Source of the DNA: a virus
Virus record (IMG/VR): IMGVR_UViG_3300046048_000102
Coordinates: 1 to 47,134 of that record
Length of the DNA stretch: 47,134 bases
Reading direction: 5' to 3' (one strand)
Shown: positions 1 through 47,134 of the stretch, piece after piece
How positions within the stretch are numbered: position 1 is the first letter of the stretch
Layout of the letters: each line of letters opens with the position of its first letter
Position numbers and translations under genes: made by a program
The notes under the pieces: generated by a model
What the model was told of the DNA's origin: nothing
The model's input: only the letters and a program-made list of their open reading frames with translations
Database searches by the model: none

Positions 1-361
1 CAGCTTCGACGTGGTAGCCACTCCCACGAGTTACGAGCCCGACAGTCGCTACTGCGTCTGAGGCGCCCAGCGTGAGAACTTCATATACCCCGTTAGCCCC
101 ACCTGACTGAGTAATCGTCAGGAGATCGCCAACAACGTAGTTGGTTCCACCAGCAGCAATGGTCACGGTGCCGATAGGCCCGTAGGTCCTCACGCCACCC
201 TGGGCGAAGCCCTTGGTGTACGTTCCGGTTCCGTCAGTGATAGTGAAGTCTTTGATTGATCCATCAGGGAAGACGGAGACCACTGTAACCACAGCGTCAG
301 CTGGGCTCGAGGTTCCCGTGTAGCCCTGGCAGATAAGAGTGAACTTGTCACCAACAACGTA
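1..361. repeat. Terminal overlap, left copy
   Basis: Positions 1-361 match 46774-47134 with 11 substitutions and no indels. Positions 1-127 are identical; all differences fall in 128-361. The segment lies inside one reading frame. Its length is not a multiple of three, so simple end-to-end joining breaks the frame while overlapping the copies keeps it open. This points to an overlap at the ends of a circular map rather than a true tandem repeat. Confidence 0.85.
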
Positions 362-670
362 ACCCTTACCCCTCTTGATGAAGTGGATAGAGCCGGGCTT
401 GTTGCTTCCACTATCTCCATAGATATGCCCTGAATTGTCAGCGGTTGGCACCATCTGCGTCTTGGCATACGCATCTGTGGTTGTGGCCGCTGAATAGATA
501 GGACTGCCATTAACCTTGAACGCATCGCCAGGCATGGTCTTGGATTGACCATCATACATCGACTTACGGATGAGATTGAAGGTCATCTCCGATGCTGCCG
601 TAATTTCCGTTACACCTGATAACGAAAATTCGACATCTTGTGCGATTGAAACAATCTTTGCAATGTTCAT
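1..670 (-). CDS. Large repeat-containing virion protein, N-terminal part (runs off the left edge)
   Basis: The gene starts with ATG at 670, 9 bases or so after a purine-rich ribosome binding site (GAGAGGAGAGAG). The frame stays open to position 1 and continues in the copy at the other window end; merging the 361-base overlap gives one in-frame 813-aa protein. The start, MNIAKIVSIAQDVEF, leads into a Gly/Thr/Asp/Val-rich, cysteine-poor chain with GYVVGDKF and GSGY-type repeats typical of beta-structured phage fibres. No catalytic motif is visible. It lies after the holin and before the terminase genes, in the late region, so a tail or head appendage is the best inference. Function is not established by sequence. 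Confidence 0.75.
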   Translation of the reverse strand, partial: MNIAKIVSIAQDVEFSLSGVTEITAASEMTFNLIRKSMYDGQSKTMPGDAFKVNGSPIYSAATTTDAYAKTQMVPTADNSGHIYGDSGSNKPGSIHFIKRGKGYVVGDKFTLICQGYTGTSSPADAVVTVVSVFPDGSIKDFTITDGTGTYTKGFAQGGVRTYGPIGTVTIAAGGTNYVVGDLLTITQSGGANGVYEVLTLGASDAVATVGLVTRGSGYHVEA

Positions 671-682
671 ACTCTCTCCTCT

Positions 683-1171
683 CTACTTTTTGCTCATTAC
701 TTCTCTAGATACCCCGGCTCTCTTTTCCACGGTGCGGAGTGTACCGAGCCCAAGCATACCCCCAAGCAACACGATGAGATCTCCCATCGGAACTTCGGGT
801 AGGGGAGCCATTGGGAACCCAAATAGTCCTGCCGCCCACGGCAAGATAGGTTTTAATAGGAACGTGTAAACTAGACCACTGGCACAGACCCATCCAACAA
901 ATGGGCGCCATCCCGCCACGAATATAGACGAACTCTGCGCTTCAAGCGCATTGATGGCCGTCTGGGCTTCAGTAATCTTTTGATGGTAGTCAAGTCTAGC
1001 TTTCTCTGCAGCGGCCTCGATGGTCTGGGTTTGCATGAGGATCTCAGCCCGCTTGTTTGGGTCCAGGATTGCCTCTCCGGTGATCGCCTCTCTTAGATCT
1101 TTAGCGAAAGAGCCGATTCCCGATAGAAGACCGTCGGCACCTCCAGAGATGATATCTTTAACAATACTCAC
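683..1171 (-). CDS. Holin, 3-TM type
   Basis: 162 aa, resembling the three-transmembrane holin family known from gene transfer agents and many phages. The N-terminal half is amphipathic/helical (SGGADGLLSGIGSFAKDLREA, then a charged helix with QTAINALEAQ). The C-terminal half has hydrophobic segments beginning near FVAGWRPFVGWVCASGLVY and ending with LIVLLGGMLGLGTLRTVEK. The expected role is timed permeabilisation of the inner membrane, letting the lysozyme encoded at 3340-3774 reach the wall. The start is GTG, with AGGAGGT nine bases upstream inside the end of the preceding gene. Family assignment is by pattern and is fairly secure. Confidence 0.75.
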   Translation of the reverse strand: MSIVKDIISGGADGLLSGIGSFAKDLREAITGEAILDPNKRAEILMQTQTIEAAAEKARLDYHQKITEAQTAINALEAQSSSIFVAGWRPFVGWVCASGLVYTFLLKPILPWAAGLFGFPMAPLPEVPMGDLIVLLGGMLGLGTLRTVEKRAGVSREVMSKK

Positions 1172-1477
1172 TTAGGGACCACCTCCTGAAGTCCAGATGT
1201 CCAGTAGTTTGATTTTTATGGCTCCGCCAAGCATCATTAGAGAGAACGCCCCTATGACAAACCACATCACAGCGGCCTTGAGAGCACTCCACTTCAGCTC
1301 GTCGACGCGTCCTGTAAAACGTATGAACTTCTCGAGAGCGTCGTGTTGCCGCTCGTGTTTATCCGGGTCGATCTGGTAACGACAGTGGAGTTCAGGGGAT
1401 AAGAATGCTCTTCGAATCCCCTCTTCCACTGCAGCTGCTAGTTCGGCTCGGCTGATGGTTATTATTTCTTCAGCCAT
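1172..1477 (-). CDS. Small membrane protein of the lysis region
   Basis: 101 aa with an N-terminal helical, charged part (TISRAELAAAVEEGIRRAF) and one strongly hydrophobic segment near residues 65-90 (ALKAAVMWFVIGAFSLMMLG), followed by a short polar tail. It is directly adjacent to the holin gene, whose ribosome binding site lies within its last codons. A second holin, antiholin or spanin-like helper is possible, but no family motif confirms this. The topology looks like cytoplasmic N-terminus plus one membrane anchor. Confidence 0.65.
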   Translation of the reverse strand: MAEEIITISRAELAAAVEEGIRRAFLSPELHCRYQIDPDKHERQHDALEKFIRFTGRVDELKWSALKAAVMWFVIGAFSLMMLGGAIKIKLLDIWTSGGGP

Positions 1478-1490
1478 TTAACACCACCTA

Positions 1491-2621
1491 TTATCCGAAT
1501 ATAAGTACTTGATTCTGTCCTGGACGGGCTAAATCGCTATCCCGAAGTTTTACAATTGAGTTACCTTCATCACCTCCGAGTTGACTGGCGTATAAGTAAG
1601 GAGAAGATACATGAAGACTATGAATCCTGGGAGCACCGCTATCCAGTAGATAGTTATCTTTTATTGCTTCGGTTCCCATGTTGACGCTCTTTATACTATC
1701 GGTAGATGTTCCAGCCTTGCTGCCGAAATAAACTTTAGCGTCTCCTTGTCTCATGTTCCATCCTACAGCTCCGATATTATAATCTTGCCCGAAAGCTGTA
1801 AGTGTCCACGGTATTTGGATGCTGTGGTCAATCAAGTCAGTGGTGCGGTTATAGGAGTAGAGCAATATCTCAAAGCCAGAACCAGTATCCCCAAGACCGA
1901 AGAAGTATGATTTATTACTATACTCTACAAAGTTTCGTGGCACATTTATGCCCGAATGTAGCACAGGAGCGTACTGTAGATCTGCTTCACCAGCTCCATA
2001 TGGAACATCAAGAGTATTGCTTGTTGCGTTCTCGTTGGAGATACTAACCCAGTATTTTGTTCCGTTATACATGAAATACAAATCATCGGTTTTTCGGAAG
2101 ACTGGGTAGTTATTGATTGAGCCAGAAACACCAGAGCCTGTACTTGATCCTGTAGCAGAATCTACAACCTTTCGTTTGAAGAAATGACCATTACTTCCGC
2201 TTGTGGTGTATGGATATGAGAAATAGTATCCATTAAACATGGTGACCAGACCGCCAACATTGTAGTCTGATATATTTCCACCGTAATGTGTACCGTAGAA
2301 TGTAACCGTGGAATCTGTGATATTGACATCATAAATTCCTAAGTTATTTCCGGAACTTACGCCATCGTCACTCCCACCGAATCCATAATGGAGATCTCCT
2401 GTTACTGCATCATACCCTATAGCAGGAACTAAACTAGTTATAGCGACACATCCTGTGTCCACAATAAGATTTAAGGTGTCTGGCCATTCAAAAGAATAGC
2501 ATTTATAGGTCCCGCTTTCTGGCACTACAAAATACATCTTATCTGAGTTCCCAGGGTCTTGTGCCATTAACGTGAAGGCCTTAGATGGGCTGAAAACGTA
2601 CCTACCTACTTCCCATATCAT
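1491..2621 (-). CDS. Putative receptor-binding / beta-propeller-like tail protein
   Basis: 376 aa, rich in Tyr, Ser, Gly and Asn, with repeating blade-like stretches (GDLHYGFGG, NGYYFSYPYTTSG, DDLYFMYNGTKYW, KSYFFGLGDTG, DAKVYFGSKAG, SPYLYASQLGG) that suggest a beta-propeller or similar all-beta fold. It directly follows the fibre adaptor gene, so a host-recognition role is inferred. The ribosome binding site is weak, so translation may be coupled to the preceding gene. The stretch looks more AT-rich than the neighbouring structural genes, which would fit exchange of the receptor-binding module. Confidence 0.55.
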   Translation of the reverse strand: MIWEVGRYVFSPSKAFTLMAQDPGNSDKMYFVVPESGTYKCYSFEWPDTLNLIVDTGCVAITSLVPAIGYDAVTGDLHYGFGGSDDGVSSGNNLGIYDVNITDSTVTFYGTHYGGNISDYNVGGLVTMFNGYYFSYPYTTSGSNGHFFKRKVVDSATGSSTGSGVSGSINNYPVFRKTDDLYFMYNGTKYWVSISNENATSNTLDVPYGAGEADLQYAPVLHSGINVPRNFVEYSNKSYFFGLGDTGSGFEILLYSYNRTTDLIDHSIQIPWTLTAFGQDYNIGAVGWNMRQGDAKVYFGSKAGTSTDSIKSVNMGTEAIKDNYLLDSGAPRIHSLHVSSPYLYASQLGGDEGNSIVKLRDSDLARPGQNQVLIFG

Positions 2622-2627
2622 GGCGAC

Positions 2628-3350
2628 TTAACTCTTTACTAAAGTTAAACAGAGAGTAACTTCAGTTATAGTCGTGCAGGAGTCTACATTAACTCGGATA
2701 ATATCTCCTGTAGAAAGATCGTGAGCTAAATCAATCTCATAAGATTTAACTCCGCTAGAAATAGAGAAAGTATCCAGTAAATCTGCGACAGTAGGAGGAA
2801 AGTTATCGTATGAATCTACCCATAGAGACACAGCGATACTCCCTGTTTGATCGGCCAGAAGTCTTGCTTCTGTCAGGGTGCAATCGAAAGGAATCTCAAT
2901 ATCACCAACAGGTTCAGCGGAAATCTCATCATTACCGCCAGTAATCAGAAAGCTAATAGCAACAGTTCTGTTCGCTACATCAATAGAGGCCGTTAATGTT
3001 TCAAGATCAGTAGTAGCATCGGCCCCTTCTTCAAGAAGATAGATGGCTTGCAGAGCGGCCATGTTCTGGTCATCTTCGTTTAATAGAGTCGCATTAGTAA
3101 AGGTAACCAGAGGGTCAAACCCAGTAGAGCGCCAGATGAGAACTCCATCTGTACTAGTATCTGGGTTCGTTAAAGTAATGGTTGAAGAATTAAGCCAAGA
3201 CCAGCTCGTACGCTCTTGAGTGTCGTACTCGTCAGTTGTTGGGTTGTAGAACGAGACGTTGACGTGGGTGACATCAAGATACGGAAACGTTACAGTAAGA
3301 TTCTGCTCCGAACCCGTGCCTGTGTAGTAGACTTTCGATCTATACGACAT
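2628..3350 (-). CDS. Tail fibre, T7 gp17 N-terminal-type adaptor
   Basis: 240 aa. The N-terminal part (YTGTGSEQNLTVTFPYLD, DVTHVNVSFYN, WLNSSTITLTNP, LIWRSTGFDPLVTF) has the layout of the T7 tail-fibre N-terminal domain that docks to the tail tube. The C-terminal part is a short beta-rich domain. T7 gp17 is about 550 aa, so this is a short adaptor; the receptor-binding part is probably the separate protein encoded at 1491-2621. It overlaps the lysozyme gene by 11 bases. Confidence 0.7.
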   Translation of the reverse strand: MSYRSKVYYTGTGSEQNLTVTFPYLDVTHVNVSFYNPTTDEYDTQERTSWSWLNSSTITLTNPDTSTDGVLIWRSTGFDPLVTFTNATLLNEDDQNMAALQAIYLLEEGADATTDLETLTASIDVANRTVAISFLITGGNDEISAEPVGDIEIPFDCTLTEARLLADQTGSIAVSLWVDSYDNFPPTVADLLDTFSISSGVKSYEIDLAHDLSTGDIIRVNVDSCTTITEVTLCLTLVKS

Positions 3351-3774
3351 CGAGACGTCTCCCTGTCTCTAGTTCATGGACGATTCGTCTAGCCCTTTTG
3401 CCCACCTGCTTGTACCACAGGGAATGCTTAGCTTCACGCGCAGCCCCCACCCAGTCACCAAAACGGATGCACCGTAACATGTTCTTGAACGAGGACAGGC
3501 CCCGAGCACCCAGATTGTACACCATGTTGACCAGTGCTGCCTGCCGTACGTCGTTAATCTCTTGGGTGCACTCTCCGAAGAGACCCCAATAACCTTCGAT
3601 AGCCACGTCCAGGTGTTTGTTGAGTTCAACTTCCGCCTCTTCCTTTGTTATCCTGGCGTCGGGGCCGGGAGCTTTACTCCCGTACCCCCACGTCCACTGT
3701 TTAACATCCCAGAAGGAGACTGGCGAGAAGCCTTCGTCTTTCTTCAGTTGTTCGATAATCATTTCTCTATTCAC
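3340..3774 (-). CDS. Endolysin, phage-type lysozyme (GH24-like)
   Basis: 144 aa. The start is taken as GTG at 3774 because AAGGAGG lies just upstream; a longer open frame exists but runs back into the preceding gene. The N-terminus has the muramidase pattern: catalytic Glu in LKKDEGF, then DVKQWTWGYGS (the T/GYG motif), followed by the helical domain with AALVNMVYNLGARGL and FKNMLR. It should cleave peptidoglycan between MurNAc and GlcNAc. It follows the gp16-like gene by about ten bases. T7 instead uses an early amidase (gp3.5), which I do not find here. Confidence 0.85.
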   Translation of the reverse strand: MNREMIIEQLKKDEGFSPVSFWDVKQWTWGYGSKAPGPDARITKEEAEVELNKHLDVAIEGYWGLFGECTQEINDVRQAALVNMVYNLGARGLSSFKNMLRCIRFGDWVGAAREAKHSLWYKQVGKRARRIVHELETGRRLDVV

Positions 3775-3784
3775 AGACTCCTCC

Positions 3785-6700
3785 TTATTGGCCTTTCTTA
3801 CGTTTAATAATTTTGTCCCACTCAGGTCCGAAGGACGGTGGGGTGGGAGGAGTGCTACTTCCTTTCCCACGGGCTGTGATGTTTTCAACAAGCTCTCCCC
3901 AGCCCCCTTTGGTTGGAACCACTTCGCTAGGAACGTTCTCACGTCTCCTACCGACTTCTTCCACAATCGTATCATTATACTCCTCATTGAGTTGTCCTAA
4001 CGCAGCACGTCGAAAGGATGATACTGTGTTGGTTAGAATCTGGCCTTTAGTTCCCATGCCGATACTTCCCGGCGTGGATGCTGCGTCCAGATACTCAGGA
4101 TCAGGGAGCACCTCATTATTCAGGTATTCCCGCAACCCCATCTCACGGATGATCTGATGCCAGCGTTCTTGTTGCTCCTTTGTCAGATCCACTCCCAGAT
4201 AGGTGTCGTCCTCACCTGACCTCAAGGGAATCTGAAGTTTCAGAGCTTCCTTGATGTAAGGTTGAGGAGTTAAATCGGAATAGTAGAACATCCCCATTGC
4301 AGGTGGATTGTTCTTGACAGGATATCCGTCAAGAGTGTATCTGGGCCTTACTGGATCTGCTAGCCAATCCAATCCAGGTACACCCCTGTATGCCTCGAGC
4401 CCTTGCGGGTTCGTGGCGGCTTTCCAAGCATCCATCGTGTCTTCAACCTCTCGCATGACAGGATCACGCGAACTGTTGACGGCACGCCAGAGCCCAGCCA
4501 TAGGAATCGTAGCTCCTGTTACTGTTCTCTGGAAGAGACGCTCGGCGCCCTTCGTACCTCTATCTCCCCATACAGCATCCATGACGGACTTCAGTTGTCC
4601 AAGGAAAATCTGATCCCCGAACATGCTGGAGAAAGCTACCATCATGTGTGCCGCAGCCTGCGAAACCGACCACCGCGCACCCCCAGTGCCAAACCCAGCG
4701 CTTTTCATCACGCTTTCTATCTCGGGGTTCTGTATAGGGTCCATGTCGAATAAGTTGATTCCTTGTTCCCCCGCTCCTACCGTATTATGAAGCAGATAGC
4801 CGAATCGCGCTCCTATAGTGAGAAAGTTCCCAAATGGGGAGTACCTACTCACAGGAACCGACAGGCCGTTCACTATGAAGGAGTCGGGTTTCAAGTTGGC
4901 TGCCAGCTCTACATCTCGCATGTCTCTCCCGACATTCGGGTAGAAGTGGCCACCAGCGTACAGCATCCCACCGACAATATAGAGCATAGTACCAAAGGTT
5001 AACTTCGCCAACGCAGCGTCTCGACGCCGGGGGTCAGTTGACCTCATATCTTGACGCATCTCCTGGCTCAATAAATGTAAGCCTGGGGTGCGTTGTCCGA
5101 TCACAGAGATGATGTTGAACGGAGTTTTGAAAGTCGGGAACATGAAGATAAGCGCTGGGATTTGTCCAACGGTTCTCTGCATCTGCGACATCAGGTCTTT
5201 AAGTGGATCTCCAGGTTCGATGTCGTTAGCGAAGATCGCCTCAGCTGCTTCTTTCGCTGCTTCCCTATGGAACTCTCCAGTACCCACGTACTTCTCCATC
5301 TCTTCCATCTCCCCCTTGGTTGGGGGCTTCGCATTCTGCTCCAACAGCAGGGTATGCGCTCTAACAAACCCACGAACGAATGTGTCGTAGTCCATCTCCG
5401 TTAGATGCTGGCGGTGTGCCTCTCTCACGGAAATCTCATGGATTTTGCCCATGTGGTTGATGTACCGGAACATAACGTCTTCGACCCCAAGGGCCGAAAG
5501 CGATGCTCGAGAAGTCATTCCGATCCAGTTGGTCACCTTGGCCAGGTAGTTGTCCATGGTGCTGGAGTTAGGATCAAGTTCTCCGAACATAGAGTCGTGT
5601 GTGAAAGCCTTGGTGTCCCCACCGTACTTGTTGGAATAGGGGACCAAGTTTACTAAGTTAAGTGTGTCTTCGAATACACGAGTAGCTTTGGTCCGGTCCT
5701 GTGATGTCGCAAACTCAGCATCGTAGGCCTCTTTGGCTTTCGTGAACATCGTGGTGATGTAGTGGAGAGCCTTGGAGTGGGACTGGATTTTCGCAATGGT
5801 ACTGGCATTGACTTCAGCCAATGTCTTCCGTTCCTTCTTCCCACGGATAAACCCAAGACCAACTTCCGTGTATCCTTCGACGGCCCGAGCTGCGACCATC
5901 CCCCAGTTCATCGTCATATTAACGCCATGGGTGGCGGGATTGGAGAACATCCAACCACGGAATAGCTCACCCCAGGCTGCGATGAATGGGCTCTTCTTAC
6001 CAAACGTTGCAGCGACTTTCGAGAGATCTTCCAGCGTTCTGGCACGGAGAAGATCTTCGGGGAGCGCTTGCATCTTTAGAGAGTTGAGTCCTCTACCGAG
6101 TTCAGTACCCATCTCCTTTACATAGTACGCCATCTGGGTAACCACCTCGGCGCTTTCAACGAACAACTTCTTGGATGCGCTGTCAGCTCCTTCAGCAAGA
6201 GCTTTGGCTCGCAACGCAAATAAACGCCCAGCTGCAAACTCTAATGTCATCCTGCTGGCGGTAACTTTCACTGCGCTGTCTCTTAAGCCGAGCCAGGTGT
6301 CCTTAAAGAACGCCAGATGCGTTCCGCCTTTGATGTTCTTGGCACGGGCCGTAGTTTCAGCCCAGGTCTGGGAACGGCGGTTCGACATCATTTCAGGTAC
6401 AGCCGTGGTTATGTCTTTCAGATACTCCACGAACTCCTGAGTGGACATACTCTCTGCTTCTGGGTGGAGGGCAGACAGTGTTTCGGCATTGATCGGCGCC
6501 TCTCCGGTTTCGAACTTGTAGAGACGCTCAATGACCCTTCGACGCTGGTCTGGAGAGAACAGGCGCTTGTCGGGCTCATTGAGGAAGCCAGAGTTCTCGT
6601 ACCCCTTAAGCAACCCATCAAGTTCTTTCTGAGTAAGCCAACGATCAATCGGGCGATACTCCCCGGTCTTCGGGTCATACTCCTCGACTCTAAACGAAGG

Positions 6701-8941
6701 CTTCCGTGTTTCTGGATCGATCTCTGTTTCCAACACCCTAACGTCTGCCGGGGTGTAGCGACGGAGATCTGACTTCTTAATCCTGACATCCTCTGCACGA
6801 TACCAGTGGTTCGGCTTGGTGATCTTCCCGGTGAACGGATCGTAGAAGGCGAGCCGATAGAGCTGTTCTCGATTCAGAGGGTTAGTGTTGATCTCAACGA
6901 TGGTTCCCCAGTTCAGTTTGGCGTCCAGGTCTCTCGCCTGTACTCTTGTACGGAGAGGGAGCTTAGCTGCCCTTGGCGGAACCCACGGGTCATCCATCTG
7001 TTCTTCGGGAGTTGTCTCCGCTTCCTTCATGAACTTCTCGAAGTCGTTCTTCAGCTGCGTGTCGTCCCAGTTCGAGTGTTGAGCTCGGTTTGCCTCTGGG
7101 TTCGGAGACTTAATGAGGTCAGGGCGTTCTCTCCACTTGTTCGGGAGCTTGCCCCGCTCACCACGCAAACCTCTAGTTCTTTCTTCTTCTACTGATATCT
7201 GGAGTTTCTTATCCGCCGTCTCAAAGTCTTTCCCGAGACCGTAGGAGAAGTTGGCTCCATCATAATATTTCCCCTCGATCTTGATGGGGAGTTTTGAGAA
7301 AGCTTTCTGCAGCTTTGGCATGACTTCCCGAGCCTGGGCCTCATTATCAAACATGAGAACCATCTCGTCACCACCTAAGCGGTAATGCTCAACGCCAGCC
7401 GTTTGGAACAGCTTAGCATAAGATTTGACTAGCTCGTCTCCGCCTTCATGGCCGATGCTGTCGTTCAGGGCTTTTAACCCCTCCATGTCAGCGACAACGG
7501 TTATAGGCTTGGCTTCGCCTGAGTTGAGGACACGCTTGAGGGCGTAGCGGTTTGGGGACCCTGTGAGTGGGTCAATCTCTACGGCTCTCAGTGCCTCGGC
7601 TGCGGTAAGCTCTTCTCCAGTTGTTAATTTCTCCTGGATCAAGCTGTCCACTGCCTCTCGCAGCTGGGCATCTTTCCGACGATCGCCTTCACCCTTACGC
7701 TCTACTCTGCGGTCTGGGCCAGAAGGCGTGGCCGCTTCCATGCGCCCCTGAACCTCTCGTATCAGCTGGTCTACTTCGACCCGCTCTGGCGTGAGGTCCA
7801 CGTCAGGACTATCTGTGGCTGTGCCAGTTGTAATAGTCGCAGCTTCATTACTAAGATGTGCTTCATCAATGAACGTAGATTCTAGTTCCCTAGCTGCTGC
7901 TCTTACATTATCAGGTACCTCAGGGTTCTTAATAATAGCGGTGACTAGATCTGGATTATACCGCCCTTCCCTAAGTAATACGCCGATCTGAGCTAGTTCG
8001 TATAGGTTAGCAGCGTTCTCCCCGGCCTTCAGGGCTTCTGTCTTCATGGCGGCATGCGCTGTAAAGATGGCGCTGATGCCGATCCCCTCGACTCCTGCGA
8101 GGAGCCATTCTTTCCGAGGAATCCAGTTGGTAGGGCGCCCTTCCTGTCCAGCACGGAGGATCTCTTTCCCCTGCTCCCATCCAAGTGAACCCACGTTGAA
8201 TGCGGTCCACCCGAGGGCGTTCTTACCAGCCCGAGTCCATATCAAGCTTCCTGCCTCATCGACAGGTTCTGGTATTGCTTGCATGACCGCACCCGCGATC
8301 ATAGCGTGAGTTACATCAGATGCGAACCTCCAAGGGTCTTGGCTCCCAGCTGATTTCATGGCGTTACGGGCAATCATCCCAGCAACGAATGGCTTGGTCT
8401 TCGACAGGTACTTAAGCACCTTGCTGGCCTCGTAGGCCTTGCTGCCGAAGCGGGCCAAGTCAACCGTCTTTAGAATAGCCCCTCCCAGCGCTATATCAGC
8501 CGGGAGGGTTACAGCCATACCGCCCATAGTTTTAATGAGACGCTCCGCAACTTCTCCAGCGAAGCTCTCGGCTTTGCTTTCATCTTCTACACGATCCACC
8601 ACTGTCTTCCAGGGGTGGAGCACATGAGTCTGGTACCAGTCTGGGGCTCCATCTAGATGATACAGAGAGGATTGTAGAAGGTCATCCCCTATATCAGAGC
8701 CGGGGTTGATCGGATCAGCAGCGAGAGTATAGTCCTCCGGTACTGAAGCGATCTCATGCGCAGCTTGAGCCATACCAATTGCCAGCCACGCTGCGGTCTT
8801 TTCCAAGGCCCCAGGTTTCCATCCATTAGGGTACTCAGCGCGCGCTGACCGAGTAAGGGGCCTCTGCGCCGGGACGACTAAACCAGTGTCCTCCTCGGGA
8901 GCAGTGGGTAGTTCTGTAAACTTCAAGAAATCCTCAGCCAT
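3785..8941 (-). CDS. gp16-like internal virion (ejection) protein with embedded GGDEF domain
   Basis: 1718 aa, against about 1318 in T7 gp16. Position (last of the internal protein genes, after the gp15-like gene) and size identify the large core/ejection protein that forms the trans-envelope channel. I see no N-terminal lytic transglycosylase motif. Residues about 455-595 form a GGDEF domain: DPLTGSPNRYAL, ITVVADMEGLKALND, GHEGGDELVKSYAKLF, HYRLGGDEMVLMF at about 523, and FSYGLG. The metal-binding Asp, the ND/GH substrate residues and GGDE are all present; the final Phe is Met, and no RxxD inhibitory site precedes the loop. A hydrophobic segment lies near residues 1310-1335. The rest is helical and charged. 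Confidence 0.9.
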   Translation of the reverse strand: MAEDFLKFTELPTAPEEDTGLVVPAQRPLTRSARAEYPNGWKPGALEKTAAWLAIGMAQAAHEIASVPEDYTLAADPINPGSDIGDDLLQSSLYHLDGAPDWYQTHVLHPWKTVVDRVEDESKAESFAGEVAERLIKTMGGMAVTLPADIALGGAILKTVDLARFGSKAYEASKVLKYLSKTKPFVAGMIARNAMKSAGSQDPWRFASDVTHAMIAGAVMQAIPEPVDEAGSLIWTRAGKNALGWTAFNVGSLGWEQGKEILRAGQEGRPTNWIPRKEWLLAGVEGIGISAIFTAHAAMKTEALKAGENAANLYELAQIGVLLREGRYNPDLVTAIIKNPEVPDNVRAAARELESTFIDEAHLSNEAATITTGTATDSPDVDLTPERVEVDQLIREVQGRMEAATPSGPDRRVERKGEGDRRKDAQLREAVDSLIQEKLTTGEELTAAEALRAVEIDPLTGSPNRYALKRVLNSGEAKPITVVADMEGLKALNDSIGHEGGDELVKSYAKLFQTAGVEHYRLGGDEMVLMFDNEAQAREVMPKLQKAFSKLPIKIEGKYYDGANFSYGLGKDFETADKKLQISVEEERTRGLRGERGKLPNKWRERPDLIKSPNPEANRAQHSNWDDTQLKNDFEKFMKEAETTPEEQMDDPWVPPRAAKLPLRTRVQARDLDAKLNWGTIVEINTNPLNREQLYRLAFYDPFTGKITKPNHWYRAEDVRIKKSDLRRYTPADVRVLETEIDPETRKPSFRVEEYDPKTGEYRPIDRWLTQKELDGLLKGYENSGFLNEPDKRLFSPDQRRRVIERLYKFETGEAPINAETLSALHPEAESMSTQEFVEYLKDITTAVPEMMSNRRSQTWAETTARAKNIKGGTHLAFFKDTWLGLRDSAVKVTASRMTLEFAAGRLFALRAKALAEGADSASKKLFVESAEVVTQMAYYVKEMGTELGRGLNSLKMQALPEDLLRARTLEDLSKVAATFGKKSPFIAAWGELFRGWMFSNPATHGVNMTMNWGMVAARAVEGYTEVGLGFIRGKKERKTLAEVNASTIAKIQSHSKALHYITTMFTKAKEAYDAEFATSQDRTKATRVFEDTLNLVNLVPYSNKYGGDTKAFTHDSMFGELDPNSSTMDNYLAKVTNWIGMTSRASLSALGVEDVMFRYINHMGKIHEISVREAHRQHLTEMDYDTFVRGFVRAHTLLLEQNAKPPTKGEMEEMEKYVGTGEFHREAAKEAAEAIFANDIEPGDPLKDLMSQMQRTVGQIPALIFMFPTFKTPFNIISVIGQRTPGLHLLSQEMRQDMRSTDPRRRDAALAKLTFGTMLYIVGGMLYAGGHFYPNVGRDMRDVELAANLKPDSFIVNGLSVPVSRYSPFGNFLTIGARFGYLLHNTVGAGEQGINLFDMDPIQNPEIESVMKSAGFGTGGARWSVSQAAAHMMVAFSSMFGDQIFLGQLKSVMDAVWGDRGTKGAERLFQRTVTGATIPMAGLWRAVNSSRDPVMREVEDTMDAWKAATNPQGLEAYRGVPGLDWLADPVRPRYTLDGYPVKNNPPAMGMFYYSDLTPQPYIKEALKLQIPLRSGEDDTYLGVDLTKEQQERWHQIIREMGLREYLNNEVLPDPEYLDAASTPGSIGMGTKGQILTNTVSSFRRAALGQLNEEYNDTIVEEVGRRRENVPSEVVPTKGGWGELVENITARGKGSSTPPTPPSFGPEWDKIIKRKKGQ

Positions 8942-8950
8942 CTGCGCTCC

Positions 8951-10897
8951 TTATCTATTTTGATTAGCTGTGTTCCACTTGTGTAAAGTAGACTGCGTAG
9001 GAATGTTGAGAGACCTGTCCATGGCCTCGATCTCAGTTGGAGTGCGTCCTGGCTTGCTCTCCCATACCATATACTGATCGGGAGTAGCGTTAGGCGGAAG
9101 CCAATCATCCTGCGCCATGAGCTCGGTCTTTACCTTCTGGACTTCGGCATCGCTCAGTTTGATGTATGGAGGAATCTCCTCCCTCACTTCTTTCATGATG
9201 GCTTTCATCTCGTCGCCATTGATGCGACGACCCAGCTCTTCTTCCTTCGCCATACCCAAAGTCCAGAACAAGTCTTCGGCTTCACGCTGCCTTCTAGCAC
9301 CACCTGGGTCCATAGGTCCTGGCGTGAAGCGTTTCTTTGGGTTGTACAGCGTGGGGAAGGACCGCATGAACAACTGCGCCTGTATGTTCTCAGTAAAGAC
9401 CTTGCGATCGATACCACTGCGTCTGTTGCGTCTAGCGTCCTGTTCCTGCGCTGCTATGGACAGATACTTATTCCATGTAGCAATATCCAACTTGTCGCTT
9501 CGGGAAGCAACCCAGTCAACTGTGATGCGACCCATTGAGACTTCTCTATAGAACTCTACCTTGTAAGCATCGCTGGTAACGCTGGGGTGGAACCCCTGTT
9601 CCTTGAGAGCGTAGAGTACCGAGTATGCCGTAGCGACATCCTCTCGGCTGAGAGCTCCAGGAGACCGCCTGTTGGCTTGCTCAATCTGGAGTCTTATGCC
9701 TTCCTCTGCGTCGAGCATCAGTCGAGCAGCTTCTTCAGGGCTCCGCTTGTAGTTGGTAGTGAGTTCGTTAATCATGTTCGTAGTAAAGGAGGAGAATCCA
9801 TCCCTCACTTCTTGCTTGCGTTCCTGTTTAATATACCGCAGCTGCTCCCGCCGTGCGTTCATGGCGTTGGAGAAAGTGCGTGTGATAAGGCTTGTCTTAG
9901 GCCCCTCGACCCCGTTTAGGTCGACGATGGCCATCTCTCCTGGTCTACCGCTGGTGACAAAGGCACCTGACAGCAGCTCGGGGATCTGGAGATCTGAGGC
10001 CATGCTGGTGATGACGGTGGACCAGTCATCTGTGGCTTCAGGTTTAGTTAGGTTCCCCCCGTTCTTCAGAACGAAATCTCGATGCAAGTCTCGAGTCATC
10101 TGTGCAATCCGAGGCTCGAGTCCAGCGCTATTCTTGACGAATGCTTCAAGACCTTCGGTAGTAGCGAGATCCCCTACAGTAAGGCGTCTGACTACACCAT
10201 CTGCGTCGGTGTACACAATATCCTTGAGAAGTTCCTGGAGTCCTGTAGTCGTCTCGTTGCGGAGGTTAGATCTAGCGGACTCACGATAGGCAGCATGGGC
10301 TTTCTGTACCCCATCGACTACGAACTCGTGCATGAGTTTCTCTTCTACAGTCGAAGCTCTGGGTAGGAAAGCATCAGTCTCCACCTCGGAAACCATACTG
10401 CCTAGGTATTTCTGTCGGAGGGCGCCGAGCTCTGCTTCCAGTGCTTCTTGCGTTGCCCCCTGTGACTTCAGCCGTTCAGTGACTTGATAAGCCTCATTGA
10501 AATAATCATAGCTCTTTCTCTCACCGCTGACTGCATCGAACCCCGACTTATAGGCGCTGGTGAAGATCTTCCCGAGCAACCCTTTAGGGGTTTCTCGACT
10601 GGGAGGTCGGGCCTGAGCGACCTGATCGGCCATCCCTTCTTCAACAGCGATCCCATCAGTTCCTGGGTCCCACTCTCGTACTCCCTGGGCCTGAGCCTCT
10701 TCGGCTCCTATGGCTCCAATCTTGCTCCCACTCGATACTATTCCGTGGAGAGCGTTGAATATATTGTTGGTGTTATCGCTCTTGAAAGGTGTGATAAATG
10801 GGTCAGTTGGACGTGCGGTGACCTGCACACTCGGAGCAACAACTTTAGTGTCCAGAAGATCTGGACGTGCTCGTACTTTCCTCCCTGTCTCTGCCAC
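8951..10897 (-). CDS. gp15-like internal virion protein
   Basis: 648 aa, mostly charged and alpha-helical, without cysteine-rich or catalytic motifs. It sits between the gp14-like and gp16-like genes, as gp15 (747 aa) does in T7, and starts directly at the stop of the gp14-like gene. gp15 builds the periplasmic tunnel of the ejectosome together with gp14 and gp16. Identification rests on gene order, size and helical character more than on a recognisable motif. Confidence 0.75.
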   Translation of the reverse strand: MAETGRKVRARPDLLDTKVVAPSVQVTARPTDPFITPFKSDNTNNIFNALHGIVSSGSKIGAIGAEEAQAQGVREWDPGTDGIAVEEGMADQVAQARPPSRETPKGLLGKIFTSAYKSGFDAVSGERKSYDYFNEAYQVTERLKSQGATQEALEAELGALRQKYLGSMVSEVETDAFLPRASTVEEKLMHEFVVDGVQKAHAAYRESARSNLRNETTTGLQELLKDIVYTDADGVVRRLTVGDLATTEGLEAFVKNSAGLEPRIAQMTRDLHRDFVLKNGGNLTKPEATDDWSTVITSMASDLQIPELLSGAFVTSGRPGEMAIVDLNGVEGPKTSLITRTFSNAMNARREQLRYIKQERKQEVRDGFSSFTTNMINELTTNYKRSPEEAARLMLDAEEGIRLQIEQANRRSPGALSREDVATAYSVLYALKEQGFHPSVTSDAYKVEFYREVSMGRITVDWVASRSDKLDIATWNKYLSIAAQEQDARRNRRSGIDRKVFTENIQAQLFMRSFPTLYNPKKRFTPGPMDPGGARRQREAEDLFWTLGMAKEEELGRRINGDEMKAIMKEVREEIPPYIKLSDAEVQKVKTELMAQDDWLPPNATPDQYMVWESKPGRTPTEIEAMDRSLNIPTQSTLHKWNTANQNR

Positions 10898-11440
10898 TTA
10901 TCTGCTCCCTTTCTTGGGCCTGGTAATTGCTTGCCCGAACTGTACCCCACTAGCTCCACCTTCAAGGCCTGAGCCTGCGATCTGTAGGCCAGCTGTTAAG
11001 CTACTCACCCGCATAGATGCGGCCTCGTTGTATCGGCTCTGAGCAACAGTACTTACCTTTGCGGCGTCTAGGGAGTTCTGTGCTAAAGCTCCCGCAGTGT
11101 TGGCTTGCAAAGTACCTAAGGCTTCTCTTTCTTTTAGTCTCATGTTATACATTTCTCTTAACGGTGATTTACCCACAAACCCAGTCTCAGCTTGAGCTGC
11201 GGACAACCGACCTCGTTCAAGTAGCGCTTGACGTTTTAGTGATAGGGCTTCCTGAGTGGCCTTCTGGTTGATTTGCTTTCCTCTCTCCTCTAAAGCCAGG
11301 TAATCCCCCTGAGCTGCTTTAGCGGCGTTCTCCTGCATCTTCCTGCTGGTCGTATTCGCCTGCTGGATGTTGGTATATGCCGAGCCCGCAGCAAGAGCTG
11401 CGGAGGTAACACCAAGAGTGATGCTAACAGGATCACACAT
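10898..11440 (-). CDS. gp14-like internal virion protein
   Basis: 180 aa starting MCDPVSITLGVTSAALAAGS, a hydrophobic N-terminus typical of gp14-like ejection proteins, followed by a long Ala/Gln/Glu-rich helix (QQANTTSRKMQENAAKAAQ) and a glycine-rich end. The start at 11440 is chosen because AAGGAG lies about ten bases upstream; a longer frame to 11503 lacks a binding site and overlaps the previous gene. In T7, gp14 forms the outer-membrane pore during DNA entry. It overlaps the upstream gene by eight bases. Confidence 0.8.
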   Translation of the reverse strand: MCDPVSITLGVTSAALAAGSAYTNIQQANTTSRKMQENAAKAAQGDYLALEERGKQINQKATQEALSLKRQALLERGRLSAAQAETGFVGKSPLREMYNMRLKEREALGTLQANTAGALAQNSLDAAKVSTVAQSRYNEAASMRVSSLTAGLQIAGSGLEGGASGVQFGQAITRPKKGSR

Positions 11441-11924
11441 GCTGCGGTACTCCTTTCCCTCCCATCGTGAACCTAACGAACGGAAACGTGGGATCGTTAT
11501 CAAAGATTATTTTCTCAGGAACCATCGTGAAACCGAGCCACCGCAACCAGCGAATGGAGGTTTCATTAGCCTCGCTGACGATGTTGGTCAGCAGATCGCA
11601 CTTGGTGCGCATGAACTCCACGATGTCCTTAGATGTTCGCAAGAATAAACCTGAAGCCACCCTGAATGGAGCTTCGTTCGAGAGCAGCCAAGGGACGCCG
11701 ACTGTAAGTTCAGGACCTTTGTGCAGCGCCAAGCCAAAGACCCCACATACTCTGCCCCGCCAGGTAATGACCCAAGCGTAGCTGGAGGATGCTATGGAGT
11801 CAGCCAGGAGCTCATCAGTTGGTAAACCGTGAGCTACCTGGCCCTCCTTGAGTTCTATAGGTCGGAGCTCCAGAGCCATCACGGCCTCGAAATCTTCCTT
11901 GCGTAATTCCCTGTACTCCAACAT
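11433..11924 (-). CDS. gp13-like, GNAT-fold virion assembly protein
   Basis: 163 aa with an acetyltransferase-like layout: N-terminal YRELRKEDFEAVMALE, central strand pair VITWRGRVCGVFGLA, and the C-terminal IRWLRWLGFTMV typical of the GNAT last helix/strand. Podophages of this type carry such a protein between tail tube B and gp14, where T7 has gp13. Whether it acetylates anything is unknown; the acetyl-CoA loop (Q/RxxGxG/A) is not clear. It is probably needed for internal core assembly. Confidence 0.7.
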   Translation of the reverse strand: MLEYRELRKEDFEAVMALELRPIELKEGQVAHGLPTDELLADSIASSSYAWVITWRGRVCGVFGLALHKGPELTVGVPWLLSNEAPFRVASGLFLRTSKDIVEFMRTKCDLLTNIVSEANETSIRWLRWLGFTMVPEKIIFDNDPTFPFVRFTMGGKGVPQHV

Positions 11925-11925
11925 A

Positions 11926-12177
11926 CTATATTCTCCTTAAGAGTGGTTCTGTGGTCAGTTGCCTGCCATCTTCGTCGAACTGGAAGAAGGCTTCTGGTTG
12001 GCTCTCATCTTCTCTAAGCCAAGGTGGTATAATGATCGTGCCATCTTTGTGATGTGGGAACTTATGTAGCATTGCGAAGTAATCAAATACCTCTTTCGGG
12101 TGATTGTGTTCGCATGAAAGTGCAGCTGGGGCTGCCAGTAACAGCAACCCCAGCACCAGAATACCTATGTTTTTCAT
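11926..12177 (-). CDS. Small secreted or lipoprotein-like protein
   Basis: 83 aa with a textbook signal peptide: MKN, a hydrophobic core IGILVLGLLLLAAPAALS, then a cysteine (CEHNHPKE). The Cys lies where a lipobox cysteine would be, but ALSC is a poor lipobox, so either lipid anchoring or signal peptidase I cleavage is possible. The mature part is acidic and His-rich, with HNHPKE and HKFPHHKDG. It overlaps the tail tube B gene by four bases. Signal peptides are unusual within a tail/core gene cluster; superinfection exclusion or a lysis helper are guesses. Confidence 0.65.
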   Translation of the reverse strand: MKNIGILVLGLLLLAAPAALSCEHNHPKEVFDYFAMLHKFPHHKDGTIIIPPWLREDESQPEAFFQFDEDGRQLTTEPLLRRI

Positions 12178-15100
12178 ATAGATCTACTCCTGACTGCGTA
12201 CATCCCCTCCCAGCTTGCTTCGTACCACGTTGCTGGAAAGTGAGAGGAGTTCACAAGAGATATGGTCGTCCCAATAGCATTCCCCATGATGAGGAAGCGC
12301 TTCTTGGAAGAGGGCATAGGAACACTGCCCAGTGTAGTCAGACCAATCTCTACGCCAGTGTACTCGTGAGTGATGGCCTCTCGTCCCCCCTCAACTGTAC
12401 CCGTAGGAGTGACCACACAATCAAACATTACTGTTTCTTGGTAGGCGACAATAAGCGTTCGGAGTTGCAGTCTCCCCTGTGGATTAAAGATCTTAGCTTG
12501 ATCCGAGGCGGGCAAACCGAACTCACTAAATGTGTATGTCTGAGTGTACGTAGATCCAATGAGCATCTTGGCCGCGCTGTAGTTGCCAAGCACGGTAAGG
12601 GTAGTTTCATCTACCCAGGTAAGCCCATCAACTTCTTTCCCTGTTCCCAGGTTGACAAGCACCCAGCCTTCATCAAAGTCTTCCTCCGATAAAGAGAAGG
12701 GAAGGGTGAAGGTAGTGAGCCCTGTTACAGCGCTATATGTCCCGGTAGAATCAAACTCAGTCCGAGAGTCTAAGTGGCACAGGAACTCCAATCCATCATC
12801 CGATACCCGCTCTAAGTTCATAGTGTAGAGCACGTACTCTAACCCAGTGGCTCCCACAATATACACGATATTGTCGAAGATCTCCACAGCCTTAACGGTA
12901 AACGGAAAGGACCACGTAAACCACGCAGACTGTGCCTTCTTGTCTCCGTAGATCTCATAACGGTAGCCATAGACATAGTTGTCCAGACCAGTGCAGGTGA
13001 GAAGGAGGTTGAAGGTGGAAGAGCTAGCTAAATACTTCACGTCATACGGGACGTATCGAGGAGCATGCGCAGTAACATCAGCAGCATCCTCGCGTAACGT
13101 CTGGGGTTGCGTGAAGTATTCGTAAAGCGCTGCCCACTCTCCCTTCGGAGAGACGAAGTAAATATTTGCCCCGGCCAGCACTGGCCTGCAGTGTGGGCTT
13201 ACGGGATAGTTGGTGGCCGAGTCCATTGATGCGGTCTTGGCCCCAAACACTTGATCTCCTGAAGTGAGGAGGTGTTGATTCGTAGCTCCGTACACAAGCA
13301 GATCGCCTTTATCCGCGATCGCCCAGCGTAGAGCGTCCAGCCCCATCGAAGGGATAGTGATGTCCATAGGATCATCGTCCGTGACTTCCAGGGCTGTATT
13401 GGGATAGAAGTTAAAGTAGTCATCCACTCTGGACAACATGACGTTGTTCGCAGCAAGGAAGCCTACTCGGTTCTTGTGAAAGAATATATCCGTGATTGGG
13501 TAGCCTACGAACGAGGGGTCAGGCGAAGAGTCTTCATCCCCTACAGCCCTTGGAACCCAGTTAATCGGAGCGAAATTAAACGTTCCGTTAGCTTGGCGCA
13601 CCAAGGAGTGAGGGCAGCTCAATCCATTGAGATGGTTGTCTAAGAAAGGCTTGACTGTTTCCCTCCAGACCCCCGATATACCCTTGCCGTCCTTCGTTTC
13701 GTCTACCCACTTCAAGTAGTAACCCGTTCCTAGGGCGTCAGTCACTCTCGGGCCGACATAGATCACTATGTCTTCCTGAGGAGATTTAGTCCCGTCAGAG
13801 GCGTATCCTAGGGTGTTTAAAATCCTAGTTGGTCCTGTGCCACTTGAAGTAACAGTGAAGGTGCGGATTGAACTATTGATGCGGAATGAAGCACTCCCCG
13901 GTATATACTGGACAACATATCCATCCATATCACCGTGAGAGTCCAAGGCTGTCTGCAGCTTTGTAGCTAGGCTTTTGGCTGCAGTTGCCCTATAAAGGGT
14001 AAGCCAGGACCCACCCCATCCAGCATATTCACCTGAGTCAACGGACACTTCATTAGCAAGGGAGTCAGTGACGGTGATCGTACAGGATACTCCGTCCTCA
14101 TGATCGTCTTCGCGTTGGAGGAGAACGGTGGTTGCTACAGCGCCGTAATCACCTGCTCCTACGCTAGATGGTATAGGCATGGTATTTGGAAGATCTTCCA
14201 GCCTCCTGGCTTCTTCCTTAATCCCTACCATTGCCGAGTCCCCCCAGCTGTCGTTCACGCTGAAAGTGAAATCATCTCCTGCTGAGTTCCATACTAAGAT
14301 TGCGGAGCCCCGGTAGGAGATTTGCCAATCTGAGCCAAGCCCAGCATCGATTGCTGTAGCCAGCTGCTCAGCAATATACGTGGTCCGATAGGTGGAGTAC
14401 TGCGTGCTGTCTCCTGTAGTATAGGAGTAGGTCACGCCGTTGATCTCTACGTTGTAGGTTTGACCAGCCACCCCATGAGTGATGTTAATTAATGCAAATG
14501 GAAACTCCCATCCAAGGTCAGGGAACCCGCTCTTCTCAGGGGTTACCTCGATATTGCTGACAACTGTGGTGTCTGCAATCGTTAAAGCCTTGATGGACTC
14601 TTCCGGTGTATCTGTGGTGGCGTACTTTTTGTAGTCTCCCGGCTCCACGCACTGGTAACAGAAAGCTGCGTGTAGCTCGTTCTGAGACGTATTTCCATTG
14701 TAGGTAATTCTAATTGTGACTGTCGATACGCCAGCTGGTGCCTGAAATATTCCAAGCTCGGTATCGTCAGCTACATCGTCCACTCCGCTGTCCCCTACTT
14801 CTACAAACCAACTCTCCGCTGCTCCGCCGTCGGTATCGATGACCGCAGGAGCTCCGGTGTCAAGTTCGATTGCAACTCGGTAATAGTTGGGATAAACTAC
14901 TGGAATAGATTGCTCGATGTAGTCTCCATCATCAAACTGAAAGATGCTCGCTGATACTTGCGTCACTCCGCTGGCGGTCCACTCTGTGACATCATCCAAT
15001 CCAGGATCACTGAAAAGGTTCTCCCCGATGTTGGTGGGGTTGTATGTTACACTTTTAGCGGCTCCATCCAGCAAGGAGTAGACTTCGATAGGAGTAGTAT

Positions 15101-15356
15101 CGTCTCCTGTGAAAAAGACTACATACTTCTCAGAATCATCTCGATCTACGAAGTGCATCCTAACTGGATCAGTCAGCCCACCTACCTTAGCACGCAAGGC
15201 GTCTAGGAAGGCTGCAGGGGGGCGTTTGTACACCCCGTCTGCCAGAGTGGGGAAACAGTTCAGCATCTCCTCACACTGGTTATCCAACCGGAGTGCAGGG
15301 GGCTGTTGAGACACGCCCCCATACATTCCAGTAATGGTCTTAGAAAGAAGAGGCAT
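12174..15356 (-). CDS. Tail tubular protein B (gp12-like)
   Basis: 1060 aa, against 794 in T7 gp12. The N-terminus SKTITGMYGGVSQQPPALR and the neighbouring LDNQCEEMLNCFPTLADG with KRPPAAF are diagnostic for this family of podophage nozzle proteins. Further conserved parts include FFHKNRVGFLAANNVMLSR, DYFNFYP and GEWAALYEYF. The protein forms the tail nozzle below tail tube A. Extra length in the first half (Thr/Asp-rich beta domains, roughly residues 100-550) suggests inserted decoration domains. Confidence 0.95.
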   Translation of the reverse strand: MPLLSKTITGMYGGVSQQPPALRLDNQCEEMLNCFPTLADGVYKRPPAAFLDALRAKVGGLTDPVRMHFVDRDDSEKYVVFFTGDDTTPIEVYSLLDGAAKSVTYNPTNIGENLFSDPGLDDVTEWTASGVTQVSASIFQFDDGDYIEQSIPVVYPNYYRVAIELDTGAPAVIDTDGGAAESWFVEVGDSGVDDVADDTELGIFQAPAGVSTVTIRITYNGNTSQNELHAAFCYQCVEPGDYKKYATTDTPEESIKALTIADTTVVSNIEVTPEKSGFPDLGWEFPFALINITHGVAGQTYNVEINGVTYSYTTGDSTQYSTYRTTYIAEQLATAIDAGLGSDWQISYRGSAILVWNSAGDDFTFSVNDSWGDSAMVGIKEEARRLEDLPNTMPIPSSVGAGDYGAVATTVLLQREDDHEDGVSCTITVTDSLANEVSVDSGEYAGWGGSWLTLYRATAAKSLATKLQTALDSHGDMDGYVVQYIPGSASFRINSSIRTFTVTSSGTGPTRILNTLGYASDGTKSPQEDIVIYVGPRVTDALGTGYYLKWVDETKDGKGISGVWRETVKPFLDNHLNGLSCPHSLVRQANGTFNFAPINWVPRAVGDEDSSPDPSFVGYPITDIFFHKNRVGFLAANNVMLSRVDDYFNFYPNTALEVTDDDPMDITIPSMGLDALRWAIADKGDLLVYGATNQHLLTSGDQVFGAKTASMDSATNYPVSPHCRPVLAGANIYFVSPKGEWAALYEYFTQPQTLREDAADVTAHAPRYVPYDVKYLASSSTFNLLLTCTGLDNYVYGYRYEIYGDKKAQSAWFTWSFPFTVKAVEIFDNIVYIVGATGLEYVLYTMNLERVSDDGLEFLCHLDSRTEFDSTGTYSAVTGLTTFTLPFSLSEEDFDEGWVLVNLGTGKEVDGLTWVDETTLTVLGNYSAAKMLIGSTYTQTYTFSEFGLPASDQAKIFNPQGRLQLRTLIVAYQETVMFDCVVTPTGTVEGGREAITHEYTGVEIGLTTLGSVPMPSSKKRFLIMGNAIGTTISLVNSSHFPATWYEASWEGMYAVRSRSI

Positions 15357-15358
15357 AG

Positions 15359-15982
15359 TTAACCTCTATTCTGGCGAAGCTTGTTATCGACCATAGAAAA
15401 TTTGCCTTGGTCCACTTCCTCTGCGAGGAGGTTAATCCAAGCTTGGTTCTCTTCGATCTCCGTAAACTTCTCGATCTGAGTCGATCCCACGATCCTCTCT
15501 TGGAACTTCCTAGCTGTACGCAAAGCGATATACGTACGAGCTGTCTGAGGAAGATCAGTGAACGGAAGGAAGAAGACGATGGTGCATGGCATGGCGGTAA
15601 CGCTAGAGTCCACGGAGTACGTGTGATCGGTCCGGTTGTAAAGCCGTGTCCCACGACGCACCCAGTAGTCTCCTGACGGATCATTCACGACAACCTTAAG
15701 AGCGTTCGGGGGTACCGGAATCTCACCTTGAGAGGGCGTCAGGTCGTATTCATCCTCTTCGTTGAAACTCCACCCCCTGGTCTGCACTTCACGGGACACC
15801 TCGTAGAGCATGTCCGATGCAATGGAGACTTCAGAGATGGTGGAAATGTCGAGACTATTGACAGGCTGTTCGCCAATAGTCCCGAGCATTATATTGACCG
15901 CTTCTAACTCGGTCATTACGTGATATATAGCTTGAGATGAAGGAACCGCAGCTCCGGTTCCAGTTACTATAAGGTCAGCCAC
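15359..15982 (-). CDS. Tail tubular protein A (gp11-like)
   Basis: 207 aa, close to T7 gp11 (196 aa). Conserved features include ELEAVNIMLGTIGEQPVNSL near residues 26-45, TRGWSFNEEDEYDLTP, and the C-terminal helix with ARTYIALRTARKFQERIVG. It forms the adaptor ring between the portal and the nozzle. It is two bases upstream of the tail tube B gene, so the two are probably translated together. Confidence 0.95.
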   Translation of the reverse strand: MADLIVTGTGAAVPSSQAIYHVMTELEAVNIMLGTIGEQPVNSLDISTISEVSIASDMLYEVSREVQTRGWSFNEEDEYDLTPSQGEIPVPPNALKVVVNDPSGDYWVRRGTRLYNRTDHTYSVDSSVTAMPCTIVFFLPFTDLPQTARTYIALRTARKFQERIVGSTQIEKFTEIEENQAWINLLAEEVDQGKFSMVDNKLRQNRG

Positions 15983-15992
15983 GGATTCCTCC

Positions 15993-18197
15993 TTATGTTA
16001 CTGTTAGTTCGTCAGGGCATTCAAAGTTGTAGCCAGTCTTCTGCTGCCAGACGTAGTACGTACCGGGGTCAAGTAAGAATACTACCTCCCCGTTGGTATC
16101 GGTTTGCAGAGTACCCGCTACAACAGTGGTCCCTGCTTCATCACTGGTGACCCATACATCAACACCTTCTAACCCCACGCCACCCACGGTGACGGTGATG
16201 GTGTTGGACACTGAGCCAAGCCCAGCCACAGACGAGGACAGGCCAGCCAAGGCTTGCGCCAGAGTCAGACCAGTACTTCCTGCGCTAGAATGGGCAGCAA
16301 TTGCTTCATCCCATACAGCGTCAGCAATTGCAGCGGCGCTAGCAGGAGCAGCAACCGAATCAAGGATCAGATCCAGTCGACCACCGTCCTCCCAGTCCGT
16401 CTGCAACTCGTTAGTATCAGCCACGATGGAGTCCACGATGCCGTCGATGACGTCAATCTTGGCGTCCAAAGCTGTCAGAGCTGCAGGGGTATCGTCACTC
16501 TGAAGTTCATTAGTGTCTGCCAGGATGGCATCCACATTGGAATCGATTGTTACAAGGGAAGCGGGAATACTCGTTCCTGTATCTACCAGTATCGCCGTAA
16601 TCTGAGTGATAGCATCGCTCAGTTTCTTCCCCGCACTCCCAGCGCCATACGCACCAGGGAGCGGAGTAACCCAAGGGTCACCCGCAGATGCAGCACCAGC
16701 AAGGGCTTCGCCTGTACTGCCTGCAGCAGCATGCCCAGCGATGGCTTCATCCCATACGGCATCTGCTACGTCAGCTGCTGTTGGAGCAGAAGCAGCGTCT
16801 AAGATTAAATCAAGTCTTCCACCATCAGCCCACTCGTCCTGCAACTCATCGGTGTCTGCAAGGATGTCCGTAATGTCGGACTGTAGGTCAGCGATGGCGG
16901 CATCGAGAGTGGTTCCGGTGTCAACAAGAATAGAGTCAACATTTCCGTCTACAACAGCCAGAAGGTCTGGCAATGTAGTCCCGGTATCGAGCAGTATTGC
17001 ATCGATGAGGGCATCAAGCCTTCCGCCGTCGGTCAGGTCACCCTGGAGTTCGTCGGTGTCCGTGATGATCGCATCGAGCTTGGCGTCCTGAGCAATACCC
17101 AGGTCACCAAAGGAGCCAGCGCTAACATGGTCAGCCTGGGCTTCATCCCATACTGCGTCTGCGATATCAGCTGCAGTAGGAGCAGCACCAGCACTAGCCA
17201 GAGTATCAATAGCTTCCCCAAAGCTTCCAGCCCCTACATGCGAGGAAACCAGATCATCCCAGACGGCGTCAGAGATCTCAGTCATCGGATGGATGTGCGC
17301 CGGGAGAATATCGAACTCATCGTTATTCGCCGGGGCAGCGGTAAGCTCGTCAGATAGAGTAATCTGTCCACTGGCGTTGAGGTACTCGAGAATCGGTTTG
17401 CATTGACCAGCCAGCGATCCGGTGGTGAAGTAGATCAACTGCTCGTTCCAGTAGCCATCTGCTTCTGTAAGATCGGTGTTAAAGACCGTAGTGGTTGCAG
17501 CAGCACCAGGATCATCCACAGCGCTGGATACAGCATTGCCACCCAAGGAGCGGAGCCTACGGCCCGCTGAGGTGGCAACATTATGGGTGGCTCCGGTGAG
17601 CACTTCATCCCATACAGCGTCTGCAATTGCTCCAACCGTGAGAGCATCCACAACAGTTTGCACATTGGCAATGTCAGTAGCGATGTCAGTGTCAGCTGGG
17701 GCTCCGACGGTGGTGATGAGACCATCCACCACGGTGTCCAGGTTAGCGATATCGGTAGCAATATCAGTGTCTGCTGGTGTTCCAACAGTTGTGATGAGAC
17801 CATCCACCACGGTGTCCAGGTTAGCGATATCGGTAGCAATATCAGTGTCTGCTGGTGTTCCGACTGTAACTATCAGTGCATCCAGATTTGAATCGACAGT
17901 AGCTATATCAGCAGCTAATGTGTCGGTCCATGCAGAACCAGGAACTCCGATTACTTGAACATCTCCTGTAGCCGACACAGGGTCAATCATGATGTGATCC
18001 CCGTTGGTCTCGGCTCCTGTAATATCAAACATATAGTATCCATGAGCAAGTTCAGTTGGGTTCGTATCGTCGACTGCATTCACCGACCCGTCGATATATA
18101 CATCAGCGGTGATGTTTGCAGCATCCCCAGTGACTGGCGTGTTGTCTGTCAGGTCGAAGGCAAACACTAGCCACTTTGTTGCGGTATTCTTTTTCAA
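15993..18197 (-). CDS. Repetitive fibrous virion protein with AVWDE repeats
   Basis: 734 aa of low complexity, rich in Ala, Asp, Thr and Leu, with no cysteine until the last residues. The N-terminal domain (about 1-95; KWLVFAFDLTDNTPVTGD, LAHGYYMFDITGAETNGDH) looks like a fibre base domain. The middle consists of IADAVWDE units and LDTVVDGLITTVGTPADTD units, probably trimeric helical or beta-helical shaft. The C-terminal domain (about 660-734; VGGVGLEGVDVWVTSDEAG, DTNGEVVFLLDPGTYYVW) resembles an Ig/prealbumin-like fold that may bind surfaces. It lies between the capsid and tail tube A genes, suggesting a head or collar fibre. Confidence 0.7.
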   Translation of the reverse strand: MKKNTATKWLVFAFDLTDNTPVTGDAANITADVYIDGSVNAVDDTNPTELAHGYYMFDITGAETNGDHIMIDPVSATGDVQVIGVPGSAWTDTLAADIATVDSNLDALIVTVGTPADTDIATDIANLDTVVDGLITTVGTPADTDIATDIANLDTVVDGLITTVGAPADTDIATDIANVQTVVDALTVGAIADAVWDEVLTGATHNVATSAGRRLRSLGGNAVSSAVDDPGAAATTTVFNTDLTEADGYWNEQLIYFTTGSLAGQCKPILEYLNASGQITLSDELTAAPANNDEFDILPAHIHPMTEISDAVWDDLVSSHVGAGSFGEAIDTLASAGAAPTAADIADAVWDEAQADHVSAGSFGDLGIAQDAKLDAIITDTDELQGDLTDGGRLDALIDAILLDTGTTLPDLLAVVDGNVDSILVDTGTTLDAAIADLQSDITDILADTDELQDEWADGGRLDLILDAASAPTAADVADAVWDEAIAGHAAAGSTGEALAGAASAGDPWVTPLPGAYGAGSAGKKLSDAITQITAILVDTGTSIPASLVTIDSNVDAILADTNELQSDDTPAALTALDAKIDVIDGIVDSIVADTNELQTDWEDGGRLDLILDSVAAPASAAAIADAVWDEAIAAHSSAGSTGLTLAQALAGLSSSVAGLGSVSNTITVTVGGVGLEGVDVWVTSDEAGTTVVAGTLQTDTNGEVVFLLDPGTYYVWQQKTGYNFECPDELTVT
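17713..17861. repeat. 78-bp tandem repeat inside the fibrous protein gene
   Basis: A 71-base block at 17713-17783 recurs without change at 17791-17861. The period is 78 bases, equal to 26 residues, so the reading frame is kept. A further diverged unit lies beyond at about 17635-17712. Near-identity at DNA level points to recent duplication or ongoing homogenisation. Confidence 0.85.
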
Positions 18198-18755
18198 TTA
18201 CCTGCCTCCTCCCTGTAATAGATGAGTGTAATAGTGAGGTTTAAATATACTTCCCCCAGCCGCTGGCTGAGAATAAACTCTGAGTCTAGTTAAGTTGCTG
18301 CCACCGCCGCTGACCGGGAACGTTCCTCTCCCTGCGCTGTAGTTCCATCCAGTTCCGCTTGCTCCCATCACAAATCGTGGGTACACAGCGTGAGCTGCGC
18401 TGGCTAATAGAACAATAAAGTATTTGGTTGAAGCTGTTAAATCATATCCAGCAAATTGAAACAAATACTCAACACCAAAAATGGTGGTCGTTATGGCACT
18501 AACATTAATAGTGTTTATAGAAGTTTGTAACTGAGCAGAAGGATTCCCTCCTGACTCAGAGAACAGGTAGGCTGTTACATAATTAGCGCCAGCCACACCG
18601 GAGGTACGATACAACCACACCCCGAATTGTCCAACTTGAAAACCAGTACCTCCTACAGTAAACCCACCTTTAACTGCTAGGTAGGAAGAACTATTGCCGA
18701 ACCAGTTTCCATAGCCAGACTGTGCAGAATAGTCAATCTCAAGTGTATATGCCAT
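18198..18755 (-). CDS. Unknown beta-rich virion protein downstream of capsid
   Basis: 185 aa rich in Gly, Ser, Tyr, Thr and aromatic residues, with alternating short strands (SSYLAVKGGFTVGG, VGQFGVWLYRTSGV, YFIVLLASAAHAVYPRF) that suggest a jelly-roll or carbohydrate-binding-like fold. I do not recognise the family. It is the first gene after the capsid terminator, starts ATG with AGGAG about nine bases upstream, and is followed directly by the AVWDE fibre gene, so a capsid decoration or fibre-associated role is inferred. Confidence 0.6.
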   Translation of the reverse strand: MAYTLEIDYSAQSGYGNWFGNSSSYLAVKGGFTVGGTGFQVGQFGVWLYRTSGVAGANYVTAYLFSESGGNPSAQLQTSINTINVSAITTTIFGVEYLFQFAGYDLTASTKYFIVLLASAAHAVYPRFVMGASGTGWNYSAGRGTFPVSGGGSNLTRLRVYSQPAAGGSIFKPHYYTHLLQGGGR

Positions 18756-18817
18756 TCATGTGTACTCCTATAATATGGTTTAGATATGCATGACGAACAG
18801 AATGTCGCCTGCCTTGC

Positions 18818-18848
18818 AAAAAAAGGGGAGCCCCGCTAAGAGCTCCCC
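18818..18848 (-). terminator. Rho-independent terminator after the capsid gene
   Basis: On the minus strand a GGGGAGC/GCTCCCC stem (arms 18842-18848 and 18825-18831, ten-base loop) is followed directly by seven T. It lies 26 bases after the capsid stop codon, the same place as the T-phi terminator after gene 10 in T7. It should lower expression of the genes beyond the capsid. Confidence 0.9.
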
Positions 18849-18874
18849 ATTGGTGTTACAATTAGACGCTGCTA

Positions 18875-19891
18875 TTAGCTAGCGTCGTTGGCGAAGTACG
18901 CAGCGCAGTTCTGATTCAGAACTCCGTGACCCATCGCATACTTAGCGACGAGCAAAGTACCCTGCCGACGGATATCCCACTGCGCTTCGGTGGCGATATC
19001 AATGAGCTTCAGCGTACCAACGCACTGCTCGGTGAACATGATCGCCCGAACGTCCGTGTCGCCAGAAGCACCGTGAACCGCATCACCAGTGTTCGTGGTG
19101 TTACCCGTGGTGTTACCCGTGGTGTCCTTCTCGATCGTGTTGGCGAGGCCAGGGGCCTTGATAATGTTCACACCACCGACTTTGAAGACCGTACCATCGG
19201 AGTACGCACCCATCCCACCCCAGTCAGCGTTGATCGCCGTGGTGTTCTGGACAAGAGCGTTGTAGTCTACAGGCTGGAGCAGGAGGAAACGCTCACCAGG
19301 AACGAAAGCGTTGTCCCAGATCGCAGCCTGGGTGAAGATTGCCGTTGCGAGGGCAGCCGCCTTGTTCGCCACGGAGAAGCCGTCGTAGCTCGCACCAAGG
19401 TACTGGACCTTGGACGCAGCCGCGATGTCTTCAGTCATCAGAGGGGCCTTCTTCGCAGCGCGAATGTGCTCCATGATAACGGACTGATCGAAGTTGTACG
19501 CCAGCTGACGGCCCATCTCGGTCGCATAGGGACCCCGCACGTCATAGTGGCTCATAGCCTCGAAGATCTCAGCGATGAAGACGTGGGAGACAAGCAACTT
19601 GTCGAGATAGATCACGATCGGCTGGTGCTCGACCGCCAGACCCGTCAGCTCTGCGCCGGGGGTATGGTAAGCCGAAGAAATACGCCCGATCTTCGGGAAC
19701 TCTTTGCTCTTCGCGCCCGAGATCGACTGGACCATATGCTTGTCCAGCATGAGCGTGGTCTGCTCGAACGCAGTCAGAACTTCCGAAGAAAAGATCTTCG
19801 CAAAGAGCGCCGTGTCCGTGCTGTATGTACCGTTGGCGGAAAGGCCGCCACCTGCCAACCCAAAATAGTTGGGAGTTGAAGCAGATGCCAT
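18875..19891 (-). CDS. Major capsid protein (gp10-like)
   Basis: 338 aa, close to T7 gp10A (345 aa). Recognisable stretches are FEQTTLMLDKHMVQSI, SKEFPKIGRISSAYHTPG, IVIYLDKLLVSHVFIAEI, ERFLLLQPVDYNALVQ and the C-terminal RRQGTLLVAKYAMGHGVLN. It should adopt the HK97 fold. A short GNTTGNTTNTG repeat near residues 255-265 lies in a probable surface loop. A ribosome binding site (AAAGGAG) precedes the ATG. I see no sign of a T7-style frameshift extension; the terminator follows at once. Confidence 0.95.
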   Translation of the reverse strand: MASASTPNYFGLAGGGLSANGTYSTDTALFAKIFSSEVLTAFEQTTLMLDKHMVQSISGAKSKEFPKIGRISSAYHTPGAELTGLAVEHQPIVIYLDKLLVSHVFIAEIFEAMSHYDVRGPYATEMGRQLAYNFDQSVIMEHIRAAKKAPLMTEDIAAASKVQYLGASYDGFSVANKAAALATAIFTQAAIWDNAFVPGERFLLLQPVDYNALVQNTTAINADWGGMGAYSDGTVFKVGGVNIIKAPGLANTIEKDTTGNTTGNTTNTGDAVHGASGDTDVRAIMFTEQCVGTLKLIDIATEAQWDIRRQGTLLVAKYAMGHGVLNQNCAAYFANDAS

Positions 19892-19963
19892 TTTTGTGTT
19901 TCTCCTTTGAGTTTGTAGGTACTACATGTACTAGCGCCTACGCTCTGAAAGGTGTCCTACTTC

Positions 19964-19987
19964 GTGAGGTACCCCTCAGGGGCTCAC
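19964..19987 (-). promoter_or_regulatory. Hairpin in the capsid gene leader
   Basis: The 114-base gap between scaffold and capsid genes contains a bulged hairpin (GTGAG/CTCAC plus CCCC/GGGG, loop of three). It may be an RNA processing site or part of a promoter region, as T7 places a strong promoter and RNase III site here. The promoter motif found at 22.8 and 33.8 kb is not clearly present in this gap. Confidence 0.4.
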
Positions 19988-20005
19988 GGTTCAGGCTCTC
20001 TTCGC

Positions 20006-20758
20006 TTAAAAGGCTGTCGTACGCCGAGCTTTCTCTTCGACCGCAGCTCGGAAGGCGGGGTCCTTCTTGTATCGAGGGTCACTCATGTCGGCCCTCATTT
20101 GTTCCCGGCTAGCGTATCCCTCTGGACCACCGGGGGCTGCCTGTCCCTTCAGTAGGTTGGGACTTGTACCTCGGGCCGCATTGAATCTGCCCATGAGGGC
20201 TTCCACCGCAAAGCGCTGTTGGTTGAAGTCGCCAAGGATAGCTTTATTGAAGGCTTCTACGTCCGCCTTAGGGAGGTTAGTACCAGCCCATGCAACAGCT
20301 TCCTTGTACTTCTCTTCACTTCCAGCTACCTGGTACACCTGAGCAACACTTTGTGCTGCCCTGGCTTCCTGTCCTGCGATGTAGTCCTCGACCATCTGCT
20401 TGGGTATCCCCACCTTGGCCAAGGCGTTGATACTCTCGTCAGATAATGCTCCAGTCTCTTCGTATTCCTTGTTGAGCTTCGCCATGTCCAGCCCTGCCAT
20501 TTCAGTAGCCTGGTTGGCTTCCTCCGTGGTAATCTGGGGTAGGCCAGTCTTCGGCTTAACCGCAGTTGTGGGTGGCTCTGAGGGTTTGGCTCCAAGTTTC
20601 TTCTCAAGTTCTTTGTAGCCTTTTACGAGCTCCTCGGTGGTCTTGTACTTACCAGCGAGAAGTTCCTGCTGGTCGGACGGAAGTTCTACGGACGGCGCAG
20701 GGGGCGTTGTAGTTTCCGCCGCTGCTCCTGCTCCGGTACCCGTTGTTTCGTCTGACAT
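20006..20758 (-). CDS. Scaffolding / capsid assembly protein (gp9-like)
   Basis: 250 aa, acidic N-terminus with Thr/Ala/Glu/Pro-rich disordered part (about 1-70), a helical centre with LDMAKLNKEYEETGALSDES and a basic C-terminus (KKDPAFRAAVEEKARR). Size, composition and position between portal and capsid are typical of T7 gp9 (about 307 aa). It would guide procapsid assembly and then be released. A clear AAGGAG precedes the ATG. Confidence 0.85.
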   Translation of the reverse strand: MSDETTGTGAGAAAETTTPPAPSVELPSDQQELLAGKYKTTEELVKGYKELEKKLGAKPSEPPTTAVKPKTGLPQITTEEANQATEMAGLDMAKLNKEYEETGALSDESINALAKVGIPKQMVEDYIAGQEARAAQSVAQVYQVAGSEEKYKEAVAWAGTNLPKADVEAFNKAILGDFNQQRFAVEALMGRFNAARGTSPNLLKGQAAPGGPEGYASREQMRADMSDPRYKKDPAFRAAVEEKARRTTAF

Positions 20759-20803
20759 AAAGTCTCCTTCTTAGGTATTTTTATAGTGGGAAGGTGTCCC
20801 TTA

Positions 20804-22417
20804 TTAAGCTGGGGCTCCTCCACTCGGAGGTTGTCCTCCATAGTTCTGTACCATTCCTTTCGCTACTTCGGTTGCAGCCCCAGACTTGATGCCATCCGAC
20901 ATCAGCTGAGCCTGTTGTGCAGCTTGAGCTTCTTCAGCTCTCTTCTGCTCGACCTCTTCCTCGGATCTAATCAGTCCCTTGATGTCAACACCTGTAGCGT
21001 TGGCAACTCTGGCGATGTAGTCGGGGATGATGAGGTAAGGTGCTACTTGTTCAGGGCCTAGTGTAGACAATTCCTGCATGAACAGGTTCAGCTTCACTAA
21101 GTCATGTGACCGACCAAGTGCTTCCAGTCCAGTAGTGATGGTCAGCATAACGCTGTCATTAGGTAAGACTGGGAGCTTCTTAGCTTTCTCCATTTGGAGC
21201 TTGATGACCTCGATAAGGGGGAGCTGGAACTCCTTGCTCTGCACGGAGTACACGCCGCCGAGGGCGTCCTCGAGTTCCTTCGCCATATACCGAATCTCCT
21301 CGGCTGTCACTCTCTCGCCATTACGCTGAATGGACGAGTTAAGTAAGAAACTAGCGGCGAGTTCGGTCTTTATGGTATTCATCGTCTCGAGCGCTACCTT
21401 GAAGTCAGCGTACTTATCAAGGTGTAAGAAGGTCACATCCGTAGCCACTCCTTCAATTACATCCAGATTGGCTGCATCGGCTACCTTCTTAATGCGGGTC
21501 GTACTGTTGGGGTTTACCATGACGAGCACCTTGGCTGCAGCTGCAGACCCTTCAACGATGCTCTGGGTCAGGACCTCCAAAGACTGGAGGTACCCCAGGT
21601 ATTCTTCTACGAGCCCTCTTCCATAATCTTCTCCCGCAAGAGCGCTCCAGCGCAACGGGATGAACGGACATTTGTTGAGGGGGTAGGTTCCAATCGAGTC
21701 AGGGATCACGACCTCATTGATCTCCTGAGTGATCTCCCATGTGTCTCCGGACTCACCACGCATGACTCTGGTGTACAGGTCAAGGGGCTTCGAGTCGACG
21801 CTTGTGACGTCTTCAGAGTTGTCGGTCTGTACCTGAGCTCGGAGGTCCTCAGGTAAAGCCATGTAGGAGATAGATTCTTTGGTTACAATTTCCAGGACAT
21901 TACCCACAGGATCACGCTTGACAGCGTACTGATCCAAGCGGAACACTCGAAGACCTTGAGTCTCGTCAACGTGTACCAGAGTATTTCCTGTCACGATCAT
22001 GTGCTTAAATGCTTCGAAGGCTCCCATGCGCACAGCACGGGTCTCGATCTCGTCGACTATCAGTTGCTCCATCCGAGCCATGCCCTCTTCCGCAATCGTC
22101 TTTGCATTTTCGTTTTGGGATAGGTCATTGATAACGGCTTCTTCCAACCTCAGTCGGAAGAACGCCTGATTCGGAGGGAACAGTGCAAGTATCAGCTTTG
22201 ATGCGAGGTTGTTTACACCTCTGGCCCCGAGGGACTGCCACGGCGTATTAAGCCGAGTGTTCTGTGTTGCACCTTCAGGCGGGAGGAGACCTGGGATGGT
22301 GATTTTAGCACACTCCCTGGCCCTCTGCAGTACCGAGGTACGGTCCTGGTTTAGCTTCTGCCATCTGGCTTTGATTGATTGTGGTTTAGTACTGGCACCG
22401 CTCTCAACGGTTGCCAT
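20804..22417 (-). CDS. Portal / head-tail connector protein (gp8-like)
   Basis: 537 aa, matching T7 gp8 (536 aa). Family features: RWQKLNQDRTSVLQRARECA near the N-terminus, PWQSLGARGVNNLASKLILALFPPN, SISYMALPEDL, the channel-helix region EEYLGYLQSLEVLTQSIVEG, and ERVTAEEIRYMAKELEDALGG. Twelve copies form the DNA entry ring at the capsid vertex. The C-terminal Gln/Ala-rich tail is the usual crown/barrel part. Confidence 0.97.
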   Translation of the reverse strand: MATVESGASTKPQSIKARWQKLNQDRTSVLQRARECAKITIPGLLPPEGATQNTRLNTPWQSLGARGVNNLASKLILALFPPNQAFFRLRLEEAVINDLSQNENAKTIAEEGMARMEQLIVDEIETRAVRMGAFEAFKHMIVTGNTLVHVDETQGLRVFRLDQYAVKRDPVGNVLEIVTKESISYMALPEDLRAQVQTDNSEDVTSVDSKPLDLYTRVMRGESGDTWEITQEINEVVIPDSIGTYPLNKCPFIPLRWSALAGEDYGRGLVEEYLGYLQSLEVLTQSIVEGSAAAAKVLVMVNPNSTTRIKKVADAANLDVIEGVATDVTFLHLDKYADFKVALETMNTIKTELAASFLLNSSIQRNGERVTAEEIRYMAKELEDALGGVYSVQSKEFQLPLIEVIKLQMEKAKKLPVLPNDSVMLTITTGLEALGRSHDLVKLNLFMQELSTLGPEQVAPYLIIPDYIARVANATGVDIKGLIRSEEEVEQKRAEEAQAAQQAQLMSDGIKSGAATEVAKGMVQNYGGQPPSGGAPA

Positions 22418-22420
22418 TCA

Positions 22421-22621
22421 CTACACACCTGTCCCAGGGATGCCGAGCCCACTCGTGGGATCACCCCCAACAAGAGGAATCTGTAGAGCCGAAGGCCCCA
22501 TCAGCTTCTTCTTTTTCTTTTTCCCCAACTGCTCATCAGAAACCCCAATCTCAATCGGGTTTACCGGAGGTGCAGGAGGGGGAGGGGGAGGTGCTTCGGG
22601 TACTTTTGGCGCAAAGCACAT
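22421..22621 (-). CDS. Small proline-rich protein upstream of portal (gp7.3-like position)
   Basis: 66 aa: MCFAPKVPEAPPPPPPAPP, then a lysine run (GKKKKKKLMGPSALQI) and a glycine/proline end. Small Pro-rich proteins beginning MCF are common directly before the portal gene in podophages; T7 has gp7.3 here, a tail assembly and host range protein. The ribosome binding site AAAAGGAG is good. Identity by position and composition only. Confidence 0.7.
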   Translation of the reverse strand: MCFAPKVPEAPPPPPPAPPVNPIEIGVSDEQLGKKKKKKLMGPSALQIPLVGGDPTSGLGIPGTGV

Positions 22622-22647
22622 AACCTTCTCCTTTTCTTTGGCTGACC

Positions 22648-22824
22648 CTATTCCTCAGGGGGCTCCATTGCCAAGTCTAGTTTAGCTCGAATGATGTCGA
22701 GCATCTCTCGCTTCCCTGCATACATCCAAATAGCTCTCTCTGTCATGTCTATTGTAGGACATTTATGCGGGAAAGCTTTATCAAGCATTGCATAGAGTAC
22801 TTCACTATCCATTATGTTATCCAT
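22648..22824 (-). CDS. Small helical protein of unknown function
   Basis: 58 aa (starts MDNIMDSEVLYAMLD, ends LDLAMEPPEE), predicted helical and acidic at the end, with the core FPHKCPTIDMTERAIWMYAG. The ATG follows GGAG by seven bases. It is the first gene after the candidate phage promoter at 22830-22852 and so opens the morphogenesis operon. No family recognised. Confidence 0.7.
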   Translation of the reverse strand: MDNIMDSEVLYAMLDKAFPHKCPTIDMTERAIWMYAGKREMLDIIRAKLDLAMEPPEE

Positions 22825-22829
22825 AGTTT

Positions 22830-22852
22830 TCTCCGTTCAGTGGGTGGAATTA
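22830..22852 (-). promoter_or_regulatory. Candidate phage RNA polymerase promoter, structural operon
   Basis: Minus-strand TAATTCCACCCACTGAACG, continuing GAGA, matches the 23-base T7 consensus promoter at 17 of 23 positions, including TAAT, CACT and the GGAGA start region. The same 19-base core occurs once more, at 33757-33775, with one difference. It overlaps the ribonucleotide reductase stop codon and lies just before the first morphogenesis gene, as class III promoters do. Confidence 0.65.
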
Positions 22853-24712
22853 AAGTATCTCACACTTATCTCCCGTGCAAGCATACGTTTTTGCCCCAGT
22901 AGTAAAATCATTAGATTCATAGAGGGATAGATCTTTCCATTCTATCTTAGGGAATGTAGCCATTTTAGCTTTGTATTCCTCTAGATCTATCTCTTCATAC
23001 GGAGCTAGTTCATAGACCCCACCGTCGCTAGGTAAGAAGGAGAGACCACCAATCCACTCCCAATTCTTGTAAACCCAAGCCCCTACCTCAAGCCATTCAT
23101 GTGGCTTTACATAGATAGTACACGATGGGTTATGATCGCACCAGTTCTTCTTTACTTTAAGCCACCCTTGAAGCTGTCCTAAAGCAGTTAACTGGTCCTT
23201 AAATATGCTACCTACAGGGGAAGCTTGAGGAAACTCGAATACAAAAGTATTAGCGTTCTCCTGTGACTGCCCTACTTCAGGTTGGTAAGGAACTCCTGCG
23301 TCTTTTAGTAGGATAGCAACAGGATCTGAGGCACTAACACGAACACGGCGAGTGTAGTAAAGAGCATGGCGAGGATGAATACCACTTGCACAGCCCACCA
23401 GCTGCGACACAGTACCTGAAGGCTTGACACAAGTAACGGCTTTAGGTTTCTCGATGCCCAAGATTTCTGCTGCGTGGCTCGAAGCCACCCACGCTTCATG
23501 TTTAAGACCTCCTAAAGAATCCCAGATTTTTAGGTTATCCATGAGCCCAGTCAGGCTCAGTCCGAGGAGTCGCTCCTCTTCACAGTTGGCTTTCCACTCA
23601 GGCGAGAGATACTTAAAATCGGTAAGGCTGGCCTGGAGTACCCCGAGTAAGGCCGCGGCTCTGACCTTTGGTTTGAGGGTTTCTTCGGTGTCTGTGGGTC
23701 TGACGATGACTTCGGTGAGATTGCAGAACTGTTTGTTTCGGAGGATGATTTCTCCGCATGGGTTTGTTCCATAATCTCTGTCCAGTCTACCTGTACGCTT
23801 TGCAGATTCCACAAAAGACTCACGATTAATGATCCCCCTTTCTCCTGACCCAGATTTCATCAGCGCTAGCCACTCTTCCATGAAGATGGCAGCGTCTGGT
23901 TTCTCCGTATAGCAAACGCTGTTGTTGCTGAGCATCCTTTGCGGGTGTTCGATGAAGAAAGCTCCAGTCTTAGCGTCCCTCATTCTGGTGTCGCTTAAGT
24001 TGGAAAGGTTTATGGTCGAGCTTCTGCGCACTCCTCCAGAGACTACGCAGTTGGCTACCATGCACACTAGGTCATACACTTCGAGGCTGTTGAGCTTGCG
24101 CCCTTTTGCCTTCATGAATGTGTTAACTGTAAACTTTATGAGTTGGTGGAAGGGTGCTGGGCCAGAGGCCCGCCCTCCGAAGGTGTGGAGTGGTGCACCA
24201 GCTGGCCTAATTTTTTTCAAGTCCAGCTGGGGCAGCATCCCAGAGAATAGTTGTCCGAGCAGGTGGTTGTAAGCTTCAGCCCACCCAAGTTTTGAATCCT
24301 CTACCAGCCAGCTTACCGGATTATTAGTAATGTGATCCGGAATTGTTGGGAGGTTGTTGATGTACTGGCGCTCGGTGCTAAACCCAACGCCAGCACCATT
24401 CATTAGGATATAGAGAATCTCTGAGAAGCTTTTAACACTGTCAATCGCAGTGTATGCGCAGTTGTAGCCAGCGATATTGTCGTGTGAAAGAGCAGGGCCA
24501 GCGCTCCATAAGCAACGCATAGAAGGCATAACCTGCTGTTCCAGTACCAACTCCATAGCGTGTTCGAAGTCGGTGTGCAGTTCGCTCGGTACAAGAGGCA
24601 AGAAGAATGTACGATATCTTTCAACGGTTTCACTCCAATTTTCCCTGCGCCCTACCCCCGGCATCCACCGGGAGTAGGATCGCTTGTAGATGAACTCCTG
24701 GTACGGAGTCAA
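22850..24712 (-). CDS. Class II (adenosylcobalamin-dependent) ribonucleotide reductase
   Basis: 620 aa. N-terminal YQEFIYKRSYSRW, active-site region YNCAYTAIDSV (about 82-92), NGAGVGFS, the class II/RTPR signature TNPCGEI near 318 with RGIINRESFV just before, and a C-terminal redox pair in YACTGDKCEIL. It reduces ribonucleoside triphosphates to deoxyribonucleotides with vitamin B12, feeding phage DNA synthesis. There is no ATG; the start is TTG at 24712, whose TTGA overlaps the stop of the small upstream frame, suggesting coupled translation. Somewhat shorter than cellular RTPR (about 740 aa). Confidence 0.93.
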   Translation of the reverse strand: MTPYQEFIYKRSYSRWMPGVGRRENWSETVERYRTFFLPLVPSELHTDFEHAMELVLEQQVMPSMRCLWSAGPALSHDNIAGYNCAYTAIDSVKSFSEILYILMNGAGVGFSTERQYINNLPTIPDHITNNPVSWLVEDSKLGWAEAYNHLLGQLFSGMLPQLDLKKIRPAGAPLHTFGGRASGPAPFHQLIKFTVNTFMKAKGRKLNSLEVYDLVCMVANCVVSGGVRRSSTINLSNLSDTRMRDAKTGAFFIEHPQRMLSNNSVCYTEKPDAAIFMEEWLALMKSGSGERGIINRESFVESAKRTGRLDRDYGTNPCGEIILRNKQFCNLTEVIVRPTDTEETLKPKVRAAALLGVLQASLTDFKYLSPEWKANCEEERLLGLSLTGLMDNLKIWDSLGGLKHEAWVASSHAAEILGIEKPKAVTCVKPSGTVSQLVGCASGIHPRHALYYTRRVRVSASDPVAILLKDAGVPYQPEVGQSQENANTFVFEFPQASPVGSIFKDQLTALGQLQGWLKVKKNWCDHNPSCTIYVKPHEWLEVGAWVYKNWEWIGGLSFLPSDGGVYELAPYEEIDLEEYKAKMATFPKIEWKDLSLYESNDFTTGAKTYACTGDKCEIL

Positions 24713-24804
24713 CTTCTGTAGTAGTTCCTAAGGAACCAGTATCTCGACTGTACGTCTGTGAGATTGACGTAGCCGTTTCTGTCTTTGAAGAAAGCCATAG
24801 CCAT
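24709..24804 (-). CDS. Possible 31-aa leader peptide before ribonucleotide reductase
   Basis: Two bases after the exonuclease stop an ATG opens a 31-aa frame (MAMAFFKDRNGYVNLTDVQS..., ending NYYRS) whose stop overlaps the reductase TTG start as TTGA. It fills the only gap between the two genes. The aromatic/Arg-rich composition is protein-like, but the ribosome binding site is weak. It may be a real small protein or a coupling leader that helps initiation at TTG. Confidence 0.45.
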   Translation of the reverse strand: MAMAFFKDRNGYVNLTDVQSRYWFLRNYYRS

Positions 24805-24806
24805 CT

Positions 24807-25583
24807 TTAGTACTCGGTAGGCGTCCAAAGTGTTACCTCCTTGGTGTCAAAGTCATACTCGCCCTTACGCAGGATGCGGGCTACCCGTGCCTGTTGTAGA
24901 GCGTTTTCTTCAGTCAGTCCTGCGGCTTCATAAGCGAGGACAATCTTTTCCCAGGGGGTGTACGGTAGGTCATCCTGGTTATCTGCGTAGTAGATGGTGT
25001 CTCCCAGAATCTTTGCTGCGTTGACAGGCCCAACACCAGGGATACCCGTATAGCCATCCCCTGTATCTCCTGTCAGTACCTGCATATAGAACCAATCATC
25101 AGCCTGAGCTTTGGTAACTGTGAACTTCTTTCCTGTGTTCCAGTTGTAGTGCTTCCCAGGTATTTGCCTCATGTCTTTGTCGTTGGAGCAGATGATATGC
25201 TGGCCCCTTTCGGTGGTGCTTATGATTCCCATGAGGTCATCACCTTCCAAGATTGGCTGCATGAGATAGGTATAGTTATTCATTAAGTGCTCTTTGATCG
25301 CCTGAAAGTGCACTGGCTTCTCAAGTTTTGCCCGATTGTGCTTGTAGGTTGGTAGCACTTTGTACCGAAAGTTCTTGTCTCCTGAGAAACACAGGAACGG
25401 CTCGGTCCGAGGCAGCACGACTCCAAGGTGAGCTATAAATGCATCCACCTCATTGAGAACGTCCTCTATCGGGGTGAGTGCGAGGGAGGTTTCACCCTCC
25501 CCCCACTCGATCTTACTTTGGTTAGAGTTACCGAACCGATGCAGTAGAATGTCTGCATCGATCAGCAGTGTCTTAAGTTTCAT
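24807..25583 (-). CDS. 5'-3' exonuclease (gp6-like, FEN/PIN superfamily)
   Basis: 258 aa. Metal-binding acids lie in LLIDADILLHRFG (N-terminus), CFSGDKNFRYKVLPTYKHNR, ILEGDDLMGIIS and ICSNDKDMRQIPG, followed by the helix-hairpin-helix TGDGYTGIPGVGPVNAAKIL. In T7, gp6 removes RNA primers and degrades host DNA for nucleotide supply. It overlaps the upstream DUF3310 gene by 11 bases. Confidence 0.93.
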   Translation of the reverse strand: MKLKTLLIDADILLHRFGNSNQSKIEWGEGETSLALTPIEDVLNEVDAFIAHLGVVLPRTEPFLCFSGDKNFRYKVLPTYKHNRAKLEKPVHFQAIKEHLMNNYTYLMQPILEGDDLMGIISTTERGQHIICSNDKDMRQIPGKHYNWNTGKKFTVTKAQADDWFYMQVLTGDTGDGYTGIPGVGPVNAAKILGDTIYYADNQDDLPYTPWEKIVLAYEAAGLTEENALQQARVARILRKGEYDFDTKEVTLWTPTEY

Positions 25584-26022
25584 GGTTGCACGCTCGGCTG
25601 CGCCCTGCTGCTTGTTTGCACGGGTTGCACGCGCCGCTCTTGTTGTATGGCCAGTCCACAGGATAGGGCATTACTTCTGACGGTGAGCTTATCACCTTAC
25701 CGGAGATATCCAACGGGAGGTGGCTCCTACTCCAGTCATCCTGTGCAGGAGTATACTTATCTCCTACGGTAGCGGTGCCTCTCCCGGCGTTAGGCGACGG
25801 GGTACGCTGCCAAACGGTAACATCAGCGTCTAGTTCCTCAATTAGTCGGTCGATATACCACCGGGCTTTCTTAAGGTCCTCCACTCCACCCTTGTCTTTG
25901 AACCTGGTGACATACTTGATGATGTTTCCTTGTTTATAGTCCATGCCCCAGGACTCAATGTAATCGATGCACTCAATGCCACCCCTGGTGTAGTGCTGGG
26001 GGTGATTGATCTTGTCTTCCAT
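25573..26022 (-). CDS. DUF3310 protein (gp1.7-like nucleotide-metabolism family)
   Basis: 149 aa. The N-terminal half carries the DUF3310 signature: INHPQHYTRGGIECIDYIESW, GNIIKYVTRFKDKGG and ARWYIDRLIEELD. This domain occurs in T7 gp1.7, a nucleotide kinase. The C-terminal part (SGACNPCKQAAGRSRACNHET) has three cysteines and may bind a metal. It lies between DNA polymerase and exonuclease. Confidence 0.85.
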   Translation of the reverse strand: MEDKINHPQHYTRGGIECIDYIESWGMDYKQGNIIKYVTRFKDKGGVEDLKKARWYIDRLIEELDADVTVWQRTPSPNAGRGTATVGDKYTPAQDDWSRSHLPLDISGKVISSPSEVMPYPVDWPYNKSGACNPCKQAAGRSRACNHET

Positions 26023-26030
26023 TGTTCCTC

Positions 26031-27863
26031 CTAATGCGTTTCGGCCCAGTTAGAGCCTATCTTGTATTCACCAGCCAACGGGCATCTCATATTCAGGGCG
26101 TTCCCTGCTTGTCCGATGGCGATGATTGAGGTTTCACCGACTGTCCTAGCGATTGCTTTGTCGCACTCGGCCTGCCATTCGTCGTGAATGTTAGCCACGA
26201 ACTCATACTCTTTCCCTGGTGTGTAGCCGTGTGCCTTGAGCGCATGGTCTGTTATTACCAGAGCTTGTTTCATCACCAGTGCTCCTGCCCCTTGTAGTAG
26301 GGTGTTGAGCGCAGCGTGAATAGAGCGTACCTTCATGGGTGCTCCATCGAGAGAGCGGAGCACGCCCTTCTTGATAGCGACAGCCTCGACGTTATCTTTC
26401 AGTTGGCGTAGAGCTGGGAACCTCTCGAAGAATTGGTTCTTCATAGCCTTACCAGCATGAGCACCTTTCCCCACAATGGAGCCTAGCTTGTACTCACCAG
26501 CTCCATAGAGGAAGGCGTAGACAAATGTCTTAGCGAAGTCGCGCCCGAAGCCGACCTTTCCTCCCAGCTCATACTGCTCTTTGGGCTTGAGCCCAATGGC
26601 TATGCATGTCTGGGAGTGGACATCTGTCTCGTTCTGTTGGTTGCCTTTGGTCACGATGTCAATGTAAGCACCGTTGTCGTACTGTGACATGTAGTGAGCC
26701 AGGCATCTCAGCTCCAGCCCCGAAGCATCTACTCCTACCAGGCTCTTGCCAGGTGGTACAGTAAACAACTGTCGGCACTCTTCTCCGTAGGGCGAACCTG
26801 CCCGTGGAACCTGAGCGATGTTTGGGTGTGAGTGAGTCATCCTCCGGGTGACAGCGCCGATAGTGTTGACTGATCCGTGGATGCGTCCGTCCTTCTCTAC
26901 TGTCTGCAGCCACCCCTGCTGACCCTCAGCTAACTGCCCGATTCTCTTGAGTACCAGGAAGTACTCAGCCAGGTATGGCGCCTCGGGTACCTTGAGGTTC
27001 TTGACGATCTCTTCGTCCATGCGGGGTGTTCCTGCTTCGGTGTACTCATCTGGTTTCGGCTGCCATCCATACAAGGTGGAGAGTCGATCGCAGATGTGTG
27101 CTCTGGATGCAGGGTTGAACTCGGTGTACTTGACCTTGGTAAAGGTGGCTCCCTTCACGTAGCCCTTGGTCTTGTCCCCTCGCTTAGGTGTAAACTCACC
27201 TTCAGGTCTATACCAGGGCCTAAAGAACTCTTGAAGTTTGTACGTTAGCTCTTTCTGCCGTTGCAACAACTTGCAGTACAGCTGCTCAGCCTTTTCCTTA
27301 TCGAACAGGAATCCGTATCTATGCTGACGGTAGATGATGCGCTGTACTTCGTGCTCTAGATCTATGGATTGAGGTGTGAGCTCCTTCTTGCTCACTCGGT
27401 TCATGAGCTCGACGGTTACCTTGACATCCTGTACGCAGTAGTCGCTCATTTCCTGCGACCACTCTTTCCAGTCAGTCTGGAACTCAGCCTTGAGCACACC
27501 CAACCTGAACCCCCAGGCTTTCAGGGAGTGAGACCCTAGGTACTTGCCAGGGAATTTCTTCTGGCGAATCATACCGTAGTCTATGTCCTTGATGTCTGGG
27601 TACGCCAGCCGTGCCATCACCATGCTGTCTGTCACCTTGCCCTTAGGCTCAAGTCTGAACAGTTTCTTGATAACCGGGAGGTCGTAGGCTATGATGTTAT
27701 GCCCGCAGATGGAGGGGTGTTCCATTACTGATCTGATCCCCTCCTTGGTTGCAGCCAAGTCATATGTGTTAAAGATCTTGGTATCGGTATCGTAGGTTGT
27801 CAGGGTGTGAACCTTGGTTACATCATCCAGCAACCCATCCGTTTCCAAATCGAAGATCAACAT
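26031..27863 (-). CDS. DNA polymerase, family A with 3'-5' exonuclease (gp5-like)
   Basis: 610 aa, against 704 in T7 gp5. Exonuclease motifs: FDLETDG at 4-10, CGHNIIAYDLPVIKK, and YCVQDVKVT. Polymerase motif A is VGVDASGLELRCLAHY (about 379), motif B RDFAKTFVYAFLYGAGEYK (about 450), and motif C ANIHDEWQAEC (about 562). The aromatic Y in YAFLYG is the T7-like Tyr that permits dideoxynucleotide use. The thumb insertion that binds thioredoxin in T7 appears reduced, consistent with the shorter length; I cannot confirm that by alignment. Confidence 0.96.
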   Translation of the reverse strand: MLIFDLETDGLLDDVTKVHTLTTYDTDTKIFNTYDLAATKEGIRSVMEHPSICGHNIIAYDLPVIKKLFRLEPKGKVTDSMVMARLAYPDIKDIDYGMIRQKKFPGKYLGSHSLKAWGFRLGVLKAEFQTDWKEWSQEMSDYCVQDVKVTVELMNRVSKKELTPQSIDLEHEVQRIIYRQHRYGFLFDKEKAEQLYCKLLQRQKELTYKLQEFFRPWYRPEGEFTPKRGDKTKGYVKGATFTKVKYTEFNPASRAHICDRLSTLYGWQPKPDEYTEAGTPRMDEEIVKNLKVPEAPYLAEYFLVLKRIGQLAEGQQGWLQTVEKDGRIHGSVNTIGAVTRRMTHSHPNIAQVPRAGSPYGEECRQLFTVPPGKSLVGVDASGLELRCLAHYMSQYDNGAYIDIVTKGNQQNETDVHSQTCIAIGLKPKEQYELGGKVGFGRDFAKTFVYAFLYGAGEYKLGSIVGKGAHAGKAMKNQFFERFPALRQLKDNVEAVAIKKGVLRSLDGAPMKVRSIHAALNTLLQGAGALVMKQALVITDHALKAHGYTPGKEYEFVANIHDEWQAECDKAIARTVGETSIIAIGQAGNALNMRCPLAGEYKIGSNWAETH

Positions 27864-28049
27864 CTATACACACTTCGTGCACTGTTCCGTGCGCTCGTCC
27901 AGCTGGTTCTGATGCACAAGCTCCTGTAGTGCAATCATCTCCCGCATTCTTTCCCGAAGATATTCGTTGAGCATCTGCAGTGTGCGGATCTGCTGGTACA
28001 GTCGCTCAATCTTCGTGCGCTTTCTGAAGCGCTTTTCTGTGGTTCCCAT
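27864..28049 (-). CDS. Small coiled-coil protein between helicase and polymerase genes
   Basis: 61 aa, basic N-terminus (TEKRFRKRTKIERL) followed by a heptad-like helix (LYQQIRTLQMLNEYLRERMR) and a CxxC end (EQCTKCV). The start overlaps the primase-helicase stop as TAATG, and the stop abuts the polymerase ATG, so it is translated in a coupled series. No family recognised. It could be a small replisome accessory protein by context. Confidence 0.7.
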   Translation of the reverse strand: MGTTEKRFRKRTKIERLYQQIRTLQMLNEYLRERMREMIALQELVHQNQLDERTEQCTKCV

Positions 28050-29674
28050 TACTCCTCCTCGAACTCAGCAGCTGCTTCGATCTCTACCGCATGCAGTCTG
28101 CCTGTTCCTCTGTTGTAGTGCAGCTGGTCAGCTAGTCCTGTCTCACCCGTGAAGCGACACTTGAGAACACGCAGCTGGCAGTAGTCACCGTTCACTGGGT
28201 CCTGTTGGTTTCTCTCGATACCAATGATAGTATCGGACAGTTGTTTGATGGACGCTGATCCTCGGAGGTCATCCAAGGTTACACGTCCTCCCTCCTCATG
28301 AGAGGTACCTGTCTGTGGCTTCTTGAGGTGGCTGATGGCCAGCACTCCGACGCCTGTCTGCTCAACGAGTGAGCGCAGGTGTGTCATTAGGTTGTCTATA
28401 ATCCGTCTTTCGTCCCCATCTTCACGACCACTGACAGCAATACTAATATGGTCAAGGACCACAAAATCGCAGTTACACCCATTAGCCAAGAACTTAAGTT
28501 TGGATAAGAGGTTGTCGCTCTCGAGACTGCCGAAATGATCGTAAAGAAAGAAGCGCCCCGAACCAACAGTCTCAGTGTATGCATCTTCATACTCCTTCTG
28601 GGTTATTCCTCCGAGCCCCAGGTGCAGGGGTTTGTTGAGGTAGATGCTCATCATCCGTAACGCTGTGCGCAGTGGGTTCTCTTCCAGAGCCACGTAGCCT
28701 ACGTTTAGCTGGTGCCTCATCATGAGGTCATACGCATGCTCTGCAGCCTCGGTGGATTTACCGATCCCAGTTCCTGCTGTGAGCATGACCAGCTCTCCCT
28801 TACGAAACCCACGTACCATGGCGTCCATTTTGGGGCGCATGGTATCGTAGGAGAAGTAGGTACCTCCGCCTGTCCTGAACTCATCGATCTTCTGCTTGAG
28901 CTCGGTGCCAGCCAGGATGCCGTCAGGTCTATATGTCTTGGCTTCGAACACTAGCTGGGGAATCTCGGCTTCTCTCCCCTGCTGTATCATGTCGTTGGCA
29001 TCTTTGATGCTGTTAGGCCAGTGAAGTATCTTGCACTTGCCTGGGGTGAAGAGGGCAGCACACTCCTTGGCGGCCGCACGACCTGACTCATCATTGTCAA
29101 AAGCCAGTACCACTTCTTCATACCCCTCCAACCACTCCAATGCCTTGCTGATCGCACGCTTGGCGCCCTGTGCTCCGTTAGGTACAGAGACAGCTTGCCA
29201 CCTGAGGTTGAATGCTTGAGCCACACTCATAGCATCTATCTCGCCCTCAGTCACAACCACTCGCTTCCCTGAGCTCCTCCACAACTGTTGTCCAAAGAGC
29301 AGAGCAAGCGAAGGATCACCTACGAAGCGGAACTCTTTGTTCGGGTAGCGTAGCTTTTGTGCTATGATCTCGCCATCATATGTGTATGGCGCTATGTGTA
29401 CAGGTTTACCTGCATGCATACCCTGTCTGTACCCGAACTTTCGACACGTCTCTTCCTTGATTCCACGCCTGGGGAGAGGAAGAAACTCCCCGCCGTCGAC
29501 CAAGCCCGTCACTTGGATCTTCCTTTCTGGGAGCACCGCGCCCTCTTGAGGTTGCGTAGTTTTTCCACAAGAGAAGCAGTGCGTGTGGCCATCGGTATAA
29601 TGACCACACGCATCGCTGCTACCACAAGAGTCACACGGTCCGTGGACTATGAAGTCGCTTGTGTTATGTTGCAT
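28049..29674 (-). CDS. Primase-helicase (gp4-like)
   Basis: 541 aa (T7 gp4A 566). An N-terminal zinc-binding domain has CDSCGSSDACGHYTDGHTHC plus CG (about 14-38). The TOPRIM primase core shows VVVTEGEIDAMSVAQAF and VVLAFDNDESGRAAAKE. The RecA-like helicase has Walker A TAGTGIGKSTEAAEHA at about 300, DFVVLDHISIAVSG (Walker B) and the RGSASIKQLSDTIIGIERNQ motif. It unwinds DNA and makes lagging-strand primers. Confidence 0.96.
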   Translation of the reverse strand: MQHNTSDFIVHGPCDSCGSSDACGHYTDGHTHCFSCGKTTQPQEGAVLPERKIQVTGLVDGGEFLPLPRRGIKEETCRKFGYRQGMHAGKPVHIAPYTYDGEIIAQKLRYPNKEFRFVGDPSLALLFGQQLWRSSGKRVVVTEGEIDAMSVAQAFNLRWQAVSVPNGAQGAKRAISKALEWLEGYEEVVLAFDNDESGRAAAKECAALFTPGKCKILHWPNSIKDANDMIQQGREAEIPQLVFEAKTYRPDGILAGTELKQKIDEFRTGGGTYFSYDTMRPKMDAMVRGFRKGELVMLTAGTGIGKSTEAAEHAYDLMMRHQLNVGYVALEENPLRTALRMMSIYLNKPLHLGLGGITQKEYEDAYTETVGSGRFFLYDHFGSLESDNLLSKLKFLANGCNCDFVVLDHISIAVSGREDGDERRIIDNLMTHLRSLVEQTGVGVLAISHLKKPQTGTSHEEGGRVTLDDLRGSASIKQLSDTIIGIERNQQDPVNGDYCQLRVLKCRFTGETGLADQLHYNRGTGRLHAVEIEAAAEFEEE

Positions 29675-29918
29675 ACTGTTCGTACAGCTTCCGGCAAGCT
29701 TTCCTGTTTAAGGTGTACGAAGCATACTTATGGTTGTTGATCCTCTTTATCTTGGTTGTGATAGGGAAGCCAATCTTTCTCAGCTCCTCAATCCTTGGAG
29801 CGAGTCTTCCTACCCCGAAGTTCGTCAAGGCTGATAACGGGGTGAACGGGGCGCCCGTTGCCAACTGGGAGAGGACTATCCTTTGCTGTGGGCTTAGATG
29901 CTTTTTTCTGTATGTCAC
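29664..29918 (-). CDS. Winged helix-turn-helix protein
   Basis: 84 aa with the phage helix-turn-helix pattern LSPQQRIVLSQLATGAPFTPL, ALTNFGVGRLAPRIEELRKIG, then a wing ITTKIKRINNHKYASYTL. Such small proteins are common in phages next to replication genes and probably bind DNA. It overlaps the HNH gene end by 131 bases in another frame and the primase start by 11 bases. An AAAGGA lies 11 bases before the ATG. Confidence 0.7.
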   Translation of the reverse strand: MTYRKKHLSPQQRIVLSQLATGAPFTPLSALTNFGVGRLAPRIEELRKIGFPITTKIKRINNHKYASYTLNRKACRKLYEQYAT

Positions 29919-30294
29919 GCATTTTCCTTTCGTATGTCTTTGACATCAGGTAGTGAGCTTCCCGATGGCAGTTAGCGCAGAGCATGTGAAGATCTTTGAA
30001 TTTCTCTCGAATGTTTTCCATGCTCATGCTAAATGGTATGGTGTCTGACTCTCCTTGCCTTGGTGGGTCGTGGTGAAAGTCCATCACCCACGGTCTCACA
30101 TCGCCACACCTTTGGCACCTACCACCACGCTCCCGTATATACTGTTCCTTTTTGACGACATGTCCAGCTCTGATATCGCTGCTGTAACAGGTCTTACATT
30201 GGTAACGGTAATACCGGACTTGGGTTTTGTTATGTACAAAGCTGGGGAAAGCGGTTAGTGGTTGAATGCTTTCGCAATCAATACACTGTCTCAT
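29788..30294 (-). CDS. HNH endonuclease
   Basis: 168 aa. Two zinc-binding knuckles: CIDCESIQPLTAF with CKTCYSSD near the N-terminus, then CQRCGDVRPWVMDFHHDPPR and LHMLCANCHREAHYL, the classic HNH active site with zinc cysteines. The start ATG overlaps the endonuclease I stop (ATGA), so a longer upstream frame is unlikely. It occupies the position where T7 has lysozyme gene 3.5. It may be a free-standing homing nuclease or a packaging/recombination nuclease. The last 44 codons overlap the HTH gene. Confidence 0.88.
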   Translation of the reverse strand: MRQCIDCESIQPLTAFPSFVHNKTQVRYYRYQCKTCYSSDIRAGHVVKKEQYIRERGGRCQRCGDVRPWVMDFHHDPPRQGESDTIPFSMSMENIREKFKDLHMLCANCHREAHYLMSKTYERKMRDIQKKASKPTAKDSPLPVGNGRPVHPVISLDELRGRKTRSKD

Positions 30295-30674
30295 TTTATC
30301 CAGCTCAAGGGAATGCTTCCCTTTGCGTACATGAACCCGTGACGCTCGCACCAATCTGCGTACGTAGTAGCGGATCGTTTGGAGATCCTGCTTCTTGGGT
30401 TAGAGAACACGAACCTTAGGTCTATCTCTGGGTGCTGTTCTTTGATCCAGAGATGTTTCTGCCTGTCCTCTGTAGTCAGGCGACCTTTGGTTTCTATAAA
30501 GATACCGTTGGGCAGCAGGAAATCTGGTGAGTATGTTCTCGCCTTGGGGGGCTGTTCAAAGCGGATCTTTACCGCTTCAAACTTGAACGGGATGCCGAGT
30601 CGCTTGAGCTCCCCGGCTACCCGTTCTTCTAAACCCGAACGATATCCGTAGCGAAGTCCTCGATCAGTAGTCAG
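30291..30674 (-). CDS. Endonuclease I, Holliday junction resolvase (gp3-like), no standard start codon
   Basis: 127 aa from a CTG at 30674. Very like T7 gp3: YRSGLEERVAGELKRLGIPF, then the catalytic YSPDFLLPNGIFIETKG (Asp, Glu and Lys all present) and HLWIKEQHPEIDLRFVFSN, ending SIPLSWIK. It resolves branched DNA and breaks host DNA. The frame has no ATG, GTG or TTG between a TAG at the far end of the SSB gene and the conserved domain; only CTG at 30674 (GAGG nine bases before) or CTG slightly upstream. It lies +1 to the SSB frame, so frameshifting at TAC-TGA would also express it. Confidence 0.9.
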   Translation of the reverse strand: MTTDRGLRYGYRSGLEERVAGELKRLGIPFKFEAVKIRFEQPPKARTYSPDFLLPNGIFIETKGRLTTEDRQKHLWIKEQHPEIDLRFVFSNPRSRISKRSATTYADWCERHGFMYAKGSIPLSWIK

Positions 30675-31314
30675 TCGAGGACGCCTCAGGCGTCTCCGCT
30701 ACAGGCGTCTCAGCAGGGGCACTGAACCCTGTGCTGTCGAAGCCATCCTCTTCCGTTGCAAATCCGAACCCCGCAGCTGAGCCACCCCCGGTGACCAGCT
30801 CCATGATCTGGACTGCGTTCATGCGGAGAGATACCCCGGCACTCTTGGAACTAGCATTGTAGTATCCAACCGGAGAAAAGTTGATGCGAAGTACCGAACC
30901 CCCGTAGACATTCGGACACACTTGCATCTGTTTCCCTTGCGCATCGAAGATGAACGGTTTCATCTCCTTGGTTGTCCCGTCCTGGAACTTGACGAGAGCG
31001 TTCTGTTTGAACCGGAACTCAATGTTCCCAGTTTCTTCGCCTTCATCGTCTGTCTCGATGTGGTAACACGGAGCCAGAGTGATCTGTTTGGCGATTGCGG
31101 GTGACTTGGCATTAGCTCTTGCTTCAGTTAACGCCTCGCCAGCAGCTGTATCGAGCTTGTCGATCAGCTCACGAGCATTTGCCTTTGGGATGAGCAAGCT
31201 TACCTTGTACACTCCCGTAGGATTGAATTGCGTATCGGGCTTGGACAGCCACGGATACTTTGCTATGCCCTTAGGTGTAGTAAACTTGGGCAAGCGGGCT
31301 TTCTGTGCAGCCAT
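30664..31314 (-). CDS. Single-stranded DNA-binding protein (gp2.5-like)
   Basis: 216 aa, close to T7 gp2.5 (232 aa). N-terminal FTTPKGIAKYPWLSKPDTQF, GVYKVSLLIPKANARELIDK, a central beta-barrel with CPNVYGGSVLRINFSPVGYY and GVSLRMNAVQIMELV, then an acidic flexible tail ending SSTDY. The aromatic last residue is the usual contact for polymerase and helicase. It starts with ATG after GGAGG. Its TGA stop lies inside the endonuclease I frame. Confidence 0.92.
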   Translation of the reverse strand: MAAQKARLPKFTTPKGIAKYPWLSKPDTQFNPTGVYKVSLLIPKANARELIDKLDTAAGEALTEARANAKSPAIAKQITLAPCYHIETDDEGEETGNIEFRFKQNALVKFQDGTTKEMKPFIFDAQGKQMQVCPNVYGGSVLRINFSPVGYYNASSKSAGVSLRMNAVQIMELVTGGGSAAGFGFATEEDGFDSTGFSAPAETPVAETPEASSTDY

Positions 31315-31336
31315 TGATCCTCCTTCTGTCTAGTTG

Positions 31337-33727
31337 TTAAGCGAAGAAGTACTTCGACTCCCTCACACGATTCAGATCTAAGTCTCCTTTCTCTGGTATT
31401 GGAGGGATCTTTTGGGCCAACCGATCTGGAAGTTGGCGAGCCACCTCGTCCCTGAATCTCTGCAGTACATCTGTATTGTACTGCTTGACAAAGGTTTCCC
31501 TCAGGCATAAAGCTAATTGACTCACGTCTGCTGCTAAAGTACCGTAGCTGTCGTGAATGCAGCTAAAATTTTTTATCCCAAAATCTGCTGCTAGATTTAC
31601 TGTGCTCATCAAGTGCGCTGCGTCCAAGGAGTGAACGAAGTTGGGGGCTATTCCATGCTTCATCCTTCTCTTGTCAATGCGTTTGATGTTCTGTCTTAGT
31701 CCTATCCGCATTCTGTTCCCACCCCACACTGTTTCAATGCGGATCAACTTAAACCTACGGTAGTCTTGGCAAGGCACGAACCCTACTGGTGTGGTCCAGC
31801 GTATTACCCGCTCATTTTGCGAAGCAATTTCTGCCACCTCTTGTAGCCAGTCCATCGCTTTCCTTGCTGCGACCACCACTTCTCCGATAGCCTCATATAG
31901 TTTATCACTGAGGTATGCGAAGCATGGTCCAGTTTCTTCGACTCCCAGGTAGTTGTGGTCTAGCTTGTTGATCTCGTATTCGAGTTGTTTCCTCAAGCCA
32001 TACCTGGTTACCCCGTAGGGTGTGGTCATCACACCTCTTTTAGTAACCTTACGATCGATCTTGTTGACCCAGGGAATTGCTGCAGGGTTACCAGCAGCAG
32101 CATCCTCTTCAACGGATCTTCGGAGTACTTCAGAGACTTCTGAATATATATCCGAAGGAGTTTCTTGAGGGACCAGGTTCGTAGCCTTTCCGCCAATCTC
32201 GTCCAGAAGCATTGCCGAGAGGTTCTGTAATCCATTGCATGAACCATCCAGCGATACAGGTAGATGCGAAACATAATGCTCTCCTTCTTCTCGATACCCC
32301 GCCCACTCACAGCAAAATGCTACGAACTGGAAGGGCTTGTCACAATCTTCCCAGAAACTACGGGTGGCGCCGGGGTTCTCAGCAGTCTGGATTATCTCTT
32401 CTTCATGGCACAACACCCAGTCTACTCTATCTTTGAAAGATATCTTATCTTCTCCGTAACAGTTGGCGCCGTGTACAGCCAGCCAGAATGCTCCATCTTC
32501 TCCCAGCTCTTTACCCTCAGCGAACTCTAGAAGCGCACGCCCGCTGTCATCGGCTTGGGGGTGTACGAATTGTTGGAGGGGATATATTCTACCCCGCCAA
32601 TCCATGCACCACACAAAGAAAATCTCTGGTTCATTGATTAGTTTCTCTGCGATGTGCAGCTTGATGTTCATCGAAATACGTTTGCTTTGCTCTCGAGCAT
32701 GGGTTTCGTATGCTGTGGTAGCAGCGTGCTTCCATGCACTGAGTTCTTCTTTTGAGGGTTTTGCGCCCTCCTCCCACGTCCTGGGGGGCACCTGTGCCTT
32801 GTCCCTGTGTGGTAGTCCTGCGAATCCTCCTATGTTCCAGGCATCTTGGAGGATGTGATAGACCTTTCTGTTTATCCGCCACGGTGTGTGTTGGATCGTG
32901 TTTATGGCCTTGTAGACTTCAGGCATTGGGTAGTCAGCGAGTCTCATTAACTCTTTGGTGTTATGAGTCTTTATGAGTGTCAAGTTGTGCAGAGTCTCGT
33001 TCGATAAGAATCCCCCGCCTGAAGTGCTAACCCAGTCTTGGGGCTGCACCACCATTGGGTAGTATAGTGGCTGAAGGAGTTCACACTCCTGGTTCGCTTG
33101 ATCCAGCCATGTCTCTGTGAGCTGCGTGGATACAATGTAGTACGTAGGTTTTCTGTTGTTTCTTGACAGTAGAACTCTCTCGACGAGTCCAGTAGATTCT
33201 ATGAAGAGCTCAATGCAACACCTGCCTATCAACAAGCGTTCCACTGAACTCATCTCTGTTCTTCCCATGAATTTCTGCTGGGCTCGGAGAATCGTCGCAC
33301 GGCGATGGGCTTCTGTTGCCCATTTGTTGTTCTTCTCGATGACGTATACATAACCTGGTGCTGCTGTTTTGAACTGCTCATAATCTAGATGATCCAACAG
33401 CATCCCTGCTATTGAGATTGCTATCGCCTGGTAAGTAAGCCTGTTGGAGTGAGCCAGGTTGTTGATAATCCTCTTGGCGGTGAGGAACCCAACGACCTCA
33501 GGCTTGAACTGTCTGAAGAACGGCTTCCATCTGCCGTGCATCCCAGGTTTCACAGTATCCAGCCATTCTTTGAGCTTCTCTGTGAAGGGCTCGATGGCCA
33601 TGTGGAGTAGTCTCTGACCTGGAGGGAGATCTGTGAGATCACGTTTTCGTAACGCCTCGCGGTATTGTTTAATGCCATACTCGGCTCCCTCTCTTTCCAG
33701 AGCCAGCTGGCGCTGAATCTTATTCAT
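31337..33727 (-). CDS. Single-subunit DNA-directed RNA polymerase (T7-type)
   Basis: 796 aa (T7 883). Motif A: SLDGSCNGLQNLSAMLLDEI (about 490, catalytic Asp). Motif B: DRKVTKRGVMTTPYGVTRYG (about 560, Lys and Tyr of the O helix). Motif C: NFVHSLDAAHL and CIHDSYGTLAAD (about 727, second catalytic Asp), ending YFFA. The specificity-loop region (about 660-690) differs from T7, so its promoter will differ. It transcribes phage middle and late genes. A copy of the candidate phage promoter lies just upstream at 33757-33775. Confidence 0.98.
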   Translation of the reverse strand: MNKIQRQLALEREGAEYGIKQYREALRKRDLTDLPPGQRLLHMAIEPFTEKLKEWLDTVKPGMHGRWKPFFRQFKPEVVGFLTAKRIINNLAHSNRLTYQAIAISIAGMLLDHLDYEQFKTAAPGYVYVIEKNNKWATEAHRRATILRAQQKFMGRTEMSSVERLLIGRCCIELFIESTGLVERVLLSRNNRKPTYYIVSTQLTETWLDQANQECELLQPLYYPMVVQPQDWVSTSGGGFLSNETLHNLTLIKTHNTKELMRLADYPMPEVYKAINTIQHTPWRINRKVYHILQDAWNIGGFAGLPHRDKAQVPPRTWEEGAKPSKEELSAWKHAATTAYETHAREQSKRISMNIKLHIAEKLINEPEIFFVWCMDWRGRIYPLQQFVHPQADDSGRALLEFAEGKELGEDGAFWLAVHGANCYGEDKISFKDRVDWVLCHEEEIIQTAENPGATRSFWEDCDKPFQFVAFCCEWAGYREEGEHYVSHLPVSLDGSCNGLQNLSAMLLDEIGGKATNLVPQETPSDIYSEVSEVLRRSVEEDAAAGNPAAIPWVNKIDRKVTKRGVMTTPYGVTRYGLRKQLEYEINKLDHNYLGVEETGPCFAYLSDKLYEAIGEVVVAARKAMDWLQEVAEIASQNERVIRWTTPVGFVPCQDYRRFKLIRIETVWGGNRMRIGLRQNIKRIDKRRMKHGIAPNFVHSLDAAHLMSTVNLAADFGIKNFSCIHDSYGTLAADVSQLALCLRETFVKQYNTDVLQRFRDEVARQLPDRLAQKIPPIPEKGDLDLNRVRESKYFFA

Positions 33728-33756
33728 CGAACTCCTTTCGGTACTTGATTTAAGAG

Positions 33757-33775
33757 CGTTCAGTGGGTGGCATTA
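33757..33775 (-). promoter_or_regulatory. Candidate phage promoter before RNA polymerase gene
   Basis: Minus-strand TAATGCCACCCACTGAACG, identical in 18 of 19 positions to the site at 22834-22852. It overlaps the TAA stop of the upstream small gene and lies 30 bases before the polymerase start. If used by the phage polymerase it would create positive feedback; T7 has its first phage promoters after, not before, gene 1. Confidence 0.6.
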
Positions 33776-33976
33776 GGGTGCCTTCCATGTTTCTTTTCGG
33801 GGTTGATAACAGGATTGTAATTCTATTTGTACCTCATACAATAACTGTTCGAACCTGGTCTGTCGCTCCTCTCTGTGGAGGTATCGCTGGGGCTCTTCGA
33901 ACCCCAGCACCTCCAAGAGTTTCAACCGCTCCTCATGCTCCATGCTGTTGAAGACTTCGGCAGCGGTCCTGGCCAT
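33773..33976 (-). CDS. Small early protein, helical
   Basis: 67 aa, charged and helical (AAEVFNSMEHEERLKLLEVLG, then HREERQTRFEQLLYEV). The start overlaps the upstream stop as TAATG, indicating coupled translation. No family recognised; it is the last early gene before the RNA polymerase. Confidence 0.65.
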   Translation of the reverse strand: MARTAAEVFNSMEHEERLKLLEVLGFEEPQRYLHREERQTRFEQLLYEVQIELQSCYQPRKETWKAP

Positions 33977-34284
33977 TACTGCACCGTGCCTTCGGGTTTG
34001 ACGATCTTGGCGTACTCGTCACGCACGAGTTGCTTGAACTTCTCGACAGCTTCACGTTTGTCGCCTTCGGAATCCCGAAGAAGTTCGTAGTACCGGATGC
34101 CCGACGCCGAAGCATAGGACCGTGCAGGTACCAGCACGTTGATCTTATCGCCGTCTTTGCCTTTCCAAACCGAAGCTCCGACGAGCTTCAGGTTTCCGAG
34201 CAGGCCGTCGTCGAAGTGAATCTCGACATCAGCCAGTTTGTTCGGAGGATTTCCCGAAGAGTTGAGGATAAAGTGCAACCGCAT
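33976..34284 (-). CDS. Small early protein of unknown function
   Basis: 102 aa, mixed alpha/beta (MRLHFILNSSGNPPNKLADV, DGLLGNLKLVGASVWKGKDG, then YYELLRDSEGDKREAVEKF). GGGAG lies before the ATG. It overlaps the peptidase gene end by 56 bases. The domain with DKINVLVPARSYASASG followed by a helix is protein-like, but no family is recognised. Confidence 0.65.
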   Translation of the reverse strand: MRLHFILNSSGNPPNKLADVEIHFDDGLLGNLKLVGASVWKGKDGDKINVLVPARSYASASGIRYYELLRDSEGDKREAVEKFKQLVRDEYAKIVKPEGTVQ

Positions 34285-35608
34285 TGTAGTGCTCCCTTTC
34301 TACCTGCCTGCTTTTGTCAGGAGGTGGTGTTTTGGTGTTGGGTTTAACGTCTCGCCAGGTCGCTGAATGAAAATCTCTGTGGAAATCACTGCGAAAATCC
34401 GTGGGAAAACACATCTTCTTATAGTTGGTTTGAGTTCTGGAGTTTTTTCGCATTGCTTGTCGGGCTAGCTTCTTCAATTTTTTGCGGCGTTTTCTGGCCT
34501 GGGATTTTGTGAGTTTCTTGTCTTTCTCTGGTTCTCCAGAGTGCATCCACTTTGGAGGTGTCATTGGCATCGGCGGGTTCGGGCTTACAGGAGGTGCTTT
34601 GGGCATCTCCTTTCCGTTCTTGATGTATTCCTCTGCCGTTTTCTTGTCATACATTCCGTCTTTCCGAAGATCGGTAAGACAGTTGGTACATACGTACCCG
34701 AAGGTCAGGTTGGTGTATGTTGTAAAATCGCACACCTGCCCGCACATATCGCAGTATCCTGCATCGGGTATTTGTCCTTCGTTGTATTCTTCCGAAGACA
34801 ACGGAAGCTCTTCGATATCATCTTCAACAGCCACTAGTTTCTTGGTGGCCTTATCGTACTGATAGACTTTCGCTTGACCATAGATGTTGCTAGATGGGCT
34901 GGACTGCCGGGGCTTGGGAAGAACGAAGCGGAGTTTCTCCTCTGCATTCTGGCAGTGTTCCAGGAGCTTGTAGACGCACTGGAGTGTGTACCTTAGGGCT
35001 GGTATCGAAAGATACTCATCGTGGAAGTGGTTCCTCTCATACCCAGCGGACACGTTGACTGAGCATTTGCGCAGTCCTTCGCCAAGTATACTGATGTCGG
35101 AGAACATCCCCCAGTCTTCTACGAAGCCGAAGCTTTCGATGAACTGGATAAAGGATGGGCCTTCGTCGTTATAGAAGACCGCTTCTCCATGCCCTCGTCG
35201 GTCTATCTCCAGAAAGAACGGATAAGCCTGTAGTTCTGGTGCCAGCTCATAACTAGCAGCCCAGGCCCCCGTTCCACCTGACTCTTCGCCATCGCACAGT
35301 AGTAAGCCAGGTTTTGGGTTTAAGTTCTCCCAGAGTACTGCAAGAGCGTACACGCCTGCTCTGTCATCAGCGCCCAAGCCCTGTGGAGAACTTAAAGTTT
35401 CAAGCTCTTCGTCCAGATAAATCGTCTCTGGTTTTTCCGCATGCACCGTATCGATGTGTGCCACCAATAAGGGCATTTTGGTAGACCCAGGGACGTATAC
35501 GTAGTCGTTGGTCCGAATTGCATTGGTTGTCAGTTTACCGAAGTAACTGAGCAACCGTTGCTCCGATGCTTTGAGAGCATCTATGATGCCCAGTTTCGGT
35601 TCTATCAT
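34229..35608 (-). CDS. MH-clan (M20/M28/M42-like) metallopeptidase fused to zinc ribbon and basic tail
   Basis: 459 aa. Residues 1-220 carry the co-catalytic zinc peptidase pattern: LLVAHIDTVH (His51, Asp53), GLGADDRAGVYAL (Asp81), CDGEESGGTGA (Glu108/109), FFLEIDRRG (Asp136) and ERNHFHDEYLS (His194/196). All ligand positions expected for an aminopeptidase or amidohydrolase of this clan are present. Next comes a zinc ribbon (YCDMCGQVC...VCTNCLTDLRKD), a Pro-rich linker and a very basic segment (KSQARKRRKKLKKLARQ) that may bind nucleic acid. It overlaps the preceding gene by ATGA. A peptidase of this type in an early operon suggests action on a host peptide or amide, but the substrate is unknown. 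Confidence 0.8.
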   Translation of the reverse strand: MIEPKLGIIDALKASEQRLLSYFGKLTTNAIRTNDYVYVPGSTKMPLLVAHIDTVHAEKPETIYLDEELETLSSPQGLGADDRAGVYALAVLWENLNPKPGLLLCDGEESGGTGAWAASYELAPELQAYPFFLEIDRRGHGEAVFYNDEGPSFIQFIESFGFVEDWGMFSDISILGEGLRKCSVNVSAGYERNHFHDEYLSIPALRYTLQCVYKLLEHCQNAEEKLRFVLPKPRQSSPSSNIYGQAKVYQYDKATKKLVAVEDDIEELPLSSEEYNEGQIPDAGYCDMCGQVCDFTTYTNLTFGYVCTNCLTDLRKDGMYDKKTAEEYIKNGKEMPKAPPVSPNPPMPMTPPKWMHSGEPEKDKKLTKSQARKRRKKLKKLARQAMRKNSRTQTNYKKMCFPTDFRSDFHRDFHSATWRDVKPNTKTPPPDKSRQVEREHYNAVALYPQLFGKSSEQTG

Positions 35609-36828
35609 CCTGTCTCTTCTTCCTCCTTTTCTGGTACTCCGCAGCGGTTACAGTATGGGTTGGCGTCGTCATCCTCAACATAGCAGTCGGTTGCTCTTTC
35701 ATAGATGAGCAGACCGCACTCGGTGCATTGTATAGTGGTAGATTCTATGCACGTTTCGCACATGGTCCCAAAGCCTTCTACCTCATCTGAGTTATCCTGT
35801 GGGCTGTCATGGTCGCAACATTCGCAGTAAAAAAAGTATTGGTTATAGCAGTATTCGCAATATACATCTCCATCAATCCAGTAGCTATCGTCTTCATTCA
35901 TGCCGTTACCGCAGCTGGAGCACTGGAGACGGTCGCCTTCTGCTTGTTCCCACATGCAGCTGTTACTGCAGCCGATCATGTAAGTATTTCCGTCTACCTC
36001 CGAGTGCACGGTGCTTGGGTCAAATGTCTTACTGCACGAGGGGCAGCTCCATCTGTAGTCTGTAGTCAGTAGATCAAAGTTGCCTTTTATTGCTGTGCAT
36101 TTGTAGGGCGAATGATTCGGAAAGATTGGAAGTACCTCACGATCCCGGTTAATCCTGGTGTATTCGATTGTAGCGCCTGAAAGAGATTCCAAAGCTCTTA
36201 CAAAGATACTCCTGGGGATCTCTCTTCGGGAGCATTGGGTGTAGTTATTCATCAGGTAAGCTGTATGCTGATCTTGGATGTAACAGATCATACGACCTTT
36301 TCCATATCGGCCCCGTTTTTGTGATTCAGTTATGTCGGCAGGTAGGGTTGGTCTAATCAAGATAGTTCCACATGCAGGCGAGTCGTCTATGAACCTACCG
36401 TTGTAGTGGTTACATCCGCCTTCTTGGAAGCAAGAGTCGTCGTCTCCGAACAGCCCAAATTTCTCACTGTTGAAGTAGTCGGGTTTCATCTCAGTTCTTG
36501 CTTCGATTTGAACATACAGTTCCCCGATCGCAGCGACTATCTGAGGCCACACTGCTGCGACCTCCTCTTTTTTCATTCCGCTCTCCAGTACGAACTTCTT
36601 GATGTGTTTGACTATCTTTGTTCCTTTGTGATCGTAGAACTTCTCGGTGTAAAGGTACTCTTCGCTCAGGGCTTGCCAGGTTAGGTCTCGGCAGTTCGTG
36701 TATCTTGTGCGGTCCTCTGCAAACTCGTGCCACTGAGACCATTTGAACATGTAGTCAAGGATGCGATATATATCCTCAGAATTTCCACCACCGTTTTCGA
36801 TGGTGACTATGTTGGATATGTTGTTCAT
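35605..36828 (-). CDS. Multi-zinc-finger early protein
   Basis: 407 aa. The N-terminal 260 residues are unrecognised (EDIYRILDYMFKWSQWHEFA, YFNSEKFGLFGDDDSCFQEG, SRREIPRSIFVRALESLSG). From about 263 on there is a string of paired cysteines: WSCPSCSKTF, CSNSCMWE, LQCSSCGNGM, VYCEYCYNQYFFYCECCDHD, TMCETCIES, IQCTECGLL, YCNRCG, enough for four or five treble-clef/zinc-ribbon units, ending in an acid tail EKEEEETG. It shares an ATGA overlap with the peptidase gene; since both have zinc ribbons, they may act together. It might bind nucleic acid or a host protein. Confidence 0.75.
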   Translation of the reverse strand: MNNISNIVTIENGGGNSEDIYRILDYMFKWSQWHEFAEDRTRYTNCRDLTWQALSEEYLYTEKFYDHKGTKIVKHIKKFVLESGMKKEEVAAVWPQIVAAIGELYVQIEARTEMKPDYFNSEKFGLFGDDDSCFQEGGCNHYNGRFIDDSPACGTILIRPTLPADITESQKRGRYGKGRMICYIQDQHTAYLMNNYTQCSRREIPRSIFVRALESLSGATIEYTRINRDREVLPIFPNHSPYKCTAIKGNFDLLTTDYRWSCPSCSKTFDPSTVHSEVDGNTYMIGCSNSCMWEQAEGDRLQCSSCGNGMNEDDSYWIDGDVYCEYCYNQYFFYCECCDHDSPQDNSDEVEGFGTMCETCIESTTIQCTECGLLIYERATDCYVEDDDANPYCNRCGVPEKEEEETG

Positions 36829-36834
36829 TCAGGT

Positions 36835-36969
36835 TTATGTGTCCTCCCACTCTTGTTTTCTTTCCCTGTCGATGTTGAAGGACCCACAGAACGGGCAGTG
36901 GTCCCAGTGGAAATTCTCGTCGACCCAGAACTCTCTGCAGTCAAGGCACATGTACTTGTAGGTTACCAT
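36835..36969 (-). CDS. 44-aa zinc-ribbon protein
   Basis: MVTYKYMCLDCREFWVDE, then HWDHCPFCGSFNIDRERKQE: two CxxC knuckles 14 residues apart, a minimal zinc ribbon. AGGGAG lies about six bases before the ATG. It ends a few bases before the multi-zinc-finger gene, whose own ribosome binding site is weak, so translation may be coupled. Confidence 0.75.
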   Translation of the reverse strand: MVTYKYMCLDCREFWVDENFHWDHCPFCGSFNIDRERKQEWEDT

Positions 36970-36971
36970 CG

Positions 36972-37166
36972 CTACTCCCTTGCCAGTCCGCAGTAACCCC
37001 TGCGGTTTGACCAGTCGTGTAGAGGCTCATCGCTCTTCGATTCGTCCCACCAGATCCAGGCCATGCACGATGCCCCTGAGCACACTCTTGAATGGATCGG
37101 GTGTGCTGCTTGTGGTCCACAGCAGTCGTAAAATCCTGCTTTTTTCGGTGTAAGCAGTTGCTTCAT
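36972..37166 (-). CDS. Small Cys/Trp-rich early protein
   Basis: 64 aa: KKAGFYDCCGPQAAHP, RVCSGASCMAWIWWDES, then NRRGYCGLARE. Five cysteines and a WIWW cluster suggest a small zinc-binding or disulfide-free metal fold. GGGAGG lies eight bases before the ATG. No family recognised. Confidence 0.65.
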   Translation of the reverse strand: MKQLLTPKKAGFYDCCGPQAAHPIHSRVCSGASCMAWIWWDESKSDEPLHDWSNRRGYCGLARE

Positions 37167-37169
37167 GGT

Positions 37170-37397
37170 TTACCACCTCCCGCGCTTTGAGGGTTGGCGT
37201 TGGGTTCCTTCGAGAGCTTCTCTTTCCTCTCGGAGAATCTTAATCATGTTCTGCTGCGCACACCAGTCTTGGTGTAGCACATTGTACTGCAGTTCCAGAT
37301 ATTCTAGTTTATCTAAGGTTCTGCAGTGCTCGGCTTCCAGTTCCTTGATCCTATCGTTCTGCTTGTCGAGCTCGATAATGAACTCTGTGAGTGTCAT
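37170..37397 (-). CDS. Small coiled-coil early protein
   Basis: 75 aa starting MTLTEFIIELDKQNDRIKEL, a continuous heptad-like helix (ELEAEHCRTLDKLEYLELQY) with a basic tail (RQPSKRGRW). The internal ATG at 37397 is preferred over one at 37418 because GGGAGAG lies just before it, with the longer form starting inside the preceding gene. Unknown function. Confidence 0.65.
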   Translation of the reverse strand: MTLTEFIIELDKQNDRIKELEAEHCRTLDKLEYLELQYNVLHQDWCAQQNMIKILREEREALEGTQRQPSKRGRW

Positions 37398-37398
37398 G

Positions 37399-37683
37399 TT
37401 ATTCTCTCCCTGGACCATCGTCCTGGTCGTAGTAGCCTCTGTTTGAGCCCTCCAGTTCTACTACGCTCTGAATGTGCACAACGAATGTCTTAATCTTGAA
37501 GGTCTGACGATTCTCAAACTGAATATCGAATCCAGTTTTGTAGGGCGTAGGTGTGATCTTGTGGAGCGCCCAGGGGTAGATTCTGTCGTGTTTGAAATCC
37601 TGGACGTTGAGCCTAACGCCATACTCATCGTCACATTGATGTATGCACGCTAAGATCGCTTCAAGGCAGTGCTTGACTTCCAT
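37399..37683 (-). CDS. Small early protein of unknown function
   Basis: 94 aa, alpha/beta (MEVKHCLEAILACIHQCDDE, then TFKIKTFVVHIQSVVELEG), with an acidic end. AGGAGGT lies six bases before the ATG. No family recognised. Confidence 0.65.
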   Translation of the reverse strand: MEVKHCLEAILACIHQCDDEYGVRLNVQDFKHDRIYPWALHKITPTPYKTGFDIQFENRQTFKIKTFVVHIQSVVELEGSNRGYYDQDDGPGRE

Positions 37684-37693
37684 TATGTACCTC

Positions 37694-37903
37694 CTATTTG
37701 TCTAGAGGTTCGCAGTTGTTGCCAACCAGTTTGACCTGAATGTTGTGGGCATCGTAACCTATTTCGTAGAACTCTTCGGACACCTTGTCTTTCACCTGCT
37801 CTTCGGTCAGGTTATCCTTTGGGATGTACGCAGTGACAGTGGCGCTGATTTCCCAGTACCTGCTGCACTTGTCGTTAAGAAGGAACAGTATATATTTCGG
37901 CAT
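37694..37903 (-). CDS. Small early protein of unknown function
   Basis: 69 aa starting MPKYILFLLNDKCSRYWEIS, then ATVTAYIPKDNLTEEQVKDK and a beta/alpha end; compact alpha-beta look. The start at 37903 is chosen because GAGGAGG lies nine bases upstream; an upstream ATG at 37921 would put that site inside the coding region. It overlaps the previous gene by 29 bases. Confidence 0.65.
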   Translation of the reverse strand: MPKYILFLLNDKCSRYWEISATVTAYIPKDNLTEEQVKDKVSEEFYEIGYDAHNIQVKLVGNNCEPLDK

Positions 37904-38042
37904 CTTCGTTTGCCTCCTCATGTTTTCGGATGATGTCCTGCTGCATGGACAGTAGTTCGTTGAGACGATCTATCGTTTTTTGCTGACGAGAAATCGTCTT
38001 GTTGAGATGCTGTACTTCCTGTTGTAACTCTCGGAGTGGCAT
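37875..38042 (-). CDS. Small coiled-coil protein
   Basis: 55 aa: MPLRELQQEVQHLNKTISRQ, continuing QKTIDRLNELLSMQQDII, then an acidic tail. Clear heptad pattern. The start overlaps the upstream stop as TAATG. A much longer upstream frame is only a shadow of the neighbour. Confidence 0.65.
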   Translation of the reverse strand: MPLRELQQEVQHLNKTISRQQKTIDRLNELLSMQQDIIRKHEEANEDAEIYTVPS

Positions 38043-38344
38043 TAGGGTGTCCAGTATCCAGGAGGGTCCTGGATATTCGGAAGGACAGGACCGAAAGCCT
38101 TGTCTTGCAAGGTTTCCAGATAGTCCAGGTCGTTTGCGGCCAGTGCGACGATGTACTCGGTGGTCTCCACGGGCCAACGCTTGTAGGCGTGCTGCAGCCA
38201 TGCTACGAAGTCACCAACTGCCTGTCCGTCCATGCAGAAGTCTGCATCTGAAAAGGCGAACGAATCGATAAACGTGAGACGTTGTGAAGCGTTAGCTTGT
38301 TGGAAGGCTGCAAGTTCAGCCTGCCGTTTTTCCCAGGTATCCAT
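38042..38344 (-). CDS. Small early protein of unknown function
   Basis: 100 aa, helical and aromatic (KRQAELAAFQQANASQRLTF, AVGDFVAWLQHAYKRWPVE, IVALAANDLDYLETLQDKAF), ending PPGYWTP. AGGAGG lies a few bases before the ATG. No family recognised. Confidence 0.65.
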   Translation of the reverse strand: MDTWEKRQAELAAFQQANASQRLTFIDSFAFSDADFCMDGQAVGDFVAWLQHAYKRWPVETTEYIVALAANDLDYLETLQDKAFGPVLPNIQDPPGYWTP

Positions 38345-38352
38345 TGGTCCTC

Positions 38353-38655
38353 CTAGTTAGGAAGTTGGTCTTGCTCTACGACAGCACAGATGGTAGCGCA
38401 GTGCAAAGCTGCTTGTTTGTAGAAGTTGTTAAGTGCACTTTCAATGTTCTCAGGTTGAAGAGCGATCTTCAATCCCTGCCCGAAGGCCCATGCAGCGTCC
38501 GAACTAGCACCATAGGCTTGAATAAAAAGACGCTCATTCGTGGTATCTCCTCCAAGGACAATTACTGATTCCAGGAGAGTCTCTTGTCCATCACCATTGG
38601 TAATTCGTACTGTCTTTTCATCTGGATCTATTTCTATTACGAGTAGGCGTTTCAT
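38353..38655 (-). CDS. Small early protein with conserved leader
   Basis: 100 aa starting MKRLLVIEIDPDEKTVRITN, then ESVIVLGGDTTNERLFIQAY and a helical end (DAAWAFGQGLKIALQPENIE). The start at 38655 is chosen over an upstream ATG at 38739 because of the GAGGAGG before it; the same leader (GAGGAGGGCGCAAAAATGAA) precedes the gene at 39472. No family recognised. Confidence 0.65.
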   Translation of the reverse strand: MKRLLVIEIDPDEKTVRITNGDGQETLLESVIVLGGDTTNERLFIQAYGASSDAAWAFGQGLKIALQPENIESALNNFYKQAALHCATICAVVEQDQLPN

Positions 38656-38674
38656 TTTTGCGCCCTCCTCTTGC

Positions 38675-38745
38675 CCCTGGCTCTCCGCCAGGGTGTGATG
38701 GTGCATCAGTAGAATAGCCGTGTAAGGTTTTGGCCTCACACGGCT
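38675..38745 (-). promoter_or_regulatory. Two strong hairpins in the leader of the 38655 gene
   Basis: A 12-bp hairpin with six-base loop (38716-38745) and a 7-bp hairpin with five-base loop (CCCTGGC/GCCAGGG, 38675-38693) lie between the tRNA-like element and the gene. No T run follows, so RNA processing or stability elements (like T7 RNase III sites) are more likely than terminators. Confidence 0.55.
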
Positions 38746-38839
38746 TTCTAGTGATGTGGGCTAGTGCATGTTCAATCGCCCATGCTCTGGCTCCTCTCAG
38801 AATGGATTGGTTCGCTCTCCTTTCTGATGTATTTAAGAT

Positions 38840-38915
38840 TGGCAGTCCCGGCCGGATTTGATACCTGCGTTTCCAGGTTGAGAGACCTGGCGTCCTGAAC
38901 TTAGACGACGGGACC
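38840..38915 (-). tRNA. Degenerate tRNA-Glu(CUC)-like element
   Basis: 76 bases on the minus strand fold as a near-tRNA: acceptor GGTCCCG/CGGGACT (one G-U), discriminator G, encoded CCA, a D arm CGTCT...AGGAC as in tRNA-Glu, anticodon arm CCAGG/CCTGG with loop CTCTCAA (anticodon CUC), and a T arm GCAGG/CCGGC. Flaws: one extra T in the anticodon arm, one extra base in the T loop (TATCAAAT), a mismatch in the T stem and no GG in the D loop. It is likely a decaying tRNA or a tRNA mimic. Confidence 0.55.
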
Positions 38916-38922
38916 ATGTAGC

Positions 38923-39204
38923 CTACTCGGCGTTGCCTTCGCAGCCTTTCGGCACATATTTGTTTTTGATCCAATGGCCGTTTCTCTTGAACCAAACGCT
39001 ACCATCGGTTTCGATCTTGAGCCCCAGTACTCCGTGGTAGTTAGCAACGTCTTCGAGGCAGGAGTCTGTTGGCTGCAGTTCGTCGTACATGTAGATCTCG
39101 ACGATGTTGTATTGAATGGGTTCGGGCGTGGTTGCTTTGTACGCTTCCACGCCCCCAAAGGTTACCAGCGCTGCCAGGATTATGACGAAAATGCTATTCA
39201 GCAT
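38923..39204 (-). CDS. Small membrane-anchored or secreted early protein
   Basis: 93 aa from ATG at 39204 (a TTG two codons upstream is possible). The N-terminus MLNSIFVIILAALVTFGGVEA is a signal peptide or membrane anchor; the rest is polar with SVWFKRNGHWIKNKYVPKGC and two cysteines. It starts inside the end of the preceding gene, so translation is coupled. No family recognised. Confidence 0.65.
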   Translation of the reverse strand: MLNSIFVIILAALVTFGGVEAYKATTPEPIQYNIVEIYMYDELQPTDSCLEDVANYHGVLGLKIETDGSVWFKRNGHWIKNKYVPKGCEGNAE

Positions 39205-39472
39205 TTTCAAGCCCTACGTAGGGTGTCTGCTGGTTTTCAGGCTGGTTTACGCATTTGGTGCAACGGTCTTTGCTGCACGGGTCGTCGCAGATTGCCTCTT
39301 TGTTGAATCGTGCAGGGTTGTTGTACTTGAGGTGATAGTCGAACTTGTTCACGAACTCTTCGCTTCTTCCGAAGTGGCAGTATGTGCAGGCAAAGATTAC
39401 AGCCAGTCTGCCGTTGAGGAGCGGGAGTTCGCTGGTCTCGATTCTCGATCCACATGCAGGACATCCGTTCAT
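39194..39472 (-). CDS. Zinc-ribbon early protein (Lar-like N-terminus)
   Basis: 92 aa starting MNGCPACGSRIE and followed by IFACTYCHFGRS, a CxxC...CxxC zinc ribbon resembling the Lar restriction-alleviation family layout. A second cysteine cluster (ICDDPCSKDRCTKCVNQ) lies near residues 61-77. The leader is shared with the gene at 38655. Relation to Lar is only a resemblance in cysteine pattern. Confidence 0.65.
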   Translation of the reverse strand: MNGCPACGSRIETSELPLLNGRLAVIFACTYCHFGRSEEFVNKFDYHLKYNNPARFNKEAICDDPCSKDRCTKCVNQPENQQTPYVGLENAE

Positions 39473-39621
39473 TTTTGCGCCCTCCTCTTGACTCCAGGCC
39501 CCCCGTTTTCCCTTTTGGGGTGGCTCTGGGTTTTGACTACAAGCATCTATCCAGAACCAGGTAAGCGACAGTCCTTTTAGCTATCTGCTCCCTGGGTCTG
39601 GTAGAGGCTCGGAGTTCCCGC
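39473..39621. other. Gene-free gap of 149 bases with a leader hairpin
   Basis: I see no coding sequence. Close to the downstream gene there is a C/G-rich foldback around 39490-39530 (CCAG...CTGG arms enclosing CCCC/GGGG), just upstream of the shared GAGGAGGGCGCAAAAATG leader. Possibly an RNA processing or translational control element. Confidence 0.4.
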
Positions 39622-39858
39622 CTACACGTGAGAGGTGGTGAAGGGTAACTCGGCCTGCTGTGCCTGCTCCTTCTCCTGCTCCTGAACCTGCTCGGGAGCC
39701 TTGAAGGGTTCGATGTCGCTGGTTACCGTGACCAGGTAGTTCTCCTGACGGATGAACCAGTCGAGCCTTGCTCCGGTCCACTTTACCGTCTTGTTCTCGT
39801 TGGTCGGAAGGTGTTTCACCAGCGCTTTGTACATCTTGTTCGGTTGCAGTCGAACCAT
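39622..39858 (-). CDS. Small early protein of unknown function
   Basis: 78 aa: MVRLQPNKMYKALVKHLPTN, then TVKWTGARLDWFIRQENYLV and an acidic Gln/Glu-rich tail (EQVQEQEKEQAQQAE). AAGGAGG lies eight bases before the ATG. It is the first gene after the terminator at 39901-39945. No family recognised. Confidence 0.65.
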   Translation of the reverse strand: MVRLQPNKMYKALVKHLPTNENKTVKWTGARLDWFIRQENYLVTVTSDIEPFKAPEQVQEQEKEQAQQAELPFTTSHV

Positions 39859-39900
39859 GGTGTAACCTCCTTTATGTTTTTGATTTGGGGGTTGCCTATA

Positions 39901-39945
39901 AAAATTTTATCTCCCCCTTTCGCGCTCTAAGGGGGAGATGAAATT
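39901..39945 (-). terminator. Terminator-like hairpin within the early region
   Basis: A nine-base stem ATCTCCCCC/GGGGGAGAT (39931-39939 with 39909-39917) is followed on the minus strand by AAAATTTTTAT; A/T pairs can extend the stem before the T run. It sits in a 203-base gap (39859-40061) that holds no convincing gene, so it probably ends or attenuates the first early transcript. Confidence 0.7.
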
Positions 39946-40061
39946 GCATTTGACTGTGCGCTGTTGACCTGAATTGGATTAATGAGTCGACGACAGGCAA
40001 GAGCCGTGACAGCGTGAAGTGTGCTGGCACGGCGCTTGCAGTCGACGAATGAGGAAGTTGC

Positions 40062-40400
40062 CTATTTTTGCACTTCGCCTTGGCCATCGCATGTGGTGCA
40101 TACGATTTCGCCTTGGCCCCCGCATAGCCAGCACTTGGTCTTGGTCTGGCTGTTGTATATGGTGTAGCCTGTGCCGTTGCATGGTACGCACGGCTCCATG
40201 CCTGTGCCTCTGACTGGATCTGTGGCCCCGGCTCTGTCTACGCCGTGGCACTTGGAGCAGTTGGCGAACTCGTCCTTGTACATAGGCTCGTATCGTGCTC
40301 CATCGTCTACGAATGAGGCAGGAGCGATTTCTACGACCTTGCCTATGTCTGCCTTACTGTACTTGGTCTGCGGTTTTATGACGTAGCTGTCAAGGGCCAT
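40062..40400 (-). CDS. DnaJ-type cysteine-rich zinc-finger protein
   Basis: 112 aa. Four CxxCxGxG-like motifs as in the DnaJ zinc domain: CSKCHG (48-53), CVPCNGTG (71-78), CWLCGGQG (90-97) and CTTCDGQG (101-108). There is no J domain and no substrate-binding C-terminal domain. In DnaJ this region binds two zinc ions and helps hold unfolded protein. TAGGAGG precedes the ATG inside the upstream micropeptide gene. It might modulate the host DnaK system or simply be a zinc-stabilised small early protein. Confidence 0.8.
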   Translation of the reverse strand: MALDSYVIKPQTKYSKADIGKVVEIAPASFVDDGARYEPMYKDEFANCSKCHGVDRAGATDPVRGTGMEPCVPCNGTGYTIYNSQTKTKCWLCGGQGEIVCTTCDGQGEVQK

Positions 40401-40401
40401 G

Positions 40402-40479
40402 TTATCCTCCTATGTAGTGGATGATGCCGTAGAGGAGCGTTAGGACTACCCAAGGTGCTAAGGTATAGATTGTCTGCAT
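40402..40479 (-). CDS. 25-aa transmembrane micropeptide
   Basis: MQTIYTLAPWVVLTLLYGII then HYIGG: a single hydrophobic helix. The ATG overlaps the stop of the upstream gene (TAATG), and the next gene's ribosome binding site lies in its last codons. It shares the core L-[AS]-P-W-[IV]-V-L-[ST] with the 27-aa peptide at 41201-41284, suggesting the two are paralogs. Confidence 0.65.
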   Translation of the reverse strand: MQTIYTLAPWVVLTLLYGIIHYIGG

Positions 40480-40790
40480 TAGAACGAGCCTCCTTCTGTG
40501 AGAAACATTATTTTCTTGGCGAACAAGACGGCTTCGGCTCTGCCGTCGACTGTGGTGCAGTCCCACGCCTCTGCGACTGAGAGGAGAGCAGTTACGGCAT
40601 CCCGCAACTGCTCTACCATCGCCATTGACTCCCGCCTGACCTGAAGCCCGCCTTTGGCGTTCTCTGCGGTCTGGTGGAGCGTCCTATGGGTTCGCACTAG
40701 GTCTTCGTTCTGGCTCTTAAGCGTCTTGATCTGACGCTCTGCCTGTTGCAGTTTAGCCACCAGCATCTTATTGAGTTGCTGTTCTGTCAT
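40479..40790 (-). CDS. Small coiled-coil early protein
   Basis: 103 aa: an N-terminal heptad helix (LNKMLVAKLQQAERQIKTLK), a middle linker, and a helical C-terminus (MVEQLRDAVTALLSVAEAWD). AAAGGAGG lies before the ATG. No family recognised. Confidence 0.7.
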   Translation of the reverse strand: MTEQQLNKMLVAKLQQAERQIKTLKSQNEDLVRTHRTLHQTAENAKGGLQVRRESMAMVEQLRDAVTALLSVAEAWDCTTVDGRAEAVLFAKKIMFLTEGGSF

Positions 40791-40804
40791 GGTATGATCC
40801 TCCT

Positions 40805-41182
40805 TTAGCCGTATATCTGGCCGTTGGCGTTGATGACGGTGACTGGTACTCCCGCTTTTTTAGCACGACGCACCATGTCTGCCGTGCCTCTGCTCTGTTC
40901 GATGTTGTCGTGGAAGGCAAGCACCATGCTCGGCTTGCCTTCGTCTAACATCTGTTGGTTGCGAATGGGACCAGCTGCTTTGCCGTGCTGGTCCCACTTG
41001 GCCGGGAAGGCCCTAATGTGACAGTCGAGAGACTTGGCAACCGCAGCACCGATCTTGTCTGCGCCTCTGCAGTCGCCGTGGACTATGGTTAGGCCCTTGA
41101 AGTGCTTACGGTATGGTGCTATGTATGACCGAATCACGTCCGCACTGGTCCAGTTTCTGTCACCACAGATTAAGAATATCAT
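40805..41182 (-). CDS. SLOG-family (DUF2493, YspA-like) protein
   Basis: 125 aa. Rossmann-like start MIFLICGDRNWTSADVIRSY, the VHGDCRGAD motif at 35-42, and HGKAAGPIRNQQML at 66-79, all diagnostic of DUF2493 in the SLOG superfamily. SLOG proteins bind nucleotides or nucleotide-derived ligands; the role of the phage members is unsettled. A good ribosome binding site (AAAGGAG) precedes the ATG. Confidence 0.88.
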   Translation of the reverse strand: MIFLICGDRNWTSADVIRSYIAPYRKHFKGLTIVHGDCRGADKIGAAVAKSLDCHIRAFPAKWDQHGKAAGPIRNQQMLDEGKPSMVLAFHDNIEQSRGTADMVRRAKKAGVPVTVINANGQIYG

Positions 41183-41200
41183 GCTCTGCTCCTTTCTGGT

Positions 41201-41284
41201 CTAGAAGTTGAGGTACATGATGGTGATTACGATAGAGAGCACTATCCAGGGAGACAGGATCATTACGACGATAGCTTTGTTCAT
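41201..41284 (-). CDS. 27-aa transmembrane micropeptide
   Basis: MNKAIVVMILSPWIVLSIVI then TIMYLNF: one hydrophobic helix with a Lys near the N-terminus. The start overlaps the upstream stop as ATGA. Shares the SPWIVLS core with the micropeptide at 40402-40479. Role unknown; membrane-acting early peptides in phages often modulate host transport or block superinfection. Confidence 0.65.
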   Translation of the reverse strand: MNKAIVVMILSPWIVLSIVITIMYLNF

Positions 41285-41403
41285 GACAGCCCCTCCTCAT
41301 AGACCATGGTGGTGTGGCATTGGCAGCAGAGTTGCCCGTCCACTGTGTCGCCTTCTGCTCCGCACTTGATGCAGATCTCGATCTGGATCATGTCCTGGTC
41401 CAT
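41281..41403 (-). CDS. 40-aa zinc-knuckle protein, first early gene
   Basis: MDQDMIQIEICIKCGAEGDT then VDGQLCCQCHTTMVYEEGLS: CxxC and CCxC pairs that would bind one zinc. GAAGGAGC lies eight bases before the ATG. It is the first recognisable gene after the structured gene-free segment and opens the leftmost early cluster. Confidence 0.7.
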   Translation of the reverse strand: MDQDMIQIEICIKCGAEGDTVDGQLCCQCHTTMVYEEGLS

Positions 41404-41417
41404 GTTCTGCTCCTTCG

Positions 41418-41828
41418 GTGTGGGTGTTAGGCGAGGGAAGCGTCGCCTTCGCAATTAGAGGCGACGCTGGACGGAGCCTAATCACACACACTACAAACAC
41501 CCCACGAGGCGAGGCGTAAGCCGAGCATAGCAGTAAGCGCGGCTATCCGAGGCGCTCTTGCTTCATGCCGAGGAACCGAGCGAAGCGAAGGTCCCACGAC
41601 AAGTGGGTGCCGTGCTAAGCCGAACGCTCCGGGGTCATGTGAGGCTGGTACTGGTCGAAGCGACGGCTCTTCGTCGCTGAGACGAGGAGCGTAGCGACGA
41701 CGGGCTTCGAGTGGGCCAAGCTAGGTAGATGACGTAGGCGCAGTTGCCTGGGCAGCCCAGCGTTATTCAAGCCGTGTGCCAGCGGTTGGCATTATGGCTG
41801 GCGCATGGCTTGAAGCTGGGCGTAGGCA
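41418..41828 (+). ncRNA. Candidate structured RNA / highly folded gene-free segment
   Basis: No convincing frame on either strand. Strong nested stems: 41418-41491 (outer 9-bp arm with one mismatch, TTAGGC/GCCTAA, inner GCGTCGCCT/AGGCGACGC); 41655-41710 (TCGAAGC/GCTTCGA enclosing AGCGACG-CGTCGCT-AGCGACG, which can pair in two alternative ways); and 41745-41828 (TGCCT/AGGCA, GCCCAGC/GCTGGGC and an 18-bp arm 41766-41783 with 41797-41814). The two non-Watson-Crick pairs of the 18-bp arm are G-U if read as plus-strand RNA but A-C if minus, favouring the plus strand. It could be an RNA gene or a DNA structure at the genome end. Confidence 0.5.
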
Positions 41829-41845
41829 CGTTGCTTTTAGATCTT

Positions 41846-42226
41846 AATGCTACACCCAGAGCTACTTCCAGGCGAACCTATACAAGTTCATGTGAGGCGT
41901 TATTGTCAGGGTTAATGAACCTAGAGCAGGGTGTTGCTCGTGGTTGTTGCCTGATGCCCTGTATTTGGGGTTGCTCTAGGTGTGGCTCTGTGGGTGTAGA
42001 ACTTGGTGTGGCTCTGGGTGTAGAACTTGGTGTGGCTCTGGGTGTAGAGCCGAGGGTAGAGCGAGGAGCAAAAAGGCAGGTGGCAGCAAACACACATCCA
42101 ACCCCCAACTGACCCCTGAAACAGGCAAAAGGGTACCCCCGAGCGACACCCGAGGCTTGCCCTGGAGGTTGATTTGCTCTGGAAGTGGCTCTTGGTGTGG
42201 CATTTGACGTTGCTCTAGGTGTGGCC
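41846..42226. repeat. G/T-rich direct repeat array bounded by 26-bp inverted repeat
   Basis: A core near GCTCTGGGTGTAG recurs at about 41972, 41985, 42011, 42035, 42188 and 42212 on the plus strand and once inverted at about 41849. Units of 24-26 bases (41981-42006, 42007-42030, 42031-42052) are nearly identical. The 26-base arm 41846-41871 is the inverted partner of 42179-42204 (two G-U type and one other mismatch). A T6 run lies at 42233-42238 just after the array. Frames through it merely repeat TPRATS-like units and lack binding sites, so I treat it as non-coding, possibly the terminal/packaging region. Confidence 0.65.
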
Positions 42227-42311
42227 TTGGCATTTTTTCGGGGTAAGGGGGGTAAATTTAAGCGCACCCGTAGCGTTGACCTCTTCAGACTTTTCTACCA
42301 AATTTTGTCCT

Positions 42312-42369
42312 GGGTGAGGGGGAGGACAGCATCAACACCTAACTGCCCTCCTTATTCCCCATCTCACCC
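42312..42369 (-). terminator. Nested hairpin directly after the 56-aa gene
   Basis: GGGTGAG/CTCACCC encloses GGAGGGCAG/CTGTCCTCC (minus strand), starting at the base after the stop codon of the gene at 42370-42540. The only imperfect pair is G-U on the minus strand, consistent with an mRNA structure. No T run follows, so it is either an intrinsic-like transcript end or an RNA stability element at the end of the late operon. Confidence 0.5.
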
Positions 42370-42540
42370 TTACTGATCGTATTCAGTAGTCCGTTCTATT
42401 AGAACTGCGATTAACTTAGCTAGATCGTGTAGGTCTCGTTCCAGTTTCTTGAAATGCCCATTTAGTATCACCCACACAGGGACTAGAATTGCTACTGAAG
42501 TAGCTAGTAATTGAAGCATGTGATGGGTCCATACATGCAT
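42370..42540 (-). CDS. 56-aa membrane protein
   Basis: MHVWTHHMLQLLATSVAILV then PVWVILNGHFKKLERDLHDL and a helical charged end: one membrane segment followed by a cytoplasmic helix. GAGGTGA lies before the ATG. It is the last gene before the gene-free terminal segment, where T7 has the tiny gene 19.5. Its PVWVIL core recalls the micropeptides at 40402 and 41201. A small holin-like role is possible. Confidence 0.65.
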   Translation of the reverse strand: MHVWTHHMLQLLATSVAILVPVWVILNGHFKKLERDLHDLAKLIAVLIERTTEYDQ

Positions 42541-42584
42541 ATATCGTCACCTCATCTTTAGAAGTGAAGAGTGAGTCTAATACA

Positions 42585-42914
42585 CTATCGTAACTTCACT
42601 TCAGCTACTTGTTTCAGATATGTCATAAAGTCACCAACAAGGGTTTCGATTACAGATTCGTCATTATATGCATCCCCGAACTTAGTCGTACGCTCGGAGA
42701 GTATAGCATGAACACCCTCATGCACAAGTGTATCCAGGAGTTCCTCTGGGTGTTGCTTGGATCTATAGCAGATCACCTTCTCATTATGGAAGCACTTACC
42801 ATAAAAGACCTCACCTGGACCAGCCTTGGCTGTCTCCTGGTCTTCGGCCTTGGTGAACTTCCTTAGCGCCCACCACTTACCAGCGATGAGCACCCTCTTG
42901 GGTAAGTTACACAT
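42585..42914 (-). CDS. Zincin-like (HExxH) small protein
   Basis: 109 aa starting MCNLPKRVLIAGKWWALRKF, with LVHEGVHAILSER at 63-75: an HExxH zinc-peptidase motif (His65, Glu66, His69) and a possible third ligand in NDESVIETLVGDF. The preceding CYRSKQHPEELLDT and GEVFYGKCF fit a small SprT/ImmA-like zincin fold. The start at 42914 is chosen because AAGGGGA precedes it. Position just after the terminase is unusual for a peptidase; the target is unknown. Confidence 0.75.
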   Translation of the reverse strand: MCNLPKRVLIAGKWWALRKFTKAEDQETAKAGPGEVFYGKCFHNEKVICYRSKQHPEELLDTLVHEGVHAILSERTTKFGDAYNDESVIETLVGDFMTYLKQVAEVKLR

Positions 42915-43036
42915 CTGTAATCCCCTTATATGGTTTTCTATATATAACACCTAAAGGTATCCCCTTAGGCTCTGACACTATACTCACACCTCACTGTAAC
43001 CCTCTACAAGACATATAGCTAGATCCAACTCTATGT
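42915..43036 (-). promoter_or_regulatory. AT-rich leader with hairpin before the zincin gene
   Basis: The gap after the large terminase holds an 8-bp hairpin with loop GATA (CCTAAGGG/CCTTTAGG with one G-T pair, 42950-42969) followed by TATATATAG-type AT-rich sequence on the minus strand. It may be a promoter or a processing site; no clear sigma-70 pair with proper spacing was found. Confidence 0.35.
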
Positions 43037-44710
43037 CTATCTAAGTTTCTTCCAGGAGGTGTTCGAAGGAGGAGCGCTGCCCTGCAGCACGAAGATCTCA
43101 TTCATCTTCCTCAGCTCTTCATCCCACATTCGGGACTTATGATCTTCCTGTATGTTTTGCTCATCCCGAGCCATGACTTCCACCCAGTATGCTACCGCCA
43201 TAGCTAAAGCATCCAACCTATCGTCGTGCTTTAAGCTGCCTCGGTCTCTGGTGAGATGAGTGAGTTGGTAGCAGAAAGAGTAACGTACATCGTCGTACTC
43301 GAGGTCGGCTTTAAGCACACTTGGGTCTATAACCATCTTATGTCGGTTAAAGACTGGCTCAAGTGTGTCTATGATCCGCTTCTCTTTCTGAACATTGTGT
43401 CGAATCTCCTCTGTCGAACAAGGGTAGATACGGGCTAGGACTGGCGAGAGGATCTGGGTGAACATACCATCTCCGAAGTTGGATTCTATGATGATGTAGT
43501 TCACCTTATGCTCCTTGGCGATCTGGGCTAGCTTTACCAGGACTCCTTCTTCGTAGCCACCCTGTAATCCGCCAAGAGCCGTACAATAAAGCGTACCGTA
43601 CGAGTGTTTAACAACTGCATAGCCAGTTTCATCACGGCCCCTCCCTGAAGGGTCAATCACCATGACAGACCCTTGGTACTCGGCCCACTTCTCGTCTACG
43701 TATAGAGGACGGTAGAAGCGGTCGCCTGTAAAGCCGACATTAGGTATATCCTTGATCTGCTGCTGTGGACCTGATGCCCACCCTATGCTGATAGGTGCCT
43801 TGTCTCCTACGCACTCCAAGACGATTAGGTCTGACTGCTTGAGTGGAAAGCGTAGCATGTCGCTCAACGTAGTGTCGAGCATGAACTGAAGGGCAAACCC
43901 AGAGCGCCCATAAGCAGACTCTCGTTCCAAAAGGTCTATCTCAGTAAAGCGACTGGGGTCAGTTGGGCTCCCTGAAATGGATGGGTTTCTCTCCAGCTCC
44001 TCCATCAGGGAGGGGGCGAGAGAGCCATCATACTTGCCTAGGTCAGCAACTTGGGGGAACCGAGCGGTCCAGATTCTGCATTGGTATCCTTTTTCACGGA
44101 GTCGATTGTAGACCGAGGCCTCTGTCTGAGGAGTTCCCAGATAAGTGATTCGACCCACCTCGGGCATGATAATAGCCTCGAACTCCATAACCGTCTGCAG
44201 CAACTTATCTCGCTTGTCTTCGGTGTCACTGTTATTCAAAACCTCCACGTCATCAGCGATGATGTGGGTGGCCCGTGATCCGGTCATTTGCCCGAACACG
44301 CCAACGGATTTCACGCTAGGAGCGTGAGCGGCTCGAGCAGGAGCCACATCGAAAGCAATCTTGGAGCTCCTCATGTCGTCATCCGGTGCCAGGTGTTTGA
44401 GGATATCGACCTCCGTAATCAACCGTTGGGTGAAGATGGAGAAATCGTCGGCCCTCTGCTTACTGGCTGACACGATGAGGAATTTCTGATCGGGATCGTT
44501 GAGCAGGGACCACAGCACATAAGCTGAAGTGATCCAGCTCTTACCAACCCCACGGAACGCCTCGATGATCTGCCGCTTTGGCCCATACTGCAACCAGTAG
44601 GCTATCTCATATTGGCGTGGGGTAGGATCGGGGAGCCTCAGATGCTTCCAAATTACAAAAAGGAAATTTCTGAAGTCCTCCTTGACTAACTGCAGGTCTG
44701 TCTTCCCCAA
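43037..44710 (-). CDS. Large terminase subunit, DNA maturase B (gp19-like)
   Basis: 557 aa (T7 gp19 586). Walker A region IIEAFRGVGKSWITSAYVLW (about 48-67), Walker B THIIADDVEVLNN (about 148-160), coupling motif ITYLGTPQTEASVYN, and nuclease motif SVMVIDPSGRGRDETGYAVV (about 347-366). It packages concatemeric DNA and cuts the ends. There is no ATG; TTG at 44710 is the start, since the frame is closed by TGA shortly upstream. Confidence 0.96.
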   Translation of the reverse strand: MGKTDLQLVKEDFRNFLFVIWKHLRLPDPTPRQYEIAYWLQYGPKRQIIEAFRGVGKSWITSAYVLWSLLNDPDQKFLIVSASKQRADDFSIFTQRLITEVDILKHLAPDDDMRSSKIAFDVAPARAAHAPSVKSVGVFGQMTGSRATHIIADDVEVLNNSDTEDKRDKLLQTVMEFEAIIMPEVGRITYLGTPQTEASVYNRLREKGYQCRIWTARFPQVADLGKYDGSLAPSLMEELERNPSISGSPTDPSRFTEIDLLERESAYGRSGFALQFMLDTTLSDMLRFPLKQSDLIVLECVGDKAPISIGWASGPQQQIKDIPNVGFTGDRFYRPLYVDEKWAEYQGSVMVIDPSGRGRDETGYAVVKHSYGTLYCTALGGLQGGYEEGVLVKLAQIAKEHKVNYIIIESNFGDGMFTQILSPVLARIYPCSTEEIRHNVQKEKRIIDTLEPVFNRHKMVIDPSVLKADLEYDDVRYSFCYQLTHLTRDRGSLKHDDRLDALAMAVAYWVEVMARDEQNIQEDHKSRMWDEELRKMNEIFVLQGSAPPSNTSWKKLR

Positions 44711-44728
44711 TAAACACCCCCAGAACCA

Positions 44729-44789
44729 CGCTGAATTTCAATTCTCAGCGGGTTTAATGGGAAAGGTGAGGGGTAGGGTACCCCACACC
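44729..44789 (-). promoter_or_regulatory. Two hairpins between the terminase genes
   Basis: The 89-base gap holds GGTGTGGGG/CCCCTCACC (44765-44789, one mismatch) followed by TTT, then CGCTGA/TCAGCG (44729-44750) just before the TTG start. ACCCGCTGA between them resembles part of the candidate promoter core. They may be processing sites or a weak promoter/terminator pair separating the two subunits. Confidence 0.45.
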
Positions 44790-44799
44790 TCCCTGAACG

Positions 44800-45009
44800 C
44801 TATTCAGCGGCCGCAGAGAACGGTAAAACCTCGGCCAGTTTGAGGATATTCTCCCCTTCCTTGACCTCTACGGTAATGTCGTTATCCTTCAGCAACTGAA
44901 TTATGTTCTTGTAGTCTGAAGCTGTAGCATCTCCCGACTCGACCCTCTTTATTAGATCGAGTACGGACTTATCAAACAACTCGGCTAACTTATCTAATCT
45001 GTTAGACAT
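44800..45009 (-). CDS. Small terminase subunit, DNA maturase A (gp18-like)
   Basis: 69 aa: MSNRLDKLAELFDKSVLDLI, then ATASDYKNIIQLLKDNDITV, a short helical protein ending LAEVLPFSAAAE. Length and the TASDYKNIIQLLKDN pattern recall T7 gp18 (89 aa; ...LYNAINKLLDRH...). It lies directly before the large subunit, as in T7, and its ATG overlaps the end of the preceding virion gene. Confidence 0.8.
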   Translation of the reverse strand: MSNRLDKLAELFDKSVLDLIKRVESGDATASDYKNIIQLLKDNDITVEVKEGENILKLAEVLPFSAAAE

Positions 45010-47134
45010 AGGATACAGCGAGTACCTCAGCAGCAGTAGGAATCAAGCCTCGGTACTGCCAACCTCCATTCTCCCCCCTATCGAAGCGAAGGGCATCTCC
45101 CTGCGCCAGCACCATCTGGTTCGATTTAACGAGGATGTGAACTTCGGTGTCAGCTGCAGGGGATTTGTCGGTCAACCACTTGACGTGGCTGTAGTCCAGA
45201 TCTCCAGCTTCGATATCGAAGGTTATGGAGTCGTGCTCGGTCCCACTCCCCGATACCTTAGTTACACTGAGATCGGATTCGATAGTGTACCCACTGCCAG
45301 CAGCGGTGACTTCAAAGGTAGCGATATCATCCGATCCATCGACGGTGAGGACAGTGATCTGTCCTCCAGTCGCACCGGACTGAACGAGAGCCAGAACATC
45401 ACCAGCAGCTGCCGTAGCGGTAGCCACGGAGCAGGTGAGGTAGCTCCCAAGCCTCAAGCCACCCAAGAGAACATAGTCGGTGTCGAGAACCTGGGCTACT
45501 CCATCCTCTTCCACCACATAGGTCTCCTCGGTAGCACAGGCGGCATCGATCGTGTTCTCGATGGCCAGCTTGTTACCCAGAGCAAACGTATGGCACATCC
45601 GGACTCCATCCCCGTCGTCTACAAGGGCCTGGGTGTCATTAATCGTGCAGATGAGGCTCCCAGTACCAGAGAGCGTATACGAGGACGCAGGAACAGTAAT
45701 CCACTCGTCTTCTGTGGTGATGGCAGAGATCGTGAAGGTCGCATCCCCGGTGTGACCCGTGGAGGTGACATCATCCTCTACCGTGTAGTCCTGCCCAGGG
45801 TTCATGACCGCAAACGTGGCGATCGCAGACCCAGCCAGGGTGAGGACTTCAATATAGCAGCCAGACCCAGATTCACCCACGGGGGTAGCATCAAGGGTGA
45901 TGATATCTCCCACTTCGTAGTCAGACCCACCGTCCTTGACAGCGATGGTCTTGACTCCCCCAGCCCGAGCTTGGCGCTCAATCGTCTTGGAACCCGTAGA
46001 GGTCGAATACGCACTGACCGTTGGGGTTGCCCCGACGTGGCTCGAGGTGAAGGTGAATACGTTGGTAACTGCATTGGTGAAGGTCGCCCAGAGCCAATCG
46101 CCCTGAGTCGGCTTCCTGCGTTCCCTGGAGATGGTCCCATTCAGCTCGTAAGCATAGGGGCCGATCTCATCCACATACACAGGACCAGTAAGGTCAGCAG
46201 CGTACGTAGGGTCTGCCAGGAACGTGACCGTCCCACCAGACAGTGTGTAGTCGCCAATAGCCGTAAGATCGAAGCGGCCACCAGTGTCCCCGCTTGCATC
46301 ATGGAGCTCCAGGTCATCAGCGACGGTATAGCCAACACCCCTCGAGGTGATGGCAAATGTAGCGATGTCATCCGATTCATCGACGGACAGGACCGTAATC
46401 CTGCCACCCTTGTCGGTGGTCTGCATGACTTTGAGCACGTCCCCGGCTGCGAACGTTCCGGTCTCCGTGGAGATGTGACCAGCTCGAATGGAACCGTAGG
46501 TGTTGATCTTCATCTCAGTGAAGGCCGCATCGGGAGGAGTCAGGTTGTTCCCGTCACCCGCCCGAGCAATCTTGATCGAGTACGTCTGAAATGCGGTAGC
46601 ATCATCGACGTTTGTATCGATCGCATTGATCGTTGCAGCGGCGGGGAGCCCAACGTTGGTGATCTCCCATACTGGCTTGTTATAGGTCTTACCAGAAGCA
46701 TCGACATCAGCGATCGTGGCGATGCTCAGCGTACAGTCGGCTCCCGCAGCGGAGTCGGTCGTAGTTGCCAGACCAGCTTCGACGTGGTAGCCACTCCCAC
46801 GAGTTACGAGCCCGACAGTCGCTACTGCGTCTGAGGCGCCCAGCGTGAGAACTTCATATACCCCGTTAGCCCCACCTGACTGAGTAATCGTCAGGAGATC
46901 ACCAACAGCGTAGTTGGTTCCACCAGCAGCTACGGTTACGGTGCCGATAGGCCCGTAGGTCCTCACGCCACCCTGGGCGAAGCCTTTGGTGTACGTTCCG
47001 GTTCCATCAGCGATAGTGAAGTCGTTGATTGATCCATCAGGGAAGACGGAGACCACTGTGACCACAGCGTCAGCTGGGCTCGAGGTTCCCGTGTAGCCCT
47101 GGCAGATAAGAGTGAACTTGTCACCCACAACGTA
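45002..47134 (-). CDS. Large repeat-containing virion protein, C-terminal part (enters from the right edge)
   Basis: 710 codons open to the right edge, with no start in the window; the N-terminus is at 1-670. The chain repeats a unit of about 55-60 residues: a GDxL strand, ITVLTVDGSDDIATFEVT-like strand pair, then GSGYT(I/V)xxDL. Copies are seen at VLSVDESDDIATFAITSRG, VLTVDGSDDIATFEVTAAG, VLTLAGSAIATFAVMNPG and VLTLGASDAVATVGLVTRG. This is a tandem beta-structure, probably trimeric. The end DALRFDRGENGGWQYRGLIP looks like a compact cap domain. It ends overlapping the small terminase gene. Confidence 0.75.
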   Translation of the reverse strand, partial: YVVGDKFTLICQGYTGTSSPADAVVTVVSVFPDGSINDFTIADGTGTYTKGFAQGGVRTYGPIGTVTVAAGGTNYAVGDLLTITQSGGANGVYEVLTLGASDAVATVGLVTRGSGYHVEAGLATTTDSAAGADCTLSIATIADVDASGKTYNKPVWEITNVGLPAAATINAIDTNVDDATAFQTYSIKIARAGDGNNLTPPDAAFTEMKINTYGSIRAGHISTETGTFAAGDVLKVMQTTDKGGRITVLSVDESDDIATFAITSRGVGYTVADDLELHDASGDTGGRFDLTAIGDYTLSGGTVTFLADPTYAADLTGPVYVDEIGPYAYELNGTISRERRKPTQGDWLWATFTNAVTNVFTFTSSHVGATPTVSAYSTSTGSKTIERQARAGGVKTIAVKDGGSDYEVGDIITLDATPVGESGSGCYIEVLTLAGSAIATFAVMNPGQDYTVEDDVTSTGHTGDATFTISAITTEDEWITVPASSYTLSGTGSLICTINDTQALVDDGDGVRMCHTFALGNKLAIENTIDAACATEETYVVEEDGVAQVLDTDYVLLGGLRLGSYLTCSVATATAAAGDVLALVQSGATGGQITVLTVDGSDDIATFEVTAAGSGYTIESDLSVTKVSGSGTEHDSITFDIEAGDLDYSHVKWLTDKSPAADTEVHILVKSNQMVLAQGDALRFDRGENGGWQYRGLIPTAAEVLAVSYV
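46774..47134. repeat. Terminal overlap, right copy
   Basis: Second copy of positions 1-361, with 11 substitutions, all in the part nearest the right edge (46901-47134), while 46774-46900 equal 1-127 exactly. The differences cause only a few conservative amino-acid changes (for example SIKDF to SINDF and TNYVVGD to TNYAVGD), as expected for two alleles of the same gene. Confidence 0.85.

What the first reader, a model, noticed from the sequence alone, without database searches (positions are those of the whole stretch)
7170..7580. Intact-looking GGDEF domain inside a phage ejection protein
The 1718-aa gp16-like protein carries, at about residues 455-595, the successive GGDEF signatures DPLTGSPNRYAL, VADMEGLKALND, GHEGGDEL and RLGGDEM, with the metal and substrate residues present. 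GGDEF enzymes make cyclic di-GMP or related cyclic dinucleotides. gp16-type proteins enter the host envelope and cell with the DNA, so the phage may deliver a signalling enzyme at the first moment of infection. It could alter motility/biofilm state or disturb nucleotide-based defence signalling. T7 gp16 has a transglycosylase here, not a GGDEF. The last residue of the loop is Met rather than Phe, so activity or product may differ.
Basis: partly seen in the sequence, partly recalled or inferred. Interest (0 to 1): 0.88.

Follow-up and report, generated by a model that had tools for sequence, protein, structure and literature searches.

The report
Signalling-enzyme domain inside phage ejection protein
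A T7-like phage carries, inside the large protein that such phages are thought to push into a bacterium with their DNA, a domain of the family that makes the signal molecule cyclic di-GMP; close relatives carry a different host-modifying enzyme in the same place, so the site looks like a swappable cargo slot, although this copy has lost one conserved active-site residue and may not be a normal enzyme.

Summary
The 1718-aa ORF (3785-8941, minus) has a GGDEF domain at residues about 445-600: Pfam 42 bits (cutoff 23.8), confident model (mean pLDDT 87), best matches solved diguanylate cyclases (Z up to 17.2). The protein sits at the T7 gp16 position, and its C-terminal core resembles internal virion protein D.

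New here: only three other gp16s of this lineage were found. All share the flanking regions and none has GGDEF. Two carry ART-PolyVal, the ADP-ribosyltransferase of phage 'polyvalent' proteins, in the same slot; the third has no recognised domain there. The domain groups with a phage-type GGDEF family found mostly in giant polyvalent proteins, already predicted (Iyer 2017) to be injected.

'Intact' is only partly right. Metal, guanine and GGDE residues are kept, but the phosphate-binding lysine (PleD K442), Lys or Arg in all 105 aligned relatives, is Val584; the loop Phe is Met and the product-inhibition site is absent. Delivery: likely. Canonical cyclase activity: about 0.4. Packaging, ejection and catalysis are all untested.

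A new variant of a known kind.

The parts
3785..8941 (-). gp16-like ejection (internal virion) protein, 1718 aa, carrying the GGDEF domain
   Evidence: C-terminal matches to internal virion protein D and phrog_6651; gene order as in Autographiviridae
7142..7609 (-). GGDEF domain, residues about 445-600
   Evidence: Pfam PF00990; phage-type GGDEF homologues over residues 444-600; model and fold search
7361..7375 (-). Active-site loop G523-G-D-E-M527 (consensus GGDEF)
7487..7489 (-). D485, metal Asp (PleD D327)
   Evidence: Invariant in 61/61 phage-type and 45/45 bacterial domains
7190..7192 (-). V584 in place of the phosphate-binding Lys (PleD K442)
   Evidence: Lys 60/60 phage-type, Lys 44 / Arg 1 of 45 bacterial; structural alignment ends at model 194 (window residue 588) and PleD 446
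6992..7849 (-). Variable cargo slot, residues about 365-650: GGDEF here, ART-PolyVal in sisters L130 and L136, no recognised domain in L117
   Evidence: Alignments and Pfam
7850..8539 (-). N-terminal region shared with sister gp16s (residues about 135-364), with hydrophobic segments at 135-157, 206-224, 280-298
3878..6739 (-). gp16 C-terminal core shared with sister gp16s (residues 735-1688); part of it matches other autographiviral gp16s
   Evidence: About 29% identity to L117 over residues 634-1688; phmmer
8951..10897 (-). Internal virion protein C position (gp15-like), 648 aa
   Evidence: By gene order only; no Pfam, PHROG or NCBIfam match
10898..11503 (-). Internal virion protein (gp14-like)
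   Evidence: phrog_805 internal virion protein, E 2.7e-8
12174..15356 (-). Tail tubular protein B
   Evidence: phrog_457, E 4e-166
3340..3987 (-). Separate lysozyme gene overlapping the 3' end of the gp16 gene; this gp16 has no transglycosylase hit
   Evidence: PF00959, 42.3 bits

Best explanation
The protein is the T7 gp16-type ejection protein of a lytic-looking autographivirus-like podophage. It has become a carrier. Between an N-terminal region with hydrophobic segments and the conserved gp16 core there is a slot that holds an exchangeable effector domain: GGDEF in this phage, an ADP-ribosyltransferase in two sisters. By analogy with T7, the protein is packaged in the head core, ejected ahead of the DNA and threaded through the envelope, leaving the part behind the membrane segments in the cytoplasm. 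There the GGDEF domain meets host GTP at the first moment of infection. Most likely it binds GTP through the retained metal and guanine residues and disturbs host guanine-nucleotide or cyclic-dinucleotide signalling, either by slow or altered cyclic di-GMP synthesis free of product inhibition, or by nucleotide binding alone. Shown by sequence: the fold, the gp16 context, the variable slot, the ART exchange, the kept and lost residues. Inferred: packaging, ejection, cytoplasmic location, GTP binding, catalysis, host effect.
For: GGDEF domain. gp16 identity: gene order tail tubular A, tail tubular B, internal virion proteins, gp16, tail fibre as in RHEph01, BB8, CRP-171, HTVC041P and C-terminal similarity to internal virion protein D. 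Cargo slot: sister gp16s L130 and L136 carry PF18760 ART-PolyVal (E 4.6e-9 and 2.2e-15, over cutoff) at the same place; L117 has neither. In a scan of 37 gp16s the only enzymatic hits were wall hydrolases (SLT 4, phage lysozyme 1), ART 2 and this GGDEF. The ART residues reported for this family (H, Y, D) appear as VYHGT, GHYFTE and FD/LD in both sisters. Phage-type GGDEF domains sit mostly in giant ORFs, some with InPase, GNAT or methyltransferase domains. Conserved D485, K490, N493, D494, D502, G524, D525, E526. T7 gp16-C is placed in the cytoplasm (PMC8954989).
Against: No virion proteomics or ejection data. V584 replaces the phosphate-binding lysine; E487, M527 and E587 also depart from the family, so GTP turnover may be weak or lost. 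The topology argument is an analogy with T7 backed only by a simple hydropathy scan. Only four gp16s of the lineage are known, and only one has GGDEF, so conservation of the domain itself cannot be tested.
Confidence: 0.68

Rival explanations
1. Active effector: the delivered domain is a working diguanylate (or related) cyclase that raises cyclic di-GMP at once, shifting the host's motility or envelope state, or flooding nucleotide-based defence.
For: Metal Asp, guanine-binding Asn and Asp, the GGDE acids and the R446 position (R588) are kept. Met at the loop's last position also occurs in 1 phage and 2 bacterial relatives. No RxxD inhibition site, so output would not be self-limited. D502 (PleD D344) argues for guanine specificity.
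Against: The K442 equivalent is Val, against Lys/Arg in all 105 relatives with a residue there. Loss of K442 together with other residues accompanies inactive GGDEF domains in LapD and SgmT (PMC3032553, PMC3509222). No dimerisation module identified.
Confidence: 0.4
2. Degenerate GGDEF used as a GTP or nucleotide binder or sensor within the ejection machine, for example sensing arrival in the cytoplasm or binding a host GGDEF or receptor partner.
For: Base- and metal-binding residues kept while the phosphate lysine is lost; inactive GGDEF domains acting as receptors are well known.
Against: The sisters' ART in the same slot has no matching structural or sensing role; the I-site used by many receptor GGDEFs is absent.
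Confidence: 0.3
3. Decaying cargo: the slot receives effector domains by recombination and this copy is losing function, or is filler.
For: Four unusual substitutions at conserved positions (E487, M527, V584, E587); sister L117 has a shorter slot with no recognised domain.
Against: Frame and fold intact, and all other catalytic positions kept.
Confidence: 0.22
4. Delivered to the wrong place: the domain stays in the capsid or periplasm and never meets GTP.
For: T7 gp16-N (residues 1-228) is periplasmic, and the split between periplasmic and cytoplasmic parts in this longer protein is not known.
Against: The domain lies behind three hydrophobic segments, at residues 456-597, roughly where T7 gp16-C (from residue 411) begins. 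ART and GGDEF both need cytoplasmic substrates.
Confidence: 0.1
5. Assembly artefact joining a bacterial GGDEF gene to a phage gene.
For: Single metagenomic contig; no second phage with this arrangement found.
Against: One open frame; homology to sisters on both sides of the domain; even GC (0.52 domain, 0.53 gene); the domain bears the phage-type G.R..RG tail (50/61 phage against 2/45 genome-derived) and groups with phage domains.
Confidence: 0.03

Closest known systems
Phage and conjugative-element polyvalent proteins (Iyer et al. 2017, PMC5512222), including their GGDEF and ART domains
   Same: Large phage protein joining a predicted virion/ejection part to an enzyme domain; GGDEF and ART are both listed domains; predicted early delivery with the DNA.
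   Different: The carrier is a T7 gp16-type ejection protein; the paper's text holds no 'gp16' or 'internal virion'. One slot with alternative single cargo domains rather than a many-domain chain.
T7 gp16 / internal virion protein D
   Same: Gene position, C-terminal core similarity, N-terminal and C-terminal hydrophobic segments.
   Different: No N-terminal transglycosylase; 1718 against 1318 aa; carries GGDEF in an inserted slot; lysozyme is a separate gene.
YuA-type phage GGDEF proteins (YuA gp44, Bordetella CN1)
   Same: Closest small phage GGDEF relatives, 34-35% identity, same C-terminal G.R..RG tail. YuA gp44 is annotated 'putative role in host cell conversion'.
   Different: Stand-alone proteins of about 150 aa beside an antirestriction gene, not part of a virion protein.
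PleD-type diguanylate cyclases
   Same: Same fold (Z 16.4 to 2v0n); metal and guanine residues kept.
   Different: K442 position is Val, GGDEF ends in Met, no RxxD I-site, no sensory or dimerisation domain found.
T4 Alt and other head-packaged ADP-ribosyltransferases
   Same: The sisters' cargo is an ART in a protein expected to enter the cell with DNA.
   Different: Alt is a separate head protein; here the enzyme is inside the ejection protein, and in the window phage it is GGDEF instead.

Membership tests
GGDEF domain family | Profile match over the curated cutoff | tested here: met
   PF00990 42 bits against 23.8
GGDEF domain family | GGDEF fold | tested here: met
   AF2 mean pLDDT 87; Foldseek top hits all GGDEF; VIA Z up to 17.2
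GGDEF domain family | GG[D/E]EF loop | tested here: inconclusive
   GGDEM: both acids kept, Phe to Met; Met also in 1 phage and 2 bacterial relatives
Active diguanylate cyclase | Metal Asp D327 and guanine-binding N335 and D344 (PleD) | tested here: met
   D485, N493, D502
Active diguanylate cyclase | Phosphate-binding K442 (PleD) | tested here: not met
   V584; Lys in 104 and Arg in 1 of 105 relatives with a residue there
Active diguanylate cyclase | Phosphate-binding R446 (PleD) | tested here: met
   R588 aligns with PleD 446 at the end of the structural alignment
Active diguanylate cyclase | Makes cyclic di-GMP from GTP | not testable with these tools
   Needs purified protein
T7 gp16-type ejection protein | Gene order after tail tubular A/B and the smaller internal virion proteins, before the tail fibre | tested here: met
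   Window genes
T7 gp16-type ejection protein | Sequence relation of the C-terminal core | tested here: met
   Internal virion protein D of CRP-403 and HTVC041P, E 2e-5; phmmer E down to 1e-15 to viral gp16s
T7 gp16-type ejection protein | Membrane-spanning segments | tested here: inconclusive
   Hydrophobic segments in positions comparable with T7; hydropathy only
T7 gp16-type ejection protein | N-terminal lytic transglycosylase (not universal) | tested here: not met
   No SLT or lysozyme hit in the protein
T7 gp16-type ejection protein | Packaged and ejected with DNA | not testable with these tools
   No proteomics available
Polyvalent protein (Iyer 2017) | Disparate domains in one phage polypeptide | tested here: met
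   gp16 core plus GGDEF; ART in sisters
[quoted passage not shown]
   Inferred from gp16 type and late-gene context

The most novel reading that the evidence does not exclude
T7-like ejection proteins have a dedicated interchangeable cargo slot placing effector enzymes (GGDEF, ADP-ribosyltransferase, others) on the cytoplasmic side of the ejectosome before any phage gene is expressed, and this phage uses it to deliver an active, feedback-free cyclic-dinucleotide enzyme.
Probability: 0.28. Interest if true: 0.88.

Novelty: new variant of a known kind. Interest (0 to 1): 0.64.

Why it matters
Phage effectors delivered before transcription can act ahead of host defence, but few are known, and short-tailed phages have been thought less equipped for it than myoviruses (only about 3% of podoviruses carry ARTs, PMC9503650). 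An ejection protein with a swappable enzyme slot would make gp16 a natural protein-delivery device, would tie cyclic-dinucleotide signalling directly to the first moments of infection, and gives two clear candidate enzymes (GGDEF, ART) to test in one scaffold.

Tried and rejected
Single-sequence searches with the domain and with the whole gp16 found nothing in viral contigs; a two-sequence gp16 alignment gave uninformative patterns. Human-gut 'phage' hits to the domain (MT83xxxx records): those opened (5 of them) look like bacterial diguanylate cyclases on unannotated contigs and were set aside. The strong GGDEF hit in G025 is a separate 386-aa ORF at the contig's edge, not in gp16. PADLOC: no defence-family match. 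Two searches for further sister gp16s returned the same three, so selection on the GGDEF domain could not be measured. The bacterial set was fetched with a phage-derived query, so the tree only says that the window domain groups with phage domains: a branch of 64 rows with SH-aLRT 96 that includes two genome-derived rows, while the checker found no starred set in at most half the rows. Papers: no hit joining GGDEF to internal virion proteins; the library lacks most subscription journals. The second structure job was not used. Host not determined.

Full report
1. What was checked. The finding names a GGDEF domain in a gp16-like phage protein. The ORF is 3785-8941, minus strand, 1718 aa, ATG. 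The window is a whole IMG/VR record of 47,134 bases. Its two ends repeat each other for 361 bases at 97%, so it is probably a nearly complete genome with redundant ends.

2. The domain is real. Pfam GGDEF matches residues 456-559 with 42 bits (cutoff 23.8). phmmer finds solved cyclases. Foldseek's top PDB hits are GGDEF proteins and VIA-align gives Z 17.2 over 135 residues at 1.6 A to 4zmm, and Z 16.4 to PleD 2v0n.

3. The carrier is a gp16-type protein. The order tail tubular A, tail tubular B, smaller internal virion proteins, 648-aa protein, this protein, tail fibre N-terminal domain is the order seen in Autographiviridae. The C-terminal part matches internal virion protein D of Roseobacter phage CRP-403 and Pelagibacter phage HTVC041P (about 22% identity, E 2e-5) and viral-contig gp16s. 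There is no transglycosylase in it; a lysozyme gene follows and overlaps its 3' end.

4. The domain sits in a variable slot. A portal search found a sister clade at about 70-76% portal identity. One nearly full-length member, IMGVR_UViG_3300037484_000186, has a 1569-aa gp16 with 29% identity over window residues 634-1688 and a related N-terminal region, but no GGDEF. A motif search (GWMFSNP) brought two more sisters. Both carry Pfam ART-PolyVal (E 4.6e-9 and 2.2e-15, over cutoff) in the same slot, with the His, Tyr and Asp that Iyer et al. describe for this ART family (by eye); L136 is cut off at its N-terminus, so only part of its upstream flank is seen. A last search found no others. So of four gp16s of this lineage, one has GGDEF, two have ART and one has an unrecognised sequence. 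In a set of 37 gp16s, which includes these four, the only other domains were wall hydrolases (SLT 4, phage lysozyme 1).

5. Where the domain comes from. A search seeded with the window domain and two YuA-type proteins gave 73 viral loci. Most of the domains lie in ORFs of roughly 1,000 to 5,300 aa; five examined include InPase, GNAT, methyltransferase and sigma-region domains beside GGDEF, as in polyvalent proteins. No window tail, portal, capsid, RNA polymerase or internal-virion protein matched within 8 kb of them apart from the GGDEF stretch itself; only the GNAT-like (4 loci) and lysozyme (1 locus) genes did. The window domain shares the phage-type C-terminal G.R..RG tail (50/61 phage, 2/45 genome-derived) and falls with the phage domains in a quick tree, on a long branch (1.18).

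6. Is the active site intact? Kept: D485, K490, N493, D494, D502, G524, D525, E526, R588. Changed: D487 to E, F527 to M, K584 to V, R587 to E. K584 is the PleD K442 position; it is Lys in 104 and Arg in 1 of 105 relatives. K442 and R446 bind GTP phosphates (PMC7288161, PMC3509222). D327, N335 and D344 are the residues reported essential, and all three are kept. The RxxD inhibition site is absent (TAGV at that place, by eye). Activity is therefore open; I put canonical cyclase activity at about 0.4.

7. Topology. In T7, gp16 residues 1-228 are periplasmic and residues 411-1118 are placed in the cytoplasm (PMC8954989). The window protein has hydrophobic segments at 135-157, 206-224 and 280-298 before the slot; T7 has a cluster at 319-408. 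By analogy the slot opens on the cytoplasmic side, where GTP and NAD are. This is inference.

8. What is known. Iyer et al. 2017 already predicted that GGDEF domains in phage polyvalent proteins are injected and interfere with nucleotide signalling. YuA gp44 is annotated with a GGDEF domain and a 'putative role in host cell conversion'. I found no paper joining GGDEF or ART to a gp16-type ejection protein, within an incomplete library.

9. Verdict. Observation confirmed; interpretation partly supported. The stronger and newer result is the cargo slot with GGDEF/ART exchange in a T7-type ejection protein. The weaker point is enzymatic activity of this particular GGDEF.

Noticed in passing
L130:847-5856 and L136:9762-14066 (minus): Sister gp16-like proteins carry an ADP-ribosyltransferase (ART-PolyVal, PF18760) in the slot that holds GGDEF in the window.
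   Followed up: yes
L117:10244-14950, residues about 378-500: Third sister gp16 has a slot sequence (KQRYKIDVRTKKIVPIFGVDAVDMRATNPFDII...) with no Pfam or PHROG match; possibly another cargo or a remnant.
   Followed up: partly
window 1-361 and 46774-47134: Direct repeat of the contig ends at 97% identity, suggesting a nearly complete genome whose ends differ by strain variation or by diverged gene copies.
   Followed up: partly
window 15993-18197 (minus): 734-aa repeat-rich protein (PADTDIATDIANLDTVVDGL... units; weak SpaA-like end) between tail tubular A and the capsid region; the sister genome has one too.
   Followed up: no
window 11433-11924 (minus): GNAT-like acetyltransferase at the T7 gp13 position; relatives of it lie near GGDEF polyvalent genes in L151, L166, L196 and L204.
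   Followed up: no
window 22850-24712 (minus): Adenosylcobalamin-dependent ribonucleotide reductase, 305 bits to TIGR02505 (under that model's cutoff of 340).
   Followed up: no
L147-L219: Most of 73 phage-type GGDEF domains found in viral contigs lie in giant ORFs; many read AYHISGDEF with His in place of the usual Arg before the loop, and Lys kept at the K442 position.
   Followed up: partly

Follow-up and report, generated by a model that had tools for sequence, protein, structure and literature searches.

The segment at positions 41418–41828 is probably part of the left-end region that serves early control and RNA processing in a T7-like (autographivirus-like) phage, an early promoter and leader zone with an R0.3-like stem-loop; it looks ordinary in kind and not like a new class of RNA. 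This reading builds on gene content, the position of the genome end, repeats, the non-coding nature of the segment and a stem-loop with its geometry, all of which were established by computation. The window, i.e. the whole stretch of DNA analyzed, is a viral contig, 47,134 bases long, that carries a T7-like gene set with all genes on the minus strand. In addition to the terminase large subunit and a single-subunit RNA polymerase (Table 1), the set includes a primase/helicase, a DNA polymerase, a head-tail adaptor and tail proteins. The segment lies between the terminase gene at the late end and the early genes, where a phage with a single-subunit RNA polymerase of the T7 type has its left end. 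The closest relatives by terminase are IMG/VR fragments with 66–79% identity, and named phages stay below 60%; a search for terminase relatives in genome contigs returned none.

The record maps as a circle of ~46.8 kb, its first 127 nt recurring exactly at 46774, and the physical genome ends must therefore lie somewhere inside the record. Over the whole end overlap (46774–47134 versus 1–361), 350 of 361 bases are identical, 127 of them in the exact stretch, and the imperfect part suggests strain variation in the assembly at this place. An assembly with a circular map is compatible with direct terminal repeats.

Table 1 Features of the left end and its surroundings; distances are counted from the predicted left end.
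Feature	Position	Strand	Remark
Single-subunit RNA polymerase gene	31337–33727	−	T7-like gene set
Second early gene, 27-aa hydrophobic peptide	41201–41284	−	GAGGAGGGG upstream
First early gene, 40 aa, CxxC...CxxC pattern	41281–41403	−	AAGGAG upstream; ATG 875 nt from left end
Leader stem-loop directly upstream of first early gene	41421–41486	−	792–857 nt from left end
AGCGACG / CGTCGCT / AGCGACG, two alternative pairings possible	41659–41699		All three words present
Strongest hairpin of the segment, 18-bp arms, 13-nt loop	41766–41814		464–512 nt from left end; two G-U pairs on plus (A-C on minus)
Short imperfect repeats of ACCYAGAGC type, both orientations	41846–42236		Repeat families D1, D2, I1, I3, I4
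C-run 25 nt inside predicted left end	42247–42252	−	25 nt in T7 and phiKMV, 24 nt in S2B
Predicted first genome base (left end), reading leftward	42277	−	Terminus rule; LUZ100 annotation would give 42265
Conserved motif ending at predicted concatemer cut site (right border of previous genome unit)	42278–42303	−	Terminus rule
Terminase large subunit gene	43037–44710	−	T7-like gene set

To locate the left end, we derived a terminus rule from IMG/VR loci downstream of the terminase gene, where comparison of the relatives revealed one conserved element, a AAAAATCTGAAGGGGTA-like motif with a spaced CCCC. The rule comprises a motif near AAAAATCTGAAGGGGTA, the cut, 24–26 nt and CCCC. It yielded 75 strand matches in 74 of 120 sequences, compared with 2 on shuffled sequence; many of the non-matching sequences stop short of the site or are not terminase loci, and one locus (L015) contributes two of the 75 matches, its minus-strand match being a chance hit. 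Checked against annotated termini, the end of the motif coincided exactly with the annotated start of the terminal repeat in T7, T3 and S2B and fell within 1 nt of it in gh-1, T3 and gh-1 having been checked only after the motif had been fixed. In LUZ100, which has a more divergent motif, the annotated repeat start lies 12 nt inside the position given by the rule, and we count this against the proposed assignment. PhiKMV has 25 nt between the cut and CCCCC, as in the window, but lacks the AAAAATCTGAA motif before the cut. For LUZ100, direct terminal repeats of 244 bp and host-type early promoters are described (PMC10134795). We do not claim novelty for the terminus motif.

In the window, the conserved cut-site motif is present with a C-run ~25 nt inside, and the segment accordingly falls 450–860 nt inside the predicted left end, past a repeat block and directly before the first early gene. 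The original prediction had left open whether the hairpins form a new structured RNA read from the plus strand or a structure needed at the DNA ends: the link to the DNA end holds as a matter of location, whereas the new plus-strand RNA gained no positive support.

The repeat block next to the end is made of short imperfect repeats (Table 1). Its first 431 nt contain 48 repeated 8-mers, compared with 2.6 in shuffles, and the first 450 nt of T7 contain 57, compared with 3.9; the ACCTAAAG-type repeats of the T7 left end are related to those in the window but differ in wording. The block is probably the terminal repeat and/or flanking short repeats. Both arms of a 26-base inverted repeat, which the original prediction had placed to the right of the 18-bp arm, fall inside this block. 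We rejected it as a local RNA stem because its two arms, in opposite orientation, belong to a family of short repeats that occurs in both orientations.

Among well-described left ends, that of T3 (NC_003298) contains the terminal repeat, A0, phiOL, A1–A3 and the RNase III site R0.3, with the first CDS at 901. T3 and the window share an identical cut-site motif and spacing, a gene-free stretch of near-equal length (900 nt in T3, 874 nt here) and, at a nearly equal distance from the end, a stem-loop immediately ahead of the first early gene. Unlike in T3, the window is G+C-rich and no E. coli-type promoters were found; the two leaders show no sequence similarity. T7 (NC_001604) has the exact cut-site motif, its own short repeats and 924 gene-free nt before the first CDS at 925, but no hairpin in its first 925 nt as strong as the 18-bp one of the window. 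PhiKMV (NC_005045) likewise has a long gene-free left end (1745 nt; first CDS at 1746). The T7, T3 and phiKMV records all annotate promoters in this gene-free left end.

A scan for sigma70-like promoters on the gene strand found none in the left 873 nt, a point against an early promoter zone here, where the sigma70 type may not be that of the host; the same scan on T7 gave three gene-strand sites, which precede the annotated A1–A3. This leaves two options: a host with other promoter sequences, or promoters at another location. As a separate observation, two perfect copies of TAATNCCACCCACTGAACG occur on the minus strand, at 22834–22852 (start of the structural genes) and at 33757–33775 (just upstream of the RNA polymerase gene), with 0.02 matches expected in shuffles at up to 3 mismatches. 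TAATNCCACCCACTGAACG is likely the promoter of the phage RNA polymerase. No promoter of this type lies within the segment, and a search of viral contigs with the pattern returned none.

The leader stem-loop consists of a lower stem, an internal loop and an upper stem of 10–11 bp, and this interrupted structure stands just before the first early gene, as R0.3-type sites do. In the gene sense, it folds with −28.1 kcal/mol (z = −5.3), in the opposite sense with −33.8 kcal/mol (z = −6.0), and in neither sense was any of 500 shuffles as stable. R0.3 of T3 occupies 822–875, i.e. the stem-loop and the ATG of the window (Table 1) stand at closely corresponding places. Since the internal loop is larger than in T3 R0.3 and the putative R1 stem of gh-1 is weak (z = −1.4), the likeness rests on position and shape, and by analogy we regard the element as a candidate R0.3-like RNase III site or 5′-stabilizing site. 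The first early gene, which starts just left of the segment, is followed by one for a hydrophobic peptide; in the near relative L003, a hydrophobic frame of 26 codons occupies a comparable place, and a search of viral contigs for relatives of the neighboring small protein found none.

The dense hairpins of the original prediction were borne out by folding. On the plus strand, the segment reaches −207.0 kcal/mol (z = −7.0) and on the minus strand −167.9 kcal/mol (z = −4.65), with none of 100 shuffles as stable in either case. The 18-bp arm is present (41766–41783 paired with 41797–41814), as are the three words of a proposed switch between alternative 7-bp pairings (AGCGACG at 41659, CGTCGCT at 41672, AGCGACG at 41693). 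No frame in the segment scores like the genes of this phage, in agreement with the earlier view that no reading frame is convincing, and a coding function within the segment was rejected. The claim of four imperfect pairs that are G-U on the plus strand only was likewise correct: the 18-bp arm has two imperfect pairs, both of this kind, and the 26-base repeat has three, of which two are of this kind and the third is a plain C/T mismatch. By our estimate, four such pairs would all fall on the same strand with a two-sided chance of 1 in 8, and two of the four sit in copies of the repeat family.

Fold energy alone is no mark of an RNA gene, since coding windows reach similar values: among 58 regular windows of 411 nt per strand (12 shuffles each), coding stretches reached z = −5.9 on the plus and −7.5 on the minus strand, and z depends on where the window is placed. 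We therefore rejected the idea that the extreme z of the segment is unique. Chance does not readily produce the 18-bp arm, as an equally strong stem appeared in 2 of 200 shuffled versions of the left 1 kb; the same holds for the 411-nt fold and the leader stem-loop with their shuffle counts of zero. The five stems scoring at least 7 in this kilobase were matched in number by 6 of 100 shuffles, and the stem excess is thus modest. Over the whole early arm (33728–42277), strong stems are enriched (10, compared with 0–5 in 20 shuffles), and the remaining genome shows no excess (7, compared with 1–8 in 6 shuffles). Within this arm, we also observed two strong hairpins with 17-bp arms close together, at 39903–39945 (the strongest stem of the genome) and 39997–40039, for which a terminator or a further RNase III-type site is possible. 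A further element among the early genes, at 38843–38915 on the minus strand, matches the Rfam tRNA family with 36.6 bits and was not called by ARAGORN; it is possibly a degenerate tRNA or a tRNA-like element.

That the plus strand and not the gene strand folds better counts against an early leader and speaks for a rival reading, in which a plus-strand transcript, e.g. from an A0-like promoter, would be a new structured non-coding RNA with its fold as the functional product. Among 116 windows of 411 nt, 41601–42011 favors the plus strand most, and at the left end of both T7 and T3 lies a leftward host promoter, A0, which points toward that end. LUZ100, itself T7-like, is reported to make antisense transcripts, though elsewhere in its genome (PMC10134795). 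Against such an RNA, about 24 of the 39 kcal/mol that separate the strands also appear in dinucleotide shuffles (means −166.5 and −142.7), and over 43 left ends the strand difference tracks G/C skew (r = −0.80; near-duplicates L035, L052, L055 and L097 left out), with several phages showing a similar difference in the absence of a comparable structure. Because the strand difference follows the skew, we rejected the asymmetry as proof of an RNA. The definedness of the structure on the plus strand was matched by 6 of 60 shuffles, and in the left kilobase no plus-strand sigma70 site reached the scan threshold, the one weak site scoring 8/12.

The comparison with Rfam that had been proposed, including the large phage families GOLLD and ROOL, gave no match in 41180–42600 at gathering thresholds; at E values up to 10, there were four chance-level matches, all far below gathering scores. 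GOLLD and ROOL share with the segment a large fold predicted between phage genes, but the segment spans ~410 nt and has no Rfam match. Taken together, we consider a plus-strand non-coding RNA quite improbable. Its more specific form, in which the leftward A0-like transcript of T7-like left ends would have become, in this lineage, a well-folded ~400-nt structured RNA antisense to the early leader and acting early in infection, seems to us the least probable of the explanations weighed here.

A homologous segment was found neither in phage or plasmid collections nor among the fetched relatives, and none of these searches produced an alignable relative of 41418–41828. Exact hairpin patterns had no match in one search of viral contigs and matched six contigs in another; five of these have no stem at the match, and the stem of the sixth (L126, score 9) was judged a chance hit. 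Shared 7-mers with 18 other left ends, counted on both strands, were no more frequent than in dinucleotide shuffles, the 36 comparisons giving scattered values with a maximum z of 2.7 and no strand pattern. In 36 non-redundant left ends (40 of at least 1 kb minus four near-duplicates), the mean fold z was about −1, near that of upstream control stretches. Most left ends thus show no excess structure, which we count against the favored assignment, and a hairpin zone as a general trait of T7-like left ends was rejected. Both left-end comparisons, this one and that of G/C skew, used the T7 and S2B ends and left out the L015 minus-strand match and the end fragments L118 and L119.

Where relatives do have strong stems, these stand at differing distances from the end (0–200 nt in L003, 400–800 nt in L034, 200–400 nt in L037). 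The left end of L034 offers two observations of its own. At L034:4833–4934, a near-perfect inverted repeat with arms of ~37 bp (z = −13.3 in a 200-nt window) draws sub-threshold microRNA-family matches in Rfam. At L034:4940–5760, ~800 nt of gene-strand sequence ahead of the first early gene are purine-rich, apparently non-coding and without an Rfam match; by composition, this stretch looks more like a structured RNA than the segment of the window does.

The hairpins might instead act as DNA in concatemer processing: at an inverted repeat near the terminal repeat, a displaced strand could fold back, which would allow the terminal repeat to be copied. Such fold-back copying has reportedly been suggested for T7 concatemers at their hairpin end, and work by Chung, Nardone and Hinkle (1990), cited in PMC9503643, is said to be connected with the T7 terminal-repeat hairpin. 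The location suits such a role, with the cut site next to the segment and the start of the 18-bp hairpin immediately beyond the repeat block. In T7 infection, a hairpin that includes the terminal repeat has been described (PMC4281155). The larger imperfect inverted repeats of the T7 junction (39568–39608 and 39649–39686), however, are situated upstream of the repeat, across the cut from where the hairpins stand here, and the varying stem distances in the relatives, together with the lack of strong stems in most left ends, also speak against a role in processing, which we consider conceivable but unlikely.

The last explanation is that the stretch is a G+C-rich spacer that evolves fast and in which the extra stems serve no function individually. 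It would account for the lack of sequence or word conservation with the 18 other left ends, for the modest stem excess and for coding windows with similar z. It does not sit well with the stem-loop before the first early gene, which no shuffle equaled and which stands where T3 has R0.3. A further argument against a fast-evolving spacer comes from the nearest pair of relatives, L003 and L035, which are identical at 1097 of 1117 positions in the gene-free left end (98.2%; 20 differences) and at 1517 of 1638 in the terminase gene (92.6%; 121 differences), though this identity is mosaic. Recombination could explain the identity of the left end, because the pattern is patchy and coding stretches of 150–300 nt are likewise identical. 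Where L003 and L035 differ at paired sites, pairing is retained at 6 of 15 substitutions on the strand equivalent to plus, which we list among the points against a plus-strand RNA, and at 2 of 12 on the gene strand; these changes do not speak for a maintained fold and are too few for a verdict. We regard a spacer of this kind as rather unlikely.

Under the favored assignment to a left-end early control region, the order inward from 42277 would be cut site, repeat block, hairpin-rich zone and first early gene at 41403. By comparison with T3 and T7, the zone would carry the host-polymerase promoters used on the first DNA to enter the cell, as well as the early transcript's untranslated leader. 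The stem-loop at 41486–41421 may then serve as an R0.3-like RNase III cut site or as a 5′ protector before the first ribosome site; the remaining hairpins, the 18-bp one included, would add leader or spacer structure to a hairpin-rich early arm. While the position and shape of the leader stem are directly apparent, transcription of the zone and cleavage at this stem are what the analogy would predict.

In conclusion, what looked like an orphan RNA is probably a piece of standard anatomy. The terminus rule is a useful by-product: motif plus spacing show in the sequence where many metagenomic T7-like phages have their physical left end, and terminal repeats, early leaders and candidate RNase III sites can thereby be placed in phages never brought into culture.
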